Positions 1 through 64,000 of a stretch of DNA of 64,000 bases are shown piece by piece. A program made the translations under genes and the position numbers. How positions within the stretch are numbered: the stretch's first letter is position 1; each line of letters starts with the position of its first letter. The stretch is from Membranipora membranacea (taxonomy: Eukaryota; Bryozoa; Gymnolaemata; Cheilostomatida; Membraniporidae). Below the pieces are notes generated by a model, which saw only the letters and a program-made list of their open reading frames with translations, ran no database searches and was not told the DNA's origin. The stretch covers positions 11,763,493-11,827,492 of the forward strand of contig OU612071.1 of assembly GCA_914767715.1 (NCBI GenBank). Direction: 5' to 3'.

Positions 1-2145
1 AATGGTGAATCAAAGCCAATTATCGTATTATTCAGAGATCGCCCCCACCCCAAATTCAGGGCACAATGATATGAAATTTGAGCATTACACGGTCAAAGAA
101 CAGATAACAACTAAAATAGTTGTAAATTTACTCACTCAAAACATACAAAACAAAGCACTCTTTAGTAGTATTTTCAGGCAAACTTGCAATTCCAGAGATG
201 CTTGAAATAGCTAAATTAAATACTGGTGAACAATAAGTCAGGGTTATCTTCATAACCCCTATGTTTTAGTACTAGAATTGTGAACTTGGTAGTCTGTAGC
301 TAGTCCTATGATTCAGCTGATTTCTTTTGTATTGCTCACTAAGTTCTAACAAATGCCTACCAAAAGAACTTGTGTCATGAAGTGTGGACAGCTGACATGA
401 TTAGACATGCTTAAAATAACTTAATTAAACGCTAGAGAACAATATGTCAGGGTCATCATTATAACAGTTTTGCCTCCCACTCACAATTTTATGATACTGC
501 TTCTGCTTTCTCTATAGCCCAATTTTATTCAAATTGCAGGTGACTCTACAAATACGAGCAGCAGAGGGTGAGACTGGGGACAAGTGAGCCATTATTTTAA
601 ACTCAAGATTCTCTGAAGGTAAGAAAATCACATGAAGAAAGCAAATTAGTCTCAAGCAATATAACCAGTTTACCATTCCTGAAAGATGTCCTCGCTAGTG
701 TAAGCTGTTGATAACACAGAACCATCTAGAGTCATATTTATTATTTCTGTTTTCTGGCCTTAGAGTTATCCTCACATGGTCAAAGAGCGGATAATAACTA
801 ATATATTTAGAAACCAGAATCCAATTATTTGTGAGAGGAAAATTTACCCCATGTCATACCTGACAAGTCTCCCTATTTGGTAGGAAGGCTCCCAGTTTAT
901 AGGAGTTTTCCATCCCCTCTCTATCTCCCTTTTTCCTCCCTCTTTTTGCATCCTTCATCCAAAAAATTGTAAACTGGCAAATTTGCCCTCTTTCTTCAAT
1001 CAAGCAGTTAGAGACAACTCCTGTCGCTTAAATTTATCACTCAACTGCATATGTGATTTTTACCTCATCATCTTACCAATTTGGGCGGTTGAGCGGTTTT
1101 CACAAATCTTTTCTTGGTGATGACAATTTTAATCACTCTCAGCTAACATTCACTACTGACACGCCCTTCTACAACGACTGCTTTTTTTAACACTTTAATT
1201 GGCAGTCTAATTCATTCCAGTAGCGGAACGTTTTCCGAATGGTGCCGAAAAAAAGCGGAAAAGGAAAGAAAGAAAGCTTGTGAATGATAATATAAGTTAA
1301 AATGGAAATAGCTTATTCGCATAACTATGAGAGATGAAATATCTTTGAGAAGAAAAATCCAAAAAATGTAAATGATATTTCCATTATAGTATCGTGCAGA
1401 GGCAAAACTTGTTGCAGAGATAAAAAGATAATGTTGTAATTTCAACAAAAGATATTTGAAAAGTCCAGATTTAAAGCATTTATACCTCAACACACAGGCT
1501 CGTTTGGTATTCCATCAGAACAAATAATCTTAAGGTGCAATTGGTCAAGTTTATCCGATGGAGAAATCATTTTTTTCTTTTTCATAGGCAGAGCTGCTAT
1601 CTACTGTCAGTTTTAAAAATATGCAAAGCGAAAAATTCCTAATAACATGCTTGACTCAAAAAATGAAAGCAAAGTGTTTTAGGTGGAATTTGGTATTATT
1701 TAGACAATGCTATGTAGTAACTACCATCAAATAGTCCTTGTGAACACACACAAAAATAAGATAAAGTTGATTTGATTCTGAGATAGTTTCCCTACTTTGC
1801 CTTTGCAATAAACTATTTTGACCCTATAATGACCTGCTAATTGAAGAACAATCAGCTGAAATTTGACACTTTGAAATAATAAACTTACTTTTGATATTGC
1901 CTGAAGGTGAATAAAGAGTAAAACTAGCTCTAAAATTTGTTGCCAAGTCAATTAATTTAGGTTCAAGTTGGGGAACAATCTGAGAATTTGACCTATTGAC
2001 CTATTGATATTTAACAATAGAGTCATTTTGATTCTAACTTTTCTTTGTGTGCAGTTAACAAAGGTCTACATGCCATTTTGTTTTGCTGTAATGCAGAGAA
2101 TCCAATAATCAAATTCGTTCCGATCGACACGGGAGGACACGAAAG
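1..2145. other. Upstream non-coding region of the copy A gene
   Basis: AT-rich sequence with only short chance reading frames. It contains a pyrimidine-rich tract around 915-960 and an acceptor-like TTTGTGTGCAG ending near 2054 that could close a 5'-UTR intron. I see no convincing TATA box at a fixed distance from the start codon. About 380 bp at 1523-1903 is missing from copy B. Confidence 0.5.
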
Positions 2146-2353
2146 ATGGCTATTATAAGACGCGGTCAAGATGTCGTCTCTATCAAAAACAAAACTAAGA
2201 TGCTGCTTGCTGGCTCGACAATGCTGCTTATCACCGCGTTCATCGTTGTAGGAGCCTGCTATGCGCTTGTGCTGTCCCAACTGGAAGAGCTAAAAGATAA
2301 GATGGCCGACATGGAGGGAACAAAACGCCAGAATGCTGACTTTGAAGACTTAG
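2146..2353 (+). CDS. Exon 1: cytoplasmic tail and membrane anchor (copy A)
   Basis: The exon encodes a start MAIIRRGQDVV, basic residues before the membrane, then a hydrophobic run of about 24 residues (LLAGSTMLLITAFIVVGACY) and a charged helical stretch rich in E, K and D. It ends in phase 1 at a GTAAGA donor at 2354. The tail is short and has no obvious signalling motif. The same exon is present in copy B with an identical protein sequence. Confidence 0.85.
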
Positions 2354-5300
2354 GTAAGATAATACCACAATCACAGTCTAGAGATAAACAAATACCCTAG
2401 TTGTAGAGGCTTACACCAGAGAGTGCTTGGGGCTTGAACAATCAACCTTGAAAGCTCCAAAAGAATTCGAACCTACAACTCTAGCGGCAATGATCGCCTG
2501 GCAGTGAAAAGCAAGCGCGCTAACCGATTGCGCAATCTCCCCATCCAGATGGCGCAGTCGGTTAGGGTGCTTATGGGAGTTAATATTAGGAAGACTTGAT
2601 TGAAGACATGTTTGGGTAACTTCATGCAAGCCTGCACTAAGTGTCAGCTAGGCGGTAGCTTAGATTAATAATTGACCACTCTAGGGTAGAATTCTTCTGA
2701 TCTTACGACTGCTGTATATTATATTACATTGAATGCTATTTATTTCATATTCAAAGACTAGCTTTGAGGCGGCTCTTTCGTAAGACATCATATTCTCCAT
2801 ATTCTATTCCATCATGTGAGCGATTTCCAGCTTTAGAATCTTAATATTGAGGGAGTTATGGTCTCTCAAACTTTCAAGGAGATGGCTGTCAATCGGCATT
2901 TAGAATCCCCACACTAAAAATAGATTCACAAACAAAACATAATGGGTGCAAGTGGGTGTTGTACCCAGGTCCTTGGGATCGGCAGGCAACGCCACTACCA
3001 TCGGACCACGACGTCCGGCTATATGAGGCCATTGATAATATAGCGCAGTGGTAGCGGCGTTGCCTGCTGGTCAATAAGACCTTGGTTTGTGACCCACATG
3101 CACCCGTATTATTATGATATAAATGAGACATAGTGTGAGGATTTTCAATGCCGATCGAGAATAAGATGTGATACAAAACAGCAGCCTCGAAGTAAGTCTT
3201 TAAGCGATCATCGATGCTAAAATATGCTGAAAAATGATTGAAGTTTGTAATAATGATGATACATACATGATTATCATTATTAGTACTTGGTACAGTAGAA
3301 ACAGCGCTGAAGTGGAACTCTCAACTTTGTTGAAATCCAGCTTAAAATTTTATGTGTGTTAAGTATATGCATAGTATTTAGGACTTTTTCCAGGTTTAAC
3401 TTGGTCCAAGTCAAATTTGATTCCATCCAAGACTAGGCCATCACAGGATTCCACCCATAAAATTCTGCATTTATATCTCAGTTCTTGAATTCAATCATAA
3501 AATTGGGTAGTTTGACAAAATTATATACTGAAATCCATAGGATAGTGGTTAAGTTCGTGGACTGCTGTGCACTAGGTCCTTGGTTCGAGTCCAGGTGCGA
3601 GCAGTATTTTGCCCATCACTCTAGTAGTTGAGACCCCTAAGGATGTAGACCTCTGACCCGACTTGACCCTAACATCACCCGAACACAGAAACCCAAAACC
3701 CGACCCGTTGACTCGACCCTGAATACAACACTTATCAGCATAGATTGAAAGGAAGCAAATAAGCTGAAGTGATGAAGCAGAAAAAGTTGTATAAGTTTTC
3801 TAGACTCTAGATGGATAATGTTTGATTCAGTGTTCCTGCATTTTGAAGGTTTTCAATTAGAATGGGCATTGCCTTTTTATTAAAAAGTACCACTATCACC
3901 CGCTGAAAATTATCGCTCATTTGGTCTTTCGATATGTTCCCGAACTCTGAAGGTTATACTTCCTTCCAATGACTAATCTATTTGTGAGCTAGACCCTATC
4001 GATAATATAACGATTTTGGCGGTTTTTAACTGAAATTCTCCCCTTGATTGATTGATTTATTGATTGGTTGATTATTTGATCGATTGATCGATTTTATTCC
4101 TATTGCTAACATGAAATATGTTGTGAAATACTGGGCCCACAATATTAAAAATGATTGGACGGTCCCATACTATTGGGGAGCTCCCTGCAAATAGAATTGT
4201 GTCTTCTCATATTTCCAGTTCATTATTAGCTTCTCAAACATTTTTAATTGTTGACATCTCTGTGTATCACATCATGTTAACATACATGCTTTTAACTATA
4301 ATAAATATTATGTTATTGTTGTCAAGTTCATGAATGTTAGAATCCCATTACTCAGACAGTTAGTGGTTCTCAATCAAACACGTTTGCATCGCTTCCCCCC
4401 CCCCCCCCCCACCCTGGACTTAGATTGAGTGAGAACAATTGTTGGGGACAAATAGTCAGCAACCCATTACTAACAGCTCAATATTTACCAAGGGCTGGAA
4501 GTTTGTCAAGTTGTTGAAATGTCTATCATTGTCTTATTTATTGAAGGTGGTACGACCAATGAGCCACACGGAGGCACTTTTGATGTGAATGCTCGTATTG
4601 ACACCCTGTCCCGTGCCCAAAAGGAAAACCATCAGATGCTACGACGGTTCGGTGAGAGCTAGTTAACTCTGCACATATCTCAGTTTAAAATTCATTATTC
4701 ATCATTATTGTGTAGTGTCCGTAATAACAGGGTAGTTTCAACACCAACGAATTGAATCATGTATGGCTCAAGTATGTAATTGCCTTTTTACATTGAAAAG
4801 AGCTAGAAGGCAAATGTCTCGTATATCACAGGTTATGCAAAAATTGATTAAAAGCACACTGAAGTCCAGTAGCAAAACAATTAGGAATATTTTTAGGCAC
4901 TACAGGCACAGTCCCATGTTTTATCTTCCTTTACCTTCTTTCTCAGAGGGACAGAACATTTGGTTAGATACCAAGAGTTGTAGATATTGGAGCTGTATTT
5001 GAGCCACACTAGCCCTGTCACGGGCCCACTTATTTTGTTTAAGGCTTGAGCTTAATGTTGGTTAATTAAAAAATTTTATTTTGTTTGTAGAGCGGAGTTT
5101 GGCCGCAATTACAAAGAGGCAAAAGAAGAATGACGATGAAATTCAAAATCTCAGTGAGTGTTTGCTATATCATTCCACTCTCAGGACATCATCAGTTCCT
5201 GAATTCTATAGCAACAAGTTCAATACTGTTGTAATGTCACGCCAAAAGTCTACATGAATCATTGAATAATGCATTATTAGCAATCAAGCAGCAGTGTTGT

Positions 5301-8300
5301 AATGTAGTGTAATGTAGCAGAAAAACTGCTATTATTGTAGGCTATAGGCCAGGTAGCCATTGAAAGCCCTGCTCCGCGGTCCAGGTTTAATTACAATCTG
5401 AATGAGTGTCAAAATTTGAATGACCAATTTTATTGCTATCACTAACTCAAGTAATTGTGAAAAATGCCCAATTGACGGTGAGCTTATGGAAAGATAGGAT
5501 GGGCTTTATTTGTCATGCGATTATACTCTCATGAAAATGAGGCAACAAAAATTATCTCAAAAAGTAAGACAGAACTATTTGCTAGCAATTAGCATATTGG
5601 AAAAAGAAACTTCTATTCAACTTCTCAGCCCTACTGCGAAATATATATATTATGTTTTATATGTTATGTTTATCTTATATTTTTGAAGGATACCCATCCA
5701 AGCAACCAGTAGAAGACACGACCTTTCAAGGACCTCAAGGAGTGAATCATCAAATGTCCCAGCAACTCGGTGAGAGCTCAAAAACTCTTAAAATTCTGCA
5801 CATATCTCAGTTCTAGAAACCAATCATGATTGAGTAGTTTAGCAGGGGTATCCTTTGATTAGAAAGAGCGATGCGCTACTAAAGCAAGTTAACACAATCA
5901 CATCGCTCAAAATTATCACTCTTTTGGTTTTTCAATTAGACAAAATCGCTCCCAAATCACTCACATATAAAGTATACAGTTCAATCAATGAGTGAGCGAT
6001 TTCTTAGCGAGACCCCAAGCAGGTATTGATCACTCACTGAGTGAGCATTGCAATTTTGGCAGTTTCCAATTGAAAGGCCCCCTGATTAGCACACCCTATA
6101 GGAGTTTAATTTAGCTAGAGTTTAATTTCGCTACTATGGTGAGTGAGTTTAATTTAAGATACACTAAATTTCGCTAGTAGGCTTACTAGGGGAAATTTTT
6201 AAAAAATGTTCAAGCTGGGATTCAAACCCAGGGCATAACCTTCCATCTGATTGCAAGGTAGACACTTAGAACACTACACCACACTGCCTTGCATGCATAT
6301 GGTAAGGGGTATTCCTGTATAATTGTACATTGTTTATGAAACTGAGTGGTGTTTATTGCTTAGGAAGTAATTTCCGCTATCATACAATTTCGTTACTTAG
6401 GCAAAAATGCGAAAAGTGAATCCTAAATGCCGCGAAAAACTAAACTCCTATAGGGTAGATGGAAAGGAAGAAAAAAGCTTCAATGGTGTAGCAGAAAAAA
6501 ATTGTTAAAGTTTTCTAGAGTCTGGATAAATAACGATTGATTCAGTGGTCCTGCATTCCGGGGGGTCTTTCAATAAGAATAAGCATTGCCTTTTTAATAA
6601 AAAGTATCACTATCACCCGCTAAAAATTATCACTCACTTGGTCTTTCAATTAGATAAAATCGCTCCCAAATCTTTAACTCATAGTGTATATAGTACCATC
6701 AATGAGTGAGCGATTTCTGAGCGACACCCCTAGCAGGTATCACTCGCTAATGATAGGATAGGATAGGCTCTATTTCTTCCTCCATATATCAGAAAGTATG
6801 ATGCCTTGAGTGAAAACAATAATGTAAAAAATGAATTACGATTAGAAATAAATTGATAAGAAAAAATAGTCTGGAGCTCTACATGAAAGTGAGGCAAATT
6901 ATCTCAAAAAGTAAGACAGAACTATTTGCTAGCAATTAGCATCTTGGAAAAAGAAACTTCTCTTCAACTTCTCAGTTGAAATATATATATAATATTTTAT
7001 ATGTTATTTTTATTTTTATATTTTTGAAGCATACCCAACCAAGCAACCAGTGGGAGACACCACCATTCAAGGACATCAAGGAGTGAATCGTCAAAAGTCC
7101 CAGCAACTCGGTGAGAGCTCATAAACTCATGAAATTCTGCACATATCTCAGTTCTAGAAACCAATCATAATTGGGTAGTTTAGCAGGGGGTCCTTTAGTT
7201 TGAATGAGCAATGCGCTACTAAAGCAAGTAATCAGTATCACATCGCTCAAAATTTTACTCACTTTGTCTTTCAATTAGACAAAATCGACCCCAAATCTGT
7301 CACTCATAATGTATATAGCACCATCAATGAGTGAGCGATTTCTGAGCGACACCCCTAGCAGGTATCACTCGCTAATGATAGGATAGGATAGGATTTATTT
7401 GTTCCTCCATATATCAGAAAGTATGATGCCTTGAGTGAAAACAATTTTAAAAAGTGAATTACGATTAGAAATAAATTGAAAAGAAAAAATAGACTGGAGC
7501 TCTACATGAAAGTGAGGCAAAAAAATTATGTCAAAAAGTAAGACAGAACTATTTGCTAGCAATTAGCATAATGGAAAAAGAAACTTCTCTTCAACTTCTC
7601 AGTTGAAATATATATAATATATAATATATTTTATATGTTTTATTTGATTTCATATTTTTGAAGAATACCCAACCAAACAACCAGTAGAAAACACGACTTT
7701 TCAAGGGCCTCAAGGAGTGTATCATCAAATGTCCCAGCAACTCGGTGAGAGCTCTCAAACTCATAAACTTCTGCACATATCTCAGTTCTAGAAACCAATC
7801 ATGATTGGGTAGTTAAACATAGATTAGCATAGATCGAAAGGAAGCAAAAAGGCTTCAATGGTGTAGCAGAAAAATTATAAAAGTTTTCTAGAGTGTAGAT
7901 AATATTTGGTTCGGTGTTCCTGCATTCTAGGGGGTCTTCCAATAAGAATGAGCATTGCATTTATAGAGAAAAGTATCACTATCACCCGCTGAAAATTATC
8001 ACTCACTTGGTCTTTCAATTAGACAAAATCGCTCCCGAATCGCTAACTCATAATGTATATAGCACCATCAGTGAGCGAGCGATTTCTGAGCGACACCCCT
8101 AGCAGGTATCACTCGCTAATGATAGGATAGGATAGGATTTATTTGTTCCTCCATATATCAGAAAGTATGATGCCTTGAGTGAAAACAATTTTAAAAAGTG
8201 AATTACGATTAGAAATAAATTGAAAAGAAAAAATAGACTGGAGCTCTACATGAAAGTGAGGCAAAAAAATTATGTCAAAAAGTAAGACAGAACTATTTGC

Positions 8301-11300
8301 TAGCAATTAGCATAATGGAAAAAGAAACTTCTCTTCAACTTCTCAGTTGAAATATATATAATATATAATATATTTTATATGTTTTATTTGATTTCATATT
8401 TTTGAAGAATACCCAACCAAACAACCAGTAGAAAACACGACTTTTCAAGGGCCTCAAGGAGTGTATCATCAAATGTCCCAGCAACTCGGTGAGAGCTCTC
8501 AAACTCATAAACTTCTGCACATATCTCAGTTCTAGAAACCAATCATGATTGGGTAGTTAAACATAGATTAGCATAGATCGAAAGGAAGCAAAAAGGCTTC
8601 AATGGTGTAGCAGAAAAATTATAAAAGTTTTCTAGAGTGTAGATAATATTTGGTTCGGTGTTCCTGCATTCTAGGGGGTCTTCCAATAAGAATGAGCATT
8701 GCATTTATAGAGAAAAGTATCACTATCACCCGCTGAAAATTATCACTCACTTGGTCTTTCAATTAGACAAAATCGCTCCCGAATCGCTAACTCATAATGT
8801 ATATAGCACCATCAGTGAGCGAGCGATTTCTGAGCGACACCCCTAGCAGGTATCACTCGCTAATGATAGGATAGGATAGGATTTATTTGTTCCTCCATAT
8901 ATCAGAAAGTATGATGCCTTGAGTGAAAACAATTGTAAAAGGTGAATTACGATTAGAAATAAATTGAAAAGAAAAATTAGACTGGAGCTCTACATGAAAG
9001 TGAGGCAAAAAAGTTATCTCAAAAAGTAAGACAGAACTATTTGCTAGCAATTAGCATATTGGAAAAAGAAACTTCTCTTCAACTTCTCAGTCCTACTGCG
9101 AAATAATATCATATTTTGTATTTTACTTATATTTTTGAAGGATACCCAACCAAGCAACCAGTTGGAGACACAACTGTTCAAGGACCTCAAGGAGTGAATC
9201 ATCAAATGTCCCAGCAACTCGGTGAGATCTCACAAACTAATAAAGTTCTGCACATATCTCAGTTCTAGAAACCAATCATGATTGGGTAGTTAAACATAGA
9301 TTAGTATAGATTGAAAGGAAGCAAAAAAGCTTCAATGGTGGAGCAGAAAAATTATAGAAGTTTTCTAAAGTCTAGATAATAACGTTTGGTTCAGTGTTCC
9401 TGCATTCTGGGGATCTTTCAATTAGAATGAGCATTGCCTTTTTGATATAAAGTATCACATCACCCGCTGGAAATTATCACTCACTTGGTCTTTCAATTAG
9501 ACAAATGCGAACTCTGAGATTTATAGTTCCTTGCAATGGCTAAGCTATTTGTGAGCTATACCCTAGCTATTAGATAGCGACATTCAATTCCATATCCTCA
9601 CCATTAGCTATCTTTTGCCAAACAATGGGTATGCAAAAAATAACCAGTCGCTAGTAGCATTCTAAGAAAGCCCAAATTAGCGATACTGAAGGGATTTCAT
9701 CGCTGCTTGCAACTTTGTAACCAAGTCAATTTCCCAGGCTAAATTATTTTTGCTAGTAGGGACAGCCAATCAAAAGAACATCAGACAAGTCCCTGTGCTG
9801 AGTGTTCTTCTTCATGATGTTATGATACTATTTCCGTTCCACGAGAAGAATTTAATTCAGTGGATAGCGATTTTGGCTGTTTTTAACTGGAATCCCCCTT
9901 GGTCAGTACCATTCTATTGGTGAACTTCCTAGGATTGTGTACTATCATAGGAGGCGACTCGAAATTGAGCAATTTGGATTGATCCAACTTTCACGGGGAC
10001 AAGAAGTATTAAAGTGAAGGCTTTTTGGTATCATTCTGGAGTTCTCAGTCTAATTTAGAAAACTGCCATAAAGTTTATTCACAACATAATGCCCATGTCA
10101 CCTCAAAGGTGAGATTTGAATGTTCTAAAAATAAAGTTTTTGGTACAAAAAAAAAAGATTTTTTCTGCCCTTATAACACTCTCCTTGTCTTGGCAATCAG
10201 TCCCAAGACATGACAAATAAAAAAGGTCAACTGAATGAGAAGTTGCCCTCCCTCAACCATCTAAGGAAAACTTATTGGTATGGAAAACTGAGAAGTCCTG
10301 TTCACAGCCCATGATAGGCTTTTATGTTATTCACATCATCTTTCCTTCAATCTGATATCCTGTCAGCATGCCAGTATTGAAAGAAAAAAGTCTGCTCAAA
10401 TCATCACTTTTGGTTACAAATGAAGCACCCATTTTTTTCCCCTAAAATATGTTACATTATAAGAGAGAAAAAAGGTACTATTTTAATAACAGTTTATACA
10501 AAATAGTACCTTTTTAGTACCTTCCAATCTTAAGTCCGGCCAAGTTTGAGTGAAAATCAGTTGAAACTGGGCCACTTGCTGTTAATAAACTTCATAGCAG
10601 TTTTCTAAATTAGACTGAGAAGGCTAGAATGATACCAAAAACCTCATTCCTTCACAGTCACTTTAAGGAAATGTATTTTTATTCACCAATACTAAAGGGG
10701 TTGTCTTGTTTTTATGATTCATGGTGTAAGTAATAGAGAACAGAGAGAAATATGATCACTATTGAACTAACTTTTTCTTGATTGCAGCAATGTCGCTTGA
10801 CAGTTTGGGAACCAAGATCACTGAACTCACAAAAGAATTTGGCCGCCAAGCAACTGACATTGCCAATCTCAGAACAGATTTAAGGGATGCCAAAGCTGCA
10901 ATGATCGAAGACTTCGCATTGCTAAATGAATCTCTTAATTTAGAGATCTCAGTACTACACAGCATGTTGGACGGAATGGATAACGCCTCTGATAGCATGT
11001 TGCTCCTCAAATCTAAGGTACATCCTAGCACACCCTCGATGGAGATGATTGACCTACTACATACCAAGGTTGAGAATATGAGTACTGCAATAGTTGAGGT
11101 TCAAGACTTCCTCCATAATGCTACAGCACTCATGACATCATTCAATGAATTGGATTCAACGGACAGAAATCTATTGTATACACAACTAAACAACTTAGAA
11201 AATCATCTAAATGGTACAAGCCGCGATCAGCAGAATATGCGAGAAAACATCAATTCCTTGTACACGCAGTTAGGTAACCTGGAAAAATCCACACCTACGG

Positions 11301-13628
11301 CAATGGATGAAAGCTTGCAAAACTTCTCCAATAGCTTCAACCATACGCTTGAAAACATTGAATCAAAGATGAACAAACACATTGAGATGATGGCCTCAAT
11401 GAATGACACGGCCTCGGCTGAGAGAAACTCCTTGTACATACAGTTAAACAAACTGGACAAGTCAACAGCGATGGCAATGGCTGAAAACTTGCAAAACGTC
11501 TCAACTATCCTGAACCAATCCCTAGAAAATATTGAATCAAACATGAACCAACATATCGAGATGATGGCATCAATGAACGATTCCGCCTCGGCTGAGAGGA
11601 GCTCCTTGTACACTGAGTTAGAAAACCTGGATAAGTCCACTACAATGGCAATGGCTGAAAACTTGCAAAACATCTCAACTATCCTTAACCATACGTTTGA
11701 AAAAATTGAATCAAACATGAACCAACACATCGAGATGATGGCCTCAATGAACGATTCGGCCTCAGCTGAGAGGATCTCCTTGTACGCACAGTTAGAAAAC
11801 CTGGATGAGTCAACAACCACGGCAATCAATGAAACCTCCCAACACATCTCGAACATCAACATGACGATTAATGAACAGACAGCAATGATAGAGTTGATGA
11901 AAGTGACAAATACTATGGCGAAAGCCTACTCCTGTGAGTGAATTGAGTCATTCGTATACACTTATGTTATGTATTATAAAGAGGAGCCATAGGGCATATG
12001 TAGGCGCAAGTATTTCATTCTTGTTAGGACAATTTTAGCCGGAAGAGCATCCAGGACCATGTGCTCCTGTTTACCAAATTTAGTCATTGGGTCATTATCA
12101 AGTTTTTATTATGCATTGCTGGCCCCAAGTGCTCATGTTATACACTAGCTTACGCTCCAAAAGTGTGTCATTTTGTCACGATATCAAATCAATCATCTTC
12201 TAGCAGTCCATTGGGTCAACACTATAATGGTAAGAAAGAGGGATGTCAATCATTGTGCTAAAAAAATATTGAGAACGTTTTTCTGCTCATGCAATGCAAT
12301 CAAGACTTGATTGATAACGTCCAATATTTGGTGCCAATAACCATGACATTTTGCTAAAAGACCTTTCATAGAGCCATGATTCTTGGCTAGATGCTAAAGT
12401 GGACTATGATCTCATTAGTCATCACTGAGGTTGGGCACCTTAACTCTCAATGTTCAATGTTGATGCTGTGAGAATTATTATAATCTTCAATGCATTTTTA
12501 CAACACTAAATCATCAACTTATCAATACTACATATTTAATAATAATTATAATGTTTTTTTAAGGTGGTAAATGTACCAATGAGTCAAGCGCTTGCACACT
12601 TGGAGACTATTCAAAACTCACCTGCCAGAGGGGCTTTCTTAAGTCTCATGATGGCTTTGATGATCCAAGTACATACTCCTCCTTTGGTCAAATTAGAACA
12701 AATCTGAAGAATCCGGGATTTAAAGGACTCAAGATTACACTTCACCAGTTTGATGTTAGTTGAGTATTTATATACATGAAGACTTTCATGGTAGATTGAT
12801 TCTTGAATGGTTCATCATTTTGGCAGGAAAATGACCCACGCTGCTGCTCTGTGTATGATATATAGTTGATATACTGGTAGAAACTGATTGTCTCGTTATA
12901 ATTCATACCATTCTAAGTCCATTTCTCCAGATGCACTTGTTAATAGTTATCCACAAAATTGAGTCTTAGCTCAGTTTAATATAATTCCAGATAAATAAGG
13001 GCATTCTGATCAATAAGAAAGTTTCTACTGTTGATAAATACACAAATTGTTCCCAATTATTTACGCATTCAATATTTTGACTGTTAAAATCTAATATGTG
13101 CTTCGTTTCCATATGTTAGGATATAGGAGAATTTGTAGCGCAGTTCATATGGTGAACAAAGCATCCCTACCAAAGCACACATTAATTTGTTGTGCTATAA
13201 CCCCACAATGATTATTTGCTTGAATGGGAAATAGTGGTATGAATTTCACCTTGATTTAATTGTGAGAGAATGAGTGTCATATTGATTTTGTTGAGTTGAT
13301 TTTTTTTGGATGCATTTTGCGTTATATTGTTACACATTCTCTTTTATAGTCAAACCCTCCATCTAACGACGATTGCGATTCAGATTTTCTCTATATATCC
13401 GTATCTAGAAAGAACTTTAAGCACTGTGGCACTGCAATAGTTGATTTAGTACTATACTTTGATGTATCAGCGGTAGTTGAGGGATTCATACAGATAAGTT
13501 TTTTTGCTGTAACTAACAACCAATATAGCGGTTTTATGATTGAGTTCGATTTCCAATTAATGCCTTTTCCTGAATCAGCTTACAAATCAACCGAGAATGA
13601 TGTGGTATATTTTATTGAGAGTACATGA
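2146..13628 (+). CDS. Type II membrane protein with coiled-coil stalk and CUB-like domain (copy A, 11 coding exons)
   Basis: Gene model: 2146-2353, 4547-4651, 5091-5153, 5689-5769, 7030-7110, 7664-7744, 8408-8488, 9141-9221, 10788-11933, 12564-12754, 13350-13628. The exons total 2397 nt, 798 codons plus TGA, with no internal stop; every intron starts GT and ends AG. Introns are phase 1 except the last (phase 0). Order in the protein: basic cytoplasmic tail (about residues 1-19), one membrane segment (about 20-43), linker exons, five 27-residue repeats, a long helical stalk rich in N-glycosylation sequons, then a CUB-like domain. The lack of a signal peptide and the early membrane anchor imply type II topology. 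I do not recognise a named ortholog. A role as a cell-surface binding receptor is inference from architecture. The start is the only ATG before the membrane segment; a further 5'-UTR exon is possible because a CAG acceptor-like site lies near 2054. Confidence 0.85.
2460..2545 (-). repeat. tRNA-derived SINE-like head
   Basis: On the minus strand an A-box-like segment (TTGCGCAATCGGTTAGCGCG) is followed by a B-box-like GTAGGTTCGAATTC. No paired acceptor stem is visible, so this is a SINE remnant and not a tRNA gene. A second A-box-like segment on the plus strand (GATGGCGCAGTCGGTTAGGG) starts head-to-head beside it at 2547. Copy B has it at 34635-34720. Confidence 0.55.
2950..3110. repeat. Head-to-head pair of tRNA-like SINE fragments
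   Basis: The plus strand at 3041-3094 has TAGCGCAGTGGTAGCGGCG then a weak B box (GGTTTGTGACCC). The minus strand at 2950-3010 has GGTAGTGGCGTTGCCTGCC then CTGGGTACAACACCC. The two heads share the segment GGCGTTGCCTGC and diverge from each other in opposite orientation. Counterpart in copy B near 35110-35270. Confidence 0.5.
3530..3735 (+). repeat. tRNA-derived SINE (family 1)
   Basis: A-box-like ATAGTGGTTAAGTTCGTGG at 3542-3560 and B box TGGTTCGAGTCCAGG near 3580, followed by a body with repeated CCCGAC words. Further copies lie at 35712-35917 and, only in copy B, at 40594-40785. In each case it is followed by a shared module starting CAGCATAGATTGAAAGG (or a close variant) that leads into a MITE. 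Confidence 0.6.
3847..4043 (+). mobile_element. Degenerate member of the GGTCTTTCAATTAGA MITE family
   Basis: Recognisable inner words (TTTCAATTAGAATG, ACTATCACCCGCTGAAAATTATC, CGATTTTGGC) in family order, but the G/C-rich ends are worn. It sits in the intron before exon 2 and is followed by a GATT microsatellite. Copy B equivalent about 36030-36226. Confidence 0.5.
4045..4100 (+). repeat. (GATT)n-type microsatellite
   Basis: Imperfect GATT/GATC tandem words in the intron between exons 1 and 2. It is slightly longer in copy B (about 36230-36285). Confidence 0.7.
4386..4413 (+). repeat. Poly-C tract
   Basis: A homopolymer C run in the intron before exon 2. Its length differs in copy B (about 36583-36597), as expected for a slippage-prone tract. 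Confidence 0.75.
4547..4651 (+). CDS. Exon 2: linker (copy A)
   Basis: A 105-nt exon, phase 1 at both ends, with acceptor TTGAAG before 4547 and donor GTGAGA at 4652. It encodes a start GGTTNEPHGGTFDV followed by a charged helical segment (ARIDTLSRAQKENHQ). Copy B changes one arginine to leucine. It can be skipped or duplicated without breaking frame. Confidence 0.8.
5091..5153 (+). CDS. Exon 3: short helical linker (copy A)
   Basis: A 63-nt symmetric phase 1 exon with acceptor TTTGTAG and donor GTGAGT. It encodes 21 residues including the charged run TKRQKKNDDEIQNL, which suits a continued helix. It is too short to find as a standalone reading frame; support is the splice sites, the frame, and conservation in copy B (37277-37339). 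Confidence 0.75.
5689..5769 (+). CDS. Repeat exon 4a, 27 residues (copy A)
   Basis: First of five 81-nt phase 1 exons, each spliced from a TTTTTGAAG acceptor to an ACTCG|GTGAGA donor. It encodes a module beginning YPSKQPVEDTTFQG and ending MSQQL. The surrounding intron sequence is shared between exons, showing that exon and flanks were copied together. Confidence 0.8.
5845..6082 (+). mobile_element. MITE family member in the 4a-4b intron (copy A)
   Basis: Full-length but with worn ends (GGGGTATCCTTTGATTAG at the left, AATTGAAAGGCCCC at the right). It carries the inner landmarks GATGCGCTACTAAAGCAAGT, ATCACATCGCTCAAAATTAT and the palindromic GCTCACTGAGTGAGC-type words. Copy B has it at 38031-38267. 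Confidence 0.7.
6093..6456. mobile_element. 364-bp inverted-repeat element (ends ACCCTATAGGAGTTTA), copy A
   Basis: A perfect 16-bp terminal inverted repeat: ACCCTATAGGAGTTTA at 6093-6108 and its complement at 6441-6456. The interior has several AATTTCGCTA-like words and, at 6212-6292, a minus-strand SINE head. There is no coding capacity, so it is a non-autonomous DNA element. In copy B the left ~195 bp is missing and only the right part remains. Confidence 0.75.
6212..6292 (-). repeat. tRNA-like SINE head inside the 364-bp element
   Basis: The minus strand reads GGCAGTGTGGTGTAGTGTTC (A-box-like) and then CTGGGTTTGAATCCCAGC (B-box-like) at the expected spacing. It is absent from copy B. Confidence 0.5.
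7030..7110 (+). CDS. Repeat exon 4b, 27 residues (copy A)
   Basis: The second 81-nt repeat exon. The module begins YPTKQPVGDTTIQGHQG and contains NRQKSQQL instead of NHQMSQQL. The split codon gives alanine. Both splice sites are intact. Copy B keeps this divergent version at 39019-39099. Confidence 0.78.
7664..7744 (+). CDS. Repeat exon 4c, 27 residues (copy A)
   Basis: The third 81-nt repeat exon, module YPTKQPVENTTFQGPQG with VYHQMSQQL at the end. It carries an NTT sequon. It is identical to exon 4d because both lie in consecutive 744-bp units. It has no counterpart in copy B. Confidence 0.78.
8408..8488 (+). CDS. Repeat exon 4d, 27 residues (copy A)
   Basis: The fourth 81-nt repeat exon, base-for-base the same as exon 4c and exactly 744 bp downstream, flanks included. 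This points to a very recent tandem duplication, or to an assembly stutter. It is absent from copy B. Confidence 0.72.
9141..9221 (+). CDS. Repeat exon 4e, 27 residues (copy A)
   Basis: The fifth 81-nt repeat exon, module YPTKQPVGDTTVQGPQG ending NHQMSQQL, phase 1 at both ends. It splices to the long stalk exon. Copy B has the equivalent at 39643-39723, with a glycine-to-aspartate change. Confidence 0.78.
9411..9901 (+). mobile_element. MITE family member split by unrelated sequence (copy A)
   Basis: The left half begins GGGGATCTTTCAATTAGAAT and the right half ends GCGATTTTGGCTGTTTTTAA then CCCCC. About 250 bp of unrelated sequence separates them. Copy B equivalent is about 40896-41387. Confidence 0.5.
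10009..10666. mobile_element. 658-bp MITE with ~75-bp terminal inverted repeats and TTAA ends (copy A)
   Basis: The left end TTAAAGTGAAGG with TTTTTGGTATCATTCT and CTCAGTCTAATTTAGAAAAC is mirrored at the right by GTTTTCTAAATTAGACTGAG, AGAATGATACCAAAAA and CACTTTAA. TTAA at both borders fits a TTAA target duplication, as in piggyBac- or Kolobok-type elements (family inference). It has no transposase. It sits in the intron just before the stalk exon and contains a 16-bp-stem hairpin at 10469-10515. Confidence 0.78.
10788..11933 (+). CDS. Exon 5: coiled-coil stalk with 58-residue repeats (copy A)
   Basis: A 1146-nt exon, acceptor TTGATTGCAG and donor TCCT|GTGAGT. The first half is charged and helical (SLGTKITELTKEFGRQATDI onward). 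From 11255 it contains three full 58-residue repeats, each starting SLYxQLxxL and ending in a block like MMASMNDSASAER, followed by a partial fourth. I count many N-x-S/T sequons (NES, NAS, NMS, NAT, NGT, NHT, NDT, NQS and others), so the stalk should be heavily glycosylated if extracellular. Leucine and methionine spacing suggests a coiled coil and probable oligomerisation. Copy B has the same length with about 11 amino-acid changes. Confidence 0.9.
11255..11776 (+). repeat. Three in-frame 174-bp repeats within the stalk exon (copy A)
   Basis: Units 11255-11428, 11429-11602 and 11603-11776 are each 174 bp (58 codons), with a degenerate partial unit after them. The most conserved part of each unit encodes HIEMMASMNDxASAER. 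Repeat length is a multiple of three, so unit gain or loss preserves the frame. Confidence 0.85.
12564..12754 (+). CDS. Exon 6: first half of CUB-like domain (copy A)
   Basis: A 191-nt exon starting in phase 1 (acceptor TTTTTAAG) and ending in phase 0 after GAT with donor GTTAGT. It encodes CGGKCTNESSACTLGDY, then a second cysteine-containing patch (KLTCQRGF) and a strand-like stretch ending LKITLHQFD. This resembles the first half of a CUB domain, where a Gly-rich start and an I-x-L-x-F-x-x-F-D strand are typical. Cysteine spacing is non-canonical: four cysteines fall close together. Confidence 0.75.
13350..13628 (+). CDS. Exon 7: second half of CUB-like domain and stop (copy A)
   Basis: A 279-nt terminal exon after acceptor TTTTATAG, read in phase 0 to TGA. 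CUB-like features: a cysteine followed by SDFLYISV, then KHCG, then strands around LVLYFDVSA and EGFIQI, then YSGFMIEFDFQL, like the final G-F-x-x-x-F/Y strand of CUB domains. It diverges strongly from copy B in patches while those core strands are invariant. The frame stays open in both copies despite about 13% nucleotide difference, which supports it being coding. Confidence 0.78.
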   Translation, partial: SNPPSNDDCDSDFLYISVSRKNFKHCGTAIVDLVLYFDVSAVVEGFIQISFFAVTNNQYSGFMIEFDFQLMPFPESAYKSTENDVVYFIEST

Positions 13629-13663
13629 GTATTATGATGATGATGATTTTTAATTTTTTTTAG

Positions 13664-13783
13664 TTCAATTTCAAATTAATGGCTTTAACTGAATCAGCTT
13701 ACAATGCAACCACAGATGGTGTGGAATATTATTTGGATTATGCTGTTTATTTTTTTGAGTATTATGAAACTTATTATTCATGA
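13664..13783 (+). other. Duplicate of the exon 7 3' end: possible alternative last exon (copy A)
   Basis: After a TTTTTTTTAG acceptor-like site, a 40-codon frame (FNFKLMALTESAYNATTDGV and onward, ending TGA) parallels the end of exon 7 (FDFQLMPFPESAYKSTEND). It looks like a small tandem duplication of the exon's 3' part. The frame is also open in copy B (45406-45525). It may be an alternative terminal exon or 3'-UTR debris. Confidence 0.45.
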
Positions 13784-13856
13784 ACTTTTTTTCCATGTGA
13801 AAAACCAATATGTCTTATTTAATTTTAACTGTCTTATTTTGATTTATAAGAAATTG

Positions 13857-13862
13857 AATAAA
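13857..13862 (+). promoter_or_regulatory. Candidate polyadenylation signal AATAAA (copy A gene)
   Basis: An AATAAA hexamer lies about 230 nt downstream of the exon 7 stop, in AT-rich sequence on the gene strand. It is conserved in copy B at 45599-45604. Other AATAAA words occur in this AT-rich DNA, so the assignment rests on position. Confidence 0.45.
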
Positions 13863-16800
13863 ATCTTATTTCAAAGCTTTCATTAATTATTGCTTATGAT
13901 GTCAGTACAGAGTTAATGCATAAGGATATAAAATTATATGGGAAGCCTTGGCGATTAGAAGACAGCTATATTATGAATGTTTATTGGGTCAGGTTTCAGA
14001 ACTCAAAATTTCATAAAATTATGCATGTAGAAATAGAAGGAAAGCCAACCCCTGAGTTCATCTCTTTATCTGGAAAGGTTTTGCATGATGTTGTGAGCTC
14101 TCAACAAATCTTATTCCGACAACAAACAATATTGATCTGATGGGTGTAAGGACAGTCTGAGCCAATTATTGAGTAACTCTGTGATAGATCCTCTCTTGTG
14201 TGGCTCTGGCGCTGGTCCAAGCGATCAATTGATTCATTTAAAATCGAAAGCGACTGACAAAAGTCTGGCTCAGATCAGGGAGAATGGAAAATTTTTCCTG
14301 CTCAGATTCACAGCTAGCCCTTAAAAGCGTCCGGGATGGCGATCGCCATCCCGAATGCTTTTAAGGGCTGATTGTGCTCAGATCGAAGTCTTCTGCCAGT
14401 GTAGTGGTAGTTTTTTCCCTGTTTTACAACATAAAAACTACAGTATAGCAGAAGATCCTTCAATTATGAGGTAGGCCTATCACTCTCTTTTGTCTAAGGA
14501 CATCAATTTGTTTTCGCAATTGCACGAGCTGTGCTGTCCACCAGAAAAAAGACATCATGAATCATACCTTGTGCTAAATTGTCTGAACAATTTATTCATA
14601 ATTGCTTGCAGAACTTTCGTAGGACTAAAGAGTTATCGAGCCTCTGATGCAATACTGTTGGCTGGCTTTTCCCTCCAGCCACAGGTGTGTTTTCAACCTG
14701 GCGCTAACGGTTTTCAAGCGGATTGTGGTTCTGTACAGGGGCGTAGAGAGTTACCCCAAACATATCTGTGGTTGAATTTGTAACCTAATAATAAGCTAAA
14801 CACGAGATCAAGCTTGATTCATTTGCTAAAATAGTTCATTGGTTGCACCCCACCCCCCCTCCCTACACTGGTCACACTGCAGGCAAAAATGATGGGGCTT
14901 GACCAGTAGTTGGGGGCCCACTCCAAACACATCTTGCTGTTCATGATAAGCTGCAGAACTCAATATTTGCCTTTCGATGGCCACTGAGAACGGCGGGATA
15001 GAGGCTTATGGATGTTAATTTTTTTACATTGAGAAGTAGGCGGGTTTTTTGAGAAGTAGGTTGAAGTATGATTCCAGGCTTGATGAAGAGGACTTGCTTG
15101 GTGTGGTGTAGAATCATGCAATATACATTCTCCTTCGTTTATTTTGTGATTCATAGCAATATTATCTGCATATTTGACAAATAGATGGACAGAAGTCATT
15201 TGTGAACACATTCCAGGGAGACGGCCTAAGAACTGTCCCATGGTACTCCTGGGGTTATATCCTTGAGAAAGGACATGTATCATCTGATCTTTACACAATG
15301 CTGGCAATTGTTCAGAACTCACAATCACACTTAACTTTTTAATTGATGCTCCACTACATGAGCTGTCAGATAATAAGACTCCAGATAAAATCATCTATAC
15401 TTGCCGGTTTTGCTGAGGCGCATTTCAGGAATTGATAGCAGTTGGTGCTAACTCAACGTCATGATTATTTTTATTCGATTGCGCTCTACGAGAGCTATCA
15501 TACTAAACGACCTCTTATTATAAAATGTTAATAAATAGTTTACTTGTAATAAATATAGGTATAGTGATTTGTTCTTGATATATTCTTGTGCAAAAATTAT
15601 TAAGATTTTATAACTTTAATAGCACAATGCAACTGTATTGCAACATCATCACCACTTAAACTGAAAATTGAAAATGTGAGCAGACGTGAAAAATACAAAA
15701 ATACGTCTAGTCTTAATTTTTACAAGTACAGACAATTCCCAACTTTAAACCTACACAATAACGCAAAGATGCAAAAGAAATATCGGTCATAGATGCAATC
15801 AGAGAAAAAGCTGTATCAACAACTGAACGCTGTGTAGAGAAAAATTTGATGCTGCACACCGCATATCAGCTATGAAGGAGGGAAAGAAATATCATTGACT
15901 TAAATTATTTGTCCTGATGTCGATAACCTTATAAGGCTGTCAGTCTAAGAAGAGTTACGCTGCTTGAGTATTTAGGCATTGAAGTCTGAATCGTCATAGC
16001 TACAAAATAAACAGCAAGGTTGATAGTAAGACCATAAGTCTTTATCTGTAGATATAACTTAATGAAGTATGAACCAACAAGTTATTTACTAACAACAAGG
16101 TTAACACTTGAGGTACCAATGCTATCATTTGACCACATACGTGTTACTCCTGCCCAATCCGGAATGAGTTGATTCTTAACATTCATAATATATCCATGTT
16201 TATGATAACAATATGGGTTTTTGGCTTGAGAAGCATTGATTTCAATGTATTACCTAGTTTCCAGAACAGTACAGCCATTATAGCTTTAATACAAGTTTGT
16301 TGTCAGAGTGCTTACCTTACTGGATCTCGTGTCATCATGTCCTTGCATCACTTTCACCTGCTTCGGTTTTGCTGTAATCAGATAAAATCAATTATAGATG
16401 ATGACTTTTGGTCAATTAGAAATTTGAGACACACATCTCAGATACACCCACACAGCCTCCCCATTTCACCAGAATTATATATATTACATATTAATTTTGG
16501 TAGGTCATAGGTCTGGGGACTGTTGTACGGAACCAAAGATATGATGGGTTACTTTAAAAAGAATAAACTGGAGAAGTCTGTTTGTGAGCTGACAGTTTTA
16601 ACAGACTCACTATAACATAGCTTAGTTTTGTTTTTTTAGTTTTACAGGCATCAGGCTAGCATCTATAACTTGTCTCACCTTTTGTTCAATTTGGATTTAT
16701 GATTTTTACACACTAAATTTGCAGCCAAAATCATTATCATGACTTCAAGTCCAAGTGGATTTGATTTCACATTCACTCCGGAGAGGCATTTTTGATCAGG

Positions 16801-19100
16801 CGGTGAGCGATCAGGAGGATTTTAAAATTAAAAACTGCCCGTAACTGAGTGATCATGACATGTTAGGGAGCTCGTTACCAAATCATGCAGTCATTGTTAA
16901 AATACACAGAATATGCAATTTGGGAAAAAATTTTCCCATTTGGCAGACCAAATAAGCGATGATTTTGAGCAAAGTGCGAGCGATGATTTGCTTTAAAAAG
17001 CCTCGCTCTTTATAATTGAACGACCATATAAGCTCTCTTGCTAAAGAGTATGCAGATAGAACGGTCATTTTGCAGTTTTTATGGACAATTAAGGACTTCT
17101 GTAAAGATACTCATCAGCTTAACAAAAACAAACTAAAATTCATTATGTAACAAACCCATGTATTATGTATTCAAATTAACAGTTCTTTTGTTTCACCAGC
17201 TTAAGCTGGAGACTCGTTTCAACTCCAAACTAGTTGTCACTGCTCTCATCTGCAGGATTAGGTTCAGTCCAATTTCGGGGGACAATAGAGTGATTTACTC
17301 TTCAAACAGGGGATCCAGGGTGCAATATTGTGCCAGGAGTGTATTTGTTGCAGCTTCTGGCTACCTCCCAACATCTTTATGGGGTGTTGGCCGTCCGTGA
17401 TTGGTCTGGGGGGATTTGGGCCCGCCCTGGTCTTTGTGTTGGTGTGTTCCCTGTATACCTGGTAAAACTTATCCTGTTTCAGTGTTCTTTTATCAGTCAG
17501 TGCACTCAGCGCATTAGCAATTGAACTCAGACAGTTTTGAAAGTATATCGAAGTCTATTTTACAAAATCAGTTTAGAGGAAAGAAGGCAAAAGGTACGAA
17601 TATTAATCTTATCATTATACGGCAACCTGCATTCTTCATTCAAGGATTAATTATATTATATATACCTTAAATTGTGTAAAGGCTCAATTTGACACCTTAT
17701 CATTGTACGTTTTGGAAATAACACTTTACTTTAAAAGTTGTTAAGTAAGAGTACAAAGTTGACTTTTTGAGAACTGTGTTATGCGTTTATATTATTGTTT
17801 AATAATGACATATGACATGTAGTCATTGTTTGTGTAAATCTTTTATAGATTTCACGGTAGTTATCTCAGTATACATTAATTGACAATAGTCTGAGTTACG
17901 TCAGTAAAATCCCAAGTCAAAATTCCCCTAAGCTGAACGTCTAATGATAGGGAATCATTAAAACTTCCCTTGGGGAATTAAGATCAGAGACTGCCAAAAT
18001 CACTATCCAATCGTGGAGCTGAGCATGCGGGTCCAGCTAGTGATCTCAGTTCCCAATGGCCGACTATTTGATGAATATATGATTATGTACATTCTGAATA
18101 AACTATTTGGGAGCAATAGGACAAATATTGATAAATGAATGCCAAGACTGGGCAATCCAGAACAAGATGCGCCTAAACATCGCTCTGATGAAAATATCAT
18201 GGTCCAACACCTCTCTTCACTTCCCCATTGCTTAACATGCAAATTATGTTGACTTCTCACCTCCAAAAGCCTGCTTCAGGTTCTTTCAATTCTCTAACCA
18301 GACCACTCAAATGGACTGCTTCTGCTCTGTCATACTTGAGAGTATCGGATGGAAACTGATTGTAAGATTTTCTTCGGCGCTCCCACAAACACAGCAAGTG
18401 CATTTTTACAGGTTTACCAGCTAATTTTGCCTAAACTGACTCGTCTGCATAAAGCGCCCCAAATTGATTTTGCTAAAATCATTTAAAACCTCTCTCACCA
18501 AAATTTCAATTGCAAATCCACCAGGCAACATTTTCATGCCTCAATATCACTGACCGCAGTATTATCAACTTGCCTAGGTCCTGTTTTGACATCAGTCATA
18601 CTAATCATTTTAATTTCGAGAAGGGGTGCAACAGGTTGACCTAATTTAATTACAGGTGTATTACCTAATGGTGAGCATGGCGACTTCCAATGACATAAAT
18701 ATGCTGTCCTAGAAGGCTAGAGCATGCATCCCACAAGGAACCGGGATTTTATGACAATCGGGGCATTACAGACATATCCAGACATGTTTTAGACACAGGC
18801 ACTCGATGATTATTCGCTTACTTTTTCCGCCATCTGTTTTCAGTAGTTTCGGAAATATGACCATCTGATAATTGCACTCTCGGTAACAACGTGCCCTCAT
18901 CCAGATACCTAGTTGAAAAAAGGTAATACTGGGGTCAACAGCAGACTCTAGTCACACTACCATGTATGTTTCAATATCTATTTTGCCTTTAACGGATAAG
19001 GAGTTGCCTGCTCTTGATACCCGAGCAAGCAACTCCCGCTTACAGGTAACTGTGGGTTGCCTGAGCAATGAAACTGATGTTTTATTGGCGTTGACCAGTT
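13863..19100. other. Intergenic region without a recognisable gene (copy A)
   Basis: Several reading frames of 60-144 codons occur (for example 13916-14140 plus, 14490-14783 plus, 14960-15394 minus, 16169-16510 plus). I recognise none, and none has splice or motif support. Conservation in copy B means little here because that whole stretch is nearly identical between copies. It contains the 54-bp palindrome at 14316 and worn MITE-like pieces near 16790-17060 and 17990-18200. Counterpart: about 45605-50900. Confidence 0.5.
14316..14369. repeat. 54-bp near-perfect palindrome (copy A)
   Basis: The arms AGCCCTTAAAAGC and GCTTTTAAGGGCT enclose CGGGATGGCGATCGCCATCCCG, centred at 14342/14343. Only a 3-nt spacer on each side (GTC and AAT) fails to pair. 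Copy B has the same sequence at 46058-46111. Confidence 0.9.
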
Positions 19101-19206
19101 TTTATTCATTCTTAACGGGTGTAGTCACATACACAAAGTAATAAATTATATATATATACAAATATATATAAATGAAGACTGACATCTGCTGGTTTTCTGT
19201 TTGCAG

Positions 19207-20212
19207 ACATCTGGTGGCGAGAACAGCTCGAGGAGAGAATTCTGGTATGAGAGTTCTTCAGCCTCAGGCAACCTGCAAAGATAAAAATAAACAGCAGTTA
19301 GATAACGGGAGAGAGGCTAAGGGTGTGGGGAACTTTGTGGTTAACATGGACATGATACTGTATGTGCTGCAGGACTTCCAAAAGGGACACAGGACATTGG
19401 AAACTTGCCAGGATTGTATCGTCGGGATGAGCGTAACAAGAAAGAAAGGCCTTACATGCAGCATTTCATTAACATGCTAGTAAAGAGGCTCCATCGGTTC
19501 TACAAAGCAGCGCAGGAGAGCAGGAGGGGCAGTTCGGACATGCTGTGCAGGATAGCTGCCTTGGCATGCACGGGGCATGTCAGCTGCTTGCATCACTAGA
19601 CATGTCACTGCTGGCCCAATCAAACTGCCAAAAGCTGGCCAAGCTGGTGGACAATGAGATGACAGACATAAATAACAGAGACCTGAACGGACTGGCAGGG
19701 AAAAATTTAATGATAACAAACTATGAGGCCTGAGTGGGGGTGGGAGGGGGCGATTGCCATAATCCGTTGACAGCCGCTACAATTCGGTAAGGTTTGGCAA
19801 TAAAGAGAAGATTGGCCTATGTGCCACACAAGGGGTAACAACTGCCATCGGACAACGATGGGCAGGGTGCAAAGCCCTACCAATAATCCAAGTAAATCAT
19901 CGGGTCAGCACGTCCGTGGGGTGCTTCGGCGACAATCATCAGATGTGTTCCAGACTGGTTGGCAGCAGCTGCTGCGGGACAGAAGAGGACAACTGGATGC
20001 TCAGTAGTTCACTGTTCCGGTCTGGGGTGTATAAACTGCAACGAAGAAGAGAAAAAAAATCTGTTAGATGTTTTCAATATTCGCCTTCATGCCAACGCCC
20101 TTCAAGCGACCAAACTTGGATTTAGTCTACAGCGCAACCAGGCATTTAACAGGGCATTGATCAAAAATATGCTAAAGAATGTCCTATTCAGTAGCCAAGA
20201 GCAAGAACCATG
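19207..20212 (+). pseudogene. Decayed coding remnant, possibly transposase-derived (copy A)
   Basis: This kilobase is visibly richer in G and C than its surroundings. Protein-like segments fall in different frames: 19388-19599 (LPGLYRRDERNKKERPYMQH), 19545-19733 (SLDMSLLAQSNCQKLAKLVD) and 19959-20213 (NLLDVFNIRLHANALQATKL, then LQRNQAFNRALIKN). The frames overlap or abut as expected after frameshifts. The last segment reminds me of C-terminal parts of DDE-type transposase-like proteins seen in many invertebrate genomes, but this is a weak resemblance from memory. No intact frame exists. Confidence 0.4.
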
Positions 20213-20219
20213 AAGAACA

Positions 20220-21700
20220 AAGACAAAGTGTTCTGAGCTTTTAAGCGTTTAGTTGACAAAAATACATTTTGAATCGGACCTTACTCATGGGCCATTAGTG
20301 TTTTCCATATTACGTCAACACGTCTGACAGCTGGAAAGATCAGATGCAGCTAATTAGGTAAAATTCTGAGCAAAACCTTGAACTCTGAAAAGTTGACGCA
20401 CCATTTTTCATACAAATTTTAAGACCAGAAACAAGCTATAGCATATGTTGTTATGGCACACACAATATCTGTTGGCACGGTATACTGATCAAATTTTATA
20501 CTTCATTATTACATGTTCTGTAAAACTCACCAGTTTTACCCAGTTGTAGTGGTAATATTTAGAAATAAGGTCTTTTATTCATACATTACATTTATGTGGA
20601 GATATGCACAACAGAGAAAAAGTGAATAGCGCAGTGACGACACGTCACTGAATTAGAGAAGACACTGAGCCTGTATCAAATAGCCAATAGTTTCCAGTCT
20701 AGAGTATTTATATGTTTATGATAGAGACAGTCAGTACCAATCTTTATATATTTGTTTGCTTATTCTCATTTTCTTTAGCAAATTTATGCACCGAATATAA
20801 AGTTTTTGTTCTTGTAAATTAAACAATCATGTAAATCTTTCTAAATGAAAGACTGAAAGAACTGGACTTTGAATGAACTGCCCCAGATACTTTTGCTGAA
20901 AATGCATCGCTTATTCCAATTAAAACTCCCCCTGGGTCATTCTTATTGAAAAGATCCAGAGCGATTAGCGCTCAGAGCGAAGAGGAAGGAGGAAGACAGT
21001 CTATAATACCCTCTGTTCTAGCCCCTTACACAGAACCACTTAGAAGTAGCGGTCGAATCTAATGTTATGAAGAAGGGCAACATTTGTGTCCAGTGACAAC
21101 TCCAAGTAGAAATACAATGTTGTAAGGAAATGCAGGCTAGTCATAATTATCTAAACCACATTGTTGTTGATTGAAACAGACCCTAGACAAGCAAGGGCCC
21201 CTTGGACTAACATGCCTTTACTTTGCCAACGTCCTGTATCAACAACTCAATACACCAAACGTTCGGTGTTTTTGGGCTGGTTGATACTGGACATCAGCAA
21301 ACTACAGGCTTGCATGTCCACGGGGCCAATGGCACCAACCACTCATTCCCCTTTTAATTATCTCCTCATATATCCTGTATTGAACAAGCTTGTCAAGATA
21401 GGCTAGCTTTTTTTATAGACTTGCATTGCATCATGTATTTTAAGACTTGATGTAGTGACAATAGGCACTGCATTCAAAACTATAGAGTATTTTTAATTGT
21501 GGGATATACTTTTTCATCGACTTCTCCTTGCCCTATGCTCTACTAATCATTGCCTACCTACCTTAACCTATTTGTATTGTAAATTATCTCTCAATAGTCT
21601 CAGTGAATGTGATAGTGTTTGACTGTAGAATTTAATGACTATGTAGTATGACCAAAAGGTAATGTGTAGTGTAGCCATAAGAACAATGAGAAAGAGTCCA
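20220..21700. other. Intergenic stretch with nothing recognisable (copy A)
   Basis: Non-coding AT-rich sequence. A worn MITE end (GCATCGCTTATTCCAATTAA then CTCCCCCTGG) lies near 20905-20935. At 21535/21536 (CCCTA|TGCTC) lies the empty target site of the transposon inserted in copy B. Confidence 0.5.
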
Positions 21701-21707
21701 TTGGACT

Positions 21708-21946
21708 GGGGGGTCTTTCAATTAGAAACAGCGGAAATTGCAATCTGCTCGCTCACCCAGTGAGTGAGCGACACCTGCTACCGCTACTAGGCTCTCGTTT
21801 TCAGCTCACGCACTCATGGTAGAACTATATACACTTTGAGTGAGCGATTTGGGAGCAATTGTGTCCATTTTAAAGACCAAGTGAGTGATAATTTTTAGCG
21901 ATGTGATAGTGATAACTTGCATCTCTCATTCTAATTGAAGCCCCCC
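21708..21946 (+). mobile_element. Full-length MITE, GGGGGGTCTTTCAATTAGAA family (copy A)
   Basis: A 239-bp element beginning GGGGGGTCTTTCAATTAGAA and ending CTAATTGAAGCCCCCC. Internal palindromic words of the TCGCTCAC/GTGAGCGA type recur, with GATGTGATAGTGATAACTTG near the right end. It has no coding capacity. Confidence 0.82.
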
Positions 21947-22712
21947 TGGTTAGACAAAGTAATTGACTCCTCCCTGTTTAGCAATTGTATATTATATAAA
22001 GATGATACATAAATAAGAGGATAATGAGTGAATGGATAATATTAAACCTGCAGAGTTGAAGGTATAATAGATAAGTTCATCACTGGTATTCAGACTGAAG
22101 CTCCTGTAAGTGAGAAATACTGTTTCTTCAGATTGTCTGCTATTCTGTTACCTGATAACAATGGATTCTATGTTCTTGTTTCATGTGAAAAGTGTAGATA
22201 ACTCTGTTGAGTCACAATGAGGTCAAGGAAAATAAAATTACCAAAACACCATTGGAGATCAATGAGCAAAAGAGGGAGCTTTGTTTCAAGCAAGGCTCTT
22301 CAAGAATCTCACTCCTATTTTATTTCAAGAGTTCTCCTAGTATTATATAAGGCCAATGAAATGTAAATAAGAATAGCTCACCAACTAGGATTCCTATACA
22401 CAGGTATTTGAGAAAACGGCTGGAGTTTAGCCATATCTTCTATTATTTTTGGAAAAAGAAACTGTTGTTGAGGTAGTTTTGAGGCTATAAATAATATAGC
22501 GAGCCCAGTAACACGCATTATGGAGGGGACAACTCTTGCTGTCTGCTAATATAATGGATGTATCATGCCTACTAATTTTGAATATTCTAAATATAGAATA
22601 TTCAAAGTCAAACAGAGTCATTCAGATGTGAAAAGGGTTATCTACCCTGATTTAAACTGGAACATATTATATTATCAATATCATGTAGACGGCTTCAACA
22701 AATATATATTTA

Positions 22713-23015
22713 TTGCAGAAGCAATCTCACGGACATCATAAATATATATTCTATACACATTTAATCTTAGCAATTATCGACATGGAACTCAATATTAAGA
22801 CGGCTGCACCGTCTTACAGTATTATCGCAGACAGTCTATCGCATTTCCAATATTACTCCCAGCAAGTGCGTTTCAGTCTCCGGTCTGAATATATAGTCAA
22901 TACACCTCATATAGCTAAGGCTACACAGTCCAGGTTCCGGGTGCGTCCCGCTCAATCTGCTCAGAGGGCAAGATCAGGGTACATCCCGCTTCGCAACGTA
23001 TACTATCAGATCTAG
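22713..23015 (+). other. Unassigned 100-codon reading frame next to the 45-bp minisatellite (copy A)
   Basis: An open frame including IIADSLSHFQYYSQQVRFSL and a basic C-terminal part (RFRVRPAQSAQRARSGYIPL). IADSLSHFQ faintly recalls the IADALSRFQ-type segment after RNase H in some retroelements, but I cannot support that. The stop is followed by the minisatellite in another frame. Copy B: 56980-57282. Confidence 0.2.
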
Positions 23016-23057
23016 ATGCACCCGCTATAAGCTCCGCTTGTAAGCTACTCGAGACAC

Positions 23058-23366
23058 CAGCTCTGCTAGGTTGGCTTTGCCACCAGTACGACCCTCAGTA
23101 AACAGCTCTGCTAGGTTGGCTTTGCCACCAGTACGACCCTCAGTAAACAGCTCTGCTAGGTTGGCTTTGCCACCAGTACGACCCTCAGGAAACAGCTCTG
23201 CTGGGTTGGCTTTGCCACCAGTACGACCCTCAGTAAACAGCTCTGCTGGGTTGGCTTTGCAACCAGTACGACCCTCAGTAAACAGCTCTGCTAGGTTGGC
23301 TTTGCCACCAGTACGACCCTCAGTAAACAGCTCTGCTAGGTTGGCTTTGCCACCAGTACGACCCTC
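23058..23366 (+). repeat. 45-bp minisatellite, ~7 units (copy A)
   Basis: The unit starts CAGCTCTGCTAGGTTGGCTT and ends CGACCCTCAGTAAA. 45 is a multiple of three and one frame reads through all units as LALPPVRPSVNSSAR, but there is no start context or flanking coding sequence. Copy B has one unit fewer. Confidence 0.9.
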
Positions 23367-23737
23367 TCTAGGCTGAAGATAGCTATCCAGGAATTCTCTA
23401 CCCAGGAGTTATCCTCTCTCGGCTCATTCATGGTGAGTTTGTTTAGCTAGATACCGTTAGCTTGAGAACCAAACCCTAGCCAGGTAACGGCCAGGTGTTC
23501 CACCCTTTCGAGATTTCCCGTACCACAGTTTTTCTAACATTTTATGATTATGATTATATATATATATATATGTTATTTATATGAGCAATAGTACCTATAT
23601 AGAAATTGTGGAGTGTTCCTATCACAGGGTTGCTTGTTGTCATGTTGTTGTCTGTTGTGCATGTACCATGTTCACGTATCTTTGAGTTGTCTTCTCTGTT
23701 CATACTACTGAGAAGTGACCACCATTCTACCAACCCT

Positions 23738-23992
23738 GGGGGTCTTTCAATTAGAAACATGCAAAATCGCAATCTTGTCGCTCACTCACTGAGTGAGCGA
23801 TACCTGCTAGGGGTCTCGCTTTCAAATCGCCCAGTCACTTGATGGAATATAAACATTCTGAGTGAGCGATTTGGGAGCGATGTTCTCTAATTGAAACACC
23901 AAGTGAATGATGACTTTGAGCGATGTGATAGTGATGTGATAGTGATAACTTGCTTTAGTAAAGGATCACTCTTTCTGACTGAAAGACCCCCC
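23738..23992 (+). mobile_element. Full-length MITE, GGTCTTTCAATTAGA family (copy A)
   Basis: Begins GGGGGTCTTTCAATTAGAAA and ends CTGACTGAAAGACCCCCC, 255 bp. It has a short internal duplication (GTGATAGTGATGTGATAGTG). TCGCTCACTCACTGAGTGAG forms a local palindrome. Copy B counterpart 57963-58217. Confidence 0.82.
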
Positions 23993-23994
23993 TG

Positions 23995-25590
23995 ACCCAC
24001 ATTATGACAGAGACTGACTTGACCTGTCCTGTGGCTGTAGCCTTAAAAAGAATACACATTAGGCACATTTCTTTGCCTTTGACTTTATGACTTTATGCCT
24101 TTGACTTCGACGGTGAGTGGACTGCATCATTACAAAATAAAGCACACCTATGCTGTAGCATGTTGGATAGGCCCTGAGGGCTGATGTCAGGGAGACATGC
24201 CCCAATGCACCTATGAGAGTTGAGTAACCTGAGCTGCAAGCTTCAGTAGCTGAGCAGTTTTGTATTTATTTTCTTAGGGATATTATTTTAGTTAAACCAT
24301 GAGGATCGTTCTTTAGATTTATCTCCTCACACATGACTACTAGCTCCTTTCTAAAATTTGCACAGGGTTGCTAGACCGCATTTATCATTTTTGATTGGAC
24401 CACAAATTCAGAATCTATTTTAGCTGACCCTTGTAAACTTTTGGCAAGCGGCTTGCCTGAGTTTTCACTCTGCACATGTATGATCTGTTGAGGCGTAGGT
24501 TCATTTTTGCAGCATAGGTCTAGAATTAATCAAATAAAATGAATACCTTAATTTCTACTCCAAAACGTTGAGTGCAAGCAAAAATTTTCTCAGAATGAAA
24601 GGAAGGATGAACGTTCTGTTACCAATTATAATAACAGTGTCGACATCTGTGCAATGGAAATATTAACTGAATTGCTTTTTTCCACAAGTTCGATTTGAAT
24701 ATAACTGGATCTTAAACAATAACTGGCAGTCATAGTTATTCTCAGATTGGGATATTTAAACTTCTCTCTGTAGGCTAGTTATTCCTGAGAGGAATAATTG
24801 TACTCAACCTATTTAGAGCATACCATGGATTTGGAGTTGTCCCCTTATTCATGTTGTCTAGAATCTAGATGACACCAAGCATACGCTGATGTGCAACTGT
24901 CCAGGACAATGATGTGATATTTATTTCCAATGTAGAATACTGTGGAAAAGTTTTCGGCCTGAATGGGATGCCATTAATTGCAGCATAGTGCAGGCAAAAT
25001 GGTTGAAATCTGTCAATTGTTTGGATTTGTTATGCTTGATATATATCTTAGAGCCCGAAGCGTAGCAGCAATTCCGATAACATGAGAAAGATTCGGCGCT
25101 CTAAGGGGCATTTGTTACTACTCAAAGCTCATAGGTTCAGCAAACATGAAGCTCCGCATACATTTATAAGACCCATGAAATTACATCACAAGACGCTTGG
25201 CAAAGAAGGTAATATTCATACCTGCCGATTCATACTTTTTGCAAGAAAGGTATAAGGATGTTTGATGGGTCTTCCTATTGGCTGGGAGATTGGGCACAAA
25301 AATCTGGTATGAATAGGTTAACAACTAATTAACTCTACCTGCTTTCAGTATTTGGATATTGATTCAATTTTGCGCAGTATCAATGTTTTAAGGGTTGCTG
25401 TCGCATCTGCATGCCAGATCATGTGACATGTCATAGCAATTGAGGACAATTGCAACCAGGGGGTGCAGATGTCGCATTTACAGCAGCAAACACATAACTA
25501 GCCAGGAGATTTTTCTATAACATAGGATACCAACGTCACACACAGTAACAATACCAACATCTAAACCTACATTGCATAACCAATTCACTC
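23995..25590. other. Intergenic stretch (copy A)
   Basis: No gene that I can support. A 57-codon frame at 25082-25255 (MRKIRRSKGHLLLLKAHRFS and onward) is basic and looks protein-like, but it stands alone. Counterpart: about 58220-59815. Confidence 0.4.
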
Positions 25591-26432
25591 AACCTCGACA
25601 CGAGGACAGACAGCTAACAATCAGTACGTCAAACCTCGAGACGAGGACACACAGCTAACATTCAGTACGTCAAACCTCGACACGAGGACACACAGCTAAC
25701 AGTCAGTACGTCAAACCTCGAGACGAGGACACACAGCTAACAGTCAGTACGTCAAACCTTGAGACAAGGACACACAGCTAACAGTCAGTACGTCAAACCT
25801 CGAGACAAGGACACACAGCTAACAGTCAGTACGTCAAACCTCGAGTCGAGGACACACAGCTACCAGTCAGTACGTCAAACCTCGAGACAAGGACACACAG
25901 CGAACAGTCAGTACGTCAAACCTCGAGACGAGGACACACAGCTAACAGTCAGTACATCAAACCTCGAGACGAGGACACACAGCTAACAGTCAGTACGTCA
26001 AACCTTGAGACAAGGACACACAGCTAACAGTCAGTACGTCAAACCTCGAGACAAGGACACACAGCTAACAGTCAGTACGTCAAACCTCGAGTCGAGGACA
26101 CACAGCTACCAGTCAGTACGTCAAACCTCGAGACAAGGACACACAGCGAACAGTCAGTACGTCAAACCTCGAGACGAGGACACACAGCTAACAGTCAGTA
26201 CATCAAACCTCGACACGAGGACACACAGCTAACAGTCAGTACGTCAAACCTCGAGACAAGGACACACAGCTAACAGTCAGTACGTCAAACCTCGAGACGA
26301 GGACACACAGCTAACAGTCAGTACGTCAAACCTCGAGACGAGGACACACAGCTAACAGTCAGTACGTCAAACCTTGAGACAAGGACCCACAGCTAACAGT
26401 CAGTACGTCAAACCTCGAGACGAGGACACACA
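25591..26432 (+). repeat. 41-bp minisatellite, ~20.5 units (copy A)
   Basis: Typical unit: ACCTCGAGACGAGGACACAC followed by AGCTAACAGTCAGTACGTCAA. Each unit carries a small inverted repeat (CCTCG, 3 nt, CGAGG). Units are contiguous without unique spacers. A block of six units (246 bp) is itself duplicated (starts 25759 and 26005), which accounts exactly for the length excess over copy B. Confidence 0.95.
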
Positions 26433-27408
26433 TTTTAATTAAATCAAAGTTATAATTTTAATACTGGCACCACCCTTATGGAAAGGCTCTTCGTTTGTAC
26501 CTTCATTTGGAGTCAGGTCAGTCTTTAAAAGAAGCATGAAAGTTTTATTATTTTAATGTGCTGTAATATTCGCTGTATTATAGATGGTTTCCCTCGGAAA
26601 ATATGATTTGCTCTATCATTGATCATGGCACACTTCACAACATGGTTGGATGATTTGTATCATCAACGAATTCAGTTAAATGAAATCAAACTCAAACATG
26701 ACAACTAGGAGCATTAAATTGAGCATGCATGGTATCATTAAAGAGAAAATATTATAGTAGCCACTCCAGGCTAAAACACGTCAACTGTACATTAGTTATT
26801 TTCTATGATATCGAAATGTCACTTCGTCAAAAAAAGAGTTCTTGTCATAGGAAACAAAAATTAATTCAGTACCATAAACAAGGGACGTAAACATGGTTCG
26901 CTTACGAAAACAGAGGGAAACAACAATGGTTGTTTTCCAAGTTAGCTACCAAAACATTCAAAATCCGGTGAAGAAGAATTGTCTGAGCTCCACTGTCTCT
27001 ACATATTTCACACCCCATCCTGTCCTTGACAAGGTCATCTGATTTATATGTTACACACTCATAGACCATAAATTGAATATTCATTAATTTTTATGGACCT
27101 CACTGTGGCTCAACAGAGTTGTCTACACTTCACACATGAAAACAGATGATAGATCATGCTGTTATCAGGTAACACAAAAGCAGACAATCTGAACAAAGCA
27201 AGGGCTTTATACACCACCCCTTGAAGAAAAAGTCATTTTCACTGAAAGAGGCTATGTCTGTGTAAAATCAATGAACTTTGTTTGAATAGAATCTCACCTA
27301 ACATTTGTATACCAGGGCCGTTCAATCCTTAACTTCTTATTCACTATCATCTCTAAATGTGCAGTCAAGGAGTACTTCGTCTTTATACAGTCTAACCACT
27401 CATAGGTT
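26433..27408. other. Intergenic stretch (copy A)
   Basis: AT-rich, without a recognisable gene. A 60-codon minus-strand frame at 26902-27084 is unsupported. Counterpart in copy B: 60412-61380. Confidence 0.45.
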
Positions 27409-27506
27409 GATGTAAGACTAAAGAGGAGTTAGTTATACCAAGAACTAGGAGATAGAGACCCCTAGCTTGATGTTAGACCAAAGAGGAGCTAGTTATACCA
27501 ACCAAG

Positions 27507-29448
27507 TTTCCTTACCTCAGTTTCCTTACCTCAGATGAGGTAGCACATCCTATTGATTTGTCGAAGAAATCGGTTTAGGGATGCCTCTAAATGTTAGGAC
27601 CAGGGTTTAGACCAGGGAATGTGGTTTTAACAGCATGGCGCTGTTTAGGGTTGGGCGGTTTTCTGCCCTCTCATCTCACGGATTGTCCGAGGCAGGAAAC
27701 TGGCGTGGTAAACACTTTTGTTTGTGGCCACAGAGTTAGGTTCACCTCTGGCGGCTGCTCTGGTGGTCATTGTAGCGTTTTCCCTGTCTTCGGTGATTTC
27801 ATCGTATGCTTTAGAGAGAGCATGGTGTTGGTTCTCGTTCTGAAGAACTCTGGTGAGCAGACATAGCCGATGATTTTTCCGCCTTTCTTCCAGCGACCCA
27901 ATTTCTAGCTGATTCCTGGCTTCGGTCACACTCGTACCACGGCCCTTCAGGTTACCTATGAATCTGATGGCGTCATTTTGCACCAATTCTATCTTCTGTG
28001 CTGTTGTTTTGGTGGATGGGTCCCATACTGTGTCTGCGAATTCGAGGATTGGCCTACATAGGCTTGTGTATGCCAGTAGCTTGGCTTCCTTTGGTGCGCT
28101 ATACATCAGATGTTTGATGCCTCCTAGGATTTTCCTAGATTTTCCACATTTTTTTTGGATGTGTTGGTCAAACTTTAGGTCTGACTGAATGGTCACACCC
28201 AGGTATTTAGTGCTGGCTGTCCAGGCAAGAGGCGAGTCACCAAGCATATATGTAAGCTTGGGGTTCGCATTGCCAAAGTTGATCGCGTGGCATTTCTTGT
28301 CGTTGAATGGCATTCTCCACTTCTCTGACCAGTGATATACTGCCTCAATGTTTTTTTGGAACCTTGCGGCATCCTCAGGATCGTCCACAGTTTGGTACAG
28401 CAGGGTGTCGTCGGCATAGAGACTGACTTTGCAGGTCAGGCTAGTTGGTAGATCGTTTATGTAGCACAGGAACAGGGTTGGGCCCAGTACTGATCCTTGC
28501 GGAACCCCTGATGTTACCGTGCACATTTGGGAACTCTTCCCTTTGAGTACTACAGATTGTTTCCTGTCAGACAGAAAATCACGAATCCAGTTTATGAGAT
28601 GGGCGTTTATTCCTGGTATTTGTTTTAGCTTCTGAAGGAGTAACAGGTGCGGTACTTTGTCGAAAGCTTTTTTGAAGTCCATAACTATGGCGTGAGTGGT
28701 GTGTCCATCATCTGCTGCTTTTGCCAAGTCATTATAGGTGACACACAGTTGGGTTTCGCATGACAGTCCTCTTCGGAAGCCATGTTGTCGATGGTGGAGC
28801 ACGTCATCAAGTGTCTTGTTCAGGAAATGCAACACTATGTGTTCCATCATTTTACAAGGGATACTTGTGAGTGAGATAGGCCTATAATTGTTAGGGGTCT
28901 CAGAATCTCCTCCTTTATGTATAGGGGTTACATTGGCTGATTTCCACTGTTCCGGGAGTTTTCCTGCGTTCAGTGATGCTTTGTAGATCAGTGCCAGTGA
29001 TGTGGCTGTGGTTTGTAAGTCAATTAGCATATCTGGCTTCCTGATTCCATCGGGCCCTGGTGATTTTCCATTTGGTAGTTCTCGGATGAGCTTAGCCACC
29101 CCATCAGTTGTTATCTCTAGGCATTCGTCATCAGCTTCCATCCTCGGGAAGTCTCTGGCCAGGTAGCCTTCTTGGAACTGGCTGTGGAAAAAGCCATTTA
29201 GCAGTTCAGCGCATTCTTCGGGGTCCTCAGTCAGAACATTTTGTTTGTTTTTAAGCGTCAGCAGTTTGGATTTGTTATTTTTGTTTGCACCAAGGAGTTT
29301 GAAGAATGGCTTGGAGTTCCCTTTCTTCAGTGGCTTGTATATTCTGTCTGTGTAGTACGCTCTACGGATAGTCTCCAGTTCTTTCTTTCCGTGTCTTCGT
29401 TCTTGCTTGTATTTGGTGTGGTCGAACTCATTTGAGGTGGACCTAAAG
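27507..29448 (-). mobile_element. 5'-truncated non-LTR retrotransposon (CR1/Jockey-like), copy A only
   Basis: Comparison with the empty site in copy B (CCAACCAAGGATGTTG near 61480) defines a 1942-bp insertion with at most a 3-bp target duplication (AAG). The element reads on the minus strand. Its 3' end consists of two copies of CTGAGGTAAGGAAA, a simple-repeat tail without poly(A), as in CR1-like groups. The reverse transcriptase frame runs open into the 5' border, so the endonuclease part was lost to 5' truncation. Confidence 0.92.
27645..29447 (-). CDS. Reverse transcriptase of the truncated LINE (partial, 5' open)
   Basis: The frame is open from the insertion border at 29447 to TAA at 27645 (about 600 residues); the ATG at 29141 is internal. 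Before it lies the linker typical of these elements (KPLKKGNSKPFFKLLGANKN). RT landmarks follow in order: NGKSPGPDGI, TPIHKGG with NNYRPISLTS, QHGFRRGLSCETQL, the catalytic-Asp motif IVMDFKKAFDKVPH, SGVPQGSVLGPTLFLCYIND, and the catalytic box SLYADDTLLYQ. The C-terminal part (GRGTSVTEARNQLEIGSLEE) matches the usual post-RT region. No stop or frameshift is visible, so the insertion is probably young. Without the apurinic-type endonuclease domain it could not be an autonomous element. Confidence 0.92.
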   Translation of the reverse strand, partial: FRSTSNEFDHTKYKQERRHGKKELETIRRAYYTDRIYKPLKKGNSKPFFKLLGANKNNKSKLLTLKNKQNVLTEDPEECAELLNGFFHSQFQEGYLARDFPRMEADDECLEITTDGVAKLIRELPNGKSPGPDGIRKPDMLIDLQTTATSLALIYKASLNAGKLPEQWKSANVTPIHKGGDSETPNNYRPISLTSIPCKMMEHIVLHFLNKTLDDVLHHRQHGFRRGLSCETQLCVTYNDLAKAADDGHTTHAIVMDFKKAFDKVPHLLLLQKLKQIPGINAHLINWIRDFLSDRKQSVVLKGKSSQMCTVTSGVPQGSVLGPTLFLCYINDLPTSLTCKVSLYADDTLLYQTVDDPEDAARFQKNIEAVYHWSEKWRMPFNDKKCHAINFGNANPKLTYMLGDSPLAWTASTKYLGVTIQSDLKFDQHIQKKCGKSRKILGGIKHLMYSAPKEAKLLAYTSLCRPILEFADTVWDPSTKTTAQKIELVQNDAIRFIGNLKGRGTSVTEARNQLEIGSLEERRKNHRLCLLTRVLQNENQHHALSKAYDEITEDRENATMTTRAAARGEPNSVATNKSVYHASFLPRTIREMRGQKTAQP

Positions 29449-29621
29449 GATGTTGATGTTGGACCAAAGACTAAGAGGAGTTAGTTAATGTTATACCAAG
29501 GAGTTAGAGACTCCTAGGTTGATGTTAGACTAACAGAGGAGCTTGTTATACCAAGGAGTTAGAGACTCTAACTCCTTCCTTGGTTATACATACACACTTC
29601 CTTGGTCAAACTGTTTTATAT

Positions 29622-29645
29622 CATATATATATATATATGTGTGTG
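29622..29645 (+). repeat. (AT)n/(GT)n microsatellite
   Basis: Alternating TATATATATATATATATG then TGTGTG. It is also present in copy B near 61659-61682. A similar AT run lies at 23555-23572 and 57779-57796. Confidence 0.7.
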
Positions 29646-29767
29646 TCACTCATCGGATTGGTTTAACTAAATAATAAAAGTTCACCTTCACAAACTATAC
29701 ACTGTGGCTGTGACTATAATTGATAGGTTGTTTATAAATAATAATGTAATTTAATATGTGAGTTAGG

Positions 29768-29843
29768 GATCAGGATAAGCTCAGTTGGTAGAGCCCTGGA
29801 CTCTTGACTGCAAGGTAGTGGGTTCGATCCTCAGTGGTGCTCG
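29768..29843 (+). repeat. tRNA-derived SINE head (family 2), copy A
   Basis: A box AAGCTCAGTTGGTAGAGC at 29777-29794 and B box GGTTCGATCC at 29821-29830, spaced as in tRNA. No acceptor stem or regular anticodon stem forms, so I do not call a tRNA gene. It ends directly in a full-length MITE at 29856. Copy B: 61805-61880. Confidence 0.6.
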
Positions 29844-29855
29844 GTGCAACCTCCT

Positions 29856-30100
29856 GGGGGGTCTTTCAATAAGAAAGAGCCAAAATCGCAATCTGATCGC
29901 TCACTCACTTAGTGAGCGATACCTGCTAGGGCTCTCGCTTTCAGATCGCTCACTCATTGATGGAACTATATACATTCTGAGTGAGCGACCTGGGAGCGAT
30001 TTTGTCTAATTGAAAGACCAAGTGAGTGATCATTATGTGCGATGTGATAGTGATAACTTGCTTTAGTAAAGCATCGCACTTCCTAATTGAAAGACCCCCC
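29856..30100 (+). mobile_element. Best-preserved MITE of the GGGGGGTCTTTCAAT family (copy A)
   Basis: A 245-bp element with GGGGGGTCTTTCAAT at the left and ATTGAAAGACCCCCC at the right as a perfect inverted repeat. Interior: TCGCTCACTCACTTAGTGAG palindrome, CTATATACATTCTGAGTGAG, an internal copy of the end motif (TAATTGAAAGACCAAG) and GATGTGATAGTGATAACTTG. There is no reading frame. Target duplication is unclear. Confidence 0.88.
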
Positions 30101-30770
30101 AGATTTACAATTTATGTTTGCGACCTGAAACCAGAAACAGGAAAGTTTTTTAGGGACTAGTGCAGCTTGATAAAGTATATACCACAATAAATAACTAACT
30201 AACTAGGCACTAATAAATGCATAGCATGCATGCAATCCTACAGCAATAATACTAGCCTGTCTTGACAAGCTAAATAGCCTACCTTAATACCTGCTGGTAT
30301 TACATTGGCAGCAGTATTAGTCGGATCTTTTTGACCGATCAATGAGACTTAGCACACCTATTTACGGGTCCCACCCATATCTTTTTGTTGTGGTACATTG
30401 AATAGACTAGGCCCCTATTTCTTGTCGTTCAACTAACGGATTGTTCACTTTTAATCAAAATTGCATTTTGTTATCCTGTGGTTTTATTCACTTTTCAGTT
30501 TCAATGCCAACTTAGCAGTCCCAAATTTGAAAATGTCAATATCATACTTATGTAATTTATGTGATGGTAAGACAGGCAGGGCATATTAGGAGATAAAGAA
30601 GAGAGAATCGGGTGGCAGGGTTTACGCCATGATCGGTCACTTGGACTTGTAAGTCTGTAGTTCGCCCATATCCAGTCATGGACCACCCAAAACCTATAAT
30701 GGAGTATCCATTCAACCATACATCCAATAATCCAACTCAATCTCCAGTTAACCTTGTACATAGTAAGTAG

Positions 30771-30980
30771 TAGGAGGTGGCTCAGTCGATTAGAGCGCCG
30801 TTCCTTTATTTAGCATGCATATGTTGACGGTTGTGGGTTCGAATCCCACTAAGTCCATCGGCTATTGGGGTTCTGCTGGCCCCCAGGTGTGCTCCGACCT
30901 GCCTGGTAACAGAGAGCAATCTGGCACAGATATTGCGGCCTCGCCAATAAGGCAACCACTATTTCGCCGTCCATGCTTTG
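30771..30980 (+). repeat. tRNA-derived SINE (family 3), copy A
   Basis: A-box-like GTGGCTCAGTCGATTAGAGC at 30777-30796 and B box TGGGTTCGAATCCCAC at 30834-30849, followed by a G/C-rich body (CTGGCCCCCAGGTGTGCTCC onward). No tRNA acceptor pairing. Copy B: 62808-63017. Confidence 0.62.
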
Positions 30981-31163
30981 GGGTGTGGCTTGTGATGAGA
31001 CAACTGATTTTAATCAACTTTTTTTCAATCAAAGAGTCAGCTTCCAGTTCCCCTGAGATTTTATGGCATTTATTACGCGGTATTATCATAATAAGATCAG
31101 GCTTTGTAAAAGCTACAAACAGTTTTTTTTGGAAGCGGTTAGCACTGGGCCTAGATAGGAAGC

Positions 31164-31354
31164 CTTTAAATTAGAATAAGGGATGCTTTACAAAAGAAAA
31201 ATATCACTATCACGTTGCTCAAAATTACCATTCACTTGGTCTTGGGGCTCCCAAATCGCTCACTCAGAATGTATATAGTTCCATCAATGAGTGAGCAATT
31301 TCTGAGGTAGCGTTCATTAAGTGAGCGACACAGATTGCGTTTTTGGCTGTTTTT
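31164..31354 (+). mobile_element. Degenerate MITE family member lacking G/C ends (copy A)
   Basis: Keeps GGATGCTTTACAAAAG, ATCACTATCACGTTGCTCAA, CCCAAATCGCTCACTCAGAA and the CATCAATGAGTGAGC palindrome half, but the terminal G and C runs are gone. Copy B: about 63203-63393. Confidence 0.55.
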
Positions 31355-31551
31355 AGTATATTTATGTGTATATAGTATATGACCATTGTTTGTATGATGG
31401 AATATTTATGCTAATTTTGTTTCCATTTTTACGATTATCAGCTTTGAGAAGACCCTGAGTAGGTCTGTAGACATATGTGTCCAGAGAGGAGGAGTAATGA
31501 TCCATCACTGCCCAGGATCAAGAAAAAAAGTGATAAACTTCTGGCCCGAAG

Positions 31552-31588
31552 TTCTAGGGGAGGCAGGGAGGCTCTGCCTCCCCTAGAA
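31552..31588. repeat. Perfect hairpin, 15-bp stem and 7-nt loop (copy A)
   Basis: TTCTAGGGGAGGCAG, loop GGAGGCT, CTGCCTCCCCTAGAA. Copy B has it at 63590-63626 without change. There is no adjacent gene, so it is not read here as a terminator. Confidence 0.85.
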
Positions 31589-31599
31589 AGCTAAATACA

Positions 31600-32350
31600 G
31601 TGGCCTCACAACACTATAATTGAATAAACCGTATCAGAATCAGCTCCTCTGGAATTTCCTTTTGCTCATGCTAATGCCTTAATTTTTTCGGGGGAGAGCC
31701 TACAGGTCCCCTCCCCTATCATTTTTTTCTAAACTACTACATTCATATAAAACCCTGGATGACTGACAGCCTCATACCAAACAGACATCTGGAGTACCGC
31801 AGTATAGCTTGTGCAATAAACACTTGGTGTGCCTGTTATACCCTGTCTAAGCTAAGAACAGGTTTGTTCCCTCTGTGGTGGCATAGGGTTATCGCCAAAG
31901 TCGATCATCTGGCACGGCCCCTCCATATCCGAATTTTGGGCTATCTCTTCGCCACCATAGAGGAAACAAACAAAACAAACTGGTGACTATCTAACAGGGA
32001 AATTTCCCTTGATTCCATTATTAATATATCGCATTAGAACTCTCAGCTGGTATCTCTAAACACCTGTCCACCTTTCCAGACATGCCTTTCAGCCCAAGCA
32101 CCTGTTTGTATTCGTGTCAGACACTTCTACAGGTCACAATCTTAGGACTGGTCTATAAAGGCATCATTAATATTCAAAAATGGTGAAATGAGTACTGCAG
32201 AGGCACCCATGTGTGTAAATATTTGCATTCTCAGTATCTGTAGTTTCCAAAGTAACATATCCTTTATTTTATTTCAATGCAGTAAGATAACGAAGCATGT
32301 GGAACCTTTAGGAACCTTTTCATTAGATAACCTTCCTCATCAAAACCTAG
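31600..32350. other. Intergenic stretch at the end of copy A
   Basis: No recognisable gene. It is matched in copy B only to 64000 because the window ends. Confidence 0.5.
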
Positions 32351-32353
32351 AGC

Positions 32354-32452
32354 AAGTTTGATCCATTTTCCCTCATTGGACATCCCCCCCCCCCCCATAC
32401 TGACACACCGGTTGAGGGGGCAATTCCAATGAGGGAAAAATGGATCAAACTT
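32354..32452. repeat. Fold-back with ~26-bp arms and a poly-C loop, just before copy B
   Basis: Left arm 32354-32379 (AAGTTTGATCCATTTTCCCT then CATTGG) and right arm 32426-32452 (CCAATGAGGGAAAAATGGAT then CAAACTT) pair with one extra A. The loop contains a C run and a G run. It lies about 110 bp upstream of the first base matched to position 1. Confidence 0.85.
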
Positions 32453-34320
32453 GATCTAATCAAAACCAGGGCTCCAGTAGGGCCTATTGGCTCTTTCTCA
32501 AATTTACACTGTTTGAGGCTATAGTAGCACTTTAGGGGTTGTGATATTTGCTGAGGTAAAAAAAATGGTGAATCAAAGCCAATTATCGTATTATTCAGAG
32601 ATCGCCCCCACCCCAAATTCAGGGCACAATGATATGAAATTTGAGCATTACACGGTCAAAGAACAGATAACAACTAAAATAGTTGGAAATTTACTCACTC
32701 AAAACATACAAAACAAAGCACTCTTTAGTAGTATTTTCAGGCAAACTTGCAATTCCAGAGATGCTTGAAATAGCTAAATTAAATACTGGTGAACAATAAG
32801 TCAGGGTTATCTTCATAACCCCTATGTTTTAGTACTAGAATTGTGAACTTGGTAGTCTGTAGCTAGTCCTATGATTCAGCTGATTTCTTTTGTATTGCTC
32901 ACTAAGTTCTAACAAACGCCTACCAAAAGAACTTGTGTCATGAAGTGTGGACAGCTGACATGATTAGACATGCTTAAAATAGCTTAATTAAACGCTAGAG
33001 AACAATATGTCAGGGTCATCATTATAACAGTTTTGCCTCCCACTCACAATTTTATGATACTGCTTCTGCTTTCTCTATAGCCCAATTTTATTCAAATTGC
33101 AGGTGACTCTACAAATACGAGCAGCAGAGGGTGAGACTGGGGACAAGTGAGCCATTATATTAAACTCAAGATTCTCTGAAGGTAAGAAAATCACATGAAG
33201 AAAGCAAATTAGTTTCAAGCAATATAACCAGTTTACCATTCCTGAAAGATGTCCTCGCTAGTGTAAGCTGTTGATAACACAGAACCATCTAGAGTCATAT
33301 TTATTATTTCTGTTTTCTGGCCTTAGAGTTTTCCTCACATGGTCAAAGAGCGGATAATAACTAATATATTTAGAAACCAGAATCCAATTATTTGTGATAG
33401 GAAAATTTACCCCATGTCATACCTGACAAGTCTCCCTATTTGGTAGGAAGGCTCCCAGTTCATAGGAGTTTTCCATCCCCTCTCTATCTCCCTTTTTCCT
33501 CCCTCTTTTTGCATCCTTCATCCAAAAAATTGTAAACTGGTAAATTTGCCCTCTTTCTTCAATCAAGCAGTTAGAGACAACTCCTGTCGCTTAAATTTAT
33601 CACTCAACTGCATATGTGATTTTTACCTCATCATCTTACCAATTTGGTCGGTTGAGCGGTTTTCACAAATCTTTTCTTGGTGATGACAATTTTAATCACT
33701 CTCAGCTAACATTCACTACTGACACGCCCTTCTACAACGACTGCTTTTTTTTAACAATTTAATTGGCAGTCTATTTCATTCCAGTAGCGGAACGTTTTCT
33801 GAATGGTGCCGAAAAAAAGCGGAAAAGGAAAGAAAGAAAGCTTGTGAATGAAAATATAAGTTAAAATGGAAATAGCTTATTCGCATAACTATGAGAGATG
33901 AAATATCTTTGAGAAGAAAAATCCAAAAAATGTAAATGATGTTTCCATTATAGTATCGTGCAGAGGCAAAACTTGCTGCAGAGATAAAAAGATAATGTTG
34001 TAATTTCAACAAAAGATATTTGAAAACTCCTGATTTAAAGCATTTATACCTCAACACACAGGCTCGTTTGGTATTCCATCAGAACAGATATAAAAGGTGA
34101 ATAAAGAGTAAAATTCGCTCTAAAATTTGTTGCCAAGTCAATTAATTTAGGTTCAAGTGGGGGAACAATCTGAGAATTTGACCTATTGACCTATTGATAT
34201 TTAAACTTCTAATTTTTCTTTGTGTGCAGTTAACAAAGGTCTACATGCCATTTTGTTTTGCTGTAATGCAGAGAATCCAATAATCAAATTCGTTCCGATC
34301 GACACGGGAGGACACGAAAG

Positions 34321-34528
34321 ATGGCTATTATAAGACGCGGTCAAGATGTCGTCTCTATCAAAAACAAAACTAAGATGCTGCTTGCTGGCTCGACAATGCT
34401 GCTTATCACCGCGTTCATCGTCGTAGGAGCCTGCTATGCGCTTGTGCTGTCCCAACTGGAAGAGCTAAAAGATAAGATGGCCGACATGGAGGGAACAAAA
34501 CGCCAGAATGCTGACTTTGAAGACTTAG
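34321..34528 (+). CDS. Exon 1: cytoplasmic tail and membrane anchor (copy B)
   Basis: The exon encodes the same protein sequence as copy A exon 1 (basic tail, one hydrophobic segment, charged start of the stalk), with donor GTAAGA. Upstream sequence is also shared, except that about 380 bp present at 1523-1903 of copy A is missing near 34086. Confidence 0.83.
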
Positions 34529-37500
34529 GTAAGATAATACCACAATCACAGTCTAGAGATCAACAAATACCCTAGTTGTAGAGGCTTACACCAGAGATTG
34601 CTTGGGGCTTGAACAATCAACCTTGAAAGCTCCAAAAGAATTCGATCCTACAACTCTAGCGGCAATGATCGCCTGGCAGTGAAAAGCAAGCGCGCTAACC
34701 GATTGCGCAATCTCCCCATCCAGATGGCGCAGTCGGTTAGGGCGCTTATGGGGGTTAATATTAAGAAGACTTGATTGAAGACATGTTTGGGTAACTTCAT
34801 GCAAGCCTGCACTAAGTGTCAGCTAGGCGGTAGATTAGATTAATAATTGACCACTCTAGGGTAGAATTCTTCTGATCTTACGACTGCTGTATATTATATT
34901 ACATTGAATGATATTTTTTTCAAATTCAAAGACTAGCTTTGAGGCGGCTCTTTCGTAAGACATCATATTCTCCATATTCTATTCCATCATGTGAGCGATT
35001 TCCAGCTTTAGAATCTTAATATTGAGGGAGTTATGGTCTCTCAAACTTTCAAGGAGATGGCTGTCGATCGGCATTTAGAATCCCCACACTAAAAATAGAT
35101 TCACAAACAAAACATAATGGGTGCAAGTGGGTGTTGAACACAGGTCCTTGGGATCGGCAGGCAACGCCACTACCATCGGACCACGACGTCCGGCTATATG
35201 AGGCCATTGATAATATAGCGCAGTGGTGGCGGCGTTGCCTGATGGTCAATAAGACCTTGGTTTGTGACCCACATGCACCCGTATTATTATGATATAAATG
35301 AGACATAGTGTGAGGATTTTCAATGCCGATCGAAAATAAGATGTGATACAAAATAGCAGCCTCAATGTAAGTCTTTAAGCGATCATCGATGCTAAAATAT
35401 GCTGAAAAATGATTGAAGTTTGTAATAATGATGATACATACATGATTACCATTATTAGTACTTGGTACAGTAGAAACAGCGCTGAAATGGAACTCTCAAC
35501 TTTGTTAAAATCCAGCTTAAAATTTTATTCAATTGTGTGTTAAGTATAATATGCATAGTATTTAGGACTTTTTCCAGGTTTAACTTGGTCCAAGTGAAAT
35601 TTGATTCCATCCAAGACTAGGCCATCACAGGATTCCACCCATAAAATTCTGCATTTATATCTTAGTTCTTGAATTCAATCATAAAATTGGGTAGTTTGAC
35701 AATATTATATACTGAAATCCATAGGAAAGTGGTTAAGTTCGTGGACTGCTGTGCACTAGATCCTCGGTTCGAGTCCAGGTGCGAGCAGTATTTTGCCCAT
35801 CACTCTAGTAGTTGAGACCCCTAAGGATGTAGACCTCTGACCCGACTTGACCCTAACATCACCCGACCACAGAAACCCAAAACCCGACCCGTTGACTCGA
35901 CCCTAAATACAACACTTATCAGCATAGATTGAAAGGAAGCAAATAAGCTGCAATGGTGTAGCAGAAAAAGTTGTATAAGTTTTCTAGAATCTAGATGGAT
36001 AATGTTTGATTCACTGTTCCTGCATTTTGAAGGTTTTCAATTAGAATGGGCATTGCCTTTTTATTAAAAAGTACCACTATCACCCGCTGAAAATTATCGC
36101 TCATTTGGTCTTTCGATATGTTCCTGAACTCTGAAGGTTATACTTCCTTCCAATGACTAATCCATTTGTGAGCTAGACCCTATCGATAATATAACGATTT
36201 TGGCGATTTTTAACTGAAATTCTCCCCATGATTGATTGATTGATTTATTGATTGGTTGATTATTTGATTGATTGATCGATTTTATTCCTATTGCTAACAT
36301 GATATATGTTGTGAAATACTGGGCCCATGATATTAAAAATGATTGGACGGTCCCATACTATTGGGGAGCTTCCTGCAAATAGAATTGTGTCTTCTCATAC
36401 ATCCAGTTCATTATTAGCTTCTCAAACATTTTTAATTGTTGACATCTCTGTGTATCACATCATGTTAACATACATGCTTTGAACTATAATAAATATTATG
36501 TTATTGTTGTCAAGTTCATGAATGTTAGAATCCTATTACTCAGACAATTAGTGGTTCTCAATCAAACAAGTTTGCATCGCTACCCCCCCCCCCCCCACCC
36601 TGGACTTAGATTAAGTGAGAACAATTGTTGGGGACAAATAGTCAGCAACCCATTAATAACAGCTCAATATTTACCAAGGGCTGGAAGTTTGTCAAGTTGG
36701 TGAAATGTCTATCATTATCATATTTATTGAAGGTGGTACCACCAATGAGCCCCACGGAGGCACTTTTGATGTGAATGCTCGTATTGACACCCTGTCCCTA
36801 GCCCAAAAGGAAAACCATCAGATGCTACGACGGTTCGGTGAGAGCTAGTTAACTCTGCACATATCTCAGTTTAAAATTCATTATTCATCATTATTGTGTA
36901 GTGTCCGTAATAACAGGGTAGTTTCAACACCAACGAATTGAATCATGTATGGCTCAAGTATGTAATTGCCTTTGTACATTGAAAAGAGCTAGAAGGCAAA
37001 TGTCTCGTATATCACATGTTATGCAAAAATTGATTAAAAACACGCTGAAGTCCAGTAGAAAAACAATCAGGAATATTTTTAGGCACTACAGGCACAGTCC
37101 CATGTTTTATCTTTCTTTACCTTCTTTCTCAGAGGGACAGAAAATTTGGTTAGATACCAAGAGTTGTAGATATTGGAGCCGTATTTGAGCCACACTAGCC
37201 CTGTCACGGGCCCACTTATTTTGTTTAAGGCTTGAGCTTAATGTTGGTTAATTAAAAAATCTTATTTTGTTTGTAGAGCAGAGTTTGGCCGCAATTACAA
37301 AGAGGCAAAAGAAGAATGACGATGAAATTCAAAATCTCAGTGAGGGTTTGCTATATCATTCCACTCTCAGGACATCATCAGTTCCTGAATTCTATAGCTA
37401 CAAGTTCAATACTGTTGTAATGTCACGCCAAAAGTCTGCATGAATCATTGAATAATGCATTATTAGCAATCAAGCAGCAGTGTTGTAATGTAGTGTAATG

Positions 37501-40500
37501 TAGCAGAAAAACTGCTATTATTGTAGGCTATAGGCCAGGTAGCCATTGAAAGCCCTGCTCCGCGGTCCAGGTTTAATTACAATCTGAATGAGTGTCAAAA
37601 TTTGAATGACCAATTTTATTGCTATCACTAACTCAAGTAATTGTGAAAAATGCCCAATTGACGGTGAGCTTATGGAAGGATAGGATGGGCTTTATTTGTC
37701 ATGCGATTATACTCTCATGAAAATGAGGCAACAAAAATTATCTCAAAAAGTAAGACAGAACTATTTGCTAGCAATTAGCATATTGGAAAAAGAAACTTCT
37801 ATTCAACTTCTCAGCCCTACTGCGAAATATATATATTATGTTTTATATGTTATGTTTATCTTATATTTTTGAAGGATACCCATCCAAGCAACCAGTAGAA
37901 GACACGACCTTTCAAGGACCTCAAGGAGTGAATCATCAAATGTCCCAGCAACTCGGTGAGAGCTCAAAAACTCTTAAAATTCTGCACATATCTCAGTTCT
38001 AGAAACCAATCATGATTGAGTAGTTTAGCAGGGGTATCCTTTGATTAGAAAGAGCGATGCGCTACTAAAGCAAGTTAACACAATCACATCGCTCAAAATT
38101 ATCACTCTTTTGGTTTTTCAATTAGACAAAATCGCTCCCAAATCGCTCACATATAAAGTATACAGTTCAATCAATGAGTGAGCGATTTCTTAGCGAGACC
38201 CCAAGCAGGTATTGATCACTCACTGAGTGAGCATTGCAATTTTGGCAGTTTCCAATTGAAGGGCCCCTTGATTAGCATAGATTGCATGCATATGGTAAGG
38301 GGTATTCCTGTATAATTGTACATTGTTTATGAAACTGAGTGGTGTTTATTGCTCAGGAAGTAATTTCCGCTATCATACAATTTCGTTACTTAGGCAAAAA
38401 TGCGAAAAGCGAATCCTAAATGCCGCGAAAAACTAAACTCCTATAGGGTAGATGGAAAGGAAGAAAAAAGCTTCAATGGTGTAGCAGAAAAAAATTGTTA
38501 AAGTTTTCTAGAGTCTGGATAAATAACGTTTGATTCAGTGGTCCTGCATTCCGGGGGGTCTTTCAATAAGAATAAGCATTGCCTTTTTAATAAAAAGTAT
38601 CACTATCACCTGCTAAAAATTATCACTCACTTGGTCTTTCAATTAGATAAAATCGCTCCCAAATCTTTAACTCATAGTGTATATAGTACCATCAGTGAGT
38701 GAGCGATTTCTGAGCGACACCCCTAGCAGGTATCACTCGCTAATGATAGGATAGGATAGGCTCTATTTCTTCCTCCATATATCAGAAAGTATGATGCCTT
38801 GAGTGAAAACATTAATGTAAAAAATGGATTACGATTAGAAATAAATTGACAAGAAAAAATAGACTGGAGCTCTACATGAAAGTGAGGCAAAAAAATTATC
38901 TCAAAAAGTAAGACAGAACTATTTGCTAGCAATTAGCATATTGGAAAAAGAAACTTCTCTTCAACTTCTCAGTTGAAATATATATATAATATTTTATGTT
39001 ATTTTTATATTTTTGAAGCATACCCGACCAAGCAACCAGTAGGAGACACGACCGTTCAAGGACATCTAGGAGTGAATCGTCAAAAGTCCCAGCAACTCGG
39101 TGAGAGCTCATAAACTCATGAAATTCTGCACATATCTCAGTTCTAGAAACCAATCATAATTGGGTAGTTCAGCAGGGGGTCCTTTGTTTGAATGAGCGAT
39201 GCGCTACTAAAGCAAGTAATCAGTATCACATCGCTCAAAATTTTACTCACTTTGTCTTTCGATTAGACAAAATCGCCCCAAAATCTCTCACTCATAATGT
39301 ATATAGCACCATCAGTGAGCGAGCGATTTCTGAGCGACACCCCTAGCAGGTATCACTCGCTAATGATAGGATAGGATAGGATTTATTTGTTCCTCCATAT
39401 ATCAGAAAGTATGATGCCTTGAGTGAAAACAATTGTAAACGGTGAATTACGATTAGAAATAAATTGAAAAGAAAAATTAGACTGGAGATCTACATGAAAG
39501 TGAGGCAAAAAAGTTATCTCAAAAAGTAAGACAGAACTATTTGCTAGCAATTAGCATATTGGAAAAAGAAACTTCTCTTCAACTTCTCAGTCCTACTGCG
39601 AAATAAAATAACATATTTTGCATTTTACTTATATTTTTGAAGGATACCCAACCAAGCAACCAGTTGGAGACACAACTGTTCAAGATCCTCAAGGAGTGAA
39701 TCATCAAATGTCCCAGCAACTCGGTGAGATCTCACAAACTAATAAACTTCTGCACATATCTCAGTTCTAGAAACCAATCATGATTGGGTAGTTAAACATA
39801 GATTAGCATAGATTGAAAGGAAGCAAAAAAGCATCAATGGTGTAGCAGAAAAATTATAAAAGTTTTCTAGAGTCTAGATAATAACGTTTGGTTCAGTGTT
39901 CCTGCATTCTGGGGGGTCTTTCAATTAGAATGAGCATTGCATTTTTTTTTTAAGTATCACTATCACTCGCTGAAAATTATCACTCACTTGTTCTTTCAAT
40001 TAGACAAAATCACTCCCAAATCGCTAACTCATTATGTATATAATACCATCAGTGAGTAAGCGATTCCTGAGCGAGACCCCTAGCAGGTATTGCTCACTTA
40101 ATGAGCGGATGATCAGATTGCAATTTTGGCAGTTTCTAATTAAAAGACCCCCTGATCAGCATTAGTGTTGTATCGAGCCAGCAAAAATGAAAATGAGCCG
40201 AGCCACTGAGATTTCCCTAAATTCGGGTACGAGTCGGGTCGAAAAGAGCGCGTGAAATGGATTTACATTACAACTTCATAAGTCGATGTCCTACTCCTAC
40301 ACTTTCTTCAGATATCACAATTTAAAAGAATGATGGATATTCATCCACTAATCACTAGTGCAATTAGCTAATAGTACACTTCAAGTTTGATTCAGTTTGT
40401 AATATATCATCTAGACATAATGAACTATGTTGAGACCAAGTTTCATCAAATTCTGTCATGTATTTATCGAATTATTGATGTCTGAAGAAAGCTTTATGTA

Positions 40501-43500
40501 GTGTTGTAAGCCGTTCATAATAATCACAGCAAAAACATGACTAATAGCTATATGTTTTATCATCCCATAGTCTCTATTTCCAAAATTATATACTGAAATC
40601 CATAGCATAGTAGTTAAGTTCGTGGACTGCTGTGCACTAGGTCCTCGGTTCGAGTCCAGGTGCGAGCTATATTTTGCCCATCACTCTAGTAGTTTAGACC
40701 CCTAAGGATGTAGACCTCTGACCCGACTTGACCCTAACGTGACCCAAAACCCGACCCGTTGACTCAACCCTGAATACAACACTAATCAGTATAGATTGAA
40801 AGGAAGCAAAAAAGCTTCAATGGTGGAGCAGAAAAATTGTAAAAGTTTTCTAGAGTCTAGATAAATAACGTTTGGTTCAGTGTTCCTGCATTCTGGGGAT
40901 CTTTCAATTAGAATGAGCATTGCCTTTTTGATATAAAGTATCACATCACCCGCTGGAAATTATCACTCACTTGGTCTTTCAATTAGACAAATGCGAACTC
41001 TGAGATTTATAGTTCCTTGCAATGGCTAAGCTATTTGTGAGCTATACCCTAGCTATTAGATAGCGACATTCAATTCCATATCCTCACCATTAGCTATCTT
41101 TTGCCAAACAATGGGTATGCAAAAAATAACCAGTCGCTAGTAGCATTCTAAGAAAGCCCAAATTAGCGATACTGAAGGGATTTCATCGCTGTTTGCAACT
41201 TTGTAACCAAGTCAATTTCCCAGGCTAAATTATTTTTGCTAGTAGGGACAGCCAATCAAAAGAACATCAGACAAGTCCCTGTGCTGAGTGTTCTTCTTCA
41301 TGATGTTATGATACTATTTCCGTTCCACGAGAAGAATTTAATTCAGTGGATAGCGATTTTGGCTGTTTTTAACTGGAATCCCCCTTGGTCAGTACCATTC
41401 TATTGGTGAACTTCCTAGGATTGTGTACTATCATAGGAGGCGACTCGAAATTGAGCAATTTGGATTGATCCAACTTTCACGGGGACAAGAAGTATTAAAG
41501 TGAAGGCTTTTTGGTATCATTCTGGAGTTCTCAGTCTAATTTAGAAAACTGCCATAAAGTTTATTTACAACATAATGCCCATGTCACCTCAAAGGTAAGA
41601 TTTGAATGTTCTAAAAATAAAGTTTTTGGTACAAAAAAAAAAGATTTTTTCTGCCCTTATAACACTCTCCTTGTCTTGGCAATCAGTCCCAAGACATGAC
41701 AAATAAAAAAGGTCAACTGAATGAGAAGTTGCCCTCCCTCAACCATCTAAGGAAAACTTATTGGTATGGAAAACTGAGAAGTCCTGTTCAAAGCCCATGA
41801 TAGGCTTTTATGTTATTCACATCATCTTTCCTTCAATCTGATATCCTGTCAGCATGCCAGTATTGAAAGAAAAAAGTCTGCTCAAATCATCACTTTTGGT
41901 TACAAATGAAGCACCCATTTTTTTTCCCCTAAAATATGTTACATTATAAGAGAGAAAAAAGGTACTATTTTAATAACAGTTTATACAAAATAGTACCTTT
42001 TTAGTACCTTCCAATCTTAAGTTCGGCCAAGTTTGAGTGAAAATCAGTTGAAACTGGGCCACTTGCTGTTAATAAACCTTATAGCAGTTTTCTAAATTAG
42101 ACTGAGAAGGCTAGAATGATACCAAAAACCTCATTCCTTCACAGTCACTTTAAGGAAATGTATTTTTATTCACCAATACTAAAGGGGTTGTCTTGTTTTN
42201 NNNNNNNNNNNNNNNNNNNNNNNNNNNNNNNNNNNNNNNNNNNNNNNNNNNNNNNNNNNNNNNNNNNNNNNNNNNNNNNNNNNNNNNNNNNNNNNNNNNN
42301 NNNNNNNNNNNNNNNNNNNNNNNNNNNNNNNNNNNNNNNNNNNNNNNNNNNNNNNNNNNNNNNNNNNNNNNNNNNNNNNNNNNNNNNNNNNNNNNNNNNT
42401 ATGATTCATGGTGTAAGTAATAGAGAACAGAGAGAAATATGATCACTATTGAACTAACTTTTTCTTGATTGCAGCAATGTCGCTTGACAGTTTGGGAACC
42501 AAGATCACTGAACTCACAAAAGAATTTGGCCGCCAAGCAACTGACATTGCCAATCTCAGAACAGATTTAAGGGATGCCAAAGCTGCAATGATCGAAGACT
42601 TCGCATTGCTAAATGAATCTCTTAATTTAGAGATCTCAGTACTACACAGCATGTTGGACGGAATGGATAACGCCTCTGATAGCATGTTGCTCCTCAAATC
42701 TAAGGTACATCCTAGCACACCCTCGATGGAGATGATTGACCTACTACATACCAAGGTTGAGAATATGAGCACTGCAATAGTTGAGGTTCAAGACTTCCTC
42801 CATAATGCTACAGCACTCATGACATCATTCAATGAATTGGATTCAACGGACAGAAATCTATTGTATACACAACTAAACAACTTAGAAAATCATCTAAATG
42901 GTACAAGCCGCGATCAGCAGAATATGCGAGAAAACATCAATTCCTTGTACACGCAGTTAGGTAACCTGGAAAAATCCACACCTACGGCAATGGATGAAAG
43001 CTTGCAAAACTTCTCGCATAGCTTCAACCATACGCTTGAAAACATTGAATCAAAGATGAACCAACACATTGAGATGATGGCCTCAATGAATGACACGGCC
43101 TCGGCTGAGAGAAACTCCTTGTACATACAGTTAAACAAACTGGACAAGTCAACAACGATGGCAATAGCTGAAAACTTGCAAAACGTCTCAACTATCCTGA
43201 ACCAATCCCTAGAAAACATTGAATCAAACATGAACCAACATATCGAGATGATGGCATCAATGAACGATTCCGCCTCGGCTGAGAGGAGCTCCTTGTACAC
43301 TGAGTTAGAAAACCTGGATAAGTCCACTACAATGGCAATGGCTGAAAACTTGCAAAACATCTCAACTATCTTTAACCATACGCTAGAAAAAATTGAATCA
43401 AACATGAACCAACACATCGAGATGATGGCCTCAATGAACGATTCGGCCTCAGCTGAGAGGATCTCCTTGTACGCACAGTTAGAAAACCTGGATAAGTCAA

Positions 43501-45370
43501 CAACCACGGCAATCAATGAAACCTCCCAACACATCTCGAACATCAACATGACAATTAATGAGCAGGCAGCAATGATAGATTTGATGAAAGTGTCAAATAC
43601 TATGGTGAAAGCCTACTCCTGTGAGTGAATTGAGTCATTCATATACACTTAGGTTATATATTATAAAGAGCAGCCATAGGGCATATGTAGGCGCAAGTAT
43701 TTCATTCTTGTTAGGACAATTTTAGCCGGAAGAGCATTCAGGACCATGTGCTCCTGTTTACCAAATTTAGTCATTGGGTCATTATCAAGTTTTTATTATG
43801 CATTGCTGGCCCCAAGTACTCATGTTAAACACTAGCTTACGCTCCAAAAGTGTGTCATTTTGTCACGATATCAAATCAATCATCTTCTAGCAGTCCATTG
43901 TGTCGAAACTATAATGGTAAGGGATGTCGATCATTGCGCTCGATATTTACTGAGAACTTTGTGTGTTTTTCTGCTCATGCAATGCAATCAAGACTTTATT
44001 GATAATGTCCAATAACCATGACCTTTTGCTAAAAGACCTTTCAATGAGCGATGATTCTTGGAATAGATGCTAAAGTGGGTTATGATCTCATCACTGAGGT
44101 TGGGCACCTTAACTCTATTGTGCTATTCTCAGGCACTTTCCCATATGTGGTCTTTATGGCGATCCCTCATGTTGATGCTCAGTGTTGATGCTGTGAAATT
44201 TGCGATAATCTTCAATGCCTTTCTACAACACTAAATCATCAACTTATCAATACTACATAGGGTGAATCATTACTTAATAAAAATTATAATTTTTTTTTAA
44301 GGTGGTAAGTGTACCAATGAGTCAAGCGCTTGCACACTTGGAGACTATTCAGAACTCACCTGCCAGAGGGGCTTTTTTAAGTCTCATGATGGCTTTGATG
44401 ATGGAAGTACATACACCTCCTTTGGTCAAATTAAAACAAATCTGAAGAATCCGGGATTTAAAGGACTCAAGATTACACTTCACCAGTTTGATGTTAGTTG
44501 AGTATATATATACATGAAGACTTTCATGGTAGATTGATTCTTGAATGGTTCATCATTTTGGCAGGAAAATGACCCACGCTGCTGCTCTGTGTATGATATA
44601 TAGTTGATATTCTGGTAGAAACTGATTGTCTCGTTATAATTCATACCATTCTAAGTCCATTTCTCCAGATGCACATGTTAATAGTTATCCACAAAATTGA
44701 GTCTTAGCTCAGTTTAATATAATTCCAGATAAATAAGGGACATTCTGATCAATAAGAAAGTTTCTACTGTTGATAAATACACAAATTGTTCCCAATTATT
44801 TCTGCATTCAATATTTTGACTGTTAAAATCTAATATGTGCTACGTTTCCATATGTTAGAATATAGGAGAATTTGTAGTGCAGTTCATATGGTGAAAAAAG
44901 CATCCCTGCCAAAGCAGACATTAATTTGTTGTGCTATAACCCCACAATGATAATTTGCTCGAATGGGCAATAGTGGCATGAATTTCACCTTGATTTAATT
45001 GTGAGAGAATGAGTGTCATATTGATTTAGTTGAGTTGATTTTATTTTTTTGATGCATTTTGCGTTATATTGTTACACATTCTCTTTTATAGTCAAACCCT
45101 CCAACTAACGACGCATGCGAATCAGATGAAATCGCAATAACCGTATCTGAAAAGAACTTTAAGCACTGTGGCACTGCAATTAGTGATTTAGTATTATACT
45201 TTGATGTATCAGCGATAGGTGAAGGATTCATACAGATAAGGTTTTTGGGTCTAACTGACAACGTATATTCCGGTTTTATGATTGAGTTCGATTTCCAATT
45301 AATGCCTTTTCCTGAATCAGCTTACAAATCAACCGAGAATGATGTGGTAGTTTTTTATGTGGGTCCATGA
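34321..45370 (+). CDS. Type II membrane protein with coiled-coil stalk and CUB-like domain (copy B, 9 coding exons)
   Basis: Gene model: 34321-34528, 36733-36837, 37277-37339, 37875-37955, 39019-39099, 39643-39723, 42475-43620, 44302-44492, 45092-45370. The exons total 2235 nt, 744 codons plus TGA, with all frames and GT-AG borders intact. It has three 27-residue repeat exons where copy A has five, so it is 54 residues shorter. The membrane exon is identical to copy A, the stalk nearly so, and the CUB-like domain is strongly changed. The intron before the stalk exon contains the 200-N gap, so an unseen exon there cannot be excluded, although the flanking bases abut in copy A. Confidence 0.83.
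35712..35917 (+). repeat. tRNA-derived SINE (family 1), copy B
   Basis: Same element as 3530-3735, with A- and B-box-like segments preserved and the CCCGAC-rich body. Confidence 0.58.
36733..36837 (+). CDS. Exon 2: linker (copy B)
   Basis: The 105-nt phase 1 linker exon, start GGTTNEPHGGTFDV. One residue differs from copy A (TLSLAQ instead of TLSRAQ). Splice sites are intact. Confidence 0.78.
37277..37339 (+). CDS. Exon 3: short helical linker (copy B)
   Basis: The 63-nt exon encoding the charged 21-residue linker. Its first full codon is CAG instead of CGG, giving QSLAAITKRQ where copy A has RSLAAITKRQ. The donor is GTGAGG. Confidence 0.73.
37875..37955 (+). CDS. Repeat exon 4a, 27 residues (copy B)
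   Basis: Equivalent of 5689-5769 and identical in protein (YPSKQPVEDTTFQG onward). Same acceptor and donor as in copy A. Confidence 0.78.
38031..38267 (+). mobile_element. MITE family member in the 4a-4b intron (copy B)
   Basis: Counterpart of 5845-6082 with a few substitutions. It directly precedes the deletion that removed half of the neighbouring CCCTATAGG element. Confidence 0.68.
38281..38449. mobile_element. Half-deleted relic of the 364-bp element (copy B)
   Basis: Retains the right portion, ending TAAACTCCTATAGGGT, but the left inverted repeat and SINE are gone. Copy B joins GATTAGCATAGAT directly to TGCATGCATATGG. Confidence 0.7.
39019..39099 (+). CDS. Repeat exon 4b, 27 residues (copy B)
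   Basis: Equivalent of 7030-7110. It encodes YPTKQPVGDTTVQGHLG, with Ile-to-Val and Gln-to-Leu changes, ending NRQKSQQL. Splice sites are intact. Confidence 0.76.
39643..39723 (+). CDS. Repeat exon 4e, 27 residues (copy B)
   Basis: Equivalent of 9141-9221. It encodes YPTKQPVGDTTVQDPQG, with a Gly-to-Asp change. The 4c and 4d exons of copy A have no counterpart between this exon and 4b. Confidence 0.76.
39911..40152 (+). mobile_element. Full-length MITE family member found only in copy B
   Basis: Begins GGGGGGTCTTTCAATTAGAA and ends AAAAGACCCCC, 242 bp, with all the inner landmarks. It lies in the copy-B-only segment beside a SINE. Confidence 0.75.
40594..40785 (+). repeat. tRNA-derived SINE (family 1), extra member in copy B
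   Basis: The same A box and B box (CGGTTCGAGTCCAGG) and CCCGACCCGTTGACTC-type body. It lies in a segment of about 1 kb (39798-40790) that has no equivalent at this position in copy A, together with a full-length MITE at 39911-40152. Confidence 0.58.
41495..42153. mobile_element. TTAA-bordered MITE (copy B)
   Basis: Counterpart of 10009-10666 with both inverted repeats intact. It ends 46 bp before the N gap. Confidence 0.76.
42200..42399. other. Assembly gap of exactly 200 N
   Basis: A run of N flanked by CTTGTTTT and TATGATTCATGG. In copy A the same flanks are contiguous (about 10705), so relative to copy A essentially no sequence is missing. The round number suggests a placeholder gap. Confidence 0.95.
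42475..43620 (+). CDS. Exon 5: coiled-coil stalk with 58-residue repeats (copy B)
   Basis: The same 1146-nt length and repeat pattern as copy A, with about 11 residue changes scattered over 382 (for example FSNSF to FSHSF and MNKHIE to MNQHIE). No indels. The 58-residue units begin at 42942. Confidence 0.88.
44302..44492 (+). CDS. Exon 6: first half of CUB-like domain (copy B)
   Basis: A 191-nt exon equivalent to 12564-12754. All cysteines are kept. Five of about 63 residues differ from copy A (for example SKLTC to SELTC, GFLKS to GFFKS, DDPST to DDGST), with few silent changes. Confidence 0.75.
45092..45370 (+). CDS. Exon 7: second half of CUB-like domain and stop (copy B)
   Basis: Same length (279 nt) and reading frame as copy A. 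The cysteine followed by ESDEIAITV, the KHCG motif, the LVLYFDVSA strand and YSGFMIEFDFQL are all present. About 22 of 92 residues differ from copy A, concentrated between the two cysteines, in the loop after EGFIQI, and at the C terminus (VFYVGP instead of YFIEST). Confidence 0.78.
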   Translation, partial: SNPPTNDACESDEIAITVSEKNFKHCGTAISDLVLYFDVSAIGEGFIQIRFLGLTDNVYSGFMIEFDFQLMPFPESAYKSTENDVVVFYVGP

Positions 45371-45405
45371 GTATTATGATGATGATGATTTTTAATTTTT
45401 TTTAG

Positions 45406-45525
45406 TTCAATTTCAAATTAATGCGTTTAACTGAATCAGCTTACAATGCAACCACAGATGGTGTGGAATATTATTTGGATTATGCTGTTTATTTTTTTGA
45501 GTATTATGAAACTTATTATTCATGA
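45406..45525 (+). other. Duplicate of the exon 7 3' end: possible alternative last exon (copy B)
   Basis: Counterpart of 13664-13783, also open for 40 codons including the stop, with Ala-to-Arg (LMRLTESAYN) as the visible change. The same acceptor-like TTTTTTAG precedes it. Confidence 0.4.
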
Positions 45526-45598
45526 ACTTTTTTTCCATGTGAAAAACCAATATGTCTAATTTAATTTTAACTGTCTTATTTTAATTTATAAGAAATTG

Positions 45599-45604
45599 AA
45601 TAAA
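45599..45604 (+). promoter_or_regulatory. Candidate polyadenylation signal AATAAA (copy B gene)
   Basis: Same position relative to the stop as the copy A signal at 13857. Assignment is by position only. Confidence 0.42.
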
Positions 45605-46057
45605 ATCTTATTTCAAAGCTTTCATTAATTATTGCTTATGATGTCAGTACAGAGTTAATGCATAAGGATATAAAATTATATGGGAAGCCTTGGCGATTAG
45701 AAGACAGCTATATTATGAATGTTTATTGGGTCAGGTTTCAGAACTCAAAATTTCATAAAATTATGCATGTAGAAATAGAAGGAAAGCCAACCCCTGAGTT
45801 CATCTCTTTATCTGGAAAGGTTTTGCATGATGTTGTGAGCTCTCAACAAATCTTATTCCGACAACAAACAATATTGATCTGATGGGTGTAAGGACAGTCT
45901 GAGCCAATTATTGAGTAATTCTGTGATAGATCCTCTCTTGTGTGGCTCTGGCGCTGGTCCAAGCGATCAATTGATTCATTTAAAATCGAAAGCGACTGAC
46001 AAAAGTCTGGCTCAGATCAGGGAGAATGGAAAATTTTTCCTGCTCAGATTCACAGCT

Positions 46058-46111
46058 AGCCCTTAAAAGCGTCCGGGATGGCGATCGCCATCCCGAATGC
46101 TTTTAAGGGCT
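46058..46111. repeat. 54-bp near-perfect palindrome (copy B)
   Basis: Same palindrome as 14316-14369, unchanged. Confidence 0.9.
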
Positions 46112-49100
46112 GATTGTGCTCAGATCGAAGTCTTCTGCCAGTGTAGTGGTAGTTTTTTCCCTGTTTTACAACATAAAAACTACAGTATAGCAGAAGATCC
46201 TTCAATTATGAGGTAGGCCTATCACTCTCTTTTGTCTAAGGACATCAATTTGTTTTCGCAATTGCACGAGCTGTGCTGTCCACCAGAAAAAAGACATCAT
46301 GAATCATACCTTGTGCTAAATTGTCTGAACAATTTATTCATAATTGCTTGCAGAACTTTCGTAGGACTAAAGAGTTATCGAGCCTCTGATGCAATACTGT
46401 TGGCTGGCTTTTCCCTCCAGCCACAGGTGTGTTTTCAACCTGGCGCTAACGGTTTTCAAGCGGATTGTGGTTCTGTACAGGGGCGTAGAGAGTTACCCCA
46501 AACATATCTGTGGTTGAATTTGTAACCTAATAATAAGCTAAACACGAGATCAAGCTTGATTCATTTGCTAAAATAGTTCATTGGTTGCACCCCACCCCCC
46601 CTCCCTACACTGGTCACACTGCAGGCAAAAATGATGGGGCTTGACCAGTAGTTGGGGGCCCACTCCAAACACATCTTGCTGTTCATGATAAGCTGCAGAA
46701 CTCAATATTTGCCTTTCGATGGCCACTGAGAACGGCGGGATAGAGGCTTATGGATGTTAATTTTTTTACATTGAGAAGTAGGCGGGTTTTTTGAGAAGTA
46801 GGTTGAAGTATGATTCCAGGCTTGATGAAGAGGACTTGCTTGGTGTGGTGTAGAATCATGCAATATACATTCTCCTTCGTTTATTTTGTGATTCATAGCA
46901 ATATTATCTGCATATTTGACAAATAGATGGACAGAAGTCATTTGTGAACACATTCCAGGGAGAAGGCCTAAGAACTGTCCCATGGTACTCCTGGGGTTAT
47001 ATCCTTGAGAAAGGACATGTATCATCTGATCTTTACACAATGCTGGCAATTGTTCAGAACTCACAATCACACTTAACTTTTTAATTGATGCTCCACTACA
47101 TGAGCTGTCAGATAATAAGACTCCAGATAAAATCATCTATACTTGCCGGTTTTGCTGAGGCGCATTTCAGGAATTGATAGCAGTTGGTGCTAACTCAACG
47201 TCATGATTATTTTTATTCGATTGCGCTCTACGAGAGTTATCATACTAAACGACCTCTTATTATAAAATGTTAATAAATATTTTACTTGTAATAAATATAG
47301 GTATAGTGATTTGTTCTTGATATATTCTTGTGCAAAAATTATTAAGATTTTATAACTTTAATAGCACAATGCAACTGTATTGCAACATCATCACCACTTA
47401 AACTGAAAATTGAAAATGTGAGCAGACGTGAAAAATACAAAAATACGTCTAGTCTTAATTTTTACAAGTACAGACAATTCCCAACTTTAAACCTACACAA
47501 TAACGCACAGATGCAAAAGAAATATCGGTCATAGATGCAATCAGAGAAAAAGCTGTATCAACAACTGAACGCTGTGTAGAGAAAAATTTGATGCTGCACA
47601 CCGCATATCAGCTATGAAGGAGGGAAAGAAATATCATTGACTTAAATTATTTGTCCTGATGTCGATAACCATGTAAGGCTGTCAGTCTAAGAAGAGTTAC
47701 GCTGCTTGAGTATTTAGGCATTGAAGTCTGAATCGTCATAGCAATATGATGAACAAGCTACAAAATAAACAGCAAGACCATAAATCTGTAGATATAACTT
47801 GATGAAGTATGAACCAACAATTTATTCACTAACAACAAGGTTAACACTTGAGGTACCAATGCTATCATCATACGTGTTACTCCTGCCCAATCCGGAATGA
47901 GTTGATTCTTAACATTCATAATATATCCATGTTTATGATAACAATATGGGTTTTTGGCTTGAGAAGCATTGATTTCAATGTATTACCTAGTTTCCAGAAC
48001 AGTACAGCCATTATAGCTTTAATACAAGTTTGTTGTCAGAGTGCTTACCTTACTGGATCTCGTGTCATTATGTCCTTGCATCACTTTCACCTGCTTCGGT
48101 TTTGCTGTAATCAGATAAAATCAATTATAGATGATGACTTTTGGTCAATTAGAAATTTGAGACACACATCTCAGATACACCCACACAGCCTCCCCATTTC
48201 ACCAGAATTATATATATTACATATTAATTTTGGTAGGTCATAGGTCTGGGGACTGTTGTACGGAACCAAAGATATGATGGGTTACTTTAAAAAGAATAAA
48301 CTGGAGAAGTCTGTTTGTGAGCTGACAGTTTTAACAGACTCACTATAACATAGCTTAGTTTTGTTTTTTTAGTTTTACAGGCATCAGGCTAGCATCTATA
48401 ACTTGTCTCACCTTTTGTTCAATTTGGATTTATGATTTTTACACACTAAATTTGCAGCCAAAATCATTATCATGACTTCAAGTCCAAGTGGATCTGATTT
48501 CACATTCACTCCGGAGAGGCATTTTTGATCAGGCGGTGAGCGATCAGGAGGATTTTAAAATTAAAAACTGCCCGTAACTGAGTGATCATGACATGTTAGG
48601 GAGCTCGTTACCAAATCATGCAGTCATTGTTAAAAGACACAGAATATGCAATTTGGGAAAAAATTTTCCCATTTGGCAGACCAAATAAGCGATGATTTTG
48701 AGCAAAGTGCGAGCGATGATTTGCTTTAAAAAGCCTCGCTCTTTATAATTGAACGACCATATAAGCTCTCTTGCTAAAGAGTATGCAGATAGAACGGTCA
48801 TTTTGCAGTTTTTATGGACAATTAAGGACTTCTGTAAAGATACTCATCAGCTTAACAAAAACAAACTAAAATTCATTATGTAACAAACCCATGTATTATG
48901 TATTCAAATTAACAGTTCTTTTGTTTCACCAGCTTAAGCTGGAGACTCGTTTCAACTCCAAACTAGTTGTCACTGCTCTCATCTGCAGGATTAGGTTCAG
49001 TCCAATTTCCGGGGGACAATAGAGTGATTTACTCTTCAAACAGGGGATCCAGGGTGCAATATTGTGCCAGGAGTGTATTTGTTGCAGCTTCTGGCTACCT

Positions 49101-50900
49101 CCCAACATCTTTATGGGGTGTTGGCCGTCCGTGATTGGTCTGGGGGGATTTGGGCCCGCCCTGGTCTTTGTGTTGGTGTGTTCCCTGTATACCTGGTAAA
49201 ACTTATCCTGTTTCAGTGTTCTTTTATCAGTCAGTGCACTCAGCGCATTAGCAATTGAACTCAGACAGTTTTGAAAGTATATCGAAGTCTATTTTACAAA
49301 ATCAGTTTAGAGGAAAGAAGGCAAAAGGTACGAATATTAATCTTATCATTATACGGCAACCTGCATTCTTCATTGAAGGATTAATTATATTGTATATACC
49401 TTAAATTGTGTAAAGGCTCAATTTGACACCTTATCATTGTACGTTTTGGAAATAACACTTTACTTTAAAAGTTGTTAAGTAAGAGTACAAAGTTGACTTT
49501 TTGAGAACTGTGTTATGCGTTTATATTATTGTTTAATAATGACATATGACATGTAGTCATTGTTTGTGTAAATCTTTTATAGATTTCACGGTAGTTATCT
49601 CAGTAAAGGTCATCAATAAAGGTTATACATTAATTGACAATAGTCTGAGTTACGTCAGTAAAATCCCAAGTCAAAAATCCCCTAAGCTGAACGTCTAATG
49701 ATAGGGAATCATTAAAACTTCCCTTGGGGAATTAAGATCAGAGACTGCCAAAATCACTATCCAATCGTGGAGCTGAGCATGCGGGTCCAGCTAGTGATCT
49801 CAGTTCCCAATGGCCGACTATTTGATGAATATATGATTATGTACATTCTGAATAAACTATTTGGGAGCAATAGGACAAATATTGATAAATGAATGCCAAG
49901 ACTGGGCAATCCAGAACAAGATGCGCCTAAACATCGCTCTGATGAAAATATCATGGTCCAACACCTCTCTTCACTTCCCCATTGCTTAACATGCAAATTA
50001 TGTTGACTTCTCACCTCCAAAAGCCTGCTTCAGGTTCTTTCAATTCTCTAACCAGACCACTCAAATGGACTGCTTCTGCTCTGTCATACTTGAGAGTATC
50101 GGATGGAAACTGATTGTAAGATTTTCTTCGGCGCTCCCACAAACACAGCAAGTGCATTTTTACAGGTTTACCAGCTAATTTTGCCTAAACTGACTCGTCT
50201 GCATAAAGCGCCCCAAATTGATTTTGCTAAAATCATTTAAAACCTCTCTCACCAAAATTTCAATTGCAAATCCACCAGGCAACATTTTCATGCCTCAATA
50301 TCACTGACCGCAGTATTATCAACTTGCCTAGGTCCTGTTTTGACATCAGTCATACTAATCATTTTAATTTCGAGAAGGGGTGCAACAGGTTGACCTAATT
50401 TAATTACAGGTGTATTACCTAATGGTGAGCATGGCGATTTCCAATGACATAAATATGCTGTCCTAGAAGGCTAGAGCATGCATCCCACAAGGAACCGGGA
50501 TTTTATGACAATCGGGGCATTACAGACATATCCAGACATGTTTTAGACACAGGCACTCGATGATTATTCGCTTACTTTTTCCGCCATCTGTTTTCAGTAG
50601 TTTCGGAAATATGACCATCTGATAATTGCACTCTCGGTAACAACGTGCCCTCATCCAGATACCTAGTTGAAAAAAGGTAATACTGGGGTCAACAGCAGAC
50701 TCTAGTCACACTACCATGTATGTTTCAATATCTATTTTGCCTTTAACGGATAAGGAGTTGCCTGCTCTTGATACCCGAGCAAGCAACTCCCGCTTACAGG
50801 TAACTGTGGGTTGCCTGAGCAATGAAACTGATGTTTTATTGGCGTTGACCAGTTTTTATTCATTCTTAACGGGTGTAGTCACATACACAAAGTAATAAAT
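46112..50900. other. Intergenic region without a recognisable gene (copy B)
   Basis: Counterpart of about 14370-19150 of copy A, nearly identical over long stretches. It contains only unsupported short frames (for example 46232-46525 plus, 46702-47136 minus, 47848-48243 plus). Confidence 0.5.
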
Positions 50901-50960
50901 TATATATATATACAAATATATATAAATGAAGACTGACATCTGCTGGTTTTCTGTTTGCAG

Positions 50961-51966
50961 ACATCTGGTGGCGAGAACAGCTCGAGGAGAGAATTCTGGT
51001 ATGAGAGTTCTTCAGCCTCAGGCAACCTGCAAAGATAAAAATAAACAGCAGTTAGATAACGGGAGAGAGGCTAAGGGTGTGGGGAACTTTGTGGTTAACA
51101 TGGACATGATACTGTATGTGCTGCAGGACTTCCAAAAGGGACACAGGACATTGGAAACTTGCCAGGATTGTATCGTCGGGATGAGCGTAACAAGAAAGAA
51201 AGGCCTTACATGCAGCATTTCATTAACATGCTAGTAAAGAGGCTCCATCGGTTCTACAAAGCAGCGCAGGAGAGCAGGAGGGGCAGTTCGGACATGCTGT
51301 GCAGGATAGCTGCCTTGGCATGCACGGGGCATGTCAGCTGCTTGCATCACTAGACATGTCACTGCTGGCCCAATCAAACTGCCAAAAGCTGGCCAAGCTG
51401 GTGGACAATGAGATGACAGACATAAATAACAGAGACCTGAACGGACTGGCAGGGAAAAATTTAATGATAACAAACTATGAGGCCTGAGTGGGGGTGGGAG
51501 GGGGCGATTGCCATAATCCGTTGACAGCCGCTACAATTCGGTAAGGTTTGGCAATAAAGAGAAGATTGGCCTATGTGCCACACAAGGGGTAACAACTGCC
51601 ATCGGACAACGATGGGCAGGGTGCAAAGCCCTACCAATAATCCAAGTAAATCATCGGGTCAGCACGTCCGTGGGGTGCTTCGGCGACAATCATCAGATGT
51701 GTTCCAGACTGGTTGGCAGCAGCTGCTGCGGGACAGAAGAGGACAACTGGATGCTCAGTAGTTCACTGTTCCGGTCTGGGGTGTATAAACTGCAACGAAG
51801 AAGAGAAAAAAAATCTGTTAGATGTTTTCAATATTCGCCTTCATGCCAACGCCCTTCAAGCGACCAAACTTGGATTTAGTCTACAGCGCAACCAGGCATT
51901 TAACAGGGCATTGATTAAAAATATGCTAAAGAATGTCCTATTCAGTAGCCAAGAGCAAGAACCATG
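50961..51966 (+). pseudogene. Decayed coding remnant, possibly transposase-derived (copy B)
   Basis: Counterpart of 19207-20212. The frameshifted segments are the same, so decay preceded the duplication or haplotype split. Confidence 0.4.
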
Positions 51967-53729
51967 AAGAACAAAGACAAAGTGTTCTGAGCTTTTAAGC
52001 GTTTAGTTGACAAAAATACATTTTGAATCGGACCTTACTCATGGGCCATTAGTGTTTTCCATATTACGTCAACACGTCTGACAGCTGGAAAGATCAGATG
52101 CAGCTAATTAGGTAAAATTCTGAGCAAAACCTTGAACTCTGAAAAGTTGACGCACCATTTTTCATACAAATTTTAAGACCAGAAACAAGCTATAGCATAT
52201 GTTGTTATGGCACACACAATATCTGTTGGCACGGTATACTGATCAAATTTTATACTTCATTATTACATGTTCTGTAAAACTCACCAGTTTTACCCAGTTG
52301 TAGTGGTAATATTTAGAAATAAGGTCTTTTATTCATACGTTACATTTATGTGGAGATATGCACAACAGAGAAAAAGTGAATAGCGCAGTGACGACACGTC
52401 ACTGAATTAGAGAAGACACTGAGCCTGTATCAAATAGCCAATAGTTTCCAGTCTAGAGTATTTATATGTTTATGATAGAGACAGTCAGTACCAATCTTTA
52501 TATATTTGTTTTATTCTCATTTTCTTTAGCAAATTTATGCACCGAATATAAAGTTTTTGTTCTTGTAAATTAAACAATCATGTAAATCTTTCTAAATGAA
52601 AGACTGAAAGAACTGGACTTTGAATGAACTGCCCCAGATACTTTTGCTGAAAATGCATCGCTTATTCCAATTAAAACTCCCCCTGGGTCATTCTTATTGA
52701 AAAGATCCAGAGCGATTAGCGCTCAGAGCGAAGAAAAAGGAGGAAGACAGTCTATAATACCCTCTGTTCTAGCCCCTTACACAGAACCACTTAGAAGTAG
52801 CGGTCGAATCTAATGTTATGAAGAAGGGCAACATTTGTGTCCAGTGACAACTCCAAGTAGAAATACAATGTTGTAAGGAAATGCAGGCTAGTCATAATTA
52901 TCTAAACCACATTGTTGTTGATTGAAACAGACCCTAGACAAGCAAGGGCCCCTTGGACTAACATGCCTTTACTTTGCCAACGTCCTGTATCAACAACTCA
53001 ATACACCAAACGTTCGGTGTTTTTGGGCTGGTTGATACTGGACATCAGCAAACTACAGGCTTGCATGTCCACGGGGCCAATGGCACCAACCACTCATTCC
53101 CCTTTTAATTATCTCCTCATATATCCTGTATTGAACAAGCTTGTCAAGATAGGCTAGCTTTTTTATAGACTTGCATTGCATCATGTATTTTAAGACTTGA
53201 TGTAGTGACAATAGGCACTGCATTCAAAACTATAGAGTATTTTTAATTGTGGGATATACTTTTTCATCGACTTCTCCTTGCCCTACCCAGCGGGCAAATA
53301 GTTGTCTAAACTGAGTTGGAAAGAGGTTACCGGAAGAGGCTGAACACTGTTGCCAATAGTATGCCATATGGACCGGTGGACGAGGTTGCCAAAAAGGGAT
53401 TTTTAGCAACCTCTTATAGAAGTTTAATAGAGGTTTTATATCCTTCTCAGGGAAGGATATATCAGGGATATTATTAACTGTCTCTATCCAATATTATCCG
53501 ATATTAAGATTATCGTTAAATTATTTGTTATATTTATTTATTTTATAAAATTACCTAGAAGGCCTGTGGGAGAGGGAGGAAGAGGTACTGGCTGAGTGGG
53601 GTCTGTAGTGTGCTTCTGCCTTGCTAAGAGCATTTAGCATTTGGTATTTAGATACCTAGCAAAAATAATTAATTCATAATTTAACAAATGTCTCACTTCC
53701 TGACCACCACTTGTTGTGTTGCGTATTAA

Positions 53730-53975
53730 GTGGTGCCAGAAGCAATTGATTCAATCAATGGTCACGTCTTATTTGCCTATTTCAAATTTCTTGGATGTGA
53801 TACTGGTTCACAGGAATTAATTGAGGATGCTCATGTCTTATTTGATTACTTGGTGTCTGGATGTAAAGCATTCTCAAAAACAAGCACTTCGCTAGGGGAG
53901 ACAAATGCTACATTGGTCTGCAAATTACATCGACCTAACCGTGACAACCATTTTACACTCAGCCTAGACCTCTAG
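53730..53975 (+). other. Unassigned 81-codon frame inside the copy-B transposon
   Basis: A reading frame (VPEAIDSINGHVLFAYFKFL onward) lies between the outer transposon's left end and the nested element. It might be a transposase scrap. No motif is recognisable. Confidence 0.2.
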
Positions 53976-54010
53976 GATTGGTACTGCAGTAAATTTGTAC
54001 CATCGAAACC

Positions 54011-55488
54011 CAGGGCTCTCAACCTGGGAGGATTCGAAACCTGAGTTTTGATATTAGCATGTCATATAGTGGTATTTTAAAGGTGTAAAACACCCTGAGC
54101 ATAAACAGCTGAGGGTACGCCTGAGATGGCACAGAAATATTGTCAGGTGAAACCCCTGATATTTGAAGATTATGTGCAAAGAATAGCTGGCAAAGCAAGT
54201 CAAAGAATATATGTTGTTAAAAAAATGTTGCATCTAAGTTCAAAGCCATTAGCTTTCATGATGTTCAAAGGTTTTGTAGTTTCCCTCTTGATGTACTGTC
54301 TGCCTGTTTTGCACATGAGCATATGTACCATAGACAAGAAATTACTAAGGAAAGTTTTTAATGTTGCCAAGAATTTGAGGCTTGACGTAGGCGACCTCGA
54401 TATTATTGTGCTGTTTTGCTGATGAGCATCACATCAAACACAATTTTTTTAGAGCGATGCCCTCAAATGCAAGTTCCATACTCTAGCAACAAGCTCCTTT
54501 ATTGACAAAGTATATGCATCCTTTCGCAACATTTCATGTTTGTGATAGCAAGTAAATCAATAAAAACCTAGAGCATTTCTTGTAAACATAAAATTGTAAA
54601 CAATTTTAGATTTGATCCAGATGAACCAATTCATATGGACAAACCAAGGCCGTCGCCACAGGCGAAAATGTATCCCCATGATGTTAAAATATGATGGTTG
54701 TAGAAATATTGATTTAAAGGCTGACGAGTCGAGGCGCCAGGGTAGAAAGCCATAATCAATGTAATTTGATGCTATTGAAATCATTGCCTGGATTTATCCG
54801 GTTCACCTGCAAAATCACTTTTTTAACATGTCTAAACTTCTATTTAGACATAATAATCTATTTCGCAAATCACTGGGATTGGCAGTTCAATAAGACCATA
54901 GCTTATCACAAATGAAATAAAATACCTGCAACAAATACCACACATTATTCTCATGCAAAAGTTTGATGTTATCTTTATTATTCATCTCAGTGGGGGTCTG
55001 GGTGTAATGTGTCGATATTCTATAATGCTTAGAAACCATTTTATTAAGCGTTTCATAAATAGAATTTATTAATATTAGTGTATTCAATTCAAATTAGAGA
55101 CTAGATTCATTCAATCATGTCAAGTTCGTTACAAGCTAAATTTTAAAAGCATTCTCAAATGCTAATTGAAATTTAGCCATATCAATTTCACATAAATGAC
55201 TTGAATAGGCAGCGCAGTGAGAGTATTTATAATCATTGGTATTATTAGTTTAGGCAGTGCAGTATTATTTACACAGCTTATCACAACTAGAATCTAATAC
55301 CTGATCATTCATTAATAATATGACATAAATTATTGTAAGGCAACATTTAGCATTGTTTATATATTATTCATCTCTGCCAATGAGCAAAATCTGAGTTTTT
55401 AGCTTACATTCTCAAATCCCCTGAGTAGCCTGAGTTGAACCCAAAAATCTGAGTAACTCGGGCTAAACCTGAGTGGTTGAGAGCCCTG
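54011..55488. mobile_element. Nested hAT-like non-autonomous element
   Basis: Perfect 14-bp inverted repeat: CAGGGCTCTCAACC at 54011 and GGTTGAGAGCCCTG at 55475-55488. The flanking 8-mers are TCGAAACC and TCAAAAAC (6 of 8 match), in line with the 8-bp duplications of hAT elements; a CAGGG start is also usual there. It holds a LINE fragment but no hAT transposase. Confidence 0.75.
54126..54422 (+). pseudogene. LINE reverse-transcriptase C-terminal fragment inside the hAT-like element
   Basis: A frame containing IAGKASQRIYVVKKMLHLSS and FKGFVVSLLMYCLPVLHMSI. This pattern (KASQRIY, a few residues, then a LxYCLPVW-like strand and a basic helix) is the region after the catalytic domain in non-LTR reverse transcriptases. 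No catalytic box is present, so it is a fragment carried by the nested transposon. Confidence 0.6.
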
Positions 55489-55974
55489 TCAAAAACAATG
55501 GGGAGTAAACTGTTCTCATTCTGGAGCCATACTAATAGATGGTAAAAACATTAATATTTGAGTGTTGGCTATGTGTTGTCAGTCCAGAAAGGTTATTTCT
55601 GCAACCGCCAATGGCAAGAAAATAGAGTATAAAAGCAGAAACATCTACAACCAATTATATCTGTGACTGGGAAATTGGGATATCTGGCTCCCTCTGGCAT
55701 ACCTATCAAAGACAGGTGATGTCAGAGGATATTGGCCAACAATAAAGCTGCCCCTTGGCAACCTCTACAGAAGGTTGCTGGCTAAACCTTGCCGGCTGGG
55801 TATGCTCTACTAATCATTGCCTACCTACCTTAACCTATTTGTATTGTAAATTATCTCTCAATAGTCTCAGTGAATGTGATAGTGTTTGACTGTAGAATTT
55901 AATGACTATGTAGTATGACCAAAAGGTAATGTGTAGTGTAGCCATAAGAACAATGAGAAAGAGTCCATTGGACT

Positions 55975-56213
55975 GGGGGGTCTTTCAATTAGAAACAGCG
56001 GAAATTGCAATCTGCTCGCTCACCCAGTGAGTGAGCGACACCTGCTACCGCTACTAGGCTCTCGTTTTCAGCTCACGCACTCATGGTAGAACTATATACA
56101 CTTTGAGTGAGCGATTTGGGAGCAATTGTGTCCATTTTAAAGACCAAGTGAGTGATAATTTTTAGCGATGTGATAGTGATAATTTGCATCTCTCATTCTA
56201 ATTGAAGCCCCCC
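55975..56213 (+). mobile_element. Full-length MITE, GGGGGGTCTTTCAATTAGAA family (copy B)
   Basis: Counterpart of 21708-21946; ends and inner words are the same apart from single substitutions. Confidence 0.82.
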
Positions 56214-57324
56214 TGGTTAGACAAAGTAATTGACTCCTCCCTGTTTAGCAATTGTATATTATATAAAGATAATACATAAATAAGAGGATAATGAGTGAAT
56301 GGATAATATTAAACCTGCAGAGTTGAAGGTATAATAGATAAGTTCATCACTGGTATTCAGACTTAAGCTCCTGTAAGTGAGAAATACTGTTTCTTCAGAT
56401 TGTCTGCTATTCTGTTACCTGATAACAATGGATTCTATGTTCTTGTTTCATGTGAAAAGTGTAGATAACTCTGTTGAGTCACAATGAGGTCCAGGAAAAT
56501 AAAATTACCAAAACACCATTGGAGATCAATGAGCAAAAGAGGGAGCTTTGTTTCAAGCAAGGCTCTTCAAGAATCTCACTCCTATTTTATTTCAAGAGTT
56601 CTCCTAGTATTATATAAGGCCAATGAAATGTAAATAAGAATAGCTCACCAACTAGGATTCCTATACACAGGTATTTGAGAAAACGGCTGGAGTTTAGCCA
56701 TATCTTCTTTTATTTTTGGAAAAAGAAACTGTTGTTGAGGTAGTTTTGAGGCTATAAATAATATAGCGAGCCCAGTAACACGCATTATGGAGGGGACAAC
56801 TCTTGCTGTCTGCTAATATAATGGATGTATCATGCCTACTAATTTTGAATATTCTAAATATAGAATATTCAAAGTCAAACAGAGTCATTCAGATGTGAAA
56901 AGGGTTATCTACCCTGATTTAAACTGGAACATATTATATTATCAATATCATGTAGACGGCTTCAACATATATATATTTATTGCAGAAGCAATCTCACGGA
57001 CATCATAAATATATATTCTATACACATTTAATCTTAGCAATTATCGACATGGAACTCAATATTAAGACGGCTGCACCGTCTTACAGTATTATCGCAGACA
57101 GTCTATCGCATTTCCAATATTACTCCCAGCAAGTGCGTTTCAGTCTCCGGTCTGAATATATAGTCAATACACCTCATATAGCTAAGGCTACACAGTCCAG
57201 GTTCCGGGTGCGTCCCGCTCAATCTGCTCAGAGGGCAAGGTCAGGGTACATCCCGCTTCGCAACATATACTATCAGATCTAAATGCACCCGCTATAAGCT
57301 CCGCTTGTAAGCTACTCGAGACAC

Positions 57325-57588
57325 CAGCTCTGCTAGGTTGGCTTTGCCACCAGTACGACCCTCAGTAAACAGCTCTGCTAGGTTGGCTTTGCCACCAGTA
57401 CGACCCTCAGGAAACAGCTCTGCTGGGTTGGCTTTGCCACCAGTACGACCCTCAGTAAACAGCTCTGCTGGGTTGGCTTTGCCACCAGTACGACCCTCAG
57501 TAAACAGCTCTGCTAGGTTGGCTTTGCCACCAGTACGACCCTCAGTAAACAGCTCTGCTAGGTTGGCTTTGCCACCAGTACGACCCTC
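57325..57588 (+). repeat. 45-bp minisatellite, ~6 units (copy B)
   Basis: Same unit as 23058-23366, exactly one unit (45 bp) shorter. Confidence 0.9.
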
Positions 57589-57962
57589 TCTAGGCTGAAG
57601 ATAGCTATCCAGGAATTCTCTACCCAGGAGTTATCCTCTCTCGGCTCATTCATGGTGAGTTTGTTTAGCTAGATACCGTTAGCTTGAGAACCAAACCCTA
57701 GCCAGGTAACGGCCAGGTGTTCCACCCTTTCGAGATTTCCCGTACCACAGTTGTTCTAACATTTTATGATTATGATTTATATATATATATATATATGTTA
57801 TTTATATGAGCAATAGTACCTATATAGAAATTGTGGAGTGTTCCTATCACAGGGTTGCTTGTTGTCATGTTGTTGTCTGTTGTGCATGTACCATGTTCAC
57901 GTATCTTTGAGTTGTCTTCTCTGTTCATACTACTGAGAAGTGACCACCATTCTACCAACCCT

Positions 57963-58217
57963 GGGGGTCTTTCAATTAGAAACATGCAAAATCGCAATCT
58001 TGTCGCTCACTCACTGAGTGAGCGATACCTGCTAGGGGTCTCGCTTTCAAATCGCCCAGTCACTTGATGGAATATAAACATTCTGAGTGAGCGATTTGGG
58101 AGCGATGTTCTCTAATTGAAACACCAAGTGAATGATGACTTTGAGCGATGTGATAGTGATGTGATAGTGATAACTTGCTTTAGTAAAGGATCACTCTTTC
58201 TGACTGAAAGACCCCCC
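57963..58217 (+). mobile_element. Full-length MITE, GGTCTTTCAATTAGA family (copy B)
   Basis: Counterpart of 23738-23992 with the same internal duplication. Confidence 0.82.
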
Positions 58218-59815
58218 TGACCCACATTATGACAGAGACTGACTTGACCTGTCCTGTGGCTGTAGCCTTAAAAAGAATACACATTAGGCACATTTCTTTG
58301 CCTTTGACTTTATGACTTTATGCCTTTGACTTCGACGGTGAGTGGACTGCATCATTACAAAATAAAGCACACCTATGCTGTAGCATGTTGGATAGGCCCT
58401 GAGGGCTGATGTCAGGGAGACATGCCCCAATGCACCTATGAGAGTTGAGTAATCTGAGCTGCAAGCTTCAGTAGCTGAGCAGTTTTGTATTTATTTTCTT
58501 AGGGATATTATTTTAGTTAAACCATGAGGATCGTTCTTTAGATTTATCTCCTCACACATGACTACTAGCTCCTTTCTAAAATTTGCACAGGGTTGCTAGA
58601 CCGCATTTATCATTTTTGATTGGACCACAAATTCAGAATCTATTTTAGCTGACCCTTGTAAACTTTTGGCAAGCGGCTTGCCTGAGTTTTCACTCTGTAC
58701 ATGTATGATCTGTTGAGGCGTAGGTTCATTTTTGCAGCATAGGTCTAGAATTAATCAAATAAAATGAGTACCTTAATTTCTACTCCAAAACGTTGAGTGC
58801 AAGCAAAAATTTTCTCAGAATGAAAGGAAGGATGAACGTTCTGTTACCAATTATAATAACAGTGTCGACATCTGTGCAATGGAAATATTAACTGAATTGC
58901 TTTTTTCCACAAGTTCGATTTGAATATAACTGGATCTTAAACAATAACTGGCAGTCATAGTTATTCTCAGATTGGGATATTTAAACTTCTCTCTGTAGGC
59001 TAGTTATTCCTGAGAGGAATAATTGTACTCAACCTATTTAGAGCATACCATGGATTTGGAGTTGTCCCCTTATTCATGTTGTCTAGAATCTAGATGACAC
59101 CAAGCATACGCTGATGTGCAACTGTCCAGGACAATGATGTGATATTTATTTCCAATGTAGAATACTGTGGAAAAGTTTTCGGCCTGAATGGGATGCCATT
59201 AATTGCAGCATAGTGCAGGCAAAATGGTTGAAATCTGTCAATTGTTTGGATTTGTTATGCTTGATATATATCTTAGAGCCCGAAGCGTAGCAGCAATTCC
59301 GATAACATGAGAAAGATTCGGCGCTCTAAGGGGCATTTGTTACTACTCAAAGCTCATAGGTTCAGCAAACATGAAGCTCCGCATACATTTATAAGACCCA
59401 TGAAATTACATCACAAGACGCTTGGCAAAGAAGGTAATATTCATACCTGCCGATTCATACTTTTTGCAAGAAAGGTATAAGGATGTTTGATGGGTCTTCC
59501 TATTGGCTGGGAGATTGGGCACAAAAATCTGGTATGAATAGGTTAACAACTAATTAACTCTACCTGCTTTCAGTATTTGGATATTGATTCAATTTTGCGC
59601 AGTATCAATGTTTTAAGGGTTGCTGTCGCATCTGCATGCCAGATCATGTGACATGTCATAGCAATTGAGGACAATTGCAACCAGGGGGTGCAGATGTCGC
59701 ATTTACAGCAGCAAACACATAACTAGCCAGGAGATTTTTCTATAACATAGGATACCAACGTCACACACAGTAACAATACCAACATCTAAACCTACATTGC
59801 ATAACCAGTTCACTC

Positions 59816-60411
59816 AACCTCGACACGAGGACAGACAGCTAACAATCAGTACGTCAAACCTCGAGACGAGGACACACAGCTAACATTCAGTACGTCAAAC
59901 CTCGACACGAGGACACACAGCTAACAGTCAGTACGTCAAACCTCGAGACGAGGACACACAGCTAACAGTCAGTACGTCAAACCTTGAGACAAGGACACAC
60001 AGCTAACAGTCAGTACGTCAAACCTCGAGACAAGGACACACAGCTAACAGTCAGTACGTCAAACCTCGAGTCGAGGACACACAGCTACCAGTCAGTACGT
60101 CAAACCTCGAGACAAGGACACACAGCGAACAGTCAGTACGTCAAACCTCGAGACGAGGACACACAGCTAACAGTCAGTACATCAAACCTCGACACGAGGA
60201 CACACAGCTAACAGTCAGTACGTCAAACCTCGAGACAAGGACACACAGCTAACAGTCAGTACGTCAAACCTCGAGACGAGGACACACAGCTAACAGTCAG
60301 TACGTCAAACCTCGAGACGAGGACACACAGCTAACAGTCAGTACGTCAAACCTTGAGACAAGGACCCACAGCTAACAATCAGTACGTCAAACCTCGAGAC
60401 GAGGACACACA
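59816..60411 (+). repeat. 41-bp minisatellite, ~14.5 units (copy B)
   Basis: Same unit as 25591-26432; 246 bp (six units) shorter. The order of variant units otherwise matches copy A. Confidence 0.95.
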
Positions 60412-61804
60412 TTTTAATTAAATCAAAGTTATAATTTTAATACTGGCACCACCCTTATGGAAAGGCTCTTCGTTTGTACCTTCATTTGGAGTCAGGTCAG
60501 TCTTTAAAAGAAGCATGAAAGTTTTATTATTTTAATGTGCTGTAATATTCGCTGTATTATAGATGGTTTCCCTCGGAAAATATGATTTGCTCTATCATTG
60601 ATCATGGCACACTTCACAACATGGTTGGATGATTTGTATCATCAACGAATTCAGTTAAATGAAATCAAACTCAAACATGACAACTAGGAGCATTAAATTG
60701 AGCATGCATGGTATCATTAAAGAGAAAATATTATAGTAGCCACTCCAGGCTAAAACACGTCAACTGTACATTAGTTATTTTCTATGATATCGAAATGTCA
60801 CTTCGTCAAAATAAGAGTTCTTGTCATAGGAAACAAAAATTAATTCAGTACCATAAACAAGGGACGTAAACATGGTTCGCTTACGAAAACAGAGGGAAAC
60901 AACAATGGTTGTTTTCCAAGTTAGCTACCAAAACATTCAAAATCCGGTGAAGAAGAATTGTCTGAGCTCCACTGTCTCTACATATTTCACACCCCATCCT
61001 GTCCTTGACAAGGTCATCTGATTTATATGTTACACACTCATAGACCATAAATTGAATATTCATTAATTTTTATGGACCTCACCGTGGCTCAACAGAGTTG
61101 TCTACACTTCACACATGAAAACAGATGATAGATCATGCTGTTATCAGGTAACACAAAAGCAGACTATCTGAACAAAGCAAGGGCTTTATACACCACCCCT
61201 TGAAGAAAAAGTCATTTTCACTGAAAGAGGCTATGTCTGTGTAAAATCAATGAACTTTGTTTGAATAGAATCTCACCTAACATTTGTATACCAGGGCCGT
61301 TCAATCCTTAACTTCTTATTCACTATCATCTCTAAATGTGCAGTCAAGGAGTACTTCGTCTTTATACAGTCTAACCACTCATAGGTTGATGTAAGACTAA
61401 AGAGGAGTTAGTTATACCAAGAACTAGGAGATAGAGACCCCTAGCTTGATGTTAGACCAAAGAGGAGCTAGTTATACCAACCAAGGATGTTGATGTTGGA
61501 CCAAAGACTAAGAGGAGTTAGTTAATGTTATACCAAGGAGTTAGAGACTCCTAGGTTGATGTTAGACTAACAGAGGAGCTTGTTATACCAAGGAGTTAGA
61601 GACTCTAACTCCTTCCTTGGTTATACATACACACTTCCTTGGTCGAACTGTTTTATATCATATATATATATATATGTGTGTGTCACTCATCGGATTGGTT
61701 TAACTAAATAATAAAAGTTCACCTTCACAAACTATACACTGTGGCTGTGACTATAATTGATAGGTTGTTTATAAATAATAATGTAATTTAATATGTGAGT
61801 TAGG

Positions 61805-61880
61805 GATCAGGATAAGCTCAGTTGGTAGAGCCCTGGACTCTTGACTGCAAGGTAGTGGGTTCGATCCTCAGTGGTGCTCG
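61805..61880 (+). repeat. tRNA-derived SINE head (family 2), copy B
   Basis: Counterpart of 29768-29843, with identical A and B boxes. Confidence 0.6.
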
Positions 61881-61892
61881 GTGCAACCTCCT

Positions 61893-62137
61893 GGGGGGTC
61901 TTTCAATAAGAAAGAGCCAAAATCGCAATCTGATCGCTCACACACTTAGTGAGCGATACCTGCTAGGGCTCTCGCTTTCAGATCGCTCACTCATTGATGG
62001 AACTATATACATTCTGAGTGAGCGACCTGGGAGCGATTTTGTCTAATTGAAAGACCAAGTGAGTGATCATTTTGTGCGATGTGATAGTGATAACTTGCTT
62101 TAGTAAAGCATCGCACTTCCTAATTGAAAGACCCCCC
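61893..62137 (+). mobile_element. Best-preserved MITE of the GGGGGGTCTTTCAAT family (copy B)
   Basis: Counterpart of 29856-30100; both inverted ends are perfect. Confidence 0.88.
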
Positions 62138-62807
62138 AGATTTACAATTTATGTTTGCGACCTGAAACCAGAAACAGGAAAGTTTTTTAGGGACTAGTGC
62201 AGCTTGATAAAGTATATACCACAATAAATAACTAACTAACTAGGCACTAATAAATGCATAGCATGCATGCAATCCTACAGCAATAATACTAGCCTGTCTT
62301 GACAAGCTAAATAGCCTACCTTAATACCTGCTGGTATTACATTGGCAGCAGTATTAGTCGGATCTTTTTGACCGATCAATGAGACTTAGCACACCTATTT
62401 ACGGGTCCCACCCATATCTTTTTGTTGTGGTACATTGAATAGACTAGGCCCCTATTTCTTGTCGTTCAACTAACGGATTGTTCACTTTTAATCAAAATTG
62501 CATTTTGTTATCCAGTGGTTTTATTCACTTTTCAGTTTCAATGCCAACTTAGCAGTCCCAAATTTGAAAATGTCAATATCAAACTTATGTAATTTATGTG
62601 ATGGTAAGACAGGCAGGGCATATTAGGAGATAAAGAAGAGAGAATTGGGTGGCAGGGTTTACGCCATGATCGGTCACTTGGACTTGCAAGCCTGTATTTC
62701 GCCCATATCCAGTCATGGACCACCCAAAACCTATAACGGAGTATCCATTCAACCATACATCCAATAATCCAACTCAATCTCCAGTTAACCTTGTACATAG
62801 TAAGTAG

Positions 62808-63017
62808 TAGGAGGTGGCTCAGTCGATTAGAGCGCCGTTCCTTTATTTAGCATGCATATGTTGACGGTTGTGGGTTCGAATCCCACTAAGTCCATCGGCT
62901 ATTGGGGTTCTGCTGGCCCCCAGGTGTGCTCCGACCTGCCTGGTAACAGAGAGCAATCTGGCACAGATATTGCGGCCTCGCCAATAAGGCAACCACTATT
63001 TCGCCGTCCATGCTTTG
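62808..63017 (+). repeat. tRNA-derived SINE (family 3), copy B
   Basis: Counterpart of 30771-30980, with A and B boxes unchanged. Confidence 0.62.
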
Positions 63018-63589
63018 GGATGTGGCTTGTGATGAGACAACTGATTTTAATCAACTTTTTTTCAATCAAAGAGTCAGCTTCCAGTTCCCCTGAGGTTTTA
63101 TGGCATTTATTACTGCGGTATTATCATAATAAGATCAGGCTTTGTAAAAGCTACAAACAGTTTTTTTTGGAAGCGGTTAGCACTGGGCCTAGATAGGAAG
63201 CCTTTAAATTAGAATAAGGGATGCTTTACAAAAGAAAAATATCACTATCACATTGCTCAAAATTACCATTCACTTGGTCTTGGGGCTCCCAAATCGCTCA
63301 CTCAGAATGTATATAGTTCCATCAATGAGTGAGCAATTTCTGAGGTAGCGTTCATTAAGTGAGCGACACAGATTGCGTTTTTGGCTGTTTTTAGTATATT
63401 TATGTGTATACAGTATATGACCATTGTTTGTATGATGGAATATTTATGCTAATTTTGTTTCCATTTTTACGATTATCAGCTTTGAGAAGACCCTGAGTAG
63501 GTCTGTAGACATATGTGTCCAGAGAGGAGGAGTAATGATCCATCACTGCCCAGGATCAAGAAAAAAAGTGATAAACTTCTGGCCCGAAG

Positions 63590-63626
63590 TTCTAGGGGAG
63601 GCAGGGAGGCTCTGCCTCCCCTAGAA
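63590..63626. repeat. Perfect hairpin, 15-bp stem and 7-nt loop (copy B)
   Basis: Same hairpin as 31552-31588. Confidence 0.85.
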
Positions 63627-64000
63627 AGCTAAATTCAGTGGCCTCACAACACTATAATTGAATAAACCGTATCAGAATCAGCTCCTCTGGAATTTCCTTT
63701 TGCTCATGCTAATGCCTTAATTTTTTCGGGGGAGAGCCTACAGGTCCCCTCCCCTATCATTTTTTTCTAAACTTCTACATTCATATAAAACCCTGGATGA
63801 CTGACAGCCTCATACCAAACAGACATCTGGAGTACCGCAGTATAGCTTGTGTAATAAACACTTGGTGTGCCTGTTATACCCTGTCTAGGCTACGAATAAG
63901 TTTGTTCCCTCTGTGGTGGCATAGGGTTATCGCCAAAGTCGATCATCTGGCACGGCGCCTCCATATCTGAATTTTGGGCTATCCCTTCGCCACCATAGAG

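Follow-up and report, generated by a model that had tools for sequence, protein, structure and literature searches.

Organization of the locus

The window analyzed in this work is a stretch of 64,000 nucleotides of the Membranipora membranacea genome (contig OU612071.1), and it carries two copies of a gene whose product, judging from its sequence, is probably a stalked, type II membrane protein with a terminal CUB domain. The mitochondrial code speaks against an ascidian origin of this DNA: judged by eye in COX1, AGR codons stand at positions of conserved serines. All the features described here lie on the forward strand. In copy 1, exon 1 (2146..2353) encodes a putative short cytoplasmic tail and membrane anchor, and the type II topology was read by eye from the sequence; exon 1 of copy 2 (34321..34528) encodes identical residues. 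A scan for splice consensus and reading frame predicts that copy 1 continues with two small stalk exons (4547..4651 and 5091..5153) and with a further small stalk exon present five times as the result of unit duplications (span 5689..9221; 5689-5769, 7030-7110, 7664-7744, 8408-8488 and 9141-9221). These are followed by a large stalk exon (10790..11933 in copy 1, 42477..43620 in copy 2), which in copy 1 comprises 381 codons plus one base and includes internal repeats of 174 bases (58 residues). The stalk has a putative coiled-coil character, and its Pfam matches were to helical families, with scores under their cut-offs. The first half of the CUB domain is encoded by exon A (12564..12754 in copy 1, with its start set by the acceptor; 44302..44492 in copy 2), which also varies between some copies. 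On sequence grounds, exon B (13350..13628 in copy 1, 45092..45370 in copy 2) encodes the remaining, second half of this divergent CUB domain; this hypervariable exon is a single open frame that includes the stop codon, and in copy 1 the acceptor TTTTATAG lies immediately 5' of it. The region 13664-13783 was considered as an alternative C-terminal exon, but an in-frame splice from exon B was absent by eye, and it was read as the relic of a partial duplication. An Rfam search of the window returned no family at the gathering score, and a plasmid search with positions 12450-20000 gave no match.

A search of the genome with the copy 1 exon revealed that the two genes belong to a tandem array of 30 paralogs spread over approximately 0.8 Mb of chromosome 7. 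These 30 or so neighbouring genes for stalked surface proteins have most of their sequence in common, with the exception of parts of one domain. The copies were sorted into nine types; exon B of copy 1 is of type A and that of copy 2 of type C. With this same query only two matches were found outside the array, both on C1, the better one with 82% identity over query positions 73-258. The exon B frame is open and its acceptor intact in 29 of the 30 copies, and lesions were observed in at least four of them: a stop codon in the stalk of g11718, an exon B truncated at its 5' end in g11869, a frameshift in exon A of g11690, and a donor changed from GT to GA in g12154.

Relationship of the terminal domain to CUB domains

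At E<=10 the Pfam model PF00431 matched 3 of 11 members of the array (best E-value 1.2e-6); copy 1, which is member 1, had no match, nor was a CUB match obtained when its stalk and CUB were submitted to Pfam. The score of one type Z and of one type S sequence was 13.3 bits in both cases, below the gathering cut-off of 21.4. Profile similarity to solved CUB domains was found with MASP-2, aligned at profile positions 21-132 of 157 with a whole-sequence E-value of 0.0011 (i-Evalue of the best single stretch, 0.19), and with C1r (E=0.028). A structure model of exon B only reached a pLDDT of 67, and its Foldseek comparison against 'pdb' gave eight matches at E<=10 and none at E<=0.001, the top row being a MASP-1/3 chain. 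When the CUB region of one composite model was used to query a set of 5.8 billion proteins, 40 candidates were obtained, none of them at E<=1.

Comparison of copy 1 and copy 2

The first-pass annotation, made by eye, had described about 37 differing bases in exon B, about 22 of 92 residues changed and about four silent codons, with neither indels nor stops. A script count of 13350-13628 against 45092-45370 gave precisely these figures: 37 of 279 bases differ, with 0 gaps and 0 internal stops; the residue is changed in 22 of 92 codons, and four codons (30, 35, 44 and 60) are changed silently. Eight of the 22 residue-changing codons carry more than one base change. All residue changes lie within three stretches, codons 5-31, 42-58 and 87-92. 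The rest of the gene is more uniform. Exon 1, which had been called unchanged, is so at the protein level, but one of its 208 bases differs silently; the divergence of about 3% attributed to the stalk holds for the protein encoded by the large stalk exon (11/381 residues, 2.9%), with 17 of 1143 bases differing. Exon A shows six nonsynonymous changes and one synonymous change, the flanking intron 17 differences in 595 positions, and the 3' flank 4 in 400.

Nonsynonymous differences in exon B (32/218) greatly exceed those of intron plus 3' flank (21/995; Fisher p=2e-12), and the dN/dS ratio for this pair is 2.0. Measured against the synonymous differences of the exon itself (4/57), the excess is not significant (p=0.09), so that significance is supplied by the further paralogs and not by this pair alone. 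Silent differences are slightly above the level of the flanks (p=0.04), and a somewhat greater age of the exon relative to its surroundings is therefore possible. None of the 24 comparable fourfold sites differs.

Variable and invariant blocks of exon B

The comparison was made with a single representative of each of the types A, B, C and E. Two blocks are highly variable in amino acid: codons 1-31 (13350..13442), where 17 of 31 codons vary, and codons 41-60 (13470..13529), where 13 of 20 do so. The C terminus, codons 81-92 (13590..13625), varies at 5 of the 11 codons compared. In contrast, none of the 20 codons of the block 61-80 (13530..13589) varies, and codons 32-40 are likewise free of residue changes. 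In an alignment with MASP-2, the second variable block contains the loop that lines up with the third ligand in those CUB domains that bind calcium. According to PMC6372009, this subset of CUB domains has three conserved acidic calcium ligands; in the variable copies the first of these is replaced, and the acidic third is also lost in all of them except E and B. The calcium site appears to have been lost in the variable copies.

Selection on exon B

Types A, B, C and E together have 11 copies with eight distinct exon B sequences; eight of these copies were entered in the main site models, the other three being identical to one of the eight. The truncated g11869 was omitted from every exon B alignment and g11690, because of its frameshift, from that of exon A; these were the only copies dropped for quality. 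A set with all types had 29 exon B rows (22 distinct), from which columns with less than 70% occupancy were removed. The constrained group was tested with 10 of its 14 copies, that is, all the distinct ones, and the stalk with eight full-stalk copies (six distinct), with the g11718 stop codon entered as missing data.

For the variable copies neutrality was rejected by the M1a/M2a (p=7e-8) and M7/M8 (p=4e-8; each half, p<0.001) comparisons, and an omega near 1 was rejected by M8a/M8. Approximately 43% of the codons were placed in a class with omega around 6.5. The statistic did not exceed 6.07 in any of 60 neutral simulations, the observed value being 32.84. These models assume a single tree, an assumption that recombination between copies breaks. 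The proposal of diversifying selection in the first-pass annotation is supported by the codon class, by both model comparisons and by the simulations. In the codon-based dN/dS test that it recommended, the class of positively selected codons is strongly supported, but the overall omega of exon B, 1.82 for the eight distinct sequences, does not depart significantly from 1 (p=0.067). The constrained group had an omega of 0.59, and M1a/M2a also gave p=0.014 for it; for the Z copies the exon/intron ratio was 1.49. The stalk, with an omega of 0.79, is not strongly constrained and gave a weak M2a signal (p=0.044).

In agreement with the expectation that changes would avoid the core, sites of the positive class are rarer at hydrophobic positions (8/34 vs 29/58, p=0.016), and along the predicted strand 47-52 they alternate with conserved sites, a pattern that suggests exposure of the variable sites. 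The 8 hydrophobic positions that do vary speak against this reading.

Exchange of exons between copies

The segment and mosaic views covered 15 of the 30 copies (types A-E) and revealed that exons A and B have been shuffled between copies. In g12231 an exon A like that of copy 2 is joined to a type D exon B, and in g11977 the exon A of copy 1 is found with a type E exon B. The stalk, intron and exon B of g12333 are identical to copy 1, with an unlike exon A between the stalk and the intron. Identical exon B sequences are present in several copies located hundreds of kilobases apart.

These mosaics, and the slight excess of silent divergence over the flanks, would favour the idea that exon B of copy 2 (or copy 1) was overwritten from an old divergent paralog, so that the excess of replacements reflects age and not selection. 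We consider this improbable. A long-diverged donor is expected to differ at fourfold sites, and no such site differs among 24 (P=0.02 given the nonsynonymous rate) or among 19 (P=0.009); of the 70 columns that vary in the four lineages, 57 are private to a single one and 9 are split two versus two; age alone yields no site class with omega above 1; and the genome search with the copy 1 exon gave only the two matches beyond the array. Conversion from a divergent paralog, offered earlier as an alternative, is disfavoured as the main cause by the fourfold sites and the private columns; in view of the unchanged fourfold sites it was rejected as the sole cause, and so was local hypermutation. Relaxed constraint or pseudogene decay of redundant copies, to which the lesions in at least four copies could be attributed, is extremely improbable: nearly all exon B copies are open with an intact acceptor, the core blocks are invariant in A, B, C and E, fourfold sites should have changed too and did not, and decay predicts the omega near 1 that M8a/M8 rejects. 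It is just as hard to believe that the assembly strung haplotypes together as false tandem copies. Many stretches do differ by a few per cent, which we take to lie within the allelic divergence of marine invertebrates, but 30 copies of nine types exceed two haplotypes, and the assembly, obtained from HiFi and Hi-C data, was curated with haplotypic duplications removed, as stated in PMC10290214. A few near-identical neighbouring copies could still be artefacts.

Discussion

The data directly support the copy number, the exon structure, the fast amino acid change accompanied by little silent change, the mosaic copies and the constrained subset. Both a tandem array and site-specific positive selection in the ectodomain, as in a germline-diversified family of recognition receptors, were found. 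The reading that we regard as fairly probable is that of a germline-diversified cluster of receptors for non-self, in which the CUB loops of one subset are under positive diversifying selection. The protein would be anchored at the cell surface, probably in type II orientation, with a stalk and a terminal CUB of which exon B encodes one half, and it would belong to a family of at least 30 tandem paralogs. In one subset, selection would replace residues in the loops around the ancestral calcium site and on one face of the neighbouring strands, with the core blocks held; duplication and gene conversion would keep the rest of the gene alike, and the movement of exons A and B would create new combinations. 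In a second subset (S) the CUB would be kept nearly unchanged. The use of these proteins is most likely the recognition of non-self surfaces, those of microbes being likelier targets than other colonies.

Several known systems show related features. MASP-2, MASP-1/3 and C1r are secreted complement proteases; their CUB domains are the best sequence-profile relatives of this one, and the loops of their calcium site correspond in the alignment to the variable blocks. In contrast with these CUBs, embedded in proteases, a single CUB would cap a stalked membrane protein here, and the acidic ligands are altered as described above. The Ly49/C-type-lectin-like NK receptors of mammals are type II proteins with a coiled stalk and one binding domain, encoded in a tandem array that evolves by birth-and-death and conversion; the genes described here would resemble them in these aspects, but with a CUB instead of a lectin fold. 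Fester, from Botryllus, has domains of another kind than CUB. Botryllus fester and fuhc, as presented in PMC12065747 and PMC3549757, are also found at the surface in a colonial animal, and selection acts on some of their codons, whereas fuhc-tm is type I with three Ig domains (PMC12065747); in PMC12065747 the string 'cub' appears in journal DOIs only. Biomphalaria has clusters of hyperdiverse, polymorphic single-pass transmembrane genes tied to parasite resistance (PMC12297450), and 'cub' has no match in that text. The Biomphalaria clusters are described as polymorphic loci, whereas the present array is known from paralogs of one haplotype.

Other roles have to be considered. Bryozoan colonies, Membranipora included, have been reported to tell self from non-self, and the allorecognition genes of Hydractinia are clustered. 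Together with the polymorphic Botryllus surface proteins with selected codons (PMC12065747 and PMC3549757), these facts would suit an allorecognition locus for colony fusion or rejection in place of a cluster of pathogen receptors; this is possible but rather unlikely, and exon B sequences that are identical in several copies over hundreds of kilobases suit a germline repertoire at least equally. The bolder version, in which the 0.8-Mb array would be the molecular basis of self/non-self recognition between colonies of a bryozoan, a stalked-CUB repertoire with constrained S copies among hypervariable A-E copies, perhaps as partners, and with shuffling of exons A and B giving new specificities, is unlikely. 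Proteins of gametes frequently evolve fast, and a family for gamete recognition (sperm-egg or self-incompatibility) driven by sexual conflict could be imagined on this basis. CUB domains are indeed present in egg and sperm proteins such as EBR1 and ovochymase (PMC9265791), but a stalked membrane form present 30 times in tandem is unlike proteins of that type, and we consider this role very doubtful.

A diversified receptor array based on CUB domains was not described in the titles of the open-licence literature searched, and the word allorecognition is absent from the main text of the sea-mat genome note. The observation that bryozoan colonies recognize self and non-self is decades old, and we know of no genes responsible for it. 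Molecules that discriminate self from non-self, or that recognize microbes, would be expected to show the kind of amino acid change seen in the array. The presence of constrained and hypervariable versions of one domain in the same array helps to tell the effects of selection from those of mutation and duplication, and the exons defined here can be resequenced in different colonies and compared with the outcome of fusion.

Results

Divergence of exon B between the two copies

The window (C7:11763493-11827492 of the bryozoan Membranipora membranacea) carries two tandem paralogs, copy 1 and copy 2, of a gene for a stalked, probably type II, surface protein, in which a divergent CUB domain is split between exon A and exon B. 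In copy 1, on the plus strand, exon 1 starts at 2146 and, as read by eye, encodes a cytoplasmic tail and a membrane anchor; predicted small stalk exons, among them one that occurs five times, separate it from the large stalk exon (10790-11933; 381 codons, with 174-base internal repeats), which is followed by the CUB exons A (12564-12754) and B (13350-13628). The stalk seems to lengthen through 58-residue internal repeats (10790-11933) and tandem duplication of one small exon (5689-9221).

The first-pass annotation had described exon B as hypervariable between copy 1 and copy 2 (45092-45370), with most changes altering residues, an unchanged exon 1 and a slightly diverged stalk; script counts showed this description to be accurate. 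Base by base, the two exons differ at 37 of 279 positions without gaps or internal stops; 22 of the 92 codons change the residue, 8 of them through multi-base changes, and 4 change silently. Exon 1 is a single silent base apart, and the large stalk exon differs at 17 of 1143 bases and 11 of 381 residues. In the intron that separates exons A and B, 17 of 595 bases differ, and in the 3' flank 4 of 400. For exon B, dN is 0.166 and dS 0.083; nonsynonymous change exceeds that of these flanks (p=2e-12), silent change does so slightly (p=0.04), and nonsynonymous against silent change is not significant for this pair alone (p=0.09). Fourfold sites differ at 0 of 24 between copy 1 and copy 2 (sequence types A and C), 1 of 24 between types C and E, 0 of 28 between A and E, and 0 of 19 among the four lineages A, B, C and E. 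In the young pair B and B', all six changes in exon B are nonsynonymous and 3 of 601 intron bases differ, an excess both against the intron (p=0.016) and against intron plus 3' flank (p=0.043).

Downstream of exon B, behind an acceptor-like ttttttttag, lies an open remnant of its 3' part (13664-13783 and 45406-45525), and tblastn locates it beside type A, B, C, D, E and F copies too; it probably remains from a partial duplication of the exon, or else is an alternative end that is not used. Elsewhere, the two units contain a 41-base minisatellite (25591-26432 and 59816-60411; 20.5 vs 14.5 copies) and a 45-base one (23058-23366 and 57325-57588; 6.9 vs 5.9 copies), and a 611-aa open frame at 27648-29480 on the minus strand matches the reverse transcriptase family RVT_1 (E 6e-39) and may, as a guess, belong to a non-LTR element.

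The array and the movement of exons

A search of the genome (339,339,785 bases, 18 contigs) with exon B gave at least 47 matches, at least 45 on C7 and at least 2 on C1, including a relative at C1:35454490-35454816 on the minus strand (82% identity over query positions 73-258). The COX1 gene of this genome, on contig C18 (14,741 bases), uses AGA/AGG codons at conserved serine positions, which rules out the ascidian mitochondrial code. Within C7 11.66-12.48 Mb (331 kb of C7 read) there are 30 exon A/exon B pairs, the final three on the minus strand. Exon B is open to its stop with an intact acceptor upstream in 29 of the 30 copies, and at least 4 of the 30 bear lesions. Assigned by sequence, the copies comprise types A (four and one truncated), B (two), C (four), D (four), E (one), F (three), Z (four), S (six) and S' (one).

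Several array copies are mosaics: g12231 joins an exon A two bases off that of copy 2 to a type D exon B; g11977 has the exon A of copy 1 with a type E exon B; and g12333 matches copy 1 in the stalk (0 of 1143 bases differ), the 595-base intron and exon B, with 19 unlike columns in exon A. These mosaics indicate that exons travel among copies. Among the variable columns of exon B in the four lineages, 57 of 70 are private, nine are split two against two and four are other, so new exon B variation arises mainly through substitution.

Selection on exon B

Codon likelihoods were obtained with custom-written GY94-type models with site classes. For types A, B, C and E (8 distinct exons from 11 copies), omega was 1.82 (p=0.067 against 1) and M2a was preferred over M1a (32.84, p=7e-8), with omega 6.5 for 43% of codons; M7/M8 (p=4e-8) and M8a/M8 (p=1e-8) agreed. 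When 60 data sets were simulated under neutrality with the M1a fit and its tree, the statistic reached at most 6.07. The result held for the 5' and 3' halves separately (p=5e-4 and 2e-4), for a star tree of the four lineages (p=5e-8), after inclusion of type D (12 exons, p=6e-13) and for all types (22 distinct exons, p=3e-16, overall omega 0.89). In the controls, M1a/M2a gave p=0.0035 for exon A, with 1.6% of sites, and p=0.044 for the stalk (omega 0.79). Omega was 1.66 in the variable group A-E (p=0.05 vs 1) and 0.59 in the constrained group S, S', Z and F (p=0.009 vs 1; M1a/M2a p=0.014).

The mean exon/intron divergence ratio was 5.18 for A, B, C and E (one representative each) and 0.17 among the six S copies; within types it was 1.49 for Z, 0.92 for F, 1.17 for D (three of four copies) and 0.72 for C. 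The S copies (C7:11897199-12287809) are interspersed with variable copies, differ by 0-1 base in exon B and on average by ~0.9% in introns, and keep the calcium-site residues.

When types A, B, C and E are each represented by a single copy, variable residues number 17 in codons 1-31, none in 32-40, 13 in 41-60 and none in 61-80, and 5 of the 11 compared in 81-92. The predicted strand 47-52 alternates between constant residues (I, I and F) and intervening variable ones (Q, S and F); the positive class is less frequent at hydrophobic positions (8/34 vs 29/58, p=0.016). This alternation and the scarcity of hydrophobic positive sites suggest that change falls on an exposed face and the core is kept; exposure, like the topology of the protein, we infer from the sequence facts.

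Discussion

The simplest account of these sequences would be a family of stalked surface receptors forming a germline repertoire, in which selection on one CUB face would diversify the copies and conversion would recombine them. No title among the open-licence papers listed in literature searches points to a family of this kind. Both immunity and colony allorecognition are compatible with the array. Colony allorecognition, retained because the animal is colonial, is the boldest candidate role; since many copies have an identical exon, we lean towards recognition of microbial non-self.
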